Assembly (NCBI GenBank): GCA_014871385.1
Contig: CM026424.1
Coordinates: forward strand, 1,922,001 to 1,986,000
DNA length: 64,000 bases
DNA from: Ceratodon purpureus
Taxonomy: Eukaryota; Streptophyta; Bryopsida; Pseudoditrichales; Ditrichaceae
Direction of reading: 5' to 3'
Both the position numbers and the translations under genes were made by a program. The notes under the pieces were generated by a model that saw nothing but the letters and a program-made list of their open reading frames with translations, had not been told where the DNA came from and searched no databases. Each line of letters begins with the position of its first letter. The first letter of the stretch is position 1. Positions 1 to 64,000 of the stretch are shown here, in pieces.

Positions 1-356
1 CTTTGAAGTTGATTGTTCTTTTGTTGGAAAAGACATATTGATAGCAAAATTTCAACTCTAAAACACTGATAATCATATCTTTGAATTAAAAATTTGATAC
101 AAAAACAATAACATCTTCTGATCCAACTCAAAAATCTAAGAGGACCAAATGCCTCCTTTGATCGTTGTAAATATCCCTTTAGATTTTTGAATTATGATTG
201 TTGCATAAAAATGGATAATATTCAATTTTAGCACGTACTAATAGCAAAACTTGAATATCCATTTACTCTACCTTACATCCATTTGTTCATACAATCATAA
301 AAAGTGCCCCCCCCCCCCCCCCCCCCCCCCCCAAGACATTTAACTTGATAACTTTA
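1..356. other. AT-rich intergenic DNA with a poly-C run
   Basis: No coding signal is seen. The stretch is AT-rich and contains an uninterrupted run of about 26 C at roughly 307-332. Its last three bases, TTA at 354-356, are the left target-site copy of the MITE that follows. Confidence 0.6.
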
Positions 357-1066
357 GGGCCGCTTCCCACTATGGCCAAACTTCCAGAGGAGAAGCGTCC
401 TAACCAATGAAAACGCTGGAATGGCCAAAGTTCCTCCTCTCGGCCTTCACACTAGAGGCCGAAGTCCAAAGGACGTCACCACCAAAGGAGCTTAGGTGGC
501 AGCACTTTTAGCAAGTTTTGGCGCCAAGAGTTTCTCCTCTCGACCAAAGTTTGGGTCGAGCAAAATGCTCAACCCAAACTTCCATCGAGAGGAGAAACTT
601 TTTTTTCATTAAAATATGCACAAGAAGACAAGGCTCATGGGCTAATAAGAGCTGGTCATGCTCCACTAGCCTTGTCATTTTCTATTTAATGAACTTTTTG
701 ACAATCATTGGGTTTAGACCAATGCTGTCCAAAAATAAGCTGAGCTTCAATCACTCATAACTTTGTCATAACAATGTAGAATTCGCTGAAATTTTTTCCA
801 CATATTCTTCATTAGTTTATACACCTCCCCTATTTTTTTCAGATTTTTTAGATTTTTTTTAGATTTTCTATAAATGTCTGAATATTCGGATCATAGTTCT
901 TGGCCTTTGGCCTTCTCCTTTGGGCTTTCACACCATGCCCGGCCAAAGCTCACAACTGGATTATTTTAAGATTACTTTTCAGCCCAAATGCTTCTCCTCT
1001 CGACCAAGTTCGGGACAGTGGACAGTCCCTCCTCCTCTCGACTTCGGCCATAGTGGGAAGCGGCCC
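357..1066. mobile_element. PIF/Harbinger (Tourist-like) MITE, 710 bp
   Basis: The ends are a perfect 21-bp terminal inverted repeat (357-377 and 1046-1066) that begins GGGCCGCTTCCCACTATGG. A TTA trinucleotide flanks it on both sides (354-356 and 1067-1069), the target duplication expected of PIF/Harbinger elements. The interior has no transposase and carries several copies of a CTCCTCTCGAC-type subterminal motif in both orientations (around 432, 533, 990 and 1031). It is therefore a non-autonomous element. It ends about 300 bp before the start codon of the ATP synthase gene and may supply part of its upstream region. Confidence 0.85.
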
Positions 1067-1368
1067 TTAGTATGCCCACAATTTGTCGACGGACGCATAC
1101 GCAAAACCATCACGCCGTCCAGATGGGACAAACATCTACAGAGGCCCTACATAACAGAAACTCGAACTTCTACCCCGCGACTTGATTTGGAACTGTAACG
1201 GGTCTGGGATAAGGTAACGCCTTTAGGTGCGAGCCCCGAGGAGAAAGCTTGCGGAGACGAAGAAGAAGAAGCACAACTTGGAAGACGATCGAAGCAAGTG
1301 CGTTGCGGTGTTTTGCTCGAGCTTCGCTGCACCTAGGGTTTGGTCTACTTCGCATTCCAGCTTACACC

Positions 1369-2407
1369 ATGGTGGCGCCGGTGGTGGGGCGGCCGCTCTC
1401 GCAGGTGCTCGTCAGCGAGGCCAAGCGCAACTGGCCGTTCGTCGTCGGCTTCGCCGTCACCTTCACGCTCGTCGCCAAGCTCTCCGCCAGCCTCGACCGT
1501 GAGTGCTCGTTGCTCTTCTCTCTCCCTCTCTGTCTTCTAGTCTGGTGATCGGTGCAGCGGCGTTTGATTCTGGAAGCCGTTCTTTTCTAGTTCTAGTCTC
1601 GGGTCAGTCATCGGCTGGCAGTCGTTTCGATTCGGTGTCTGATCTTAGGGTTTCGCGAGAATTTGGCTTGATGTCTAGTTTCTTGGACCGGTTGCTAGAT
1701 TTTCTCCGTCGTCTAGTTTCTTGGTGGAGTCAGAAATAGGTTTTGGATTCGTCTGGGCATGTGAGTGGGAGAATCTAGAAGTCATTTCTAACTGTGATGC
1801 AGGGGGTTGTGAAAAGAACCATTCTAGGACTATGTTTATGCGGGGTGTGTGATGTTTGGGTTTCGGAGATAATGTTTTTTCAGCCTGGGGATCGAGTCAC
1901 GGTATTGTAACTTGTGATAGGGAACAGACCTTTGTTTCAGCAATTGGCAGAATGTGAGAGTTGTTGATCCTGCTAGGAGGTGATTGGCAGTTTTAAGATT
2001 GTGAGAAAAATGGAAAGAAGGAATACGTACCTGGTTGATCCTTGGGTGGGGTGTCGTGAAGATGGGGCCCATTGTCCACGTTGACAAATCCCAGGCAGCA
2101 CAGACGAGTCAGATCACAGGATGCGAGCCATCCCATGATCTGACATGTCTGCGCTGGCTGTGATTTGCCAAGACAAAGGTATTACTCGAGATTTGTATAT
2201 ATATCACTCACTTGACCTCAGGGCAATGATTATGGTATAATTCGGATATTGTGTGTTGGATAAATGGTATGTCTGATAACATGTTATTAATTTTTCACAG
2301 CTCTTTATTTGGTTCCTTTTGCAGCAAAGGAGGCTCACAAGTCAAAGTTTGTTGATCCGTATGGACACCACTGGTATGATATCTGTAGTCCTCCTCGTGC
2401 TGGTTAG
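1369..2407 (+). CDS. Mitochondrial ATP synthase 6 kDa subunit
   Basis: This small plant-type subunit sits in the membrane part of mitochondrial complex V. Exon 1 is 1369-1498 and encodes a short basic N-terminus followed by EAKRNWPFVVGFAVTFTLVA, which matches the conserved KRNWPF motif and single membrane helix of the family. The intron starts GTGAGT at 1499 and ends CAG at 2324. Exon 2 starts at 2325 and gives PKEAHKSKFVDPYGHHW, matching the family's charged 'K..KFV' tail. Read straight on, it stops at 2407 (70 aa, longer than the usual ~55). A second intron from the GTATGA after GHH to an acceptor at 2493 would give a shorter tail ending at 2506. Start choice: first ATG in frame with the motif. 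A telo-box (CTAGGGTTT, 1333-1341) lies just upstream in the leader. Confidence 0.8.
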
Positions 2408-2507
2408 AAGTTGTGTTTCACATATTATATTTCATGTCACAAGGTTATGCCGGGAGTCAGTTTCTCTGTTGGTCCTTTTGTAAACTCGTGCAGGTGCGGT
2501 CGATGAT

Positions 2508-3440
2508 AGCGTGATCTTTCCTTTGACTGATGCAGTTATTGCTACTCGAATTTGCAGGTTATGTCTGTTCTCGTGGTTTTTTAAAGGGTTTATTCTAAGT
2601 TGTTGTGGTTGGCGTGGCAGAGCAGAATTATTTGGAGATGTAAGAGTCAATCATGTGTTACTTGCGGTAATACTGGCTTTACAGAGCGAGCCAGGTTTGA
2701 GTGGCTAGCGATCAATATCATCTGTTGTAGCGAGGTCGCTAGTGCGATGTATACTATTCTAGGATTCTCTCAATACTTGCAGGTCCAAACGTCGCGTGAT
2801 GACGAGTTATTATGCTCTTGCAGTCGGAATTGCAGTAGTATGTGGCCCAGTGCACATGTGCATGCAAGTTGGAGGTGTCTTGATTACAGTACTTTTGTAT
2901 GTCATGCATAGAATTCGTCCTGGGATGATTGGTGACCAGTGCTTTGAATAAATTGTAGAAAAAGATCTTGCCAACAGCATAAAGTGCATTGTTAAGTTGC
3001 TATTTGATAACTAGTCCAAATTCTGGACAGTGATATCTTCTCTGCCTGTTTATCTGAAACAGTTACCTTGACCTAAGCAGTCGTTTTTCCGCTGTCGTTG
3101 CGACAGAATGCTGCATATTATACATTATGGACTGGGTAGGGAATTGGTCATCAGACTACATAACGGAATTTCAGTCGTGCCTTTGGTCTGGATGTCTATC
3201 TCGAAGTCATATATGTGCCGTATCGAGTTTGAGGTAGTGTGTAGCCCTGTTTACAGCTGGGAGCTGCTGCTGAGCAAACCAACACCTGAATCCACAGATT
3301 ACTGGTAAGATTACATCAGCCTTCAGCACTCAGTTGACTGCTAAGCTTTCACGTTTTGGTCATGAAGAGATGACATCATCTGAGGATAAATCTTTGCAGG
3401 TCGTTAGTCCTGACAATCATCCAAAAAGTATGAAGGATTC
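2508..3440. other. Gene-poor spacer between convergent genes
   Basis: This covers the 3' ends of the convergent ATP synthase (+) and RNase H-like (-) genes. Short open frames exist on the plus strand, but none shows a domain or splice pattern. I see no repeats. Confidence 0.4.
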
Positions 3441-5397
3441 TCAGATTCGGAGCTCACTGAATCCATGTGCACGGTTACAGCGCATACCGTGGCGACAATA
3501 GCCACCTTCCCAATCTCTGCACAAGAGAGTCTTGTATCGAGGGATTGACTTGAACAGTATGTCTGTGTCTATCTCTCGGCGGGCCTTAATCCTGCATCAC
3601 AAAGACACTGTTACTCCGGTCCACAAGAATTTTCAGGCCTGAAAGTCAAGCTATTCAGAAGATTGTAACTCCATCTTCTTGACTGTGATTGCCACACGAT
3701 AAAATTACGGTATATTTACGGTTCGTTCCAAACGGTATTCATTCGAGAAGTAGTTGCTAACTCGGAGAAAACTTACATTCAAAGACCTCATCAAACATGT
3801 CATCTGACGTGCCAACTGAAACATGGTTCACGGGATTTGCTTCAGAAGCAATCCTTGTGTATTCCTCACACATGCCCGCCTTCTGCGTTTCAGTTTGTAA
3901 TGCTTAGGCTCAGTTCGGAGGTTTGTATAACTACTAAATTAAATCTGCAGAGAATAATAGGCCAAGGATTACTAGGTGGCAAAGAGCCAGCCTAGGCAAT
4001 ATCTTACAGATGGGTGCAATGTCTTACAGGAGTGCTATGTGCAGACGAGAAGTGGATGCACAGCGGGCAACCCGTTTGTTCACATTTTTTCATCTGGTCT
4101 CGGGGCAGTGGGTGCTGCTTCAACCGCTTATTGAGGGCCATGTATGAAAGAGGTGTGAAGCCCATTCGCCTTGCATCAATAGTAACATTCTATTAATTAA
4201 TGCTCTCAACCTTCTCTAGAATAAACATTAAAAAAATCGACAGCATTACACATTTGCTGGCAACTAAAGGTTTCGAGCTAGGACAGGTTTCTACAGGGGT
4301 GTGTGCTGCTGGGGTGCTACTCGCTCTTCCACATATACATGTCAAACAAGACTCAATTCCAGGCGTTTCTACGAGCCCTCGACAGAATGATGAAGCTTAC
4401 CTTGCAACAGGAGTGTTATCCGAAGAGCTGACAATGGCTTTCTCGGCAAGGCATTGAGCCTCTGTGTTGCATTTCGGGGAGATGTAAAGCGCGCCACAGG
4501 TTTGGAACTCGTTCAGTAATTCTTCCACACGAAGTTTAAGATCACGAATGCTAGGATGGCATGCATTCCACTTTCCAGTTACCTGCCATCAACAGCTCTT
4601 TTATGAGAAATAGCCCTTGATACTACAATCAAATGTTCAATTAAAACTTGAATACTTAGTACCGCTAAAGTAAGAGCTGTGGCCTAGTACCTACTAATCT
4701 CGATGAGCGGATTCCTGTCTTACCTGGTTGAAGACGTGCTGGGAGTCGCACATGATTGTGAGATGACGCACGCCTCGTTGCAATGCAGCCTCCATTCCCA
4801 TAAGGAGGGCCGTGTATTCAGCTACGTGGATTGAACAATCTCGGCCCAAATAGTGACTGATTTTCGCAATTTGTAACTCCTGGCATCATTCACAACATTC
4901 CTCATTACACACCCCTTTCCTACAAAGAACCCACTCAAAACAAATCTGTAATCCAAGACAACCGCATAAAGTGGACTTGCACTTGATCAACAAATCGTCA
5001 GTGTGTGCACTTGATCAACAAATACTGCAGCTAAATCCTTGCCAAGAGGGGAATACTACCAACACATACGCCAAGGGATTGGTAAACCCCCACTTGCAAA
5101 ACTTCCATTCCGTCACTATTCTAGAGATTGGAATGTCCGTCTTGATTCCAAAGAGTTTCATACCTTCAGCGGACTGACGATTACAATCCCAACTCCTGCT
5201 CGGCCTAGCACATGGCCTGGCATTTGCCTAGCAGTTCCACAGAAATATAGCCAGTATGGGAACTTCGGAGACCCTGCACAAGGTACAAAACACGTAACTA
5301 ATCTTCCATGTCTAAGACTTAAAAACGATGATTATTACTTACTCGCCAATGTAAGGAAGTGCAATTTCGAAATATGCAAGGACCCAAGTGTAAAAGT
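3441..5397 (-). CDS. RNase H-like domain plus CCCH zinc-finger protein (5' end unresolved)
   Basis: Exons rebuilt by hand on the minus strand are 5343-5397, 5164-5273, 4724-4879, 4401-4582, 4028-4169, 3777-3882 and 3441-3591. All have GT/AG borders, and phases agree except at the last junction, which I could not settle. Exon two gives FPYWLYFCGTARQMPG and VGIVIVSP, the first strands of a type-1 RNase H fold (RVT_3 family). The next gives HVAEYTALLMGMEAALQRGV and IMCDSQ (the catalytic E and D positions), then ALYISPKCNTEAQCLA. The first catalytic Asp is Cys (YFCG) and the last is not Asp, so it may not cut RNA. The last exon has a CCCH finger (CRDWEGGYC, RHGMRC, NRAH) near the stop. It probably binds nucleic acid. 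Exons upstream of 5397 are not identified. Confidence 0.6.
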
Positions 5398-5507
5398 CTG
5401 CAAGCTGAAATTTGCTGTAATTGCAAGTACATTCTTGATTAGTGATTGGTCTACTTAACTACAAGGTGTTAAAAAGAGACTGATCCACGCTTAGTCAAGC
5501 TTGTTTT

Positions 5508-5888
5508 TCATGAAAAAATACCAGCCCAAGGTGTTGGATCACCGGTAAATCTCTCACGGAACAAACAAGCAAACTCCTTCCACTTCACCCTCTCCAAGTC
5601 CAGTTCTCGAGCCCATTCGTAGGCTCCACCAAACAACCCTAGATGAACCAGTTGGACCTTCTTCTTGGTGTTGAGGGATTCCTGAACAGCCCAAGCTTGA
5701 AACAACTCTATCCACTTCTCAGCTCCATGCTCGTCTTCATCGCCGTAAAATGGCGGAATCTCAACGTGACCCGGAGCCGCAGGAGGAAAATCGAGGCCAT
5801 AAGTCTGCTTTATGTTGTACCGTATGGAAGAGCACAAAGCATATCTTGGTGTTTTAGAATGGTCTTGATGACAGGTTGTACAGCCCAT
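5508..5888 (-). CDS. Retrotransposon gag-like reading frame
   Basis: A 126-codon frame contains EIPPFYGDEDEHGAEKWIEL, then KKKVQLVHLGLFGGAYEWAR and WKEFACLFRERF. This is the layout of the retrotransposon gag domain: a tryptophan-rich helix, a middle helix ending in W, and a final F..RF motif. No protease, reverse transcriptase or integrase follows, so it is a solo fragment or a domesticated gag exon. It lies directly upstream of, and in the same direction as, the RNase H-like gene. A GT donor is available near its end, but its phase does not match the next exon, so I keep it separate. Confidence 0.45.
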   Translation of the reverse strand: MGCTTCHQDHSKTPRYALCSSIRYNIKQTYGLDFPPAAPGHVEIPPFYGDEDEHGAEKWIELFQAWAVQESLNTKKKVQLVHLGLFGGAYEWARELDLERVKWKEFACLFRERFTGDPTPWAGIFS

Positions 5889-6884
5889 TCTCGGCCTTCA
5901 GTACTCAAATGCCTCCTTTGGCCGGGTTCTCACATCTTAAATTCCATGCCTTGAGTGTTTAGAAGACTAAGTGGGTCACTCAAGGAACAGAGACTTGACA
6001 CTGTCAATAATGTGACATGCCCGGTCTCTCCTGCATCGCCGACAAACATTTGGAAAACCTTGCAATCCTCGAGAGGTGGCATTCTGAAAGAAGGACCAAT
6101 GCCGATCCGGAATGAAAATGAATCGCAAAGCCAAGGCAGGAGATAAATCACATGATCTGGTGAACACAGAGGATCATTTCGTAATTCACCCCTACCAGTC
6201 CATGAAACATCCCATGTCCCTCGAACGACAGGCAACTCTTCACACTGTATTCACAAATAATCTGAAACCGTCAACTGTAAATCGCCTGGACTCTCTTTGA
6301 TGCGTCTTCAAATATGACCCACTTCTAGTATGACTTTCAATTGAACTCCAACGTTGCAAGACTACCTGTGAACGGGTGTGTGGCAATATCTTGCAGGAAC
6401 AACCGAAACTACCACTTGGGCGAGATACGAATGAAGCTTGCTCTCTCATCCCCAAGAGGTGACAACTGTAAGAATCCGCCCACAATTCATCCTCTTTCTC
6501 TCAACTCCAACATGGAAGTATCAACAATTGAGTTAAACGACCCACTCTCCTCTCACTTAAATATGACTGGATCCGTTTAGACTTCAGTGGATGTTGACAC
6601 ACCAAAAAGTAAAATCCAAATGAGACTTAGAAGTTCAAGACCTGCATAATTGATGATTCAGCATATGCCGATGTGCAAAATTAGACAATTTCTTCGGTCA
6701 CTTCCTACAATTTTCATCAACAGAGCCACACAAACACTTGTTAGATTCATAAGCTTTGTACAACCAAAGTTCTTGGCATAAATGTGATACTCTAGGTCAT
6801 TACAGGGAGTCATTAAATCATCCCCCTATATGAATTGAATGCTTAGTAGCGTCGAGGTCACCAAACTGGGTTTCAAACAAGCTG
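5889..6884. other. Intergenic, no gene seen
   Basis: Short frames on both strands lack recognisable domains. The right part should hold the 3' UTR of the OCRE/G-patch gene, whose stop is at 6885. Confidence 0.4.
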
Positions 6885-9800
6885 CTAAAGCCACCCCAAG
6901 CCAGTACGACCGGTGTTGCCCAAAGCTAAAATGGGATCTACCAGGCCACCTTCTCCAGAGCCCAGTGATTGTCCCTGGAAACAGAGCAAAGTTCACTTTA
7001 TAAGAAACAACTAAATATAATTGAAACCAGCTACTGTCAACATAATTCATTACTGATGCTATCACTTGCATAAACTGATAAAAAGGAAACAACAAAGGTA
7101 GAAAGAAAGGAGGCATACTATAAGTGTAGAAAACAATTAATGGCTATTCCAGAATTGAGATGAATAGAGCTTTACTGTGCAGAAGTTTTAAAAAGTCGAA
7201 CTATTCCCTCTCAAAGTAAAATGATCGGAATGGATTGGTTCACAAATGCAGTTCTGGAAATAGTGACAGTTCTAGAACTAAATGAGTAGACACATGACTA
7301 ACCTCTTTCCAGCCCATGCCCTCCAACATCCGTTTTCCAATGTTTTCTCTTCCTATGGGCCTTGCTGAGGCGGCCTTCTTCAACGCTGCTGGCATCTCAG
7401 TGGCAGCTTCTGCTTCCTCTTTTTCAAGTTCATGAACAGATACTGCCTTCTGACCAGGTCCTATGCCAAAGCCCTTATGTAAGGTTCTTCTCTCTGCAGC
7501 CCTGTCCCTATACTTCAACTCCGGTCCCCCATCAACACCTTTGGGTTTGAGCCTCGCATTTTTCTGCGTAGATTAAAATTTCATGTCAGGATCTCAGTAA
7601 TTCGGGAAGATAGCCACTAGGTTGCATAATGGAAAACAAGAACAGTAAAGGAGTATCCTGTTAAAACAATAAGACGTTCTAACCTTCTTAGATGCAAGTT
7701 GTCCATTCCAATGTCCAGAACCCGTCGAAGAGCTTAGAGTAGCATCAATCGGATCGAGACTGCTGTCGATGTGGTCTTCTTCTGTGTCTGTGTTTATTAG
7801 AGGGAGGCCCCAGTCTTGAGTTGGATTAGAGGAAACGTAACCAGAATATGCAGTTAGATGTTTAGAGCTTGGTCGCCGTAGTTTGTAGATTCGACCTGCA
7901 AAAAGATAATACAGAACCTAGTTGAGTACTAAGCAACTGCTGATAAAGGCCACGCATAGAAGAATTTGGATCATAAAATAAAACAACAGAAGCCATGTTG
8001 TTACACGTCAACTAAAAATGTGAAGCACGATTCAGTAAAAAAATGGAACAAAATTCTTAATCGAACCTGATGAGACCTTGACAAACTCATGGTCAGCTTC
8101 ACATATTGGAGTAGTACGAATAAGACCTCCTGAACCACGTAGAGATGGATGGACTTGTGTGGCATTTGGTGCTAACCGGCCAATCAAACGAAAGATTTTC
8201 TTCACTTTCTTCTTTCCGATTTTTTTCTCCTGCTCAATAATACTCCAATCCCAGAGATCCATAGAACCAATATAGGAACGTGCTTTTGGCTTAGCTGTTC
8301 GTAAATACTGAGCTTGCCACTGTTCTTCATCTGCCAGGTCAGATGCAGAATAATCTATTCCATTTCCAAACATATCTACGGAAGCCTCAGTCGTATGGCG
8401 ATAGCTAGTTCCCGCAACTTCCCCAGTGTCGTGCTGATAATTCTCATCATCTGTAGGTAATGACCCTGTATGAGCACGATCTTCTCCACTGTAAGTGCCA
8501 TGACCGTTTCCATCCACTCCTGAAATTCCTGCAAATGAAGAGCATCACAGTTCGGTATATTAGCAAATATGTCTCTACAGACGATTCAGATCTTCAAGTT
8601 ACGCTCTCAACAAGTTACCCAAAATCATTAAGAGCAGGCTGTACCTGGTTCTTCGTTGGGATCCTCACGAATTTCACCTTCTTCAACTTCATCAATATCA
8701 GCAAAGACATAATTTTCTTTTTCCTCCTCTTCAGGTCTCCATTCCCCTTCTTCTAGCTCCTCACTCTGATCATCTGACTGCAGAGACAGAACACCGTCAA
8801 TAATGTACGATGACGCGGATAAGCTGATGTTAAACATAAGAAACACAGACCATCCATTCACGCAGTAAACACCATCCCTTACCTCGTACAACTCGTTGTC
8901 AATTGTTGCATGGTCATCCCAGGCAAGAGAGTCCCCCCACTGCTTTCGATAGTGGTATTGCGTCTCTTGCCAGGTCTCCCCACTGTGGTCTCCGTTCATG
9001 TAAGTATAATCATACGTATTCTCTAGGCTAGAGTTTGATTGGTAGTATACATGTTGTGAAGAAGGATCCACATATGCTTCGGATTCTCCTCCGTCAGCAG
9101 GTCCCTCAAACGTATTCTGTGAGTAGAGTTCCGAGAGAGTCTCTGCAATCCTGTAGGTTCATCAATATGTATATCAAGCTTTGGCTTTCACAAATTTAAT
9201 GCAGACAAGCGAACGTAAGCGTGTTAACATGAAGATTTTGACCACTGGTCCTTGAGATGCAAATAATCAAGGAGCCCTACCACACAGAAGCTGGTCTTGT
9301 TTCCTCAGGCTCCGCATTAGACTCTCCTCGTTCAGTTCCTTCAAATGTTTTATCCGAGCTTTCCACTGGTATGTTTCCCATGGATAACAACGACATTTCA
9401 GTTCCAGGGATCAATCCACTAGAAGCATCGCTTGAGTTTTCAGCCGAATTCTGCACATGTCGACAAGACGGATCTGGCCACTCAGAGTTCAAAACTGCAG
9501 GTGAGACATCCTTCATGGCACTGTCTTTAATTATCGAAGTAGTCGATTCACGGATGGCATCTCCATGATCAGACCCAAGGCCGGCAGTTTGTGTCAATAC
9601 TGCCGGGTCTCCACTAGGAGAAAGAATTCTAGGTTCAGAAGTTGCTTCTCGTCGGACGTGATCTTCCTCATCTGATAGATGCCCAGCACTCGGAATCAAC
9701 GCCTGATTTAACTCATCGCCAGGAGCTGTTTCAACTACAAGCGTCAGCTACCACTAGAACAACTTCCGGCACACTCAGGTTATAAAATAGAAAACACAAC

Positions 9801-10691
9801 AAAGGCTTATGAGTTGTTGCATTTACGAGCTATTTCTGCTTTCTGATGATATCTCATACAACATCAGGAAAAAGAAGCTTATCCAGATATTAGAAAACAA
9901 ACAACTGAATCAAATTGTGACCTTCATCATATGATAAAGATTGGGTACCTGGAGGAGCAGACTCATCTTTAGTCGTTGCTACCAAAGGAACGTACGCATC
10001 ATTCTCATAGATGTAGTACTGACCATTCTGTGTATTGTAATACCAACCAGCCTTCGCATCGTAATAAAACCCAGAGCTGCACACACGTATTTCCTTTTTT
10101 CATTAAGTAGAGATGAACGTTGAGATTTATCACCAAAATAAAAATGTCAATCGATCATTGTGAAACTCAGCAGAAAAGACTATCCATCACTTTTTCAGCA
10201 GTTTGTCGTTCGTTTTATATTTTGTTTCAAAAAGCATGCAGCAAACATAAGCAACTAGGATCGAATCATGAACATTATCTCAGTGACAGATAATCCCGGT
10301 CCATCTTGTTTCAGAACTATAATCTTATTGGATATCGAGATTTCTTTTGCTTCATATTGAACGGACACCAAAACTCACAGCTGATTATATTCATCGAAAT
10401 TCTCCGTATGAAGCCAAACAAAACAAACATCGGATCCCTTTCCCTCCACTGAGAATCCTCGACTTAAATTACATGACAATGAAGACGCCGCACAAGACTG
10501 TTCTAGCAGCCCACCTTACCTCACCCTCCAAACCCAATCCACCGTTAATGCTCAAGAGGAACCTAAAAAAAAGCTACAAAAAAATAGGCATATCACCTGG
10601 CGTCATAGTAGAGCCCCGAAGAAGAGTCGAAGACAAACCCGGGAGCATCCGCAGCAGGCTCCGCCATCGCCACGGCCGATGGCGCGTCCAT
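6885..10691 (-). CDS. OCRE and G-patch domain RNA-processing protein (AGGF1/SUA-like)
   Basis: Nine coding exons fit together in phase: 10597-10691, 9949-10076, 9281-9734, 8883-9150, 8645-8777, 8067-8528, 7684-7895, 7303-7563 and 6885-6974. Together they make 700 aa. The N-terminus spans exons one and two with tyrosine-rich octamers (SGLYYDA, SGFYYDAKAGWYYNTQNGQY, YYIYENDAYVPL), an OCRE domain. The middle is acidic and low-complexity (EELEEGEWRPEEEEKENY). Then comes a conserved block with YIGSMDLWDWS and GRIYKLRRPS. The C-terminus has YRDRAAERR and a G-patch split over the last two exons (RMLEGMGWKEGQSLGSGEGG ... GLGWL). Such proteins act in nuclear pre-mRNA splicing complexes. I see no RRM, unlike Arabidopsis SUA, so it may be closer to AGGF1-type proteins. 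The start ATG opens the first OCRE exon. Confidence 0.85.
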
Positions 10692-10843
10692 AGCTGGTCG
10701 TCAAAAGGGCAAAATCCAAAACAAGTGCAGATTGTGGTGAAGACTTGACGGAACCTTGACCTGCAAGTACTGTGATGAATCAGATGGCTCTTGTCAGATG
10801 CAGGTGAGGAGTTGTCCATGGGGCAGAGATGGAAATAGGAGCC

Positions 10844-11744
10844 CTAGCGCCTCCACTGAAGTAGTATATTGCACCGAGGCACTGTCAGCTTCGAATCATC
10901 TGCAGAGGAGATGCAAATGATGCTTTAATCATGATTCCAGGCACATGAACCTAAGTTCAATAGTCCTACCATATGAACAAAAAAATTCTGCATGCAACTA
11001 CTCGCGTAGGTGATCAAGAGACATAGCCCCAGAAGAAGCACAGATACGACATCGAAGACATAAACCTCTAACAAGAGTTCGGATCGCTTAGGGTTAGTCA
11101 AAAGAGAGAATGCAAATACCTTCTTCGCCAATGTGGTTGTCTTGAGGAATAACATCACCCACGTCGAGGAAAGCGTCAAACCTCTGTAAATCATTCAGAC
11201 TGTCTCCTTCCAGCCCTGCAACCAATAGAGTCAAAACCAAATTCATGACACCACCTTCATATCGAACCGAGTGAGTTAAACCTCAACACCAATACCTGAT
11301 CTGAATACAAATTCGGGAAACATTGATACAATCGCATACACTATCTATATGAGAACATATAGTTTGCAGAATTCACATCACATGAAGCAGAATTCCAGCT
11401 GAAAAAAAAGAAAGACCGCCTGCATTCATGATTCAACCATATTAACCCTAAAAATGAAAATTTCGGACCTTGACAGAAATCCACATGCACCCAATTGCAC
11501 TGCGACTCACTAAAGTAGCGACCTCATCATTGGAAACCAGAAACGAATTGGCCTTCCAACAAAAACCAACACAGAAACTCACAAGTCTATTATCATTTAA
11601 CATACCAGGGGATTCAAACTGAGAGCCCACTTGATGGACCAGCCTCGACTTCATTCAAACACCATCCTAGGTTGAGAATCCTACGAAAATCCAACCACTT
11701 ACCGGGTGATATAACCTCAGAGCTCCTCCAGGATCCATCGCCAT
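10844..11744 (-). CDS. Small four-exon gene, 78 aa, unknown family
   Basis: Minus-strand exons 11703-11744, 11606-11648, 11120-11215 and 10844-10899 have canonical GT/AG borders, and all three junctions keep one reading frame to a TAG stop. The product starts MAMDPGGALRLYHP. Its middle reads DSLNDLQRFDAFLDVGDVIP and it ends RCNILLQWRR. It is acidic in the centre and basic at the end, with no membrane segment or signal peptide. I do not recognise the family. The agreement of phase over three junctions is the main support. Its start faces the PET100-like gene about 730 bp away, so the two may share a bidirectional promoter. Confidence 0.5.
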
Positions 11745-12471
11745 GCCCACCCAGCTCAACCTCTGCTCCTTCTCTGTCTCACCCAATCTCGAAAATGCAA
11801 TTCCAGTCACACCCAGTCTCCAATCAGTTCTGCTTCAAGTAAAGTTAATCGCACATGATGTTGTATTCACAGGAATTCAACTGCACACGCAAAACATCAC
11901 TTAATCTAAAAGCCCTGAGTCCGCATGTGTTCACACCATGAACGACATTCATCATCGCTTCGCCAGCACCGACTCCTCACAACTTGCCACCGAGTTGGGT
12001 CGAGGTTTCATCCACGCCGTGACGGTGAAGCTACAGTAATTCAAGGCACATGATGTGAAATCACTTGTAAACTTGTCAGTTGAAGAGTTTTGTGTGAGCT
12101 TCTGTTGTCTGAGGTTACAATTTCTCTTCACGTTGGTGAGTATGCTTTCTCTTGGTTTAGGACATCGTTTTCTGAGTCATCGAATGTGTCCCTGACATGT
12201 ATGAGATTACTCAAACCTAGAGGAGAGTTTTGCAGTTTGGGTATTCGGTTGTGTATGTTAATTCCAGCATGGGAGGGGTTTCAGTGTGTGGTGTCTTACT
12301 CTGTGTGTGTTGATTTAACAGCCCATGGATTTTCTGGATGACGAGAGTATTAGGGTTTTAGCGGTGGGTTTTGGAAAGTAATTTACTTCTTGCTGTTGAT
12401 GTGGGTTTTGGAGCAGACCGAGTTGAGCGAAGAGTGTTTGTTGTTTAGGGTTTGCCTGAGAGGTGGTCAGG
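11745..12471. promoter_or_regulatory. Putative bidirectional promoter region
   Basis: This interval separates the start codons of the 78-aa gene (-) and the PET100-like gene (+). It holds two telo-box-like motifs, TTAGGGTTTT near 12350 and TTTAGGGTTT near 12444, the second within the PET100-like leader. No clear TATA box is seen. Confidence 0.4.
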
Positions 12472-12901
12472 ATGTCTGGGGTGGGGAAGAAGAAGGGGTT
12501 GTTGGAGGTATTCAAGTTCGGCACCTACCTTGCCATACCAATTGTCATGATGTACGCTTTTGCAAACAACTCCGAGAATTTGGAGCGGATCATCCGCAAC
12601 GTAAGAGAGTGCTCTTTTCACTTCTTTCGTGTCGCTCATTCTCATGTTTCACTGTCATTGATGTGGTATATCAGCTTAAGGCAATTGTTGTATGAGAAAC
12701 TCCACGTTGCTACTCTTTAAGAGTTGAATTTGCCATGTATTATGACATCAGTATGCGTGTGTGTGTGTTTTTGCCATGTCTAACTGAACTGGGTATGCTT
12801 GCCAGCGGTCGTATGTGGTGTACCCTCCAGAAGGACCTCGCCCTCCGACAGGGGACGAAATTCGGGACATGATCAAGAAAAACAAAGCTGCATCGTCATA
12901 G
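12472..12901 (+). CDS. PET100-like cytochrome c oxidase assembly protein
   Basis: Two exons, 12472-12600 and 12806-12901, join in phase to give 74 aa. The product is basic at the start (MSGVGKKKGLLEVFKFGTYL), followed by a short membrane segment (AIPIVMMYAFANN). After that come RSYVVYPPEGPRPPTGDEIR and a lysine-rich end. The order of F-K-x-x-x-Y, a membrane helix at residues ~17-33, a charged stretch and a YPPE-type motif matches PET100, a small inner-membrane chaperone for complex IV assembly. The intron starts GTAAGA and ends GCCAG. Assignment is by motif layout and length, so homology is likely but not proven here. Confidence 0.7.
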
Positions 12902-15366
12902 ACTCCAGCAAGCCGTGCACGTCTTCGTTATCAAAGCTCATCATGGAGGCGAACACAACACCAGGTGCTATGGAGAGCCTCTTTCCATCAACTGACCCTT
13001 GCAATGCTCCCCCCTTAGCTCCTCCTGATCTCAAACCCAACACTTCAGACGCAGTACATCACTGACATGAAGATGCAAAGAAGCTCGATCTCAGGTTCAC
13101 CATGGATCTAGTCCTTGAGCATGTGTACATCGTCATGGAATAGTGAGCAGTTGTATGTTGAGGAGCTTCTTCACTGGTAAGAGTACCTCCTTTTACAACA
13201 TGCAAAGAGATTGAAAGTTTCTCCATTTCTGTAATCTGATCACGTTTAATGAGCAGAGTATGAAGCAGGTGACCACATTCTTTTGTCGCTCCTCTTTGGT
13301 TGAATGCCAAAGCTGACGATTGTCGACGCTCTGATAACCGAATTATGTGTCCTTGTCCTTGAGCTGCTTTACTCTTTGTCTTCACATCTAAAAATCTCAT
13401 GAGAAAGCTCAAGGTCCATAGCTTTTCACTCTTCCCAACTCGGATCCTTTCTCTTCCAGTCAAAGATTACATGGCATGTTGTAGTTTTGCATTTGCTGCA
13501 CTTGAGGATGTCCTTGAACTGATTCTGCTGTAAAGGAGCTTCAGTATGTTAGTATGTTCTTACGTTATCTTTGTCGCTCTTATGATTGTGCTTGCTCTCT
13601 ACTGTCTGTAATACTGTATGCAGAATTTCTGTTACATGAGGCAGTGCTTGGAAATTGTTGTGAAACGTGATGCTCATGGCAGTTGGAAAGTGTGATGCTT
13701 GCTCAGGTGACTCTCTGACCGACCAGATTGTTCATCAACAAAGCTTTCTGTTTATGGAATGTTTTCCCACTACTCTTGGGCTTTATGCCAGTGTTGAATC
13801 CTGTTGAATTAAGTTGAATATTTGACATTAAATCAGTGGATAACCAACCATGGGGATTCAACCATGGAGGAGGTTTTAGAATGAGCATTTTTCATAGAAA
13901 TTTTGATTTTTAAATGAATGTGAGCTATTGATAGGTATCCTTTTGTCAATTGGGATGGATGTTGTAGGAGTCTTTGTTTAGTTTGTTGAAAAGAACTAAA
14001 TTGAACACTCTTGTGTTTCTCACTTTGAGGTCTACAGTAATGGACTTGTATCAGCTCTCTCTACTTGACTTGTAGTTGTTCTATGGCATGATAAATTCAA
14101 GTTAGTAATCAACGATGTGAATTCAACGCCATTCAATAAGACTCAAAATTTAGTATTATTGGATTTCATGTGATTATTGAATCTTGTTGAACTTAGTAGA
14201 TTGCAAATAGCATTGAATCAATGGGCAATTAAACCAGGTATAGGTATGTAAAACGGCAATGAACATGTGTTATTTTTAATCCAAGCTTTCCACCTCTCTT
14301 GGATTTCTCTTTCAATCATAGGAGTAGTCAAGCTAGTCTTCTTTTTACCTCTAAATAGAGTAATTTGAAGTAACTCCTTGTCTCCACTCCGAATTTCCAC
14401 TTTAACTATGGAGGTTCAATCATGGAGCTATTTTTTCCAGAAATAGCCTTTACAAATTTTAAGTGAAAACTTTGGATGAAGAAACCAATTATGAAACATT
14501 TGTTCCCAGAAACTTAGATAAAGATGCCACATTGTTGAATGGATCAATAATAAATGGATGAAAGATCGTTTAATGTACAAAAAATGAATGAATGTAGATA
14601 AATTTAGCAACACATTGAAATTCTATGTTGCTAATTGAATATGTGTTGAAACATGAAGAAAAAAATCCTGATTCCTATGCATGAAGTTTTGTATCTTTGA
14701 TGAATATAAGTCATTGACAAAGTCTTATACTTATGTCTCAATTGTTAATGGATAAAAAAAATTGTGTTAGTTTGTTGAATGGAACTAATTGTTCCCTTAC
14801 TCATTTCAAAGAATGATGGACTTATTTTAAATTCTTTCTACTAAATTTTCTAAATCTTTTAATACGCATACCTTTCAGTGGTAGCTTTCCAGTGGCATAA
14901 TTTTTAAAGCATTTGAAGTTATAATGTAAAAGTTATGGACTTTAGAAGGATTTGCCGTCAATTTGGGGAACCACTATTTGATCACAATCTCCCATTTTCT
15001 GCCCTATTACCTATCATTATCAAGGGCAAAAAAAAATTAGACCAAATTTCAAAGGGCATGCACTTGCAACACAACGAGCCAAATATTTTTTCATCCAAAC
15101 ACATAGATGATAGTTTTCAGTTATTAAACAATTTGTATCTAATGAAAGGTTTCCATCTAGAAAGGATGTTCCCATCCCACACAAGTTTCATCTGACCAAC
15201 AATCACCATCCATAGCATATTTTTCATCCACATAATAGTTTACATCCAGCTTTCAATTTTCAATTGTAACTAATATATATGTCATCCAGATTTTATAACG
15301 TGGCATTAGGTCTTTTGACATGACCTACTACTATAAGCTTCTCTATTGAAATTACACAAAATTGTA
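12902..15366. other. AT-rich intergenic DNA
   Basis: No supported gene. The only longer frame, on the minus strand at 13059-13463, has no domain and lies in the PET100-like 3' flank. From about 13.7 kb the sequence becomes very AT-rich. It carries degenerate copies of a 'ATGGRGGTTCAAYCATGG'-like motif near 13850 and 14405. Confidence 0.4.
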
Positions 15367-15523
15367 CTCCCCTCGTCTCACTAAAAGACGGTTGTTTGCT
15401 CAAAAAAACCATCTCTAAATAAGATCATTGTTTCTAAATTTGGCCAACTTATTATTAAATTTGGAATTTTCCTTAAATCCAATATTATTAGCAAACAACA
15501 GTTTTTTAGTAAGACGGAAGGAG
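15367..15523. mobile_element. Stowaway-type (Tc1/mariner) MITE, 157 bp
   Basis: Left end CTCCCCTCGTCTCACTAAAA and right end, read inward on the other strand, CTCCTTCCGTCTTACTAAAA form an imperfect inverted repeat of about 34 bp. The CTCCCTCCGT-like start and the flanking TA on both sides (15365-15366 and 15524-15525) are the hallmarks of Stowaway elements. It has no coding content. Confidence 0.85.
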
Positions 15524-18500
15524 TATCATTTATGCTTCATACATTTGCATAAATTCAAGTTTTATTCTCATTATTTTGAAATATTTTGAGCTTATTATCC
15601 TCATGGTATTGAACATATATACTATTCGGATTTTAAATTGGACATGTTTTGGTTACCATTTTAGGTATTTTAAATTCAAAGAATGTGAAAGGATTTCAGC
15701 ATGCCTGCAATGACCAAAATAAAGATTTCCATAGTTCACAAGCATGTATAGGGCTCAAACTTGGTGACCATAAACCTAACTTCCATCTTTGTAAGAATTG
15801 ATGACCCTCCATGGCTCAAATTATTTTTGCAAAGTAATTTTGGGCATCCAAACTTAGGTATACTTCTTTGACAAGGTCATAGAAAATTCAATTAGTGACT
15901 TTGAACCTTATAATTTCTCAATTTGTACAATGAATTGTCCAATGATTTGATATACAACTTTTTATACAAGGTAGATACAAGATCCTATGGTTACAAATTT
16001 CATAAATTGTTTAATTTTAAAAATCACTAGGTTGCCAATGATAGGGGTCTGTTTTTGGCAGTTTTGGCTCCAAAAACACCAAGAAACTTAAGAGGTTACA
16101 AAGCTTATAAACATTGACTTTCATTGTTAACTATTCATAATTAAAGTAGATGGAATTTTGCAAAAATCCAAGTAGGGGGAGATGTTTAATGCTTAATTTT
16201 GATGGATGTATCTTTAGGCCACTTGATGCTAAGGACGACAAAGAATGACTACAATGTTCTAAAATATGCCATTAGTTGAAACGACCGCCTTAGCTTGAGT
16301 TTACTTTATACTACCTTAAAAAAAGGAGATCGACCACAAGAACAAATATTATCTAAATATGTTATGTTTTGCCTGATGGACATTACATTTTGGTCCAAGG
16401 GATATTTTATAGGGTTGATCCAAAGACGTTGACTCAAAAAAAATCAAGGGAATAGAGACTAAAAATTGAGCAATTTGTGTCCCAATCTTAATCCACTTTA
16501 CAGTATGGACTCGATAGTGACCAAGATTCTTAAAAAATGGTTTTTTGGTTTTGGTCACGGCTCTAGACCAAGACCCATGAACATTGGAAGAAGTGATTCT
16601 CTTTGTCAATACTCATGGTCCGTAGTACGAAGTGGCCCTTATTTCTTAGAGATCACCAGCCCGCGGTAAATGCATCGTGCAGTCTCCTTGTACAAAGATG
16701 CCACAATGTTTTTCAATACAACTCAAGAGCACAGTTGTACGTCCTACACAAACCTTGAGATTGAAAATTTGGGTTACATGACCCACATCCAGTTGGTAGT
16801 GTAAGGGCACTCTCCTTCCATACAGACCCCATTGATGGAAAAATGCATGTAAGTCAAGAGTGACAAGTTCCTCACCATGAGTTGCCTGCTGGGGTAACAT
16901 GCCTGCACGGTAACATGAAGCATGACGCGGAGACAGTAAAACGCTTGCACGGTAACATGAAGCATGACGTGGAGACAATTCCGTTGATGTTGTGAAACAC
17001 AAATTGCAAACACAACACCACAAGCAAATCATCTTCAAATACATGTGCATTCTCGGCTGCCACCTCCTCTTGCATGCTTGAAGTGGGCCTTAGAAATCCA
17101 ACCCCCTCTTAGCGGTGGACTTTTCAACGTCATCTTAATCAGGATTGTGTTCAAATAGAGAAGTCCCTCTGAGAAAGCTGTTTGCTAGGTACTCCTTCCT
17201 TCAAAAGGAACACTATCATATTGTATTCAGTTTGACTTCTTAGACTGTTGAGCTTTGATGGTTGGTTCCTGGAGTGGTGTGCGCGTATGACATACGGAAT
17301 CTGGATATGCATTGCTGTCGAGGGCATCCGGTATCATGAACTCCCAGGGGCCAGCATCCCCTCCAATCTTATCTGCTTTGTGAATCCACACTCAATTGGA
17401 AAGGGCCCCATGTCTCAGCCAGACTTGTCCGCGCAACCTTAGTCCAGGCTGAAAGAGTTGACAAATCTTAGGGTATGCAAATGTCAAAGAGAAGATTCAC
17501 TCCTCTCAAGGTCAATGTGTGTAGAATCGGTGGGACCTGGGTGAGGCTCATGATGGAATAATTTGCAAATAGCTTGTTTTTGAAGCCAGGTAGATCTATA
17601 TTGCAGAACCATGTTTCTCATGTTGATCATCTAACATCCTGAAATTTTTATCTGGCATGCTTTAATTCTTTCCAAATCTGGTTTGTGGCAAAAAAATATT
17701 ATTTCTTTAAAATAAATACATTATTGCGTATCATCACTGTTGCAGTACTTGACTGAGATGTGTGTGCTACAGGACCATAAACAAATAATGCATTAGGCAA
17801 TGTGAGGTAGGATGCTGGAACAAAACATGTGCGTTGCAGGCTCTCAAAGTACCAGGATGTGCAACTTGAAAACTTTGTACGAGTAAGTACAAACCATTTC
17901 AAAATTCAGAGGTTAACATTTGGTAGTCTCCATGTCCTCCACATTTCATATGTACTTGGATAATTGCACTTTTACCAGACAGTACTCAAGACCAGCTTGA
18001 AGGAAAACTTCAGCACTTTCGTACAGACTATCATTGTGGCAAAGCTTAAACTGTAATCCTCTGCTTTGATAGAACATTAAGCAAAATAAATAGTCCTTCC
18101 CAAAAGTCCACTAATGCTTTGTCCTCATCAGTGCAGTGTCATATAATCCCCATCAACCTCCCTCAGTTACAGCTATTTGACTCTCTCCCTCAAGCCTAGT
18201 CAGACTAGATTATACAACGCGGGGACAGCCCCTCAAAAACGCGCTGCAATCCAAAGACATCCAACATGTAACATGTCCTTAAAGTTATCACTACTATAGC
18301 GTCTTCTACTCGTCATCTGCTGGCATCCATTGACGTAAAAAAATAACCCATTTTGGAAGGTTCTCTGTGAAGACTGTCACCCATCCAACTCATCAGCACA
18401 CATGATGTAAAACACATCACCGCACATGATCCAAAAAACAGAATCTGCTCAATCACCTTGAAAGATGCACAGCCTTGGAACAGGAAGCCATCCGTCCCAC

Positions 18501-19116
18501 AAAGGCTGTCCCACGAACAATAGCTGCCCCAGTCTCACCACTAACTCTGCAACTTTGTTTCCTGTTAATTAGCTTCTCATAAACAAAATCAGAGAAACTC
18601 ATGAGATGACAGTTTCAGGCAATGCAACTTGCTCTGGTCCATCTCATCCTTCACTATGACCTGAGACCACATTGATTTGGGTCCACATTAAAAAATGAAC
18701 TTGAAATTGTCCACCAACATGGTCGCTCTGAGAAACGTCGGTGCTGCAGCAAGTCAAAGTGGCCTCCGGCCTGGTCCAACATGATGCCACTTCGGAGACA
18801 GACTTGTGCTTGCAAGACTCACGTCTCCTCTCCTCCCTGGCAACACACACACTGTACCAAATAGTCACCATAGCTACTCTGGAAGCCTTCCGGGGAGCAG
18901 AGCCGCCCTCGCACTCGTAGACTGTTGCATGATCATCACCAGCTCGGTCTTCCAGCTTGAATGAATGATTCCCATCTAGCAAGCAAGCAGAAGCAGGACA
19001 TTGGATTCTTCCTGATAATTTGATTCCTCCTCATCTGATGACTTCCATGACATTGCTCTCGGCAACCCCTGGCCCATCCCCACGACTTTCACGTCCTTGC
19101 CACCCCACCACGCTGC
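15524..19116. other. AT-rich intergenic DNA
   Basis: No gene is supported on either strand. The short frames near 16.3-17.4 kb and 18.6-19.0 kb show no domains or plausible exons. A 42-bp tandem duplication lies at 16902-16978. The right end is the upstream region of the flavin oxidase gene. Confidence 0.4.
16902..16978. repeat. Two-copy 42-bp tandem repeat
   Basis: The motif TGCACGGTAACATGAAGCAT followed by GACGYGGAGACA occurs twice in tandem with a period of 42 bp (starts at about 16904 and 16946), differing at only a few positions. Confidence 0.7.
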
Positions 19117-19123
19117 TATAAAT
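19117..19123 (+). promoter_or_regulatory. TATA box of the flavin oxidase gene
   Basis: TATAAAT sits about 290 bp before the start codon at 19413, in otherwise C-rich sequence. This fits a TATA box with a leader of roughly 265 nt. Confidence 0.5.
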
Positions 19124-19412
19124 CTTCCCCAGATTTCTGCTTTTCCAGTATCAAGTTTCTGTGCTTGCTGCCTCAGGAGGCAGAGCGAATTACCTGGAGC
19201 TTGATAGAGGTGCCTGATTCCCGAGCAGAATTAACTCGGCTACTTTCACTTTGAGAAACTTGTGCTCGGAGATTCATCTCGGCAGCTGGATGCAAATTAC
19301 CAGTTTCTTTACACTAGTTCGCATATCCATTTCGGATTCCAATTTGCAGGTGCAAAGACGGTGGAATTAGTTTCAGAGAAAGTTGAGTACTGATTCGGGG
19401 AGTTTGTTCACC

Positions 19413-21361
19413 ATGGGCCGGTTCGCATTTGCTCAAGTGTTGGCCGGTGTGTTGATAGTACTAGCCTTCATATGCTCTGTGCCAGTAGCTGCATACAACG
19501 AGCAGGTATATTGTCCACCGAATTAATTGCGAGTTTAATCTCATGATTTGCCAAGTTCTGATTATCTGAATTTACTGAATGCACATGGGTGCGTCTGTTT
19601 CAGACGTACTACAGTTCGTGTTGATGAGGAACAGTTCTGTTAATGGCCAGTGTATCGTTCCCTGTCGAAATCTAACCTTTGCAACATACATACACCAGCT
19701 GATAAGAATGAATGCAGCATATTGATTGATTGTGCAAGATTTGTTGAATTGAGTTGTTTAAGGCTAAATTGTGACTTGTTGATTTGATGCAGCCTCGGAT
19801 AGGACGCAAACTAGCAGCCACCACTCTGCAGCAGTGCTTAGCCACAGGAGGTGCCCGGACGGCATTCCCAGGAAGCTCGGACTACAATAATGCAAGAGTG
19901 GATTACAACAAGAGGACCAACTATGCTCCTGCTGCCTTTGTCTTCCCCACCACTGTAGCCCAGGTGCAAAATGCCATCTCCTGTGCCAAGCAAGTCGGAG
20001 TGGGAATTGTGCCCAGAGGCGGAGGTCACTCCTTCGAAGACTACTCCCTCGGTACATGATTACACCACCATATTCTGCTTGCAATCATCTGCCTTGCAAT
20101 CATCTCTAGACTCCATCACTCATTCACAGGTCTCAAATCAAATCCCCCTTTCAATTTCTTCATTAAATTACTTACTGATTCCTTTGTTCTGGGCACCGTT
20201 TCGTCAGGTGGTCGAGACGGGGTGCTGGTGGTGGACATGGCAGGCTTCAAGCAACTGAGCTACAACAGCGGTGCGAAAACAGCCATAGTTGGCTCCGGGT
20301 GGAGGCTAGGACCGCTGTTCCTGGCGCTGTGGAATGCAGGCAAGGTGACGATTCCGGGAGGGAACTGCCCCACCGTGGGCGTCGCAGGGCACGCCTTGGG
20401 AGGCGGCTGGGGCTTCAGCTCCCGAAAGTTTGGCATGGTATCAGACAACATCCTAGAAGCGCAGCTCGTGACTGCCAACGGCACCCTGGTCACTGCCAAT
20501 GCCAACCAAAACAGCGACCTCTACTTCGCTCTCCGCGGCGCCGGTGCAACTTCCTACGGCATCGTCACCCAGTTCACCTTCCGAATGAACGACGTCTCCG
20601 CCCCCGTGACCCATTTCAAATACACCTGGTCTACGAAATCCCTCCAGTTCCAGAACTTCAAAGCCTTCCAGATCTGGGGAGTGAACGTCCCAGCTGAGAT
20701 TTCAGCTAGTTTCTACATGGACCCATCTGGAACGAGTTGGCTCGAAGGGACCTACTTGGGCCCCAAAACTTCACTCCCTCCTCTTGTGCAGAGTTTTCTC
20801 TCCAACGCTGCGGCGAATCCCACGACAAGCGTGGAGCAGCTAGATTGGATCCACCTCATTCTTGTGAATGCAGGCTATCCCAGCAACACGGATCCGAACA
20901 CCTTAAACAACGTCCCATTTCCGACCAACACGTTCAAGGCGAAGTCCATCTTTGTGAATGCTCCAGGGATGTCCGATGCAGGAATCAATGCCATGATCAA
21001 TGCAATGAGGGCAGGAAACAACAACGCTTACTTCATCTATGATCTCTACGGCTCCCAGTCGGCGATCAACAAGGTGGCAACCGGAGCAACTGCGTTTGTG
21101 CACAGAACGTCGTTGTATAGCATCCAAATGGTGGCCTACTGGAGTAATGCAAATGATGCGGTGGGACAGACTAATTACGTGAGCAACTACTTCAATGCGG
21201 TGAAGCCTTATGCCACCGGAGAGGCTTATCAGAACTACATTGACAGGGATATGGGGTTGAGTGCTTACTATGGGTCCAACCTCAATGCGCTTATCACAGA
21301 CAAGAAGAAGTGGGATCCTCAAAACGTTTTTAATTTCCCTCAGAGTATTCCTCTCAAGTAG
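19413..21361 (+). CDS. Secreted FAD-linked oxidase, berberine-bridge-enzyme-like
   Basis: Three exons, 19413-19505, 19793-20051 and 20208-21361, join in phase to give 501 aa. Exon 1 encodes a signal peptide (hydrophobic LAGVLIVLAFICSVPVAAY), so the enzyme is exported. The flavin-binding fold has VPRGGGHSFEDYSLGGRDGV, whose His is the usual covalent FAD attachment. Next comes GGNCPTVGVAGHALGGGWG, whose Cys is the second attachment, so the flavin should be bicovalent. DLYFALRGAG and YGIVTQFTF are also conserved. The C-terminus is a BBE domain (YQNYIDRDMG, YYGSNLNALI, WDPQNVFNFPQSI). Family members oxidise sugars, oligosaccharides, alcohols or alkaloid precursors and release H2O2. The substrate here cannot be told. 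Length and motif order are complete. Confidence 0.93.
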
Positions 21362-22787
21362 TAGATCAGGATTATTGCTCAAGATGTGAACTGATTTGAA
21401 GATCTTGTGTTCTGTAGCTGGACACTGGAAGGAGATCTTTCACTGTAATGTAAATAGTGTGGCTATGCTATGGGATTGTTAAGAAAGAGTAGAGGCAGTA
21501 GATGACGGAGAATTGAGCATTGTGTATTTTTTGAGTTTTAATCAGGAATTGGATTATGAAAGTGAATGCTCAGTTCCTGCTTGCTGAAGTCCTTGCTTTG
21601 ATAAAATGTTTACAAATGATACCTGTTCTTGAGGCTCAGATGATATGGCTCTGCCTTTTTAAGGGCTTTCTGTTTGGTTCTTTTTCGTGTAGCCATGGTG
21701 ACGATCTGAAACATTGTGCTAGAGTCACGTTTTTATGACATTCATTTAAGTTTTGGGTAGTGTAGAGTTTTCGTTGATACTTTAGGACTCTTCTCATCAG
21801 AAACTAACATTATCATCTTCTACTTCGTAAAAGCTGAAGCCTTTAATATCAAGAACTCTGTAGTTTTTGAAAACTAGTGCATGATTTCTCTTATAATATT
21901 GCAGTGATACTCTTATGGTGTTGGGGTGATTCCTGTTATCACCATAGTACCAGCCCGATATCATAATAGTGTTGGAAAAAAACCCTGGCTACAATGGGAA
22001 AATGGGAAGAAAAAAAAAAAAATCATATACCGCAACGTTCACTTCACGAACTACAAACTGAAAATTGGTATATATTATGAATCTACATCTTACCTAAATA
22101 CCGTAGGAAAGAGTCAATGCGCAGAAAGAGTGATTACAAAATAGGACGATACATAAGCATGCACAGAACTCGGCGGTCCTACAAAGCTAACTTATCAAGC
22201 AAAGCTCGAGTTAATAAAATCTATCGATTAAACGTCAGATTGTAAAAAATGTTCAGTACAAGAAAATTGTGAAACTTTCGTTTCAATCTTCAGAGACTTA
22301 AATATGGACAACAAAATTGGTATACACTGTTCTACAATCCTTTGGATAAGGCTGCACAATACCTTGAAAAACCTGGGAGTCCAACTGAAGACATTCAAGT
22401 AAAGTAAATAAAGGAAGGTGACAGCTGCTGACTACCTCGAACTATCAAGGCAACTGTATTTTTTGGAAACTAGTGAAACACTGGATTTGGACTCTTGACG
22501 TCTGATCATGCAGACCAAGTATTGAACAATCTGCGGCTTGACCCCGACGACGCAAGAAATGCTGTGCTGGTCATGGCTGATATAGCAGGAGTACGATGGT
22601 TCATCCTTCATAGGCTGCAGAATACAACAGAATTGTATCAAAGTGGTAAAATTTCGAGGGACCCATATCCAGAGTTAATTGCATATCCCGAGAAGCGCAA
22701 TATCTAAATCACACTATCATCCTTGAGAGTGCAGGTTCAAAACAAAGAGTAGGTTAAACTAACTCACCACTTAGGTCACGATCCCTG
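21362..22787. other. Spacer between convergent genes
   Basis: This covers the 3' UTRs of the flavin oxidase (+) and the JmjC gene (-). It is AT-rich with short uninformative frames. No repeat or RNA gene is seen. Confidence 0.4.
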
Positions 22788-25700
22788 TTACCGTTTCCTC
22801 AAGGTTCTAGAACTTCGTGCATTTGTAGGTTCATAAGCCGAGGAATCGTCTGACCCAAGTTCAATAGGCTTTTCATTCTGTGGATTGGCCTCGTCAACCT
22901 CTGACCTTCTCGCCTCGGGCTCTGGCTTTCTCTCCTCAGGCTCCCTACAAACATGTGTGCCAGAGCATTAAATGCTTGAGTTTTCCACAAATGCACGATT
23001 AGTTTCAGCAACCATGTTGTTAGTCCAGTTTTGTTCTTCCCACAACAAAGAAGTCTTTAGAAGCATTATTAAAGTTAACGGTTGTTGTAGTGAATTAGGT
23101 TGAATTTCCGTTAACAATACTTGTTGGATGGAGCTCATTAAATCTTGACACATTCATAGATTTCCTGTAGTATCTTCAAAACCTTGGAACCTCTTCCTTC
23201 CGCGCCACTGCAACTTTGATCTTCTTGTGTACTTATAAAAACTATGAAGGGTCTTTTTCCTGCTTAAGTATTCTTCCAAAGTCTCTTCAAGGGTGTCATC
23301 CCTGTGCTTCAGAGAACATAGTTCAACATGAATCATAGAAGACACTAAGTAGAATTTTATAGAAGTGTCTGGACAATTAGATACAACACAAAATGAAGTC
23401 ACATTGATTGGCTTTAAGATTTTTCATGATTACCCGATTAACTCTTGTTGGTGAGTTACTAATAGATGTCCTGATTGTTCAGGTTCCTGTCTTTTTAATT
23501 CTTCACAGAACTCTTCCAATGTCTGTTCCCTGTAATCACCGATAAATTAAACAAAATTAACTCTAATAAAGTCTCAAACTTATGCATAGTTTCAAGACTT
23601 TATAAGTTTGAAGGGAACTTACTTGGGCCTCTCTAATTCGTTGAGCTGATCCACAGCGTGCCTGGCTGTATACAGCATCATCTTCTTCACCTGTTAAATA
23701 AAGTTCAACATATATATATATATGTCAGTATGTATTTAACACCTATATCAGTTTAAGAAGAAGGCACCAAAACTACTAACAATTCATGTAACACTTACCT
23801 CAAGCTTGTCCTCCTTGGCCCGGTGCCATTGGGGAAGAAGTCGGAATTGATCCGTGAGCTCGACACACTGGTTCACATTCTCTGGCGAAACAAAATCAAG
23901 TGCGACCTTGATACAAGACTGCAACATCAATTCAAAATGGATTAGAACATTGCAAAGCTGGAACAAATGGAAACCACTGTGCAAAGAGGAACATACAAAC
24001 CGACGTTCCCTAATTCGAATTCAATAACATATAATCAAATAAAAAGTAACAGAAAATACCTTTAAGTTACGAACTTGATGAGGACATCCAGCCGGGATGA
24101 AGACCGCTTCACCAAAATCCTGCTCGAAAGTCCAGGGTTCAACTCCTGCGAGGTACCCAGTCGTTCAAAAGCAATTAATTGCCACTCTTACAGAGAGACC
24201 ACAATCTAGACAATTGTAAAGCGAATAGAAAACTACAAAATTGCACTAAGCATTTGAAGATTCTCACCGTATTCTTCTTTCAACCGCTTCTTCTGCTCCG
24301 CGTCCAGGTACAATGTCTGATCGTGAATGGGATGAATCACCTGCAAATTAAGGCATGAAAATATTAATGTACACCGGAAATATTAGACCACCTTTAAACA
24401 CCATGTTGCAACTTGTCCAAAACAAAATCTAGAAAGGAACTGAAGTGACACATAAAGATAAGTCACCTGTTTAAGCGGCAATTGGTCGATGTGCAAAAAC
24501 TCTAGAAAATGTTTCCGCAAAAATTCGTCCAGCTTGGGCACATCTTCCCGTCGGAATATATCCCAGAGAGCCCCGCCATATTTTGGCTTAAGAGATTCAG
24601 GCTGCTTCCCTTCAGTCTCAACACCATTGACTTCTGGTTTCACATCACTGGCACCAGATTGATCTTCAATCTTGCAAACACCGTTTTCACCATTTGGCAA
24701 CCCATCACCAGAGGTGCTTGCGATTTCTCCTTTCACTTTCTTCGCTGGCCTTCCCCTCTTCCCTGGTTTCTCTTTTTCCCCTTGACCCTGGCCAAAGATC
24801 CCATACTTCACTTTGCCTTGTTTGAACTGTTGGAGAAGCTTATCAATTATCTGCCTGTGGTCCTTCGGCCAACGAATCTCCTCACAATGTGTCAACACGT
24901 TCACCTACAATTCAACCACAATAAGAGCACATTTAAAAGCAGCTTAAATAAGAAATAAAAGCAGAATTTAAAGCGGGTTTAAGGAGAACGTGACATCAAC
25001 ACGAGGCTTGTGCATAGCAAAGACAGGAAAAGGATCAGAATTGACATCGAGAGAACTCACCGCATCTGACATGTCACAATGCAGCTTCGTGACAGAATCT
25101 CCCATCCCCAGCTCGTGCCTCATTCCATAAGCAATGTAAGTCTTCGGACCCAAGTCCGGCTTGATGGCATCCTGCGGTAACTGAGCAGCTAAATTAAGCA
25201 AGCCCTGTGCTGGATCAGTGTACTCCTGGAATGGCAATGATCGGAGAAACTCCGACCCATGCCTTGGAAGACGTTCTTCAAAGAAATTCGATGGCGGCCA
25301 ATCCTTCAGCTTCAGCAACTCAGGCCATCCTTCAGGTTCGACATGGAGCCTCCCTTCCTCGTAGCCACAGAAGAATTGGTGAATATTGATCTCCACCTGA
25401 AAAGATAACCCAAAAATTACATATGAATAATACCACTTACGTCAAAAAGCACCAAGAGACGAAAAACAACAGTGAAACCAATTTGTGCATCCAAAACTGA
25501 GAAAAATACATCCCACACCAGGGAAAATATATTTCATGTTAAGAAGACATTTCACATCCAGGAAAGGCATCCCATATCTGAAAAAGGCCACCCGTGTGAC
25601 AACATGTTTTAAAGCCAGATTCATTAAAGCAGAGGCTCTTCACATGGCAACTTACCTCACGCCAATCAAGGCAATCCAAAGCCTTGACTGTCTTGTTGTC

Positions 25701-28700
25701 ATACTCGAACTTTCCCTTCGTGGTCTCACGAACTGCACGCCACATCACCATCGGATCCCAGCTGAGCCCCAAGGGATCGTCCCGAACGATGTCCTTCACA
25801 ATAACAGGCTCCCCAAGCACCCAATGCTTCCGGAAATGAGCAAGTCCTTCCTCTTCCACGCTTGTCCTCGTAGGGCAGAAAAGGTTGTTGTCGTTAGAAG
25901 TCTTCCTGTCTGCACAGCAACGCAGGTGCATCTGATCGCTCTCATTGGCCTCTGACTTCTCGCACATCGCACAATAGGAGGCATCGCCCTGCCTCGCAAG
26001 GTCACGTGACAATGCAGCAGCATTCTCCACGTCCTGCATGAGCTTCGCCGTCCAGTCCTGATCAAAGAGAGTGCGGAGGGATAAATTTGTCTCACCACAA
26101 CCACCTCGTTGTGTTGGAGGGCACGGAATTGACCCATCTGCATTCGCAGACCAAGGGGGTAAGGGCTTGGGCTCAGGCTTCGGCGCAGGCTCTGGCGCAG
26201 CCTCTGGTGCAGCCTCTGGTGCAGGCTCTGGTTCCGGCTCCGGCTCCGACTTTGAATCCGTGTCTTCTTCGACTACTTGTCTCTTCCTTTTATTCTTTGT
26301 AGTCTTCTTAACCTTCCTTCCTCTTTTTACCGGAGCAGGTTTGTAGTCATCCACCTCTTCCTCCTCGACATAGTTCTCCCTGTTGAATGCTGATTCAGCC
26401 TGCGGTCCTCCAGGCTGAGATCCGCTGCGAAGCTCATGGCAGCATTGAAGGCACATGTCGTAATCGCACTTCTTACAATTTCGGTGGTAGTCCACAATGG
26501 ATGTGTTGCAATTGTTGCTGCATATTAAAGGCAATCATGAATGGTCAAAGAGATAACATTTAAAACCAAGAGACTATCAACAAGTACAAGAGGCTATTAA
26601 CAAGACCAAGAGACTATTAACAAAGCCAAGAGACTATTAACAAAGCCAAGAGACTATTAAGAAAACCAAAAGACTATTGACAAAAACCAAGGGACTATTA
26701 ACAAGACCAAAGGACATTGACAAGACCAAAGGACTATTAACAATGCCAAGAGACCAGTTTTAAATTGAAATTAACGGTTATTCATTGCAATTGAAGTCAT
26801 TTGAACCCAAAAAATGCATAACCATGGGCTAGCTGCTATGAATGTGTAATGTCACTTACCAATAAAGACGTTCGTCGATGGTGACTGGTGCCCGCTCCAC
26901 ATTCACAGTCGGTGTTCCTGAACCAACTCAACAGATAGAGTTAATACCGCATCTTCTAACTCTCAATTGTAATACAAGACATGTAGAATCGCATTAAAAT
27001 GAAAATGCTAGAGGACAACCAAAAACTTCCTAGGGGTTCGCTTTGATCGTTCGTTTGATCGTTCGTTTTGGCCGAGCCATCTGCAAATTTAAAGAACATG
27101 TTAGTTTACCCACCTTGTACATTGCGCTCCACCTTCAGCTCCTCACGCTGCTCCTGGTGAAGCTTCTGTAAGCTTGGAAGTAAAAAGTCCAAGCAATACA
27201 GATGAAGATTCTTCCTCACCTCATCAGAAAGGACTGGTTTTTTCTGCAAAAGGATTTCATCACAACAAATGGTTAGATATATGATGTTATTTAAATATAG
27301 AAACACGATGTGATTTAAATATATGAGTTAAAGATATGACATTTCAGATTCAAGACGAAGTCCTTTTACTTCAGACTAGCACAAAAAATTGTCTCGATGC
27401 GAATTTCTCATGACATGAAATCATCAAACGACTCAACAAGATTTTACGAAGTAATACCTAACAAACTTATTTCAAAGAAGTCCTAACCTAGATTTTCATA
27501 CACTATGACACATTTTACTCCGTACTCTTAACTCCCTGCTGGACTTGTTCTTGAACACTCTTAAAGAGAAACTCATTTTAAAACCAGTGAACTGAAAAAT
27601 CGAAAGGGCAGAATTAGGAATACTCACATTATTGCAATTTCTCAAAGGACTTACTACAAAAGTTGTAATTAAGTGAAACCACAACTCTGTTCTTACAAAC
27701 TTTATATCGATAATATTATCAGTATCAAATTCAGCTGTTAAGGATAAAGGTGAAGGAGCTTACCCATGTAGGCCCAGGCAGGCGAAGGCAGGCCTTGCAA
27801 TTACAATTGCCGAGGCACCATGGGCACTTTTCAACGATCTCCTCGAATGATCTGCCCGGGTACCTGCAAACACAAACACAAACGAGAACAGGGATGACCA
27901 CCATGTAAACACATGCAAAGCCATTCTGTGTGTACTGTTTCGATTCTCCCAACTATTGCAGAGAAACACTGGCGCAAACAAACAAAGTTCCACCAACGGG
28001 AACAGGGGCAAAAAGAAAACCACAACTCCTTCCTAACAAAAAATCTACGAGTAAAATTCAGAACAAATGACCATCACATCCACATGCCACCCACTATATT
28101 TCCCCAATACGTCACAGCGGAGAAACTGAGCTCACGAAGGACTCAGAACTCCGAATCACTGCCTGCCCTTAAGACACTCACCATGCAAAATGAAAACTCC
28201 AAAGCAGCCTGGAAAACTCAAGTCAAAACACATAGAAATAAGCAACGATGTCATCGGAACAGGAACTCCGGTCGCTTACCAATTCGTGATGCAATCTGAG
28301 CAGAACCGCTTGCTTCCACAATTCTTGCAGAAAGCCACCTTCTCCTTTTTGCTGCTTTGACACTGATGACACATTCGATACTTTCCAAAATCGTGCTTCC
28401 TCTGTTCCAGCAAAGACGGGTCATGGTAAGAAACAAGAATGAATAACGCATTGTACTTGCAACCAAAATGCTAAAAACTTTGACAAACATCAAACAGAGT
28501 GTAGCTCGTGTACTGAGACTGCCTAGCATTTCAATCTACGTGCAGTGCAACCTCCATAATGACACATAGGTCGATCACTGCACCATCAAGCAAACCAGTT
28601 CTAGAACGAGGTTAGAAGGGTCACAATGCCGAGGACTAACCGATTTCCCATTCCGCGGCTTCGACTCCTCGTTCTCGCTAGCGTCGAGATCCTCCACCTT

Positions 28701-29237
28701 GGCATCTGCAGCCCGAGATACCCTTTCTCTTTGTGGTTTTGCATTTAAATTTTCTGTTTCATTCTCGTTACCTTTAGATTCTTTAGCCTTGGGTTCCTTC
28801 ACTTTAGGTTCCTTCACCTTAGGTTCCTTATCCTTGGGTTCCTTAACCTTGGGTTCCTTAACCTTGGGAGTCTTGGGAGTCTTGGGAGGCTTACTGGGTG
28901 AGTTTTTGTTCCTGAGGTAGTTTTTGTGATGTTCACAGTATATGGACGACTCAACCCTCGGCTTAGAGCACTGCCACTTCTTCCCGTCACTCCTGCGACA
29001 ACGGTTCTCATCACTGGGCGGAGGAGGTTTTTCAGAGAGGGAGCCCCTTGACTTACGCTTTTTGCTGGGGACAGACTCCGAACCCTCTGCTGCTCTTTCT
29101 TCGTCTAGCTTGCTGTCTTCCGTGCTCTTGGTGGGCACCTCACTGGACTGTTGCACTTCAGACACGTTGGGCTCCTCAGTTTCGAGCTCGCTGTCTTCGT
29201 CACTGCTGCTGCTACTGCTGCTACTGCTGCTAGACAT
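22788..29237 (-). CDS. JmjC histone demethylase, KDM3/JMJ25 (IBM1) type, with WRC domain
   Basis: Fifteen minus-strand exons join in phase to about 1,103 aa: 28641-29237, 28280-28401, 27764-27863, 27114-27243, 26860-26917, 25656-26517, 25061-25396, 24467-24904, 24268-24340, 24060-24145, 23799-23918, 23623-23690, 23434-23529, 23233-23301 and 22788-22944. N-terminal order: a serine run, then a WRC domain ([14 protein letters not shown] ... YCEHH), then K-V-K-E-P repeats. A RING-like zinc domain follows ([51 protein letters not shown]). The JmjC fold has the iron motif [17 protein letters not shown] and [11 protein letters not shown]-x-D and the distal His are intact, so it is probably an active H3K9me1/2 demethylase. 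The exon at 28641-29237 is open to 29316, so an upstream coding exon is possible; 29237 is the first ATG. Confidence 0.9.
23011..23201. repeat. Intronic repeat, copy 1 (~190 bp)
   Basis: This lies wholly inside the last intron of the JmjC gene. It is about 94% identical by eye to 35545-35734, starting CCATGTTRTTAGTCCAGTTT and ending at AACCTTGGAACCTCTTCC in both. I see no inverted ends, so the class is unknown. Confidence 0.7.
26565..26755. repeat. ~20-bp tandem repeat in a JmjC intron
   Basis: About nine imperfect copies of CCAAGAGACTATTAACAA occur with a period near 20 bp, between the exons that carry the CCCH-rich zinc domain and [10 protein letters not shown]. Confidence 0.8.
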
Positions 29238-31300
29238 GTCTGCCTTTTCGAGACGTGCTTGCGCCTCTTGTTTCGCCTGCCGTTGAGGCCTGGACCTCAC
29301 CGGGATGTCGGGACCCCTGCAGATCAAACGCCAAACCATCATCAGAAAAAAGTGGAAAAAGAAGTGGAAGCCCTGAGCACGTTACAAAGCACGCCCGTAA
29401 GTAGGCAAGTCTGAACTAAGTTTCACAACTACTGCAACCAAGGAAGAGACCTGCGTGCCGGAAAGACACCGCGTGCGGGAAGTTCTTCCGATCGTACGGA
29501 ACACACCACACTAACAGTAGACAGGCATGCTAGAGATGCTAATGCACAGTTTCTACGCATGCTAGAGTTGCTAGGATCATGAACACGTACATGGTGTGAG
29601 CGCACTTGAGCAGTCAACAACTTATACTTCCGTTTGCTTCAGATAGAATTCGCCTCGTTGCATTTGTTTTGCTGCCAGCATTTTAGAAACAAACTGTAAG
29701 CAACTCCACATGAAAGCCGGTCAAGAGAAGAAGAAACCACGTCTGCCTTGAACCTCACGCCAATAACTGCAAGACTTATAGCTAATGGGGCTTCAACCGA
29801 GACGACTGAAGACTTGTCGTCTCGTTGGCGCTTGGAGGAGTCAGAAACCCCTTTCATCTTCGTAGAACCACATCACATACAACTAAGAAAATATGAAGCG
29901 TGTACACAAGCAAAACTTTACACTATAAGTTTCAGAGAAGCCAACAACGGCAGGGCTACAAAGGATTCACACAAAATGAACGCGTTGAGCTCCACCTAAA
30001 ACAATTAAGAGTAGACATGGTAAGGAGAAACTTGGACTGCAGATTTGTGTGAGAAGAACGAAAGCAACAAAAGAGATGGTATTGGCAACTGTAAGTGAGT
30101 TTAAAAAGGAAGAGGATCACTTCAGACTCACTAAATGCTTCAAACCGAACAAGCAAACATCAACACACATCAAAGTCTAACGTCCTGGAAGAGTAGAGCT
30201 CTCCGACCGAATGACACGGCGAAACGCTTCCTCCAAGGTCATGCAATAGTGCCAAGAATTTTCTCAGTCCCCACTGCATAAACAAGCCCCAGAACAAAGT
30301 CTCCCAACATATCCTAAGTTCATCGACGAGCACATAAACATGATCTTGCAGACATCAGGCAGCACGTCATGAATCACGACCCCATCCACTCAAGACGGCA
30401 ACCACCACCACTAATCTGAGCAGCGCACACGCTTCACAGCTCAAACCTCCCCACTCGCATTAGGTTAAAACCTCATGCCCACCCCCCAAGCGCGACCGCA
30501 ACAACACCACCACCAGGAAACCGAAAACGAAAACGAAAATGGTTCCCTCACCAGTGACTTTCAAGATCTCCTCGCCCTCTCACCATGACCTAACCTCATT
30601 GCGCAGCCACTCCACAAACCACATCTCAATCACATACCACCACATCAAACTCTCCCACAAAACACATCACTCCACATCCCAGACCACACTCCCACTCCCC
30701 CAAACTCCCTCAATTGCCCCCATTCCACGTCAAGAACAACAAACCACCCCCAATTACTCCACAACCACCAAAACCTCGACCCACCCTCCCTGATCGCCCC
30801 ATAAGATACTCACCTGTGCGATGATAATGCTGTGCATCTGCGCTCCCAAACTGAGCCCTTTGTAGTCCCCAAGGCACCACCTTGGCGATGCCCTCCGAGT
30901 CAGACCGCAGTTGGTGGTGATGGCGACTCCCTGCAACTGTGGGGTCCGACTCAATTAAGAGCCAGAACTCAAAACCAAAACTCAACAACAAGTTCGTCCT
31001 TGCACACCCCTTCCTCCCCTTTCACCTCACCTTTCATGTACAATACTACTGCAAGCAACTTTGTACCCACACCAATCTCTTCTCCCTCTCTCTCCCAAAC
31101 CCGTCTCTCCCTAAAACACTCTCCCTCTCTCTATATATCTCTCTATCTATCTATCTCTCTTCCAACACTAACTCACACAACTTCGGTGTTCGGAAACAAC
31201 CAACTGTGATGTGGGCAAATGATGTGGATTCAGACAACTTGGCCAAGAAGGAAGGAGAAGAAGACAATGGACTCACTTGCAACTAAACTTGAGTTAACTC
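29238..31300. other. Upstream region and probable non-coding leader exon of the JmjC gene
   Basis: No extra coding exon could be joined in phase. A good donor (CACAG then GTGAGTAT, exon end 30814 on the minus strand) marks a likely 5' UTR exon reaching back to about 31 kb. A CT-rich microsatellite with CTCTCTATATATCTCTCTAT is at about 31080-31165. Short plus-strand frames, including one from 31209, show no domain. Confidence 0.4.
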
Positions 31301-33968
31301 ACATGATGAGAAGTTGAGAACCCTTTCAAGGGCCCCAAAAACAACAACAAGAGAGTGAGTGTTTTTCTTTTGCGAAGTTCATACCTTGGGTGGAATTCCC
31401 GCGTCACGAGAGGAAGAGAACTCATTTTCTTTCATCTGGAGAGTTTATGGCATCGTTGTATTCTTCCCACAATGGAGTTCTGTCCATGTTTGGTGTTTTT
31501 TTTTTTTTTTGATGTTTGATGATGTTTTTCCATGAGAGTGGAGTGGGGAGGATTGAATATTGGGAGTGGATCTGGATGGGTCATGGTGAGATGAAATGGG
31601 AGTGAAAACCGCTGTGGCTTTTGTGTTGTGTTGTGTTGTGAGAATATTATCATTTTGTGATGTTGTGGAGAGGGTGGTTTTTGAACCCGTGGTACGGAAT
31701 CCAATGGGTTTACTCATGAACTTGATATGTCATTGAGGTTTTTGTATTATTCTGGGGTGATTATTGCGAGGAGTGCTTGTTGTTGTCTTTGTGTGTAATC
31801 TTTGATGGTGGAGGATTTTTGCAAAGGTGGGCGGGGGCATAGGTGTGTGCATGGACATACATGAAATCATGGTCCATTACATACATGAAACATAGTCCAT
31901 GGTTTTTTTCCCAAAGCGCCCCACTAATGACTATTTTTGCAAAACACGTAATCAAATTTGGATGAACATTTCTTCAAATGGATGAAATTATGTTCAAATA
32001 GATAATAATCAGTTCACATGGATGAATTTAACTACAAGAATTATGTACCCACATAGGTGATTACAGCGGACTTTTATGGTGGCCTAACCTCAACACTTGA
32101 ATTTAGTTCAGTAGCTTCTTAGCTTCACATAAATTTGAGTTGACACAGTGAACAAGTTCATCACTATTACTGGGTTCACATTTTCAAGCTTTAACTTCAT
32201 TGGTACTTTTACAGTGGGCTAATACACAACCATGTGTGACCACTTTGCTCACAATCCAGTTTATTTTTGTCTGAGAATTATCATAGGCACTGCATTCCTG
32301 CAACACTATTTTAAGGATATGGTATTCATGAAATGGTACCTTTATGACCATTGGGCAGCTTATACCGGCCAACTCAGGAGAATGATAAGTTAGTATTGGC
32401 AAAAGCCCTAGAATTTGAATGACTGGAATTAGTGCCCCAAATTAAGCCTCGCCGTCTTTTTCATGCAGGATGGAAAATCTTACTATTATTTATTTCTTTC
32501 ATTGCTACAGGGACAGATTGTGTAGGGTAGTCACTCATTTCTCATGTATTATACACCATTACATCTAGGTTGTGAATGTATAATATAACAGCAACAGTAC
32601 ACATTAGTGTTGGACTGGTATCGGTGAGGTCTCACTCAAATCTAAGCTCTGGGTACATTTGTACTTGAAAAGGACCTCAATGTATGTATATTTGAATATT
32701 CAAAAATGTGCTTTGGGTGTGCAAGGTGGTAAACCCGTATACCACCTTGCACATCCAAACTGAGTATTTAGTAAGGCAGTATTTGGTGGATGAAGGGAAA
32801 GGAAAAAAGAGTTGTTTGTAAATTATGCATGTCCATAATCTAGAAAATGTTGTGGAGTTTTATAATTTAAGGAAAGTATGATACTAAATTGAGCCCAAAA
32901 AAAGACATGATGACGGAGTTAGGGACTTAAATTTTCACCCACTGATGTTTTGGTACACGGCACACGGGGGTCATGTCGACTACAATACTGACAGACTCAA
33001 GATGTCTTCACATGAAAGTAATGTGGTCCCACACAGATGTAGTACTTGTCAGAAATACTGTAAAGATCAGTTCTTCTTTATGAGAGACAGCTGTGGTCCC
33101 CTCGGCTGCATGAGAGACAGCTGTAATAGTCCCCTCACTTGCAGTACCAAACTCAAGTTTTTGTACTATCTTCATTAATTAATTGTCAAGTGCAGTACAT
33201 ACTTTCAACCACGTCTTAAAGCAACAATGGCCAAGTCATAGTATGGCTGCACATGGAGCCCAGTTCACATGGAGTGGAAGAAAATTTGGTTTGTTTCAGG
33301 ACCCCACATCTCTTATGATTTGGATTTCTGTAACTGGAGTTAAAAATACGAGTGTAGATGTGGTTTATTTAGAGAGGTAGGTGTTTGTGGAATTATGGAT
33401 ACAAGAATAGATATGGTTTGCTTAAGGAGGTAGGTGTTGTAGGCTCTGCTAAATTAGAAATTTTATTTTGGTTGATTTTTAACCCTTAAACGTCAAAGCA
33501 AGCCCCACGGGCTTGGTATAAAGGAATAATTGGAGACAAAAGTTTCATTTCTCAACCAAATCAAGCAAGACTTGTTGCGTGAGAAAGCTACTATAAAAGC
33601 GATCTAGATTCCATTTATCGCCTCATTTGGGAGATTGTGGAATAATTGGTAAGCAATCAAAATTATCAAATTGAACAAGTTTTGGGTTTGAGGTAGCCAA
33701 AGTTCAGCAGTGCTGTAGTGCTTGCTAGTAGTGCATTGTAGGGTTGTTTCTAAAAAATTTAAAATTTCAAAAAAATAAAATAAAATAAAAATTCTTTCCG
33801 GGCTTTTGAAAAATTTAAAATTTAAAATTTAAAAAAATTTCTTACCAGGCTGCCCATCCATGACCCAAATTGTCTTTTTAAGGATTAAAAGATTAGTCTC
33901 TTTATTTAGGTTTATTTTTAAATATACATATGAGTTACTTTTTGTATTACTTTGGTACTTGTTATAAC
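31301..33968. other. AT-rich intergenic DNA
   Basis: No supported gene. Short frames only. Low-complexity A/T stretches near 33.76-33.85 kb. Confidence 0.4.
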
Positions 33969-34357
33969 ACCATATTCGTTAAATTGAGACTTTTTATAGT
34001 CTCAATTTAATGCTTAACTATAGATTTTTCATTGATTTCTTGATTGATTCTATATTTGTCCTAATTGTTTTTTCCATCAATTATTAAAAAAATTTAATTA
34101 AAGGAATTTAAAAAAACAAAATTAAAATGGGATTGCTATTAGACGCTATTACGGTACTCAGATTCTAGTAGTGACTGAACGCTCCGTTTCCATGATACAT
34201 ATAAATATATATCCTTCAAAAAAGCATTTCCTGAAGCGGGCGTAGAAGGCCCTTATCTTCTGTAGTGCAACTCTGATATCATCGTCTCAAAACAATTGGT
34301 AAATTTTAAGAAAAAAGTCTCAAAGTTCTAAAATTGTCTCAAAATAACGAATATGGT
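33969..34357. mobile_element. 389-bp element with 22-bp terminal inverted repeats
   Basis: Left end ACCATATTCGTTAAATTGAG (33969-33990 with two more bases) pairs with 34336-34357 at 20 of 22 positions. A second small hairpin, AAATTGAGAC with GTCTCAATTT, follows the left end. There is no coding capacity, so it is MITE-like. I could not find a convincing target duplication, so the superfamily stays open. A related end (ACCATATTCATTAATTTGGG) occurs alone at about 53271. Confidence 0.6.
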
Positions 34358-37300
34358 CATTTATCTGTAAACTGGTCTTTTTTAAATGAATTAGCAATTA
34401 CTGTTGATGTTCAGTTACTTTGGATAGTCATTTTAATTTAGTTCAATGAAGCTAATGATGATATTTACAAGTTAGTGATTTTAAATGTGGTTGTAAATAC
34501 TATTGGATGATACTGTGAATTATTGTGTCAGATGGCAAGTAGACATGCTGACTAAGTTTTGCGATGCTATGGTATTTGATTTTGGTAAAGCTGCTATTTA
34601 TGATGTATACTTCTAACCTATTGAGCTACCTGCCCATTTGCTTCAGAGCCATAGTATATTTGACTTGGGCCTACATAGAACATGCCGATTCTTTTCAACC
34701 AACCTAGTCAATAATGTATGACTTGGTCTATATCAGCTGCACTGCAAGAGTCAAAGGTACATGACATTAGACACCTCACATGTAGAATCAAATAATTTAT
34801 GAGAGCCACTTCTCAACAATCTTCGCTATCTTTCTTTGAACCAAGTCTTTTTCTTTTGCCTTCTATATTGGAAAGTTTGCAGAAGCTACATATCAACAAC
34901 CAACTTTATTGTCTTTTTCTTTAAATGCATTTTTTTTTTTTTTTTGCCTTCTGCCTTGCATCTTTAAAGTTACCGGCCAATAGTTGTCTTTGTCTTGTTT
35001 TTTAAAAAGCAGTCTTTTTTAATGTGTAAATGCTATATACCTACAAGGTACTCTACCTATTTGTTTTCTTTAAAATTCAATATTTTCTTTACTTTTTATC
35101 TTACAAGTGATGTATTTTAGTTTATAATGATTACAACGCTTGGATCTTGCCGTCTTGGTGGTTTCAAATTGAAAAGTGATTCTCTTATTGCACAATTTTA
35201 AATGACAATTGAAAGATGTACATCTTTATTTGGATTTAAAGCATATCATTTATAATCAAGTGTTTTTAAATACATTATAAGCAAAAAATGCAATTCAGCT
35301 TGGAAAAATAATGAGGATTGGCTAAGCTTCAAGACAAATAATCAAGCTTGTATGAAAATGACATTATCAAATCTTAAGTGTCATTCTCCAAAAGTGACCT
35401 AATATAAGGTATGGAACTGGTAGCCTCGGCACCATGCCATGGTTGCCTTGACATCAAAATGGCTACTAAGAATAGATTTGTCTATTTAACAATGCTTGAA
35501 AGTATTGTTTGATCTTGGTTAACAATGCTTGAGAGTATTTTCATACCATGTTATTAGTCCAGTTTTGTTCTTCCCACAACAAAGAAGTCTTTAGAAACAT
35601 TATTAAAGTTAACAGTTGTTGTAGTGAACTAGGTTGAATTTTTGTTAACAATACTTGTCGGATAGAGTTCATTAAAGCTTGACACATTTATAGATTTCCG
35701 TAGTATCTTCAAAACCTTGGAACCTCTTCCCTCCATACTACTCCAATGTTTATATTTGATTTAATGACATACACTTAAAATTTGTATAATTAATAAATAA
35801 ATACATCCATAGTAAAACCAAATAATAGCTTATCATATAGCCAAATAATAGCTTATCATATCGCCAAAGCTTGATGGTCAAACCAAACCAAATGTACTTC
35901 ATATTTGAAAGAGAATTTTCTTGGACCTTGCTTTTGTTTGAATAGAAGAAAAAGATGATGATGATGATATGCACATGATTCAATCTGAGACTAGTAAAAG
36001 TCTCTCAAGGACATTTTTAAGTCTTATAGTTGACCTAGAGGTGGTTCAGCCCATCTTAAGCCTTTAAAAGGGCAAATCCATTGCTTACAAAACCCTTTCT
36101 ACTCGTCACAATTCCAACATACTAAGGCAATAGTAGCAAAGAGAAGAAAAGTCCCAAAAATAAATTTTTTAAAAAGCTATTAAATTTATTTGATTAATTT
36201 TTAATTTTTAATTTTTTATTTCAAGTTACCGATAGCATTTTAATGAATATTCAAAAAACGATAATTAATTGCACTTACATCATTCCAAATAAGGTGTGAA
36301 ATAATGTTTATATTGATTAAGAAAAAGGAATTTTTAGACTTTTATTTTCAACTAAAGTCTTTCAAAGAGAAATTGAGATATTCCAAAATAAGTAAAAACA
36401 TATATTAGTAATGAGGCAAATATAGAGAAAGTAACCTTCTAGTAAAACAGAGAAAAAGAAAGTATACAAAGTGTGGAGGATAGAGAAAAAGAAAAACCAT
36501 AAAGTAAAATTGAAATTTTAGCATAAACAACAAAGGACATTTCATCTTTGGCAAATACCTTTCCAATGTGGGAGAAAAATAGAAAGGAACTCATACAACC
36601 CAAAAGAGAATCCAAAAGGAAAAATGCTCATATGTTTGAATTTATGAACCGGTTCACATAGATGAATGATTTGTTCCAATTACCTAATGAAGATTTTTTT
36701 GCTTCTCATGATTTCAAAAGAAGATGGATGGTAAATACCAAATTTTAATGTATCAATCTTTAAATTTACATAAAAATATTATATGTTATTAGTCATTTAT
36801 ACTTCTTTTTACATCATGACTTTTACATATTTTTGTATTATGTACATATATATCAAGCCACATGTATCTATCACATACATCAACTGAAAGCACCATGAGT
36901 TGTAGCCAATTTTTATTCTTTTTCAAGTATGTCTTGAAGATAAATTGTGTTTTTCAAGTATGTCTTGAAGTATATCTTGTCAATGGATGAAGATCATCAT
37001 CATACTTGTAGCTATGAAAATAATATCATACTTGATCCAAGCTAAATCAAAGTGTTTTATAAAATGACGCCATTTTGCTTCTAGTCCTCCCATGCTCCAT
37101 TCAATACCCAATCAATATCTAGTATGCATCTTCTTCAAATCCTTTATTATACCATAGATTGTATCTTTTGAACTCTTGCAATGATTGTTAAGCCGTCTTA
37201 AAATGAACATTTCTTTACCGATCTAGCCTAGATCACTTAACAAATATTCTTAATAATTCTCTTCAAGTATAAAACGCTATTTGATTTGGTGTAGACCTTG

Positions 37301-39357
37301 ATTGTTGTAAAACACTGATGTTGTGATAGGACCCTAGAAAATCATGTTTTCAGACAAATAAAAAGGTCCATTGTAATCCAAAATTATTGTGTTATTCAAG
37401 CAATACATCTTCTTGCTTCCATTGAACTATTTTGCATAATTTTTTATCTTGCCATGGCCGACAAATCTACACAAGTGTGATATCAATGTATCTAATGCAA
37501 CCTTAGAAGTAAGTCAACTTTAGCATTAAGTCAATCTTCTCCTCAATTGTAGTTCTTCCTAGCATACGGCCATTGAGTTTCATCCCCTATAACATCCGCA
37601 ACAACCCCTATTCAAATTTTGTCAAAGTAAAGTTGATTAGAATATTTCACATACACAATGTTTCATTGAGTTATGTGAGCATAATAATCTTATTCATCCT
37701 TCAATGAACTCATAATTGTTTTACCATTTGTGAAAGAACACATGTACCTCACATGTATATATCAGCTATGGGTTCTGGAGAACTTTTCACTTTGAAAAAT
37801 TGTACAAATTTCAACATTCGGCGATAATTCATGGAAAAATGCTCATTCTTCATGAACCTTATTTTCCTACTAAAGAAAATTATCTCATTATTGATAACCC
37901 AAGCTTTGATATGCTGAAATGCTTAAGTTGTCAGTTATAGGTGTCTGTACCTTTCTCTTAAACATGGTGATTCTTTGAAAATTTTGTGTGCCTTAGATCT
38001 ATAACCTCATTTTGGAGATTCCACTTTTGAACTACAGTCAATGCAATTTTTGCTTGGTCAACAACTAGACATAGTTCTACACTTGTAATTTTAGAAAAAT
38101 CTGTAATCAAGTATGACTACCTCCAACCGTTAGATAGGACAACAACTTGGTGAAGAATCTCCAAAATTTTGGATGAGTTTCATCCAAGCATTGAGGAGAA
38201 AGTGTGAAGGATTCCAATCTGTTCATCGTCCAGAAATTGGACGCTGGAACGTTTAGGGGTTAAGAACGTATGGAATTGAAAGTGAGCATCTTATTTCACT
38301 GCTACCTAAATTCCAGTGCACAGAACTCATTCAGTAGACGCAAAACAAAAGACTCGGGGAGGCAGTGTGAAAAGCCCAATAAATGAAATCCTTGTATGTA
38401 ATGAGCCCATCCAACACATTTCATAATCGCATTCAAGAACAAGACAAGACAAAACAACCGCTCACCACACTAGCCGTAACACGGAGCCAAAGGTTCTAAG
38501 AAAACTTCACCCTGTTCGTGTGAAACTTTTGTTTTGCAGGAAAGCTATGTCAGAGTCAATTAGCTGCCCAGACAAACCATGGAAGACCTGAGGCAATAAT
38601 GCAACTTACACCTCTCACCAAATAGTTGTAGGTTTCTGGTTGTTTCTATCTTGCAGAAGATACTGGCTAATTAAGTAAACAAAGCGCAGTTTCACTCAAA
38701 TGATTTCCACTAGCAAGGCATTTTGTAAACCAGTCGAAATAGTAGGAGGGTTACTTTCTCACTACCTCTACAGATAATATAACGACTGCAGTGTAATTTG
38801 GTGGTAAACTCTTTGACCAAAGATTGAAACCTGCATCTCTTTCACCGCATATCCACTACGCACAGGTCTGCACTTTATTGCCAAAACAAATTTCTATTTA
38901 AAACCACAATGTACCCAACAGCAGCAGCCCTTGACTCGCAAGGACTCCGATATATTCCATCCTATATAAATGCCAACTGTCATTCAGGTCTGTAAGAACG
39001 GCAAGAGGCTTAAACTGCTGCGGAAAAAGGTTAGCCATCACAAGACAGCTCACACACAGACAAGCAATAGATAGTAATTGCGACTAAAATGTATAAGACT
39101 TACACTGATCGAAACAGTCAATACAAGATCCAGGAGCTCAGATCGCAGCCCAAAACCTATCCAGTTTGAAAAGGACAACGATGGTCACTAAATACAACAC
39201 CGCAGAGCAGCCAAAACCTTCACTCACACACTCGAAAAGGAAGTAAACAGCTCCGAATAGAATGCTCCATCATCCCAACGTTCCGACTCAATCTCCAGAC
39301 TTACGAATTCCTATGCAAAGAGAAAATCCTACCTACACAAGACCGTCACGGATCAAG
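34358..39357. other. AT-rich intergenic DNA, no gene seen
   Basis: About 5 kb of AT-rich sequence with stops in all frames. The exceptions are a short frame near 35.8 kb with no domain and the repeat copy at 35545-35734. The last kilobase may include the 3' flank of the kinase-like pseudogene. Confidence 0.4.
35545..35734. repeat. Intergenic repeat, copy 2 (~190 bp)
   Basis: Second copy, same orientation, of the segment found in the last intron of the JmjC gene at 23011-23201, with around a dozen differences. Confidence 0.7.
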
Positions 39358-41699
39358 TTACTCAGCTCTGTGTGGCAGTACAAAGCAGATGGTCTGCAGC
39401 TGGGATTCTGATCTAAGCAGCGACCCTGAAGCTTGATTAGCTCTAGTACCAAACCCAATATTCCAGAAGTTTGGATTAAGTGTCCCAACCTCAAATATCA
39501 ACAGAGTGTCCTCCTGTAGTTGTCTCTGGAGCCTGAGTTTCACGGCACAGACTCATCTGCGCCTCCAATTGCGGCGAAGTACAGGCTTCATCGAAATCCA
39601 AAAGAAACCACGCCTCGTCATGGTGCCCAATGTTTGACCACCGTACATCGCGATGCATGATAGACCTCTCGTGAAGCCAGACCAAAGCATTGGCTACGCA
39701 TACCAAAGCCTTGACCAACTCTAACTCTGACCTAGCTCTTTGCGATCCACAACGAGGCTGGAACACTATTGAGTGCCAGCTCTCTGCTCCATCGCTGCTC
39801 CATCGTTGAGGGAAGAAGTCACAACCTGCTCAGAATTTGGGCATCCTCTGATGAGATCGTACGCTTTCACCACACGGTCGAAAACTGCATGGGACAGATA
39901 TAACTTCCTCACTGAGCTGCCATACAGCCTCACCTGCTTCCCACCTCTCTCTGGAAGGATTCTGAATTCTGCGTCGACACCGATTTCCTCACACAAAGAG
40001 CTTAAGCTAGGTATTATCTGACCACATTAAGACAGGCTAAGACGATGGCCACACGATCCTCTACAGAAGACAAATCGAATGTACCCAATGGTTTACTTTT
40101 CGTGGTTTTCCCCTCCATATATAAAGCAACCAAAGTCACCATCTCCCCTCTAGCATAATAAGCGAAAATGTAAGGGACCCGATCATAAACCCAAGTAAGC
40201 TTATCAATTAGTTCGTCCTTCGGGTTTCCTGCAGTACTCCTCGCCTTTTCCTCCCCCCCCTCCACAATGCCCATTCCATCTCCACTTGCCCAATTACATC
40301 TGGGCGATATTTGCCCGACGAAGGATCCTTAGAGGTGTTTCTGTCCCAAAAGATTCTATGAGTGCAGAACATTTGCAAGAAGTCATTGACAAGATCGTCC
40401 CAAAATTGATGGAAAGAATCCTCCGTTAAACCTGTTTGTGGAGGATCCAGGACCTTAGCCAGGGCAGAGTCCAACTTCTTGCAGAGATATTCCGAATCTT
40501 CCGCCTTGAACAAATTCTTGGTATCAAGAGAAGCCAAGCGTTTAAAATACTCCCGTGATATAGGAAAGCCAGATGGAAGTGGATTAGTTTCCAAAAAGGA
40601 ATGCAACTCGTCGATTCTGGGAAGAAACCCAACTTTACTGCAATCTGTGACCATTTTTCTCATTGATCACGCCTTGCTGAGTAACGTAGACCTGAGCAAA
40701 CATAGCCCACGTGATACACTCACTAAGAATATCACGAAAGCACAATATATTTTCACCTGTTTAGAGAGGAAACAAATAGGGCAGGAAACACGTCAAAAGA
40801 TACCAGTTCCAGCTGCGGGCACAAATACACCGCCTCAGCACATGTGAACTGACTAAGACCACCAGGTTCGAAGGAATAAATTTAATGAAAACATAACACA
40901 TAACATAGTCGACATAGTTGAAAACCCTTAAATGTCATAACCTCTGAATTAGAGCAAACATACCTGCATAACCTAGGTGCCAAGAATCTACATAAACCCT
41001 CACAGCAAAATGGACTCAACGAGTATAAGCAGACCTCTGAAAATCCTTCAAATCCCTATGTGCACAACGCAGCAAAGATGACACTTCACTGCAAGAGATA
41101 ACCCTAAACCCTAAGACGATCATTGCAAGAACAGAGAACCCGAGAGCTTGAAGGCTAAAGCTTTCATCGAAAAACATAAATGCAGACAAAAATGTGGGGA
41201 GAAGCAGGTCTCCTAAAGTAATGTAGACGCCAACTGCAGCAGAATTCAAGATCATAATCCAACAAGTGTTCTGAAGTCATGGCTGACCCTCATAATGCTA
41301 AAAGAAGATGTCAACTTCTAACACAAATCTCACACCACAAGTAACCTAAATTATTTCCAAAGACAGCAAGCAACTTTCATTCCCTACATGAATTGTTTAC
41401 ACTGTTTAAGCAAGAAGCAGGAAAGAGAAAATCCTAGTTTGCCCTAAATAGGAAAACATCATACCTGTAGATTGACCAAATGCTTTGACGAGTAAATCCA
41501 CTACACCAGGTCGGGTAGGAAGAATTCTGTCCAAGGAATCCTTAGCAGCTGCCATAAGCGCAACTTCTGTATCGTATCCCGCATCCACCAACTTCTTGAT
41601 GTCTTCACCTTTGAATTTCGCACCGGGACACTTCTTCTCCAAGACTTGGCGAAGGGCATTGCACTCGTCATCTTCATCCATCGCAAACCTGAGCCCCAT
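39358..41699 (-). pseudogene. Kinase-like gene with several frameshifts
   Basis: Exon 1 (41465-41699) starts MGLRFAMDEDDECNALRQVL and joins in phase across an intron to an exon beginning 40644 (DCSKVGFLPRIDELHSFLE). The frame then breaks at an eight-G run near 40251-40262, at about 40013, and again near 39765. Between breaks one can read EEKARSTAGNPKDELIDKLT, then LWLHE-like WLHERSIMHRDVRWSNIG and FLLDFDEA. These give the HRD loop (HRDVRWSN) and a DFD in place of DFG. The fold is a distant protein kinase-like domain. Three breaks in 900 bp favour a pseudogene. The homopolymer break alone could be a sequencing error. A telo-box (TAAACCCTAA) lies near 41798. Confidence 0.6.
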
Positions 41700-42916
41700 C
41701 AAGTCTCCCACGATTGCCAACCCTCGTCACCACCTCACTCCATACCCTAGAAACAGCAACTCCAAACCCTCCCCAGCACTGCGTCAAGAAATCTTCCTAA
41801 ACCCTAAGCCCCTCCAACCCCAAACGATGGTCTCTTAAACCGTAAACACGCCTCTCGTGCGAGAGAGAGCTCCTCGAACTCCGCAATCAGCTTCTGAATC
41901 AGCTCCGCAATCGCCCTCGCCCTCCGGCAATTGCGTCCGCCCGCGTCTCCAATCTCGATCACCCTCCCTCACTGTCCAAAACATGTGCTGTAGTTGTACC
42001 AAAATACCGAGACAATCCACCAACAGCAATGCATGCAATGCATGCGCCCATGCAATCGAACTTCCTGCAATGCGATGCGATGCGAATACATAGATAACAA
42101 CTCCAATCTTTAAATCTTCAAATCTGTTCTGTTCGTAATGTCTTTACCTCCATGGCCAGATGGCCAGTGGCCACAGGACAAATAGGTAATTGTTACAAAG
42201 CTCAGACCAAAGGGGAAAATGAAAATGGAAAGTGTGTAGCCTTTCTCAGGCTGCTCTTATTTATTGCCTCATGGGTGGTAACGTCAAGGCCCTTTGGGTG
42301 ATAACATAGAGAGATTAACTGTGACTTACTTACTGTTCTACTCTACTTCAGTCTAAGACACCCGGGAGTTGCATGTTGGTGCTCCCTAGGTCGCACCCTT
42401 CTACAGCCTTTCTACAACCTTTCTAACAGAGGTAAAAGAACAAAACTAAGTTACTCACTCCTTTTGGGAATAGACACTAAACTCTATACGTAGCTGGAAC
42501 TTGACTAAATTAGAGTAACCTATTTATAACTATTTGTGATGCAGTGTGATTTATATGTTAACATTTAATGATACTTGGATTTAAATTATGGTTTATTGGC
42601 TACCACAAATTCAGTGGCATTCTGCCATTCACGCTGTCAATGCAAATTCATTGACAAAGTAATTAAGTATTTTAATTAATTACGTTATAATAGAATTATA
42701 GAATTTTGAATTCTGTTTTATTTTATAAAAAAATTATGATTAAAAAAAAAAACATCTATGCATGTTCAAATGTGCATTTTGTGAAAATACACACATAAAT
42801 ATATAAGATTACTTGTTTGAATGTACCATATGTGAAAATATACATATAAATATATAAGATATCTTTTAAACTGTGCTTTAAATATTTTAAATATAGAGAT
42901 TGGAGTTCACTACTAG
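41700..42916. other. Upstream region and AT-rich spacer
   Basis: The left part is the promoter side of the kinase-like pseudogene, C-rich on the plus strand. The right part (42.4-42.9 kb) is very AT-rich and has no gene. Confidence 0.4.
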
Positions 42917-43117
42917 CAGGGTTGTCTTATCGGACGGACATGGGCAAAATTTCCGGACACGGACGGACGGACGGACCGGTCGGTCCGGGGTGATAATCGG
43001 ACATTGGGGGGAGGAGGAAAATTACTGGATTAGTTTTTTTTTTTTACAACTTACCTATAGGGGAAACATATTGATGACATGGACAACGAACGCTGAGGGG
43101 GAATTCCACATATACAA
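42917..43117 (+). mobile_element. hAT-like left end (copy 1)
   Basis: Begins CAGGGTTGTCTTATCGGACG and contains ACGG repeats, CATGGGCAAAATTTCCGGAC and CCTATAGGGGAAACATATTG. It is nearly identical to 48226-48465, and the similarity starts abruptly at CAGGG in both copies while the bases before differ. CAGGG is a common hAT terminus. No matching right end or 8-bp duplication was found. Confidence 0.5.
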
Positions 43118-43209
43118 GGGGGGGCGCGAGCGGGTTCAAAGGGGGGCACGAGCAAGTTCAGGGGGGGCGCGAGCGGGGTCAGGGGGGGACGCAAGCGGGT
43201 CCGTGGGGG
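43118..43209 (+). repeat. G-run/CGCGAGC array 1 (about 4 units)
   Basis: Tandem units of five to eight G followed by CGCGAGCGGGTTCA, period about 21-22 bp, with drift. It stands directly before the TATA box of the kinase-like gene. Confidence 0.85.
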
Positions 43210-43212
43210 GAC

Positions 43213-43220
43213 TATATAAA
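43213..43220 (+). promoter_or_regulatory. TATA box after array 1
   Basis: TATATAAA in the context GGGGGGACTATATAAAGTGA, 174 bp before the start codon at 43387. The last G-run of the array touches it. Confidence 0.65.
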
Positions 43221-43386
43221 GTGAGGAGAAGCTCTCGCCCCCCCCCCCCCCCCCCCACTCCTTTCCACAGCGGCTCCTTGTCTTCATGTGTGAAAACACA
43301 CCTTGCTTGGAACTGCTTATGTGGGAAGTCTTCATTTGGGGGGGGGGGGAAGTTGTTGATTTTTATTTTCAGGGATTTACTTTGCG

Positions 43387-44907
43387 ATGTCTTCTAGACA
43401 AGGCTCCGGCAAGCGGCCTATCTATGAGGACTTGGATGCTCTAGATGCGGTGGACCCTATGAGTTGCGTAACACCTCATGGTTCTACTAGTTCTACTCCT
43501 TCATCTAGCTCGAAGGGTAAAAAGAAGAAGAGTATTGTGGCGCACGAGAAGGATGACGGTTATCCACCATTGGAGTATACGCATTTCATCAGAAAGGTGA
43601 CCGTCGAGTACTACAAGGCCCGTACCATACGAATGTTGAAGGCAATGTACCTTGATCAAGGAGAGAATGGTATCTACAACCTCCAACGTGATTTGGAAAG
43701 AGAATTTTGGAGCGCATTGGAAGGGTCAGAGTTCTACATGGATTGCATGACGAAGTATTATCACAGCCCTAAGTGGTTGACACAACAAGTGAGTAGTGCT
43801 ACGACAAATGTCATTCATGTGTTTGAATCACATGTCAAGAAACCACAAGGCGAAGAATGGAGCAACCAAGACAAAGTGTTTATTCAAAAACTGATAACGG
43901 TTCAGGAGGCATGTCAGAGATGTTCTAAGGGGAAAACAAAGATTATGCCTTGGAATGAGCAAGCATTGAACTCAGCATTGGAAGCACACATGTATGGTGC
44001 ATTGATATGGATTCCGGCTACGGCCAAGGTTGTGCCATTATCTGGCTTCAATGCCGAGGGGGGGTATGGCAAAGTGCGAAAAGTGCGAATAGCCAATATG
44101 AAGAAAATTCCAATTCACATAGAATTTGCGGGAAAACTTTCCAAGGCTAAAACCGAAGTGAAGAAGCGAGAGGAACGGGCGATTGAGGCCACGGTTAACC
44201 CCGTAGAGCATCCGGGTGTGATAAAATTTTGGGCTTGTTACTCCAAGACCATGGAAGCTTATACCCTGTGGTGGAACGGAGATTGCCTCCGCAACTTCCT
44301 CAAATTAAATGAGAAGGCGTCCGAGGCAACAGATTACAAATAAATTTTGAAGTCGAAGGAAATGCCCATGGAAAATTGCCAGAAAATTGTTGCCTATCAA
44401 AAGAACCGAGGAATGTTGGCATGGAGTCTCATCTACGTTATGGACATAGTCTGTAAGGCTGAAATCCTCCAAAACGACTTAACGCAATTCAACATTCTAC
44501 TCCACTTTCCACCTCATGACAAGGATAAAGTATATATTGGTGTGTGCGATTGGGGTGTGGCTAGCAGAGTCATTGAGAAGAAGGCCTCCCCTTATGGTGT
44601 GATGGACCCCGATGAACTTGTACAAGTAAAGGAGAGGAGGGTAGGAGTTGCACCGGAGTTGTTTTTTTTATATGGCGACAAAGATGATGAGGAACGCAAT
44701 TCGGAGCGCATGAAGAGGATGCATCCATGTACGACGCAATCTGATGCATTTTCGGTAGGCCATTTGGCAAAGAAGATATGGAGAGAGGAAGAATGCGCAG
44801 AACTCTTCAAGGATTCAATCTCAATGATTGCATTCTCATCAAAGTTAGATGGCTTGGTTAACGAAGAGTCCTGCAAAGAGGCTTTCACATGCAAAAGTTG
44901 TGGATGA
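43387..44907 (+). pseudogene. Intronless kinase-like gene with one in-frame stop
   Basis: A single frame runs from ATG 43387 to a stop at 44905-44907. It is broken only by TAA at 44341-44343, with the same frame open on both sides (318 + 187 codons). Before the stop a glycine loop is visible (EGGYGKVRKVRI), then a hydrophobic beta stretch and HPGVIKFWACYSKT. After it come ILQNDLTQFNILLHF (catalytic loop, with His replaced by Gln), VCDWGVAS (DFG replaced by DWG), VAPELFFLYG and a D-x-F-S-x-G helix. The kinase fold is clear, and activity is doubtful even without the stop. The serine/lysine-rich N-terminus is unlike known families. Lack of introns and the array promoter suggest carriage by a mobile element. 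Confidence 0.65.
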
Positions 44908-45171
44908 TTTGATGAGTCCCCCTTACAACTTCCAAGCTCCCAATGGTTGTTTTAGATACACATTGTAGTTCCATAGTGATTTACGTTTGGAACATTTTGA
45001 TTGCCTATGTGGCCTTGTTTGCATGTTTCTGATATTTTAATAAATCCTTTTTCCGGCGTATATGTGCTCCGGTGGAACATGAAATGATATTGCTGGTTTT
45101 GTAATGGAATGAAAAAATGTTTAAAAAAAAAATTTAAAAAATTGTATGGCCCATTCACCGGGACTGCCCCT

Positions 45172-45503
45172 CGGAGAAGCTCGCCCCCCCCCCCTCCTCA
45201 GAAGCTCGCGCCCCCCCTTGCAGAAGCTCGCGGCCCCCCCCTGAGCAGAAGCTCGCGCCCCCTCCCCTTGCAGAAGCTCGCGCCCTCCCCCCTTGCAGAA
45301 GCTCGCGCCCCCCCCCCCCCCCCCCTCTGGACAAGCTCGCGCCCCCTCAGAGAAGTACTCGCCCCCCCTTACTGAAGCTCGCGCCCCCCCCCCCCCCCTG
45401 GACAAGCTCGCGCCCCTTAAAGAAGTTCTCGCCCCCGTTACCAAACACTCTCTCCCCCATGTGAGACGCTCTTGCCCCCTCAGGAGCTCGCGCCCCCCCC
45501 CCT
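45172..45503 (-). repeat. G-run/CGCGAGC array 2 (about 14 units, C-rich on plus)
   Basis: Units of GAAGCTCGCG followed by a run of 4-18 C. On the minus strand this is a G-run followed by CGCGAGC, the same core as the other arrays. The array ends 6 bp before the TATA box of the transposase gene. Confidence 0.85.
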
Positions 45504-45509
45504 CACAAG

Positions 45510-45516
45510 TATAAAT
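45510..45516 (+). promoter_or_regulatory. TATA box after array 2
   Basis: TATAAAT within CTCACAAGTATAAATGCCAC, about 207 bp before the likely start codon at 45717. Confidence 0.6.
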
Positions 45517-45716
45517 GCCACCAACTTAGGCCAAGCCTAATTTCATTTCAAATCATGGCTTCTAGTCCCGGAACTCCTTGTGGGCTCCTTGCTTGAGACT
45601 ATGTGCATCACATTGGCCTGTGGTTGATGTCTACACATACCATTTTTTTTTTCTCACATGTGTGATACTAACACTTGTAGAGTAGAGATCATTGTACTTT
45701 TCGAGAGACACGGAGA

Positions 45717-48225
45717 ATGGCAGGTCAACAGCGTCAATCGACAACTGAGTGGGCTCCGTGGTGGACGTTCATTGATAAGGACCATGTTAAATGTGTGTGG
45801 TGCAATTTCACTTTTCGTTATAAACGACAAAGAGCTATGAAGCACTATGGATGGGATGAAGGTTCAAGCAAGAGTCATTGTTCCAAGGCCCCTGCCGCCG
45901 TATTTAGGCGCTTTGCCAATTGTGGTAATGTAATACCAAAAAGAATGACACATGCGGAGATCTACGGCACTAACGGTGGTGATGGCAAGGCAGACTTCGC
46001 ACCATGTTCTAGCCAGTCTATGCTTGCTGAGCAATCTACGGAAGTGCCTCTAAGAACGGAGGAGGTCCAAGAAGAGAGGATTTCTCAAGTTGAACCGTCT
46101 CAGTCAACTCCGCTTCTAAGCAGAGGCGATTCATGTACACCAAAGTTTTACGGCAACAAAGTTTTACTGAGGCCTATCAGATTGGAAAGCGCAATGATTT
46201 GGATGAGAAATGGGCGGCCTTTTTTTACGAAGCGAATGTGCCTTTCAATGTGGTTAGACATCCATCTTTCATCGCAGCAGTGGAGGCAACCTCAAAAGCG
46301 GGTTTTGTCTACCGTCCACCAGCATACAACGCAATGCGAACCAAGCACATCCAGCCAACAAAGGAGCTTATCAAGACGAAAATCGAGGAGAATACCAAGC
46401 AGTGTATTAGCTTGTACGGGGCAACTATTTGCTCGGATGGATGGGACAACGTTGTTCGTCGGCCGTTGATGAATGTCATGCTTGTGTGTCCGGCAGGAGA
46501 TATATTCCTTGATTCCATTGATACAACGGGGAACAAGAAATCAAAAGCATACATAGCTGGGAAATTGAAAGAGTACATCAAAGAAGTTGGACCGCAGAAT
46601 GTTGTACAGATTTGCTCTGACAATGCTAGTGCGATGTTGGGAGCCATGGACCAGGTGGTAGAAGCTTACCCACACATTTACAAGCAAGGATGTGCAGCTC
46701 ACATCATGGACCTCTTACTAGAAGATTGGGGGAAGGAAGCAACCTTCAAAGAGCTGATTATCTTGGCAAAACGCATACCAAATTTTATACGTCGCCCCCA
46801 TGTGACCATGGCTTTGTTTCGCCAATTCAGCCCAAAGTTGTCTTTGGTGTTACCAGCGGAGACAAGATTTGGATGCCAATACTTGATGATTGTTCGATTG
46901 CTTGAACTGAGGGATGCACCAATTCAGGTGGTAGTCCATCAGAAATGGGACGAATATGTGGGTACTTTATTCAATCGGTCAAACGGGTATCGAGCTCATG
47001 CCTTAGCAGGTCAAGTACGGAGTACCATTCTCGATGAGACATTTTGGTTACGTTGTGAGAATCTTGTGCATGTTATGAAGCCGGCTATTGTGACCTTGAA
47101 GACCTTTGATGGACAAACATCGGCAATGGAGAGGGCGTGGTTGGCCATGAATAATTTGAAGAAGCATGTGTTCCGTCTACGGGATGATCCTTTTTTCCTA
47201 GACCCCGCTATAGCAGGGCGCTTTGAGAAACATTTTACGAAGAGATGGAAGATGATGTTGACAGATCTCCATTACGCAGGCGCCATTTTGAATCCCTACA
47301 TTTTTCCGGAGAGCCACAAGCTATTGACTAACAGTGCTGCGAAGCGTGCACTCCTGCAAGTGCTAATTCATTTGAGTGAGTGCCTTAAACTGGACCACGA
47401 TACTGTGTTGTTCGAGCTAACACAGTTTGAGGAACGCACCGGTCCATTCAGCCCTTTGGAGGCCCCAAACATTCGACAGACTAAGATGCTACCTCATCAA
47501 TGGTGGCAGCGGGTTGGGGGCGATGCGTTGCCCTTGATAGCAAAGCGCATCCTTTCGTTAACATGCTCGGCATCATTATGAGAGAAATTGGAGCATGTAT
47601 TCCTTTGTTCACAATAAGGTTCGCAACCGATTGGCAATGAAGAAGGCAGAGGACTTGGTGTACATTTACACGAACAGTAAGCTCCTTCAAGAACGACGTG
47701 GAGCGGATCCTGTTATTTGGTACGACAACCAACCGTTCTCCGAAGACTCGGATGAAGAAGTTGCAACCATGCACGATGAAGAAGTATGTGATGATGATGG
47801 AGATGAAGGATTCCACAATGGAGTTGAAGATAATGAAGGCAATGTTGACGACGGTGGAGTTCATTATACTCGTGCTACTATGGATGATGAGTATCCAGAG
47901 TTACCCGTGGACAATGCTGATGGTGTTATGCCACGCAATGAACACGTCAACCAGCCGAATGGAGTTTTTGACTGGGCAGGATTTGATGAAGAGGCAGCTA
48001 CTTCGCCTCACCACGTTGTCAATGAAATACAAACTAGAGGCGAGGTCACATACGATCGGGCAGACGATGATATGACGATGAACTTGAAGTTGAAATGTCT
48101 CAGCATCAAAGCGACGATGGTGGCGATAATGATGACATTCACCTCGTTCGTAGCATTTCCAACAATGACAATGAAGGAGGGGGTAACAACATGGGAGAGC
48201 AAATTCCAATTCCACAAGACGTTGA
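45717..48225 (+). pseudogene. hAT superfamily transposase (BED, DUF659, hAT dimerisation), frameshifted
   Basis: The N-terminal frame from ATG 45717 has a BED-type finger (CVWCNFTF ... HYGWDEGSSKSHCSK). The frame shifts near 46105 into the main body (to 47581). This has DUF659 features (ICSDGWDNVVRRPLMNVML, ICSDNASAMLGAMDQV, GCAAHIMDLLLEDW) and part of the dimerisation domain (HQWWQRVGGDALPLIAKRIL). A second shift near 47575 leads to ERNWSMYSFVHNKVRNRL, the conserved hAT C-terminus, then a very acidic tail. No introns are seen. Two frameshifts make it inactive as read. The acidic tail runs to the second CAGGG end at 48226. Like its two neighbours, it is driven from an array-TATA promoter. Confidence 0.85.
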
Positions 48226-48460
48226 GGGCAGGGTTGTCTATTCGGACGGACATGGGCAAAATTTCCGGACATAGACGGACGGACGGACGGACGGACGGAC
48301 CGGTCGGTCCCCGGACATAATCGGACATTGAGGGGAGGAGGAAAATTACTAAGTTAGTTTTTTTTTTTTACAACTTACCTATAGGGGAAACATATTGATG
48401 ACATGGACAACGAACGATGACGGGGAATTCCACATATGCAAAAGGGGTGCCAGCATGTGT
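48226..48460 (+). mobile_element. hAT-like left end (copy 2)
   Basis: Starts CAGGGTTGTCTATTCGGACG directly after the acidic tail of the transposase, with six or seven ACGG repeats and the same CCTATAGGGGAAACATATTG block as copy 1, leading into array 3. It is in the same orientation as copy 1, so the two do not form one inverted-repeat element. Confidence 0.5.
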
Positions 48461-48632
48461 AGGGGGCGAGAGCGGGTACAGAGGGGGGGCGCGAGCGGGT
48501 TCAGGGGGGCGCGAGCGGGTTCAGGGGGGCGCGAGCGGGTTCAGGGGGGGGGCGCGAGCGGGTTCAAGGGGGGGCGCGAGCGGGTTCAGGGGGAATGGGC
48601 GCGAGCGGGTTCAGGGGGGGCGCGAGCGGGTT
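48461..48632 (+). repeat. G-run/CGCGAGC array 3 (about 8 units)
   Basis: The cleanest array: most units are G(6-9) then CGCGAGCGGGTTCA. No TATA box follows. The next gene on this side is the 3' end of the RING gene. Confidence 0.85.
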
Positions 48633-48888
48633 TCTCGTGCGGCCCATTTTGTAGATAGTAAATTTTTGACAATGCAAAAAAACCTAACATTTTCATCAGA
48701 ATAATATATTGGGGCTAAGCGCAATGACAAATGTGTAAATTCAGATACTCGTGAGCCAAAATACATGGACTTTGCAATGTTGTATACATTTATGAAAGTA
48801 AAAGCATTTCATTACCAATTCAAACCAAAACATTACAAAAACTGTAGTATATGAAAACTAGTCACTTAGTACTAAGTTGTAACTATTC

Positions 48889-51270
48889 CTATTCATCTAC
48901 ATCTACTCCCCCTGTGCCACTTGGTCCCGCTCCATCGTCCAGCGTCAAGCTGCGCCTGGCTCTCGTCCGTGTCCGCCGGAATGGGCCATCACTTTCACTG
49001 AGAGAACGCAAAATTTGCGAGTTCCTCAATTCTCTCAATGTACGCAATGTCTGTGGAGAGTGTTCCTCCAGAAGAAAGTCAACAGCCTCATGTTTGAAAA
49101 TTAACTTCCACTCCGAAAGAGACATTTGGACTGCATCTCGGGCGGTCAAAGACATGAATTGACCTTCGAGATCTGTAACCAATTCCCCGTCCTTGTTCCA
49201 TATGAGGCCTTTTGGGTGATTACCAAGTTGGAACTTCCTATGCTTCGGATCCCAGTATCCATTCAAAGTCTGATAGAAGAAATTTCGTTTCCCTTGGTCC
49301 TCCTTCTTTGATCCAATTATCTTCTTTGCCACCCTCACAATCTGATTGGGGTCATCCTCCCACCCCAACTCGTCACTTACATTGCTCTTGAAGACCGAGT
49401 GAGTCTGGGCCCGCCAACTCCAAATCAAATCTTCCCCCCACATGTTGCGGTACTGTTCACCTGGTGTGTTTTCGGGATTTCTCTCATGGCTTGGTGGCAT
49501 GTATGGAGTGAGTCCAAAAACCTCGTACAAGCGTTCATGGAACGGGGATTTGCACACCGGGCAAAATCTCCTTACCAAAAAAATGTTAATTAAACACATT
49601 GGATGGAACATGTGGGTACATGATCCAACTGCCCATCCACCCTCAGGACCAAATGTATTTAGACACACACTACATTCTTTTGAACCATCCATCACCCACG
49701 GTTGAGGATTTGGCCAAAGCTTTCTGCTATTAACTCCTTTCTTCATTTGAAGATCATGGCACGAAGTTGCGTTCTTCACATCGAAATTCAACTGGGCCCA
49801 ATCTATGAGTTCAGGATTCGATTCTTGCTTTGGCATGTTATCTGGATACATATCATCTGCGTTAATCCATGAAGTGAGGCCAAAATTTCTTCGTCTGTTG
49901 TGTTGCAAGTACGATTCGTCGATCTTCTTGAACTCTAATGCAATTTGGCGACCGCGATCAACGCTGAGAATGGTTGCCACTTTCCACTCGTAGTATGCTT
50001 TAGCAAACTTAGAAACAAGGAGCCGCAAATCATTATTGGCTCTCTTCAATGTCTCCACTTCTCCCGTTAGAGCATTGGGTGGAAATGACAAGGAATCTTG
50101 ACTTAATGGTCCATCGATGTCCACATAGGGTCGCGGGTATGGGGCTGGTGGAGGCAATATCACTCCAACTCGTCGTCGTTTTGCTGGAGTAGAAATATTC
50201 TCCAACACACCGGCAGTCGCAACATCAACCGTGTTGTTGATGTAAGATTCATCCACCAACATTGGATCTTGAACTACAGGTATATCATTGGCTTGAGAAG
50301 ACTGAGGTCTTTCTTGTTCTTGCAATTGATTGCGCAAATCTGATATTACTGCATCTTTTGCTGCTGATTCCAATCGTAGTTTTCGGATGGTCTCTTGTAA
50401 CTCTGCAATGAAGCCATCCTTTTCTATAACCTGTAATTGCAACTCCCCGACCTCCTCGGTCTGGTTAGACTGGTCATTTCTAACTAGAACCGGCATGCCA
50501 AGAACCATCGTAGGTTCAGTTCCGACCACCTCCAAATTAGCTGCCGTATTTGGATCGTTTTCCACGAAGATGGTGTTCGCATCGTCGTGAGGTTCTATGA
50601 CGTCCGCTGGATGGTTCATTGGAGGCTCTACAGCCATATTTGCTGGTGCTGCAATTCTACGTGGCACTCTTTCTCCACGACGACCATCGGAATCAGAATC
50701 TGGTTCAGACTCTGCTGTATCAGGCTCCCGCACTTGTGTTTTTTCCTTCATTTTTTTCCCCAGGCCACCATCTGCGTATTTCCTTTGTTTGGGAATGTCA
50801 CGCTCTGTCGGCGCCCTAACACTCGGCGTGGATTTGATGGTGGACCAATCCACCACTTTGTGAAGCACCACCTCAGCATACACCATTCTGCAAATGAACA
50901 ATGGTACTTCATTGCGTTCAACACATCGTTGCTTGTATAGATGCTGGTAAACTTGTATAGAACGTTCAACAAACTCCGCATTTAAGCAATAATAGAGGTT
51001 AGCCTTGTCTGAGATCCTGTGTTTTCTGTGCCGATCATGTGGAAATATTTTTGTGATGTGGCACCACTCAATGAATTCCTCGCATGTGGAATATTTCCAC
51101 GGTTCCGGCTCATCTTGCCAACCTCTAAATGCCAACTTTGTCGGGTTGTTCAGCACATGAAGCCGCTTCTTCATCTTCTTACCACCACGCTTCCGTTCAC
51201 GATCTCTGATTTTTTTCTTTTCGACCTTGGTGAGTGGCCTTTCCTCCGCCGGATCTGGGTTTCCCTCCAT
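48889..51270 (-). CDS. Intronless coiled-coil / RING-H2 protein, 793 aa
   Basis: One uninterrupted frame. The N-terminus is very basic (VEKKKIRDRERKRGGKKMKK). Residues ~70-145 form an aromatic/Cys region and ~190-210 an acidic linker. Residues ~270-330 are a leucine/glutamate coiled coil (LQVIEKDGFIAELQETIRKL). A basic patch, STPAKRRRV, may be a nuclear signal. Around residue 555-600 is a RING-H2 finger: C-SV-C, GSCTHMFHPMC, then RRFCPVCK, giving C3H2C3 spacing and pointing to ubiquitin ligase activity. Downstream are a tryptophan-rich region (MWGEDLIWSWRAQTH) and an arginine/serine C-terminus. I do not recognise the family outside the RING. It is the only intact member of the array-TATA gene trio and is read toward the transposase. 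Confidence 0.8.
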   Translation of the reverse strand: MEGNPDPAEERPLTKVEKKKIRDRERKRGGKKMKKRLHVLNNPTKLAFRGWQDEPEPWKYSTCEEFIEWCHITKIFPHDRHRKHRISDKANLYYCLNAEFVERSIQVYQHLYKQRCVERNEVPLFICRMVYAEVVLHKVVDWSTIKSTPSVRAPTERDIPKQRKYADGGLGKKMKEKTQVREPDTAESEPDSDSDGRRGERVPRRIAAPANMAVEPPMNHPADVIEPHDDANTIFVENDPNTAANLEVVGTEPTMVLGMPVLVRNDQSNQTEEVGELQLQVIEKDGFIAELQETIRKLRLESAAKDAVISDLRNQLQEQERPQSSQANDIPVVQDPMLVDESYINNTVDVATAGVLENISTPAKRRRVGVILPPPAPYPRPYVDIDGPLSQDSLSFPPNALTGEVETLKRANNDLRLLVSKFAKAYYEWKVATILSVDRGRQIALEFKKIDESYLQHNRRRNFGLTSWINADDMYPDNMPKQESNPELIDWAQLNFDVKNATSCHDLQMKKGVNSRKLWPNPQPWVMDGSKECSVCLNTFGPEGGWAVGSCTHMFHPMCLINIFLVRRFCPVCKSPFHERLYEVFGLTPYMPPSHERNPENTPGEQYRNMWGEDLIWSWRAQTHSVFKSNVSDELGWEDDPNQIVRVAKKIIGSKKEDQGKRNFFYQTLNGYWDPKHRKFQLGNHPKGLIWNKDGELVTDLEGQFMSLTARDAVQMSLSEWKLIFKHEAVDFLLEEHSPQTLRTLRELRNSQILRSLSESDGPFRRTRTRARRSLTLDDGAGPSGTGGVDVDE

Positions 51271-51388
51271 CGTGGTGTACTGGTAAAGTTTTGTGTGTTA
51301 AAAAACACACCAACTCCTCAAAACTTCCCCCAATTGATTTTACAATTTTCCTCCGTGGTTGATTATGGTATTGTAACTATACTTTGTG

Positions 51389-51543
51389 GCCCACCCAAGT
51401 ATTCAGCAATAAGCCACCGTGAGGTAGTTTAGGGCCCGAATTCTCGGATGAGCGTACAAAATACGGTAGAACGAGGTACGTGGCGTTGTCAAAATGCTGT
51501 AGACCCCACCCAAGTACTCAGCAATAAGCCACCGCGAGGTAGT
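51389..51543. repeat. Direct repeat in the RING gene leader
   Basis: About 40 bp reading CCACCCAAGTAYTCAGCAAT then AAGCCACCGYGAGGTAGT occurs at 51390-51429 and again at 51506-51543, in the region between the TATA box and the start codon of the RING gene. Confidence 0.75.
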
Positions 51544-51602
51544 GCAAGGCCTGAGTGCCAAGGTGGAGCTTAAAAAGTGGGGGGGGGAGGGCGCCCCCTT
51601 CA

Positions 51603-51610
51603 CTTATATA
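51603..51610 (-). promoter_or_regulatory. TATA box of the RING gene, next to array 4
   Basis: On the minus strand the array's final C-run is followed by GACTATATAAGTGAAGG. This nearly copies the sequence around the kinase-like gene's TATA box (ACTATATAAAGTGAGGAG). It lies about 335 bp before the start codon at 51270. Confidence 0.65.
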
Positions 51611-51612
51611 GT

Positions 51613-51880
51613 CGGGGGGGGGGGGGGGGGGGGGGGGCGCGAGCGGGGTCAAGGGGGGCGCGAGCGGCTGAGGGGGGGGCGCGAGCGGGATCAAGGGGGG
51701 GCGCGCGCGGATTTAGGGGGGGGCGCGAGCGGGTATCGGGGGGGGGGGGGCGCGAGCGGGTATCGGGGGGGGGGGGGCGCGAGCGGGTTTGGGGGGGGCG
51801 CGAGCGGGTTCAGGGGGAGGTGCGCAAGCGGGTATGGGGGGGCGCGAGCGGGATCAAGGGGGGGCACGAGAGGGTCCCTT
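51613..51880 (+). repeat. G-run/CGCGAGC array 4 (about 11 units)
   Basis: Units of up to 23 G followed by CGCGAGCGGG and a variable four- to five-base end (TCA, TATC, ATCA). This is upstream of the RING gene on the minus strand. Confidence 0.85.
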
Positions 51881-52420
51881 CCTTAAAACAAACTCTCATT
51901 TCCTTACGAGTAGCATTGAAGAAGGTTGGAAGACAATAATAAAACAAATGCAATGGATTTTTTCACCATTTCTCTCAAAAATAAAATTAAAAATTAAAAA
52001 TTAAAACGAGATATTAAAATAAGGAATATTGATTTGAATAATTTGGGGATGAGATATCAAATTATAGAAAAACAATCATGACTATAATAAGGGACTCGGG
52101 ATAAAAAGGGATGAATAACATGGGATGAAAGAAGTTATCAAGATGAATAAATCTCATGGTGATTAGAAACTGAGTTATGCCATAACGGAATACTGATCTA
52201 ATGCACCATGAATAATATAATGTTGACTACAAAAAAATTAGTGTATTAATATTAGAAGAGATGTGGAAATCTAAAAAAGATAAAACATTGGAAGAGACGA
52301 AGGGAATAAAATAAAATCAATATCATGGAGAGGAAGAGATAAAATGAATAAAGTAAAATCAATAGCATGGTCTAGAAGACAGTTGAATTAGAGTTCAAAA
52401 CAAAAATCTATATATTTCAT
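51881..52420. other. AT-rich spacer and degenerate satellite edge
   Basis: No gene. From about 52290 the sequence resembles diverged pieces of the 210-bp satellite (GATAAAATGAATAAAGTAAA, AATAGCATGG). Confidence 0.45.
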
Positions 52421-53260
52421 TGTACATACGGATCCTACAATGCTCTAACATATAATTAAAAATATAAAGAATCATAAGGAAGGGCTCGATGCAATTGGTT
52501 TGGCAGATAAACGGAATAAAATTAAATCAATAGCATGGAGTGGAAGAGATAAAGGGAATAAAATTAAAAGAATAGCATGGTGTGGAAGAGAGTTGGATTA
52601 GAGTTTAAAAAAATAAAAAATATAATGCATTGTACATACGGATCCTACAATGCTCTAACATATAATTAAAAATATAAAGAATCATAAAGAAGGGCTCGAT
52701 GCAATTGGTTTGGCTGATAAACGGAATAAAATTAAATCAATAGCATGGAGTGGAAGAGATAAAGGGAATAAAATTAAAAGAATAGCATGGTGTGGAAGAG
52801 AATTGGATTAGAGTTTAAAAAAATAAAAAATATAATGCATTGTACATACGGATCCTACAATGCTCTAACATATAATTAAAAAAAAAAAAAATCATAAAGA
52901 AGGGCTCGATGCAATTGGTTTGGCTGATAAACGGAATAAAATTAAATCAATAGCATGGAGTGGAAGAGATAAAGGGAATAAAATTAAAAGAATAGCATGG
53001 TGTGGAAGAGAGTTGGATTAGAGTTTAAAAAAATAAAAAATATAATGCATTGTACATACGGATCCTACAATGCTCTAACATATAATTAAAAATATAAAGA
53101 ATCATAAAGAAGGGCTCGATGCAATTGGTTTGGTTGATAAACGGAATAAAATTAAATCAATAGCATGGAGTGGAAGAGATAAAGGGAATAAAATTAAAAG
53201 AATAGCATGGTGTGGAAGAGAATTGGATTAGAGTTTAAAAAAATAAAAAATATAATGCAT
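52421..53260. repeat. 210-bp AT-rich satellite, four units
   Basis: TGTACATACGGATCCTACAA starts units at 52421, 52631, 52841 and 53051, and a truncated fifth begins at 53261 (period exactly 210 bp). Units differ at few positions. Inside each is a shorter internal repeat (AATAGCATGGWGTGGAAGAG twice). Confidence 0.95.
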
Positions 53261-53267
53261 TGTACAT

Positions 53268-53842
53268 ACAACACCATATTCATTAATTTGGGACAAAATG
53301 GTGACTTTGGGATTTAGAACCCTAGTTTTTCGGGAGCCTCAACCATGAGCTAAATCCACACTTAAGTCAACAATGAGCTAAATTATCTCAATAATTTAGC
53401 TAAATAAATATTGTTCATTGTGAGGTAATATATTTGCTTCCTAATGTTGTTAATAATTGTAGGGACCATTGAGGAAATTGCCTTCTGTGATGTATGAGTA
53501 GGGTTATATTGATTCAGGAAAACAATGTGAGCCATGTAGGATATAATACATACGTTACATAAACAATTACACGACACATTAAAGTATGCATTTAGTCCAG
53601 AACGAGCTAAAATTCAACCAAACAAAGCGGTTTCTTCTAACATCACCGCATTATGCATCTAGTCCAATGGGAGCTAAAATTTAAACAAAAGAAAGCGGTA
53701 TCGTCCAACATCAAGGCATTATCATCATTTTTGAAAGGCAAATATACTGAACTGATACGACATTGTATCACATATTTATTGCATGACGTGGGAATAATGA
53801 AACACTGAAATAAATTAAGTGAAGTAATTGGCCACTGAAATT
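53268..53842. other. Spacer with half-palindromes
   Basis: It begins with ACACCATATTCATTAATTTG, related to the end of the 389-bp element. Half-sites of the dyad family (GAGCTAAA / TTTAGC) occur near 53347, 53373, 53396, 53605 and 53670. No gene. Confidence 0.4.
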
Positions 53843-54676
53843 TCACACACGGGACTTCATCTCCTCTCTTGCCTTCAGTTCTTCCATGGCCTTCATAATC
53901 GCACCCCTCCGTGAAACTGTTCTCGGGTGGGATTCAGAAAAAACAGAAGTCTTTGTTTGAAGCCGAAGAATTGGGTGCGCTAAAGAGTCTCTCATCTGCC
54001 TCTTCAAGGTCGCTAGATCTGGGCCTGTAGAGGAACAGGAACGGGTTGGCTGAAATCTTGATAATCGAGGAGGTTTAGGGGCACCACTTGACATTGTCGG
54101 CATTGCGTGTTTCGAAACAACACAATCTCGACCATGTTGCTCAGTAATTGGCGTAGGCAAAGAAATAATACTATCTACGGATTTTGTTCCTACAACATGG
54201 TCTAAATTAGTAAAACTAACAACAGGATTAGCTAATGTCTCAACTACCGGAGGGTCACATTCTGACCCAAGGCCACCATATAATTGCCTTTGAGGGGTCA
54301 ATGCTGTCTGAAGCGTGGGAGAGGTAGAACGCTCCCGTCTCGGAGTGCATCTCCCAACCAACTTCAAAGGAGAAGGTGAATTAACTGCAATTCGACCCCC
54401 TCCACTGCTAGGAGGACTATTCACAACATCTTGCTCCAAGTCCCCTCTTGAAAAATCTATAGCCGCAGATGCAGCATCAGTTGCAGAGAACAATAAAAAC
54501 GGTTTGGAGTACTCTTGACCTCCTAATGCTCCACCTTCGGATATGGAGCATGTACCGACCACCTCCCCGCTTGAAAGTATGGATGGCGCTCCCAAAGAAC
54601 GATCGTACCTGCAATCAAAGCCACCTGAAACGGAGTGTACTGGTCGAACCTGGAGAAAATATACAAAAAAGAACAT
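53843..54676 (-). CDS. Ser/Pro-rich reading frame, probably a 3' exon
   Basis: The frame is open for 277 codons. A strong acceptor (TTTTCTCCAG) at 54650-54651 suggests the exon really starts at 54649 (VRPVHSVSGG ...), giving 268 residues to the stop. It is rich in Ser, Pro and Thr (SGGGRIAVNSPSPLK, RERSTSPTLQTALTPQRQL) and ends with a charged helix (AIMKAMEELKAREEMKSRV). No domain is recognised. It may be an alternative last exon of the large gene just upstream or a separate gene. No donor in the preceding exon matches its phase, so I leave it apart. Confidence 0.45.
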   Translation of the reverse strand: MFFFVYFLQVRPVHSVSGGFDCRYDRSLGAPSILSSGEVVGTCSISEGGALGGQEYSKPFLLFSATDAASAAIDFSRGDLEQDVVNSPPSSGGGRIAVNSPSPLKLVGRCTPRRERSTSPTLQTALTPQRQLYGGLGSECDPPVVETLANPVVSFTNLDHVVGTKSVDSIISLPTPITEQHGRDCVVSKHAMPTMSSGAPKPPRLSRFQPTRSCSSTGPDLATLKRQMRDSLAHPILRLQTKTSVFSESHPRTVSRRGAIMKAMEELKAREEMKSRV

Positions 54677-54750
54677 TTGGATCCATTAGAAAAAAGATCG
54701 GAAATGACAATAAATATAAATGGCAACTTAGGTGAAAGAACGTTCAAAAA

Positions 54751-55062
54751 GACATTTACGAAAACAATTCACAAAGTTTAAGGAATACATTTATAAAAAC
54801 ATGTACAAAATAGTCAACAGTTTAGCTCACTGTGAGCCAGTTTAGTCCGTCCTAAAAAATTTCAAACAGCCCTATGTTTGCCAAAGCGAAAACATATACT
54901 TCTGACACCCATGTTCTGTGTTAAAAGACATTTACGAAAACATTTATAAAATAGTCAACAGTTTAGCTCACTGTGAGCAAGTTTAGATTGACCTAAAAAA
55001 AGTTAAAAAAGACTAATGTTTGGCAACGCCGCAAACATTGAATTTGACACCCATGTTCCGTG
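54751..55062. repeat. Imperfect tandem duplication including an exon end and a dyad
   Basis: GACATTTACGAAAACA, TAGTCAACAGTTTAGCTCAC and GACACCCATGTTCYGTGTT occur twice in the same order, mostly 141-142 bp apart, with an extra ~35 bp in the left copy. The right copy contains the last codons of the phosphatase-like exon, so the left copy carries a pseudo exon end. Confidence 0.75.
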
Positions 55063-58000
55063 TTGAGAGCGCCATCCCCTCTAGAATGTGATGAAATAGT
55101 GGATCGTCTTGGGACAGAGGAGGGACTCCGATTCTGTTGTCATCAACGTACTCTACTAGTTTCCCATTTCCCGCATTCTTGTCCAGCGTTGACAACCATG
55201 GGGCCAATATGGACATAAGAACACAATCTTCCGCATCTTTCTCAACCCATGATTTTAAAAAAATAGCATTTCCAGTGTTGTTACATATGCTCTTCTCTGG
55301 ACTATCATCTATCAAGATTGTGTTTGCACTGTTGAAGGTGGAACTCTCCCCGAAAAGGGCCCTTGACAAAGTTTTGAGAAATATTGGCTTCTCTCCGTTC
55401 GGGTACTTCAAAATAGTACGACGAGATGTTTCAATACGGTCGCAATCTTCTTGACTTAGTATAATCGAAGGCATTGGCAAGCCATTGAACAGATAATTTA
55501 CAACATCCATCGCTGTCGTGCACTTCATTGAACTCCAGACGACGACATGAGCAAAAGTGTTCACGAATGATATAAAATCTGAAAATCCCGGCCGAACATA
55601 CACAGCCTTAGGACCTATAAGAGTGGGGAATGTTGGGCTTAGAACTCCTAGGTTAACGTCGTTCGTCACTAAGTCCTTCAATCCACTCCGCCTGTGGATG
55701 CATTTACTTAGAATTCCATTAATGTCCAATACAACGTTCAGCCACTTCTTGGGAGCTACACCCTTAGAACCTCGTGAGACCTTTGTAGACGCTTCAGCCT
55801 GGAAAAGCAATGAAACAGAACAAAAAGCGTTACCTGATGAAATGCAGAAGGACGAAAAGGCGATGTCAATTTGAAATTCTGATTTGAACAATTGGAACGC
55901 AATTCCACCTCGCTAACCAGAGATTTAACAGCAACCGGGCGATGAACATAGTCAGTTGCTTCTAGCTGACCATCCATTCAGAACAACAATTTAAAGAAGT
56001 CAAGTTCTTGTAAAAGTCAAAACATTTGTAATGTGAAACAAAAACTATTGTGCATACAAAACTAGGGTGAAATGGAAACCCGGATGTGGAGTTATAAGCT
56101 TTATATATGTGCACTGCCACACTTCAAAATGTCTGTACAATCACTTATCATTCAGATAAGGTATACTGTTTAAGCAAAGAACGATTAAGGTCTAACACTT
56201 AGAGTTTTAGATTGATGTAAATCCCAGAACCGCATACCTCAAGACCGTCTGCACCCTTCTGGCTCTCCAAGACAGTTGGCAAAGCATCTGGGAGTGACAG
56301 TGATATCTCCGGGGAGTTCTCATAATCTACCAACTCATCCTCTTCTCCATCAGTAGGAAGATTTGTATCCAAGTGGCAATCTGAGGGCCCTTCCTTCGAG
56401 CTCTGGTTGTTCACCGAGTTACCCTGCCCCTGCTCAGACACATTAGAAAAGTTCTTAACAACTTCCATCGAGGTTCGGTCACCACTAACACCTCCATCAA
56501 TGTCATCATCCTCATCGGGAGTTTGAGGCACCGGGGTATCAGACTTGCAGGTGGTCTTCGGAATCGGCTGTTGCAAATCTTCCTCAGAGGCTGTTTCAGC
56601 CAAGACAGGGGTAATCACAGGTAATTGTAAAGGGGGAGGATTTTCAGGCAAAGCAGTGTCGGCGCTTACACTGCCAGGTACATCCAAACCAGTTTGCTCA
56701 CTGTGAGCTAAAACCGTCTGGTCGATACTCGGTGAAGGTGCCAAGGATGGAGCGGATACAGAACCAGAGTTCCGAGCTACCATAAGAGCGAGCATTGCTT
56801 TCATGTCAGCAATCTCCCTGTCGCGTTGCTTCTCTCTCTCTTGTTGTTCCCTCAGTTGAGTCTCTGCCCTCTCCTTAGCAAGCCGGGCCTCCTCCACAAG
56901 AATTCGAGTGGCCTCCGCATCCCTCTCATTCTTCTCCTGTTTCTTCTTTTTCCGAGCCTGGTTCCAATCAAACCAATCAATGTCTCTCTTGACGACTGGT
57001 TCCCCAGGATGTGGAGCCTTACCGGCGGCATTAAACACCTCATCTTCACCCTGTGGAACAGTTTCAAGACGAACAGCAACAACAGGAATAACCGGTCTCG
57101 AGGATTCGCCTTGAGTATTGGCACTAAGAGGGGGCTCATCTTCATCATCGTCCTCGGAGTCGCTAAGTGGTACTATGGGAACCCCGTCTGAAGTCTTCGC
57201 ACTGACCTTCAACACAACAGTATCTTCCATCGGCTCTGGAACATCATCGTCATCGATATCCCTTGAGTCTTCCTCCTCCCCTTCTGTGCTCCTCCTCGAT
57301 GATGATCCCACGAGACCAGCATTGATATCTTGATCAAGGGTGAACTTCTTCACTAACCGGCGACCCAATCTAGAACTCTGGCTTCTGAAACGGGATTCAG
57401 GTAGAGGGCAAGAGCCTCGAGCCCGAGCAGACATGTTTAGCTCACTGTGAGCTAAAAGCAGCTGCCTAGGCTCTGTTCGTGGGCTAGGTGGCGGCGCATC
57501 CTCTTCATCGAAGCCAGCTCCGATGTCTTCACCAAGCTCGCCATCAGCACCAGCGTTGTCATCCACGTCATCCGGTGATTCTCCGTCTTCGTCGTCGCTA
57601 GATTCCTGTACACCAACTGGACGATCGAACTCGTCGCTCTCAAGGAACTGCTGTCTCTCCACTGCGGGCTGTGTATCTTTTAAATCATAGACGGAGTTCT
57701 CCTGGATGAAATCATTGATATCTAGGGTCGGTACAAGCTTCGACATCTCTCTGTAACACTCACTGAAGTTGTGGTCGATGATTCCATAGTAAAACATACC
57801 ATAAATCTGGAACCAATACACATGAAATAACACTGTTAGTCACCTTCAAAGCTTCCCAACTTAGCTCACAATGAGCTAAATGACTTACCAGTCATACTGA
57901 GGAGCTACACTACAGATACAATCAACTAAAAGTACTAAGACATTTAATCTCCTAAAATCAATTGACGCTCCTTTATACTTAAAATCCGCAAACATCTGAA

Positions 58001-60112
58001 CAGAAGGAGATCTTTCCAGAATAGTGTTATAAACAGACAGGATAGTTCTATAAACAGTCATGATAGTGTTATAAACAGGATAGTGTTATAACATTTTAAG
58101 TTCAAGAGAAAAGAAACACAAGTATATAATATAGCAACATCTTAATACATCAAATGGTTTACTGAACTGACGATTCAACTCTGTTCTTCTATGAATTAGC
58201 TGACTGTGAGGAAATAATATTTCTGAAAAACGAAACTTAGAAAGAAATACGAAAGGCACATTATCATCTTACCATCAAGAATTTTAGCTAATATATTGTA
58301 TCAGATCGTATCAGAACAGTAAGGTAACTTTCAATGGTTATATTAAATTCAGAATAGAATGTACAACGTTTAGCTCACAGTGAGCTAAATAGGTCAGTGT
58401 CAACGTCGTCATTTCTGTCTAGAGTTGAACTATATAAGATCAGATAAATACGACACAATTACAGCATTAGTTTTACCTAAATCATGTTTCAGGAAAGATA
58501 TCTTACCCGAGCTGCCAGCATGCACTTCGTTCCACTGAAGACCCCCCAGAAGTTCTCACCCGGCATACAAAATGTCTTTAGTAACTCCAAGTAGAACTCC
58601 ATTCGCAATTCCCGAGCGTTGAGCCGTAGATGAGCTTCCTTGTACAATCCATACACTGTATAGTAGTTCGTATTTGGAGCTGTATAAGACGCCTTCACTT
58701 TCTTCTTGTCATGTTTACCACCTGCACGCAACAAGAACACCAAGTACAGTTCGTCCTTTCCAGAGTTTCGGGTGGTGTGGTCGTTGAGGCGTTCATTCTT
58801 AGCAGGTATGTACCTAGAAGGAACTACTGTATATCCTTTCATGTGCTTCTCGGCGTAGGCGATCGCTTGGGCATTTCGCTGCTGCGTAGCAGATATCCAG
58901 AGCCACACTTCCGGGTCTGAGATTGAAGGCCCCTTCACCCCCATCAGCTTCCTCAGGAAAGCCTTGAAGAATGGATTTTCTACCGTATCGTCCTTTGTAG
59001 AATGACCTGGTGTGTCGCGGAAATCCAGCAGTGCTAGACTCAGGTGAGGGATATCATCATACTTCCATTGTACTCCGAACTCCATCTTCAGAGCATTGAA
59101 TAGCCGAGTTTGGATTCGACCGGCTGGAGCAACAAAGTTTCCCTTGACCTCCAAAAATCTGGCAAAGAACGGAAAGACCTCGGGCCACCGCTCCGTCAAG
59201 TTACGTGCCCTCTTGAACATACCCTTCTTCTCGGCGCGGAATCCGTAAAATCCTTTGTCAGGCCGATCGAGGAGGACATTCAATGTAGCATTAGAAACAC
59301 CGGACTCGGCTTTCCAGTCGTGCCACTTCTTCTTGTTAATCGTGTAGTCAGGATTGCAGAGCCCGAGACTTGGCTTGACATCGTGAAGCTCTTGGATGCA
59401 AATCCGCTTACGCTTCTTCCTCGCCATCCAATCCCCAGAAGAGTAATGATGGGGTAGCACCGTACCGCGTGTCTTGTGCACAGATACTTTCGGGTACTTG
59501 TACTTCCAGTTCTTGGTAAGCATCAATAAATGACGAACCAATGCCTTTGTTTCTTCTTCAGTCATGAAACCCATCCCGCGGAAGAAGCTACGCTGAAGCT
59601 GGAAGGCTTTACCACCCTTAAATCCCTTCTTCTGATTGAAGCGCTCGCATGTCTCGGGATCTATCAGTTCACCTGTGCTATGCTTCGTAATGAATTCCCT
59701 CCACAAAGTGAAATGGTCCTCTGCTGCGGTAATAATCACCATCTCATTCTTCACATCCGCCGGCCCCTGTACACTCTTACTGTCTTTGTTCGGGTCAATA
59801 TTCTGAAATCGTTTGATTAGGAGCTCAAGAAATTTCTGAAATACAACAAGACGAAGAAAATGTTAATAGTTCTGTATTTCAGCAAACATAAGACTAATAA
59901 AGGAATTCGAACCCAATATAAAAACAATGAGACTACTGACCGTATTAGCAGAGTCACTGAAAACTAAGTGATTTATAGAATTACAGAACAGTTTATCACA
60001 GTATGGCTTAATTCCTACGGTTTTCGAGTACGGGGTTGCAGACATCGATGCACTAAAGTCGGGTTCAGTTCATGGTGAGAGAAGATGTAGATTTAGCTCA
60101 CTGTGAGCTAAA
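54821..60112. repeat. Scattered 21-bp dyads inside the large locus
   Basis: Seven copies of TTTAGCTCAC + one base + GTGAGCTAAA: 54821-54841 and 54962-54982 (right arm degenerate), 56693-56713 (left arm TTTGCTCAC) and 57436-57456 in coding sequence, and 57861-57880, 58369-58389 and 60092-60112 in introns. On the minus strand the two coding copies encode VLAHSEQ and LLAHSELN. Confidence 0.85.
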
Positions 60113-61602
60113 TACGAGACAATGACAAGTTCATATCCCTTTACGAGTAAGAAGTATACCTGAAATTTCTTCACATTGTAAACCGCATCATTGTTTCTCA
60201 TATTATCCTTAATGTTCGTTGGTCTCCCCTCGCTGATCCAGACATTTCGGGCACTTAGTATATTCGTCCCCCACGTAGGTTGAGCATGGTTAAGATGGTT
60301 ACACATGTTGTAGAATTCAGAGATCCTCACAAGGATAAGGGGATCCTTGGACCAAACTATATATGCATCCCAAGTTTCGAGCTCTTTCTTTCGTTTCTCC
60401 CCACATCCCTGAATTTGCAACTCCTGTGATGCAACAATACTATGTTGCCCGTTGATAATCATAAACTTGCCATCCTTGATATCACTCCATGATGTTGGCT
60501 TCTCTGGCAACAGCTCCATATTGTCCTGCACTGGCATAAGGCAAACTTTCTGCCTTTGGTTAATATCACCCATGTGTACGAGCTCCTCCTTCACGGACTT
60601 TACTATATCCCGCTCTAAGTTACGAATGATATATTCATCCTTAGCAATGTGGCACTGCTTTACATTCACTGGGAATGTCGTATTCATATTGAATACGTAG
60701 GCCTCGGTACAGTCGTCCCAGAAGGTCTTCTGGATCTCCGTGAACTTCTCGTAATCGGGCACCTCCTTATCCTTCTTTTTCGTCTTCTTTGTCTCCTCAG
60801 TTTGCGTGAGGACTGAACCCGAACTACCGGCCTTTGCTGTCGGCTTTCTCTTCTTCTTGGTAGGACCGTCCTCATCAGCTTCCACTCTGGTTCTCTTTAA
60901 GGCCCTGGACTTGGCCGGAGTTGGAACAGCCGTCGAAGGTCGTTGTTGAATACTGCCCCGAGAAGGTGTAGCAGAGTCGTCGCGGGTGGAGACAACACCT
61001 GCACTCTGTAACGGCACGGGTGGGGTCTTCTCTACTACCGTATCCGTTATGAAGTGGGTCAAGGTAAGGAATACCCGTGAGAGTCTTCGTCCAAGTGCCA
61101 CTGCTTTCAGTGGGCTACCGTCTGAACTCTTCCAGGAAATCTTCTGTATTTCGTCCATCAAACTCTCACCCGATGTACCCATTAAGCTGCTAATCAATGG
61201 CTCCGGGTCAAAGTTTGTGACATTACTTTCGACTTCGATGACAAGGGAGTGTACATGTGTTAGGTCACACTCAGACTCCTGATCCACTGCCCCTACAACA
61301 ACAACTATGTAGCTCCCGTGATGCTCCTCAATCACCTTAACTCTCTCGACAACACATAAATCTAGATATCGAGGCGAATTCTTTTCTTTGTGTAATATCC
61401 GCACGAACTTCTGGTACCTAGAGACAGCCATTGACCATCCCTCTACATGGTCTTTGAACTTCCATAGCGATCCGTAGGAGTGTTCCAAGGAGGCTTCGAA
61501 GAAAGGCTCGTCGGGATCCGGGTTAATAAAAGGCTCGATGAAGGGCTCGAGGTGACTCATATCATACCCGTCGGGCATGAGTACTTTAGTTGGTATAGTC
61601 AT
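55013..61602 (-). CDS. Giant ParB-like / degenerate DNA methyltransferase / FCP1-like phosphatase protein
   Basis: Exons 60160-61602, 58507-59835, 56238-57806, then 55965 to 55909 or 55834, and 55013-55798 join in phase, giving about 1,726 or 1,751 aa. Exon 1 has a nuclear-type basic stretch (TKKKRKP) and a ParB/sulfiredoxin-like core, KDGKFMIINGQHSIVASQEL. Exon 2 has KDELYLVFLLRAGGK. At its end, running into exon 3, is YLELLKTFCMPGENFWGVFS then GTKCMLAARIYGMFYYGIID. This copies the motif X / motif I end of permuted N6/N4 DNA methyltransferases (L-K ... PGD..L-D-P-F-x-G-S-G-T ... A ... G-x-E). No D/N-P-P-Y/W catalytic tetrapeptide is seen, so it may be inactive. Exon 3 is acidic with a coiled coil. 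The last exon has the FCP1/NIF motifs NVVLDINGIL, VYVRPGFSDF, VVVWSS and ILIDDSPEKS. Domain calls are by eye. Confidence 0.65.
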
Positions 61603-61634
61603 CTGCAATGAATGTCAAGAACAAAGTTAAATCA

Positions 61635-62498
61635 TTTAGCTCACAGTGAGCTAAATATGCCTTCTTCTATACTCTAAACAAACTGTTCTATTCATTATAT
61701 AAGTGAACTTTAGAATCGTGTATTGATGTTACTAAACAAGAAGTGGTATTATAAATAATTTAGCTCACTGTGAGCTAAATTGCGTACCTTTCAGACCCTG
61801 CGATGGATGCTCCCAAATCCTTTTAGAACAGTTGGGAAATAAAAGTGCATACCTGAGTTGAGAAATGAACACGGTATTAGATTCTATTGAAACGAGAGAG
61901 TACTATCACTTTAAATGAAAATCAGCCTACAACTCAAGCAGAATTCAGATCACAGTATGCTAATATGCTGTTTATCTTAATTGTAAAACCTAAATGCTAG
62001 TAAAACTGACTTTGAATGTTTAAGTACTTAGCTCACAGTGAGCTAAATTAGAGTCAATCCCAAACTCAAGATGTTTCATTTTCTTCAAACCTCCTTCTCA
62101 CTTGCCAAGTCCGTGACGTAAACATACTGTTTTTCTGGTTCTTAGATAAATTTAGCTCACAGTGAGCTAAATTGATATCGGATTGGGCAGCATTATGCCT
62201 CCTGCGAGCTAAAATTTGACTAAATTTTCGAGAATTTCGCTCATTCTGTATTAGGTCATTCTAAATGCTAGTAGAATTTAGCTCACAGTGAGCTAAATTC
62301 TGGTCTTTCTGATGAAGGTTCTGTTTTCAGTGAACATAATACTAGTTTTACCCGGATTATTGTTCTATCTCTAAGATACATTATTACAGATTATACCAAC
62401 TTTAGCTCACAGTGAGCTAAACATTTTCTTCTTCTCTCAACGCACTTCTGGCTCACTCTGCATCCAATTAGTCATAGTTTAGCTCACATTGAGCTAAA
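61635..62498. repeat. Cluster of seven 21-bp dyads upstream of the large gene
   Basis: Copies at 61635-61655, 61759-61779, 62028-62046, 62151-62171, 62277-62297, 62401-62421 and 62478-62498, spaced about 80-270 bp. Several extend further, and the copy at 62272-62300 is a perfect 29-bp palindrome around its central A. All lie between the first coding exon and the upstream leader of the ParB/methyltransferase-like gene. Confidence 0.9.
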
Positions 62499-64000
62499 CG
62501 TCTATTTACATTACTATTTCAAAATGAGTTTAAACTACTCTAAATCTCACATATCAATATGAAACATACAAACATGAATACTTATGAACTTTTCTATATC
62601 AATTAACATCAAAATGAGTTGCAACGTCTGGCAAAGACCGAAGAAAATGATAGTAGAGGGTACAAACACACAATTACAATACGATCATAAAATGCATATA
62701 TAAAAAACACATACAACAATATCATTGAATTCCGACTGCATTGGAGAACAATGGATTCAACTGTACAGGGAATGAGCTCTACATATGATAGAGTTCAATG
62801 AGAAACATCATGATAATTAAAACTCCCTACAAATCTGAAGAGAAAAAATTAAACCTCTGCGAATTCTACAAACAAACATTTATGAATCTACAACGATGCC
62901 GAAAATATCTAGAACCGCTAATGCAGTACTACTAGCTCATACAGTGTTATAACATAAAACATATAGGACACATCATGCGATCTTCTTGGAGACCTAGACA
63001 AATACTTGAAACGGATAATATTTAACAACACCACAGGTTAGAGAAATGGAAATGTGCATACCAGTACTCTAAAAACTTTGATCTGCGTGCCGACTTGAAA
63101 TTCGCGATCTCACACCGTTAAAGAAGTCTACACGCCAGCAGTCGTATACAACCTAATAGACAAAGGTTAATATTTCAATATCAGTCTAATTCACAAGTTT
63201 GTTGTATCTATACCGAATTAAATTAACAAATCGAATGTAACAAAGTTCTGTAAAACTAAGACAAACCACGCTGTTCTTGTGCAACACAATAACGACAACA
63301 AAATGAATGAAGGGTCACTCTTACCGTGTGTGTCAAAACGTTCCCTAATAAAATTTCGCACAAATTCTGACTACGAAAACCCGAAAACTGGTTTGATATC
63401 GATATCTGCACAAAAGACGCAAGAGTCCGAGTACATTTAGATGGGAAAGTTTAGGTCGTCGCGGGACAGAAACTGGACGCGAAAATGGAAACAAAACCTT
63501 GCAAACGCAGAACAGAAAAACAATCATTTCTACAACATAGAGAAACCTACTAACAAACCTTACATCAACTGCGGAACAGAAGTTACAGTTGCTTCACTGC
63601 CTAAAAACCTCCGCTTTGGATCAACAAAGGAAATCCAGGAGCAACAAGAAGACCATCAAGTCGAAATATACACAGGAGTAATAATAATGCAACATCAGGA
63701 CATAAAGAAGAAAAAAACTAAACAACATAAGGCATACAACGTACCTTCGTATGCAGCGCCGCCCAGCAACAGTTCCCGAAAGGAAACGAAAAAATTCGAT
63801 ACGAACCTAAACACCTAAACCTCTACAGAGGTAACTCTTGCGCCGAAGATGAACCGCTCTAGGGTTTCTAGAATAGTTAGAATCTAACCACAAGAACTAT
63901 CGACAATGCCTTTGATCATCCTGAACAAAACAAACTCGGGAGCACCTACACCCAAATGATCAACACGGTTCTCCTGAAAACAAACCTAAAACACTAAACT
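62499..64000 (-). promoter_or_regulatory. Probable leader exons and promoter of the large gene
   Basis: The coding start at 61602 lies directly after an acceptor (CATTGCAG then ATG), so the transcript begins further right. A good donor (CATACGAAG then GTACGTTG) near 63740-63760 ends a likely untranslated first exon. Upstream of it is a telo-box, AAACCCTAG on the minus strand (63859-63867). Another donor-like site (TACTG then GTATGCAC) is near 63060. No coding domain is seen in the interval. Confidence 0.4.

Follow-up and report, generated by a model that had tools for sequence, protein, structure and literature searches.

A Fusion Gene with a NIF-like Domain and Family-Specific 21-bp Palindromes in a Multicopy DNA Transposon of the Moss Ceratodon purpureus

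Introduction

The TnpA protein of the En/Spm (CACTA) transposon binds a repeated short subterminal motif and acts both on transposition and on promoters that are methylated. Lanisha DNA transposons (Maumus, McDaniel and Carey 2020) were reportedly described from the moss Ceratodon purpureus and are reportedly enriched on its sex chromosomes. That work is cited for Lanisha in PMC12730594, which gives the named transposon group mostly 5'-CA..TG-3' ends and target site duplications (TSDs) of 2–5 bp. The motifs of Arabidopsis VANDAL elements, as described in PMC5735166, are 8–9 bp long, are non-palindromic, and occur in tandem arrays mainly in noncoding regions. That article also reports that related VANC proteins have different motifs, that protein and motif co-evolve, and that anti-silencing takes place (PMC5735166).

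Here, we analyze a 64,000-nucleotide stretch of C. purpureus DNA (the window) containing a gene that had been predicted to be an unusual plant gene fusing ParB-like, methyltransferase-like and FCP1/NIF-like domains. The gene is part of a multicopy DNA transposon, probably of the cut-and-paste kind, and it is accompanied by arrays of a 21-bp palindrome whose sequence differs between families of the element. Both the transposon setting and the palindrome array had been overlooked in the original prediction.

Results and Discussion

Matches to other copies place the gene within a large element, the left part of which lies in the window.

53270..64000, unstranded: left ~10.7 kb of a ~21-kb terminal-inverted-repeat DNA transposon that continues past the window, delimited by matches to three other copies
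53270..53294, plus strand: left terminal inverted repeat (TIR), AACACCATATTCATTAATTTGGGAC, matched perfectly in inverted orientation by the right terminus of copy A

The three other copies are 99.0–99.2% identical, start matching at window positions 53265–53270 and continue to 64000; the left edge is common to all, and their flanks are unrelated. Copy A, which is complete, spans 21,392 bp with perfect 25-bp TIRs, and ATAA is present on both of its flanks as a 4-bp target duplication. Among the large copies, copy A is the one followed from end to end; the sequence read of the window copy stops short of its right terminus. There are at least 150 matches to the fusion gene in the genome (the best 150 of 555 candidates were scored); 95 of the 150 scored sit on the 110.5-Mb contig C6, and four loci besides the window are 100% identical over the 207-aa query. 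The copy number, the differing flanks, the TIRs and the 4-bp duplication thus replace the unusual plant gene with a mobile one. A second gene is transcribed divergently from the fusion gene and matches DUF7869 (Pfam E 7.5e-45), as one long frame in copy A and split over two frames in the window copy. Read from its motifs, DUF7869 is a putative DDE transposase domain, a name that Pfam does not give it, and no Pfam family other than DUF7869, and so no MuDR-type transposase, was matched at E up to 1.

The fusion gene itself was correctly predicted as one phase-consistent unit. It runs from 61602 to 55013 on the minus strand, with four coding exons (1,708 codons plus stop) and three introns, all of them GT–AG and phase 0.

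60160..61602, minus strand: exon 1, 481 aa; N-terminal region, basic linker and ParB-like NGQH region (ATG at 61602, donor GTATAC, phase 0)
58507..59835, minus strand: exon 2, 443 aa; helical-looking region and the bulk of the methyltransferase-like part (LLDFRD ... FSGTKCMLAAR), from splice sites, cross-locus alignment and hhalign
56238..57806, minus strand: exon 3, 523 aa; methyltransferase-like end (IYGMFYYGIID), then an acidic, low-complexity, charged stretch, from splice sites
55013..55798, minus strand: exon 4, 261 aa plus stop; NIF/FCP1-like HAD phosphatase domain with D-x-N-G replacing D-x-D-G (PF03031 E 1.8e-14, cross-locus alignment)
53843..54685, minus strand: further open frame, 280 aa, a third gene or last exon, with no Pfam match

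Four loci of divergent families (L043–L046) show 29–43% identity. Exon 1 can be aligned with four divergent loci, the splice points of the first two introns match in L043–L046, and the NIF-like exon comes next in each. Because these loci share its splice points and order of domains, the fusion of the domains in one gene is, as judged from sequence, real; the conserved exon order likewise argues against separate transcripts. The gene is under purifying selection, with dN/dS values against L015 of 0.062 for exon 1 and 0.044 for exon 2, and of 0.135 between the NIF exons of L043 and L044. By eye, a candidate helix-turn-helix can be seen in the helical-looking region of exon 2, and, in L045 and L046, serine/proline-rich frames resembling the 280-aa frame come after the NIF domain. 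Exon 2 of L046 spans two frames, reflecting either a further intron or a disrupted frame.

The RNA polymerase II C-terminal domain is the textbook substrate of the NIF/FCP1 family. The assignment of the C-terminal end to this family held, the PF03031 match scoring 54.2 bits vs a cut-off of 21.8. In the PDB, a five-sequence profile reached 2hhl, a CTD small phosphatase-like chain, at only E 0.015, and the single window sequence found no relevant chain. The catalytic D-x-D-x-T/V motif is incomplete: the first Asp is retained and the second is Asn in all four loci read (DING, DLNG, DLNG and DVNG).

The ParB-like core fared differently. Its reading is based on the NGQH motif in exon 1, and Pfam scans of the window gene and four other families, run with HMMER's filters on and reporting matches to E 10, returned no ParB family match. 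The nearest profile, DUF6551, which we take to be ParB-like, was matched in one member at E 0.0082, under its cut-off, and unrelated Pfam families score similarly by chance (E 0.0061 for exon 2). No relatives of this part were found in the viral contigs, genome contigs or phages searched; a single phage stretch (E 2) antisense to an annotated gene was discarded as a chance hit.

For the methyltransferase-like part, the window protein gave no direct Pfam match to PF01555 (N6_N4_Mtase), and sequence searches of exons 1–3 against Pfam, PHROGs and the PDB yielded no relevant ParB or methyltransferase family above cut-off, exon 3 being included in two of the scans. In direct profile searches, therefore, neither of the two predicted folds was significantly matched. 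With hhalign, the FSGT..AARIYG..GII stretch aligns onto the motif-I end of a PF01555-positive family from the same genome (P 0.0046, probability 7.6%), with a score of 29.6 vs 27.1 for the best shuffle, so that none of 150 column shuffles reaches it. The intermediate profile was built from nine of ten fetched loci, L060 being left out as its frame with the chosen motif was not found. The genome has 32 PF01555 matches among the best 150 of 773 candidates; these loci were rejected as members of the fusion-gene family, tblastn with the gene giving nothing significant in the 10 fetched. What stands of the predicted degenerate methyltransferase domain is thus a weak resemblance. The loss of its catalytic motif was confirmed: [DNS]PP[YFW] is absent from the window protein and from exons 1–2 of the four other loci scanned. 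By eye, the corresponding position reads LLDFRD, LIDLRN, LMDLGN, IIDFRF and LIMDFRN, with D-x-R in four of the five.

A 21-bp perfect palindrome (P1) occurs in 14 copies around the window gene, vs none in 100 shuffles.

61635..62498, unstranded: seven palindromes, TTTAGCTCACWGTGAGCTAAA, with 0–1 mismatch, immediately 5' of the gene (start-to-start steps 124, 268, 124, 126, 124 and 77)
54821..60112, unstranded: seven more P1 copies with 0–3 mismatches, in the 3' flank (54821, 54962), exon 3 (56692, 57436), intron 2 (57860, 58369) and intron 1 (60092)

P1 has 439 exact copies genome-wide, vs 0 for the reversed-pattern control, and each of the 50 P1 sites listed has a ParB-like match within about 22 kb. 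Outside the element, none of five 10-kb tiles of the window contains an exact palindrome with 8-bp arms more than once. Three divergent families carry palindromes (P2–P4) that equal P1 in length and symmetry and differ from it in sequence: L043 and L044 have P4, L045 has P2 and L046 has P3. P2 has 2,154 exact copies and P4 has 145 copies in the genome, each with a control count of 0. The 30 loci closest to the window gene, itself included, all have P1, and none has P2–P4 at ≤3 mismatches. Palindromic sites are thus present near the ParB-like gene in four families, with an array near its 5' end in each, and a second array lies about 6.5–9 kb away in the window family and, by coordinates, in the mapped P2 and P4 loci. 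The comparison of protein with palindrome covers these four types, P1–P4. In a fifth family (L067/L068), the 6.5 kb read contain no palindrome array, and arrays in every family are accordingly unsupported. Further families were seen, for example at C6:25829077.

Palindromes also occur away from the gene. Among 50 P2 sites listed, 20 have no listed ParB-like match nearby, and all six lone P4 sites fetched are roughly central in ~257-bp elements whose TIRs resemble those of the window element and which, by eye, are flanked by 4-bp duplications. These P4 miniature elements have essentially the palindrome alone in common with 10-kb pieces of big P4 elements. A miniature element in the window (33966–34358) has similar TIRs and no central palindrome, and we therefore rejected the idea that the palindrome is essential to all miniature elements.

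Most likely, and in our judgment somewhat better than an even bet, the transposon-encoded fusion protein binds the palindromes of its own family and thereby controls expression or transposition. As a factor of the transposon, it would bind DNA sequence-specifically and as a dimer: the ParB-like/helical part may read the palindrome, the methyltransferase-like part may be a non-catalytic scaffold for handling DNA, and the NIF part may act on, or recruit, a phosphoprotein. The most likely use would be to switch on the transposon's two promoters or keep them unsilenced, and a possible extra use would be to mark the ends and miniature copies for the transposase. The predicted DNA-reading rather than DNA-methylating role fits the palindrome data, the role itself being inferred. 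If the protein does bind its own family's palindromes, protein and site would have changed specificity together. A more elaborate version, which we advance tentatively and would sooner doubt than assert, is a protein–palindrome code private to the superfamily, in which a catalytically lost reader derived from ParB and methyltransferase, joined to a CTD-phosphatase-like domain, recognizes a family-specific 21-bp palindrome; new families would arise when reader and palindrome change together, and the reader would control its own promoters and admit miniature elements bearing one captured palindrome.

Protein and palindrome reside in the same element, and so binding of the site by a different linked protein, for instance the transposase, would make them codiverge as well. 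Among rival binders the transposase ranks first, and we give it perhaps one chance in a handful; the ParB-like fusion would then do something else, for example modify chromatin or phosphoproteins. The P4 miniature elements, which have window-like TIRs and share nearly only the palindrome with the big P4 elements, look as expected for a transposase recognition signal, and one array is directly upstream of the DUF7869 gene. However, arrays stand upstream of both genes and sites fall within introns and exons, the first 1.5 kb and last 1.0 kb of copy A hold half-sites at most (no palindrome at ≤4 mismatches), and the miniature element at 33966–34358 lacks the palindrome despite its similar TIRs.

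It is improbable that the fusion protein is instead an active enzyme that marks or nicks its palindromes. The order of its parts resembles that of bacterial ParB-methylases, the ParB domain of a Bacillus cereus ParB-methylase is reported to have nicking activity (PMC5512222), and the gene is kept by purifying selection; yet the missing [DNS]PP[YFW], the ParB homology without significance and the Asn in place of the second NIF Asp in the four loci read all speak against activity. A stationary host gene lying by chance among repeats would suit the intact frames and splice sites, but has next to no standing and is in practice refuted by the at least 150 genome matches (best 150 of 555 candidates) with four identical loci over 207 aa, by three copies of the whole 10.7-kb stretch with the same left edge and unrelated flanks, and by the TIRs and TSD.

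Conclusions

If binding by the fusion protein is correct, the four protein–palindrome pairs in one genome would allow direct swap tests of whether a DNA reader and its site co-evolve. Should the protein keep transposons unsilenced, plants would have, beside VANC, an anti-silencing system assembled from other components. The abundance of P2 (2,154 exact copies) and the 95 of 150 scored matches on the 110-Mb contig also bear on how sex chromosomes fill with transposons, if that contig is one.

By its description, the element may be Lanisha itself, in which case the transposon would already be known and only the palindrome system would be new; the ends here are AACACC and the TSD is 4 bp, vs mostly 5'-CA..TG-3' and 2–5 bp in that group (PMC12730594). 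Bacterial ParB-methylase fusions (PMC5512222) share the order of a ParB-like and then a methyltransferase-like part, whereas here the catalytic motif is lost and a long acidic linker and NIF domain are added. Like bacterial ParB–parS, the locus combines a ParB-like motif in the protein with multiple palindromic sites near the gene, but it is a eukaryotic transposon and its ParB profile match is not significant. En/Spm TnpA is similar, by description rather than by sequence, in pairing an accessory protein with a repeated motif, whereas the sites here are palindromic and also lie in introns and exons. VANDAL/VANC, as described in PMC5735166, offers a plant DNA transposon with an accessory gene, arrayed short motifs and related proteins with different motifs. 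Here, by contrast, the sites are 21-bp perfect palindromes and the opposite gene matches only DUF7869 in Pfam. The likeness to VANC is drawn on function, anti-silencing being shown there (PMC5735166) and inferred here.

The fused gene and its protein

The original prediction of a single gene across the joined frames is borne out by one model, whose three introns are all GT-AG and all of phase 0, and whose product has 1,708 amino acids plus the stop:

61602-60160, minus strand, exon 1 of the window gene
59835-58507, minus strand, exon 2
57806-56238, minus strand, exon 3
55798-55013, minus strand, exon 4

The splice points of introns 1 and 2 match in four loci from divergent families (L043-L046), where exons 1 and 2 share 29-43% identity with those of the window and are followed downstream by a NIF-like exon in each case; exon 2 of L046 spans two reading frames. 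This recurrence of exon order and splice points argues against the chance joining of separate genes as the source of the fusion.

The C-terminal end is FCP1/NIF-like, as had been claimed, with exon 4 matching PF03031 (E 1.8e-14). Its motif is D-x-N-G in all four loci where it is legible, which indicates that the nucleophile Asp is retained and the second catalytic Asp lost. For the proposed ParB-like core, the NGQH motif is conserved in five of five loci, and the one hint from profiles is in L046, to DUF6551, which we take to be ParB-like (E 0.0082, below the DUF6551 cut-off, with unrelated families scoring about as well at E 0.0061).

The last part of exon 2, together with the first part of exon 3, resembles a permuted N6/N4 methyltransferase at its motif-I end. 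This part has no direct Pfam match; a separate family of the same genome does match PF01555 (E 5.8e-8) and was used as a comparison profile. Alignment with hhalign pairs exactly the motif-I-like stretch with that family (score 29.6, P 0.0046, probability only 7.6%). None of 150 column shuffles reaches this score (best 27.1), and the reversed and exon-1 controls give 20.0 and 13.3. The D/N-P-P-Y/W motif is missing as predicted: [DNS]PP[YFW] is absent from the window protein and from exons 1-2 of four other loci, and its place, judged by eye in the five, reads LLDFRD, LIDLRN, LMDLGN, IIDFRF and LIMDFRN.

At least 32 PF01555 matches, all over that profile's cut-off, are present in this genome. 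Loci L053-L062 (C8:9595672, C12:14530065, C3:17622469 and others) form a separate multicopy family with apparently split exons, showing IDQPF/ILDQPY and ASTGAS in the loci printed; as a plant family of near-intact methyltransferase-like loci, it is worth separate study.

The transposon

The window gene belongs to a transposon. Window 53265/53270 to 64000 is common to three further copies at 99.0-99.2% identity, whose left flanks are unrelated. Copy A, a complete copy elsewhere in the genome, was read end to end at 21,392 bp and has 25-bp perfect terminal inverted repeats with ATAA on either side. On its opposite strand lies a long open frame equivalent to the DUF7869 frame of the window's copy (E 7.5e-45), the second, divergently transcribed gene and candidate transposase. 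In the window's copy this gene is broken into two overlapping frames (6770-9075 of the fetched sequence L041), where copy A has one long frame, so the window element may need other copies to move.

Across the genome (362.5 Mb, 151 contigs), the best 150 of 555 candidate matches to the 207-aa ParB-like region were scored. Five among the matches listed, the window itself included, are 100% identical, and 95 of the 150 rows (a hand count, a few loci giving two rows) lie on contig C6 (110.5 of 362.5 Mb), possibly a UV sex chromosome of Ceratodon purpureus.

Outside the element, a tandem repeat of 210-bp period at 52300-53263 (copies 91-92% identical to the first) reaches almost to the left end at 53270, and G-rich ~21-bp tandem repeats of the GGGGGGCGCGAGCGGGTTCA type are scattered over 43096-51885, with C-rich counterparts at 45164-45510.

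Family-specific palindromes

The palindrome of the window family, P1 (TTTAGCTCACWGTGAGCTAAA), occurs at 14 window sites at <=3 mismatches, 8 of them exact, all inside 54821-62498; 100 shuffles gave none. Immediately 5' of the gene are seven of these sites; of the others, introns hold three, exon 3 two and the 3' flank two. The exon 3 sites (56692-56712 and 57436-57456) are coding and translate as LAHSE-type peptides. A second array of ~25-bp period, on the 5' side of the DUF7869 gene, starts 5 kb past the window edge in the same copy. Its sites differ from P1 by 1-4 mismatches, the 10 kb read there containing no exact P1; 125-bp repeats near the element's right end contain sites 3-4 mismatches off. 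Copy A holds 65 half-sites at <=1 mismatch versus a mean of 1.7 and a maximum of 6 in mononucleotide shuffles. Genome-wide there are 439 exact P1 sites (reversed control 0), and all 50 listed are no more than about 22 kb (one element length) from a ParB-like match.

The four divergent loci were screened for recurring palindromes independently of the P1 sequence, which yielded P4 (TTATCCTCGASTCGAGGATAA) from L043 and L044, P2 (TTTAGCTCGASTCGAGCTAAA) from L045 and P3 (TTCAACTCGASTCGAGTTGAA) from L046. P1-P4 are all perfect palindromes, with 10-bp arms around one central base. The commonest exact 8-bp-arm palindrome occurs 7-17 times in these loci and 11 times in the window element; five 10-kb tiles taken from the window beyond the element contain none more than once.

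When P1-P4 were scored in 53 sequences at <=3 mismatches, the 30 loci nearest the window gene (L005-L034, of which L005 is the window itself) contained P1 only, L043 and L044 P4 only, L045 P2 only, and L046 P3 together with one P2 site (0 exact P2). Among the 53, L001-L004 and L047-L052 were fetched via a palindrome and others are pieces of the same copies, so these are not independent. A fifth ParB-like family (L067/L068, C5:3937480-3943979; 464-aa first frame) had no palindrome that recurred within the 6.5 kb read, and may have no sites or have them elsewhere.

Exact copies genome-wide number 2,154 for P2 and 145 for P4 (controls 0). Of 50 P2 sites listed, 30 are near a ParB-like match, 19 form one cluster without a match among those listed and 1 is alone; of 50 P4 sites, 17 are near listed ParB-like matches and 33 are alone. 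Next to the genes, P2 and P4 sites likewise come in two arrays, separated by about 7-9 kb:

C1:301920-302317 and 309345-309747, array pair
C5:1878840-1879345 and 1888278-1888558, array pair

Of the 33 P4 sites that stand alone, six were read. Each sits roughly at the centre of an element of ~257 bp, which is bordered by 4-bp duplications (read by eye) and whose inverted ends, ACCATATTCGTTA (in one case ATTTGTTA), are similar to the ACCATATTCATTA of the window element. Alignment of these elements to L043 and L044, 10-kb pieces of big P4 elements, covers little beyond the palindrome; one of the six also aligns via low-identity simple repeats outside the element. Window 33966-34358 is a 393-bp miniature transposon (ends AACACCATATTCG..GAATATGGTCAT, TTAT either side) with the end type of the P4 miniatures, yet without their palindrome, which contradicts the palindrome as a general need of miniature elements.

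Proposed role and comparison with known systems

The best reading of these sequences is that the fusion protein would be a transposon-encoded factor binding, as a dimer, the palindromes of its own family. Once bound, and bearing a phosphatase-like arm, it would control the element's two diverging promoters and perhaps its ends too. The main rival has the palindromes bound by the DUF7869 protein instead. Exon 2 contains a putative helix-turn-helix (WHDWKAESGVSNATLNVLLDRP, judged by eye), which is nearly constant in loci that carry the window's palindrome and differs more from one palindrome family to another, a pattern that relatedness alone could also explain.

Comparison of the window gene with L015 gives dN/dS of 0.062 for exon 1 (dS 0.83) and 0.044 for codons 1-391 of exon 2; with L019 the values are 0.070 and 0.023 (93 codons), synonymous sites being saturated in the remaining 8 of 12 comparisons that involve the window gene. 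Between L043 and L044 the NIF exon gives 0.135, exons 1 and 2 being saturated. These low ratios argue that the measured parts are maintained, including those that look non-catalytic.

The literature searched on ParB, adenine methylases, moss and bryophyte repeats and Ceratodon transposons, largely outside subscription papers, does not describe this system. A Lanisha group has reportedly been proposed by authors working on Ceratodon, and the window element may be Lanisha, which one article names as a DNA transposon group (PMC12730594). For the proposed palindrome-binding factor, CACTA TnpA is a further precedent. The nearest is VANC of VANDAL elements, for which motifs in repeated copies, motif differences between related proteins, co-evolution and loss of DNA methylation are reported (PMC5735166).
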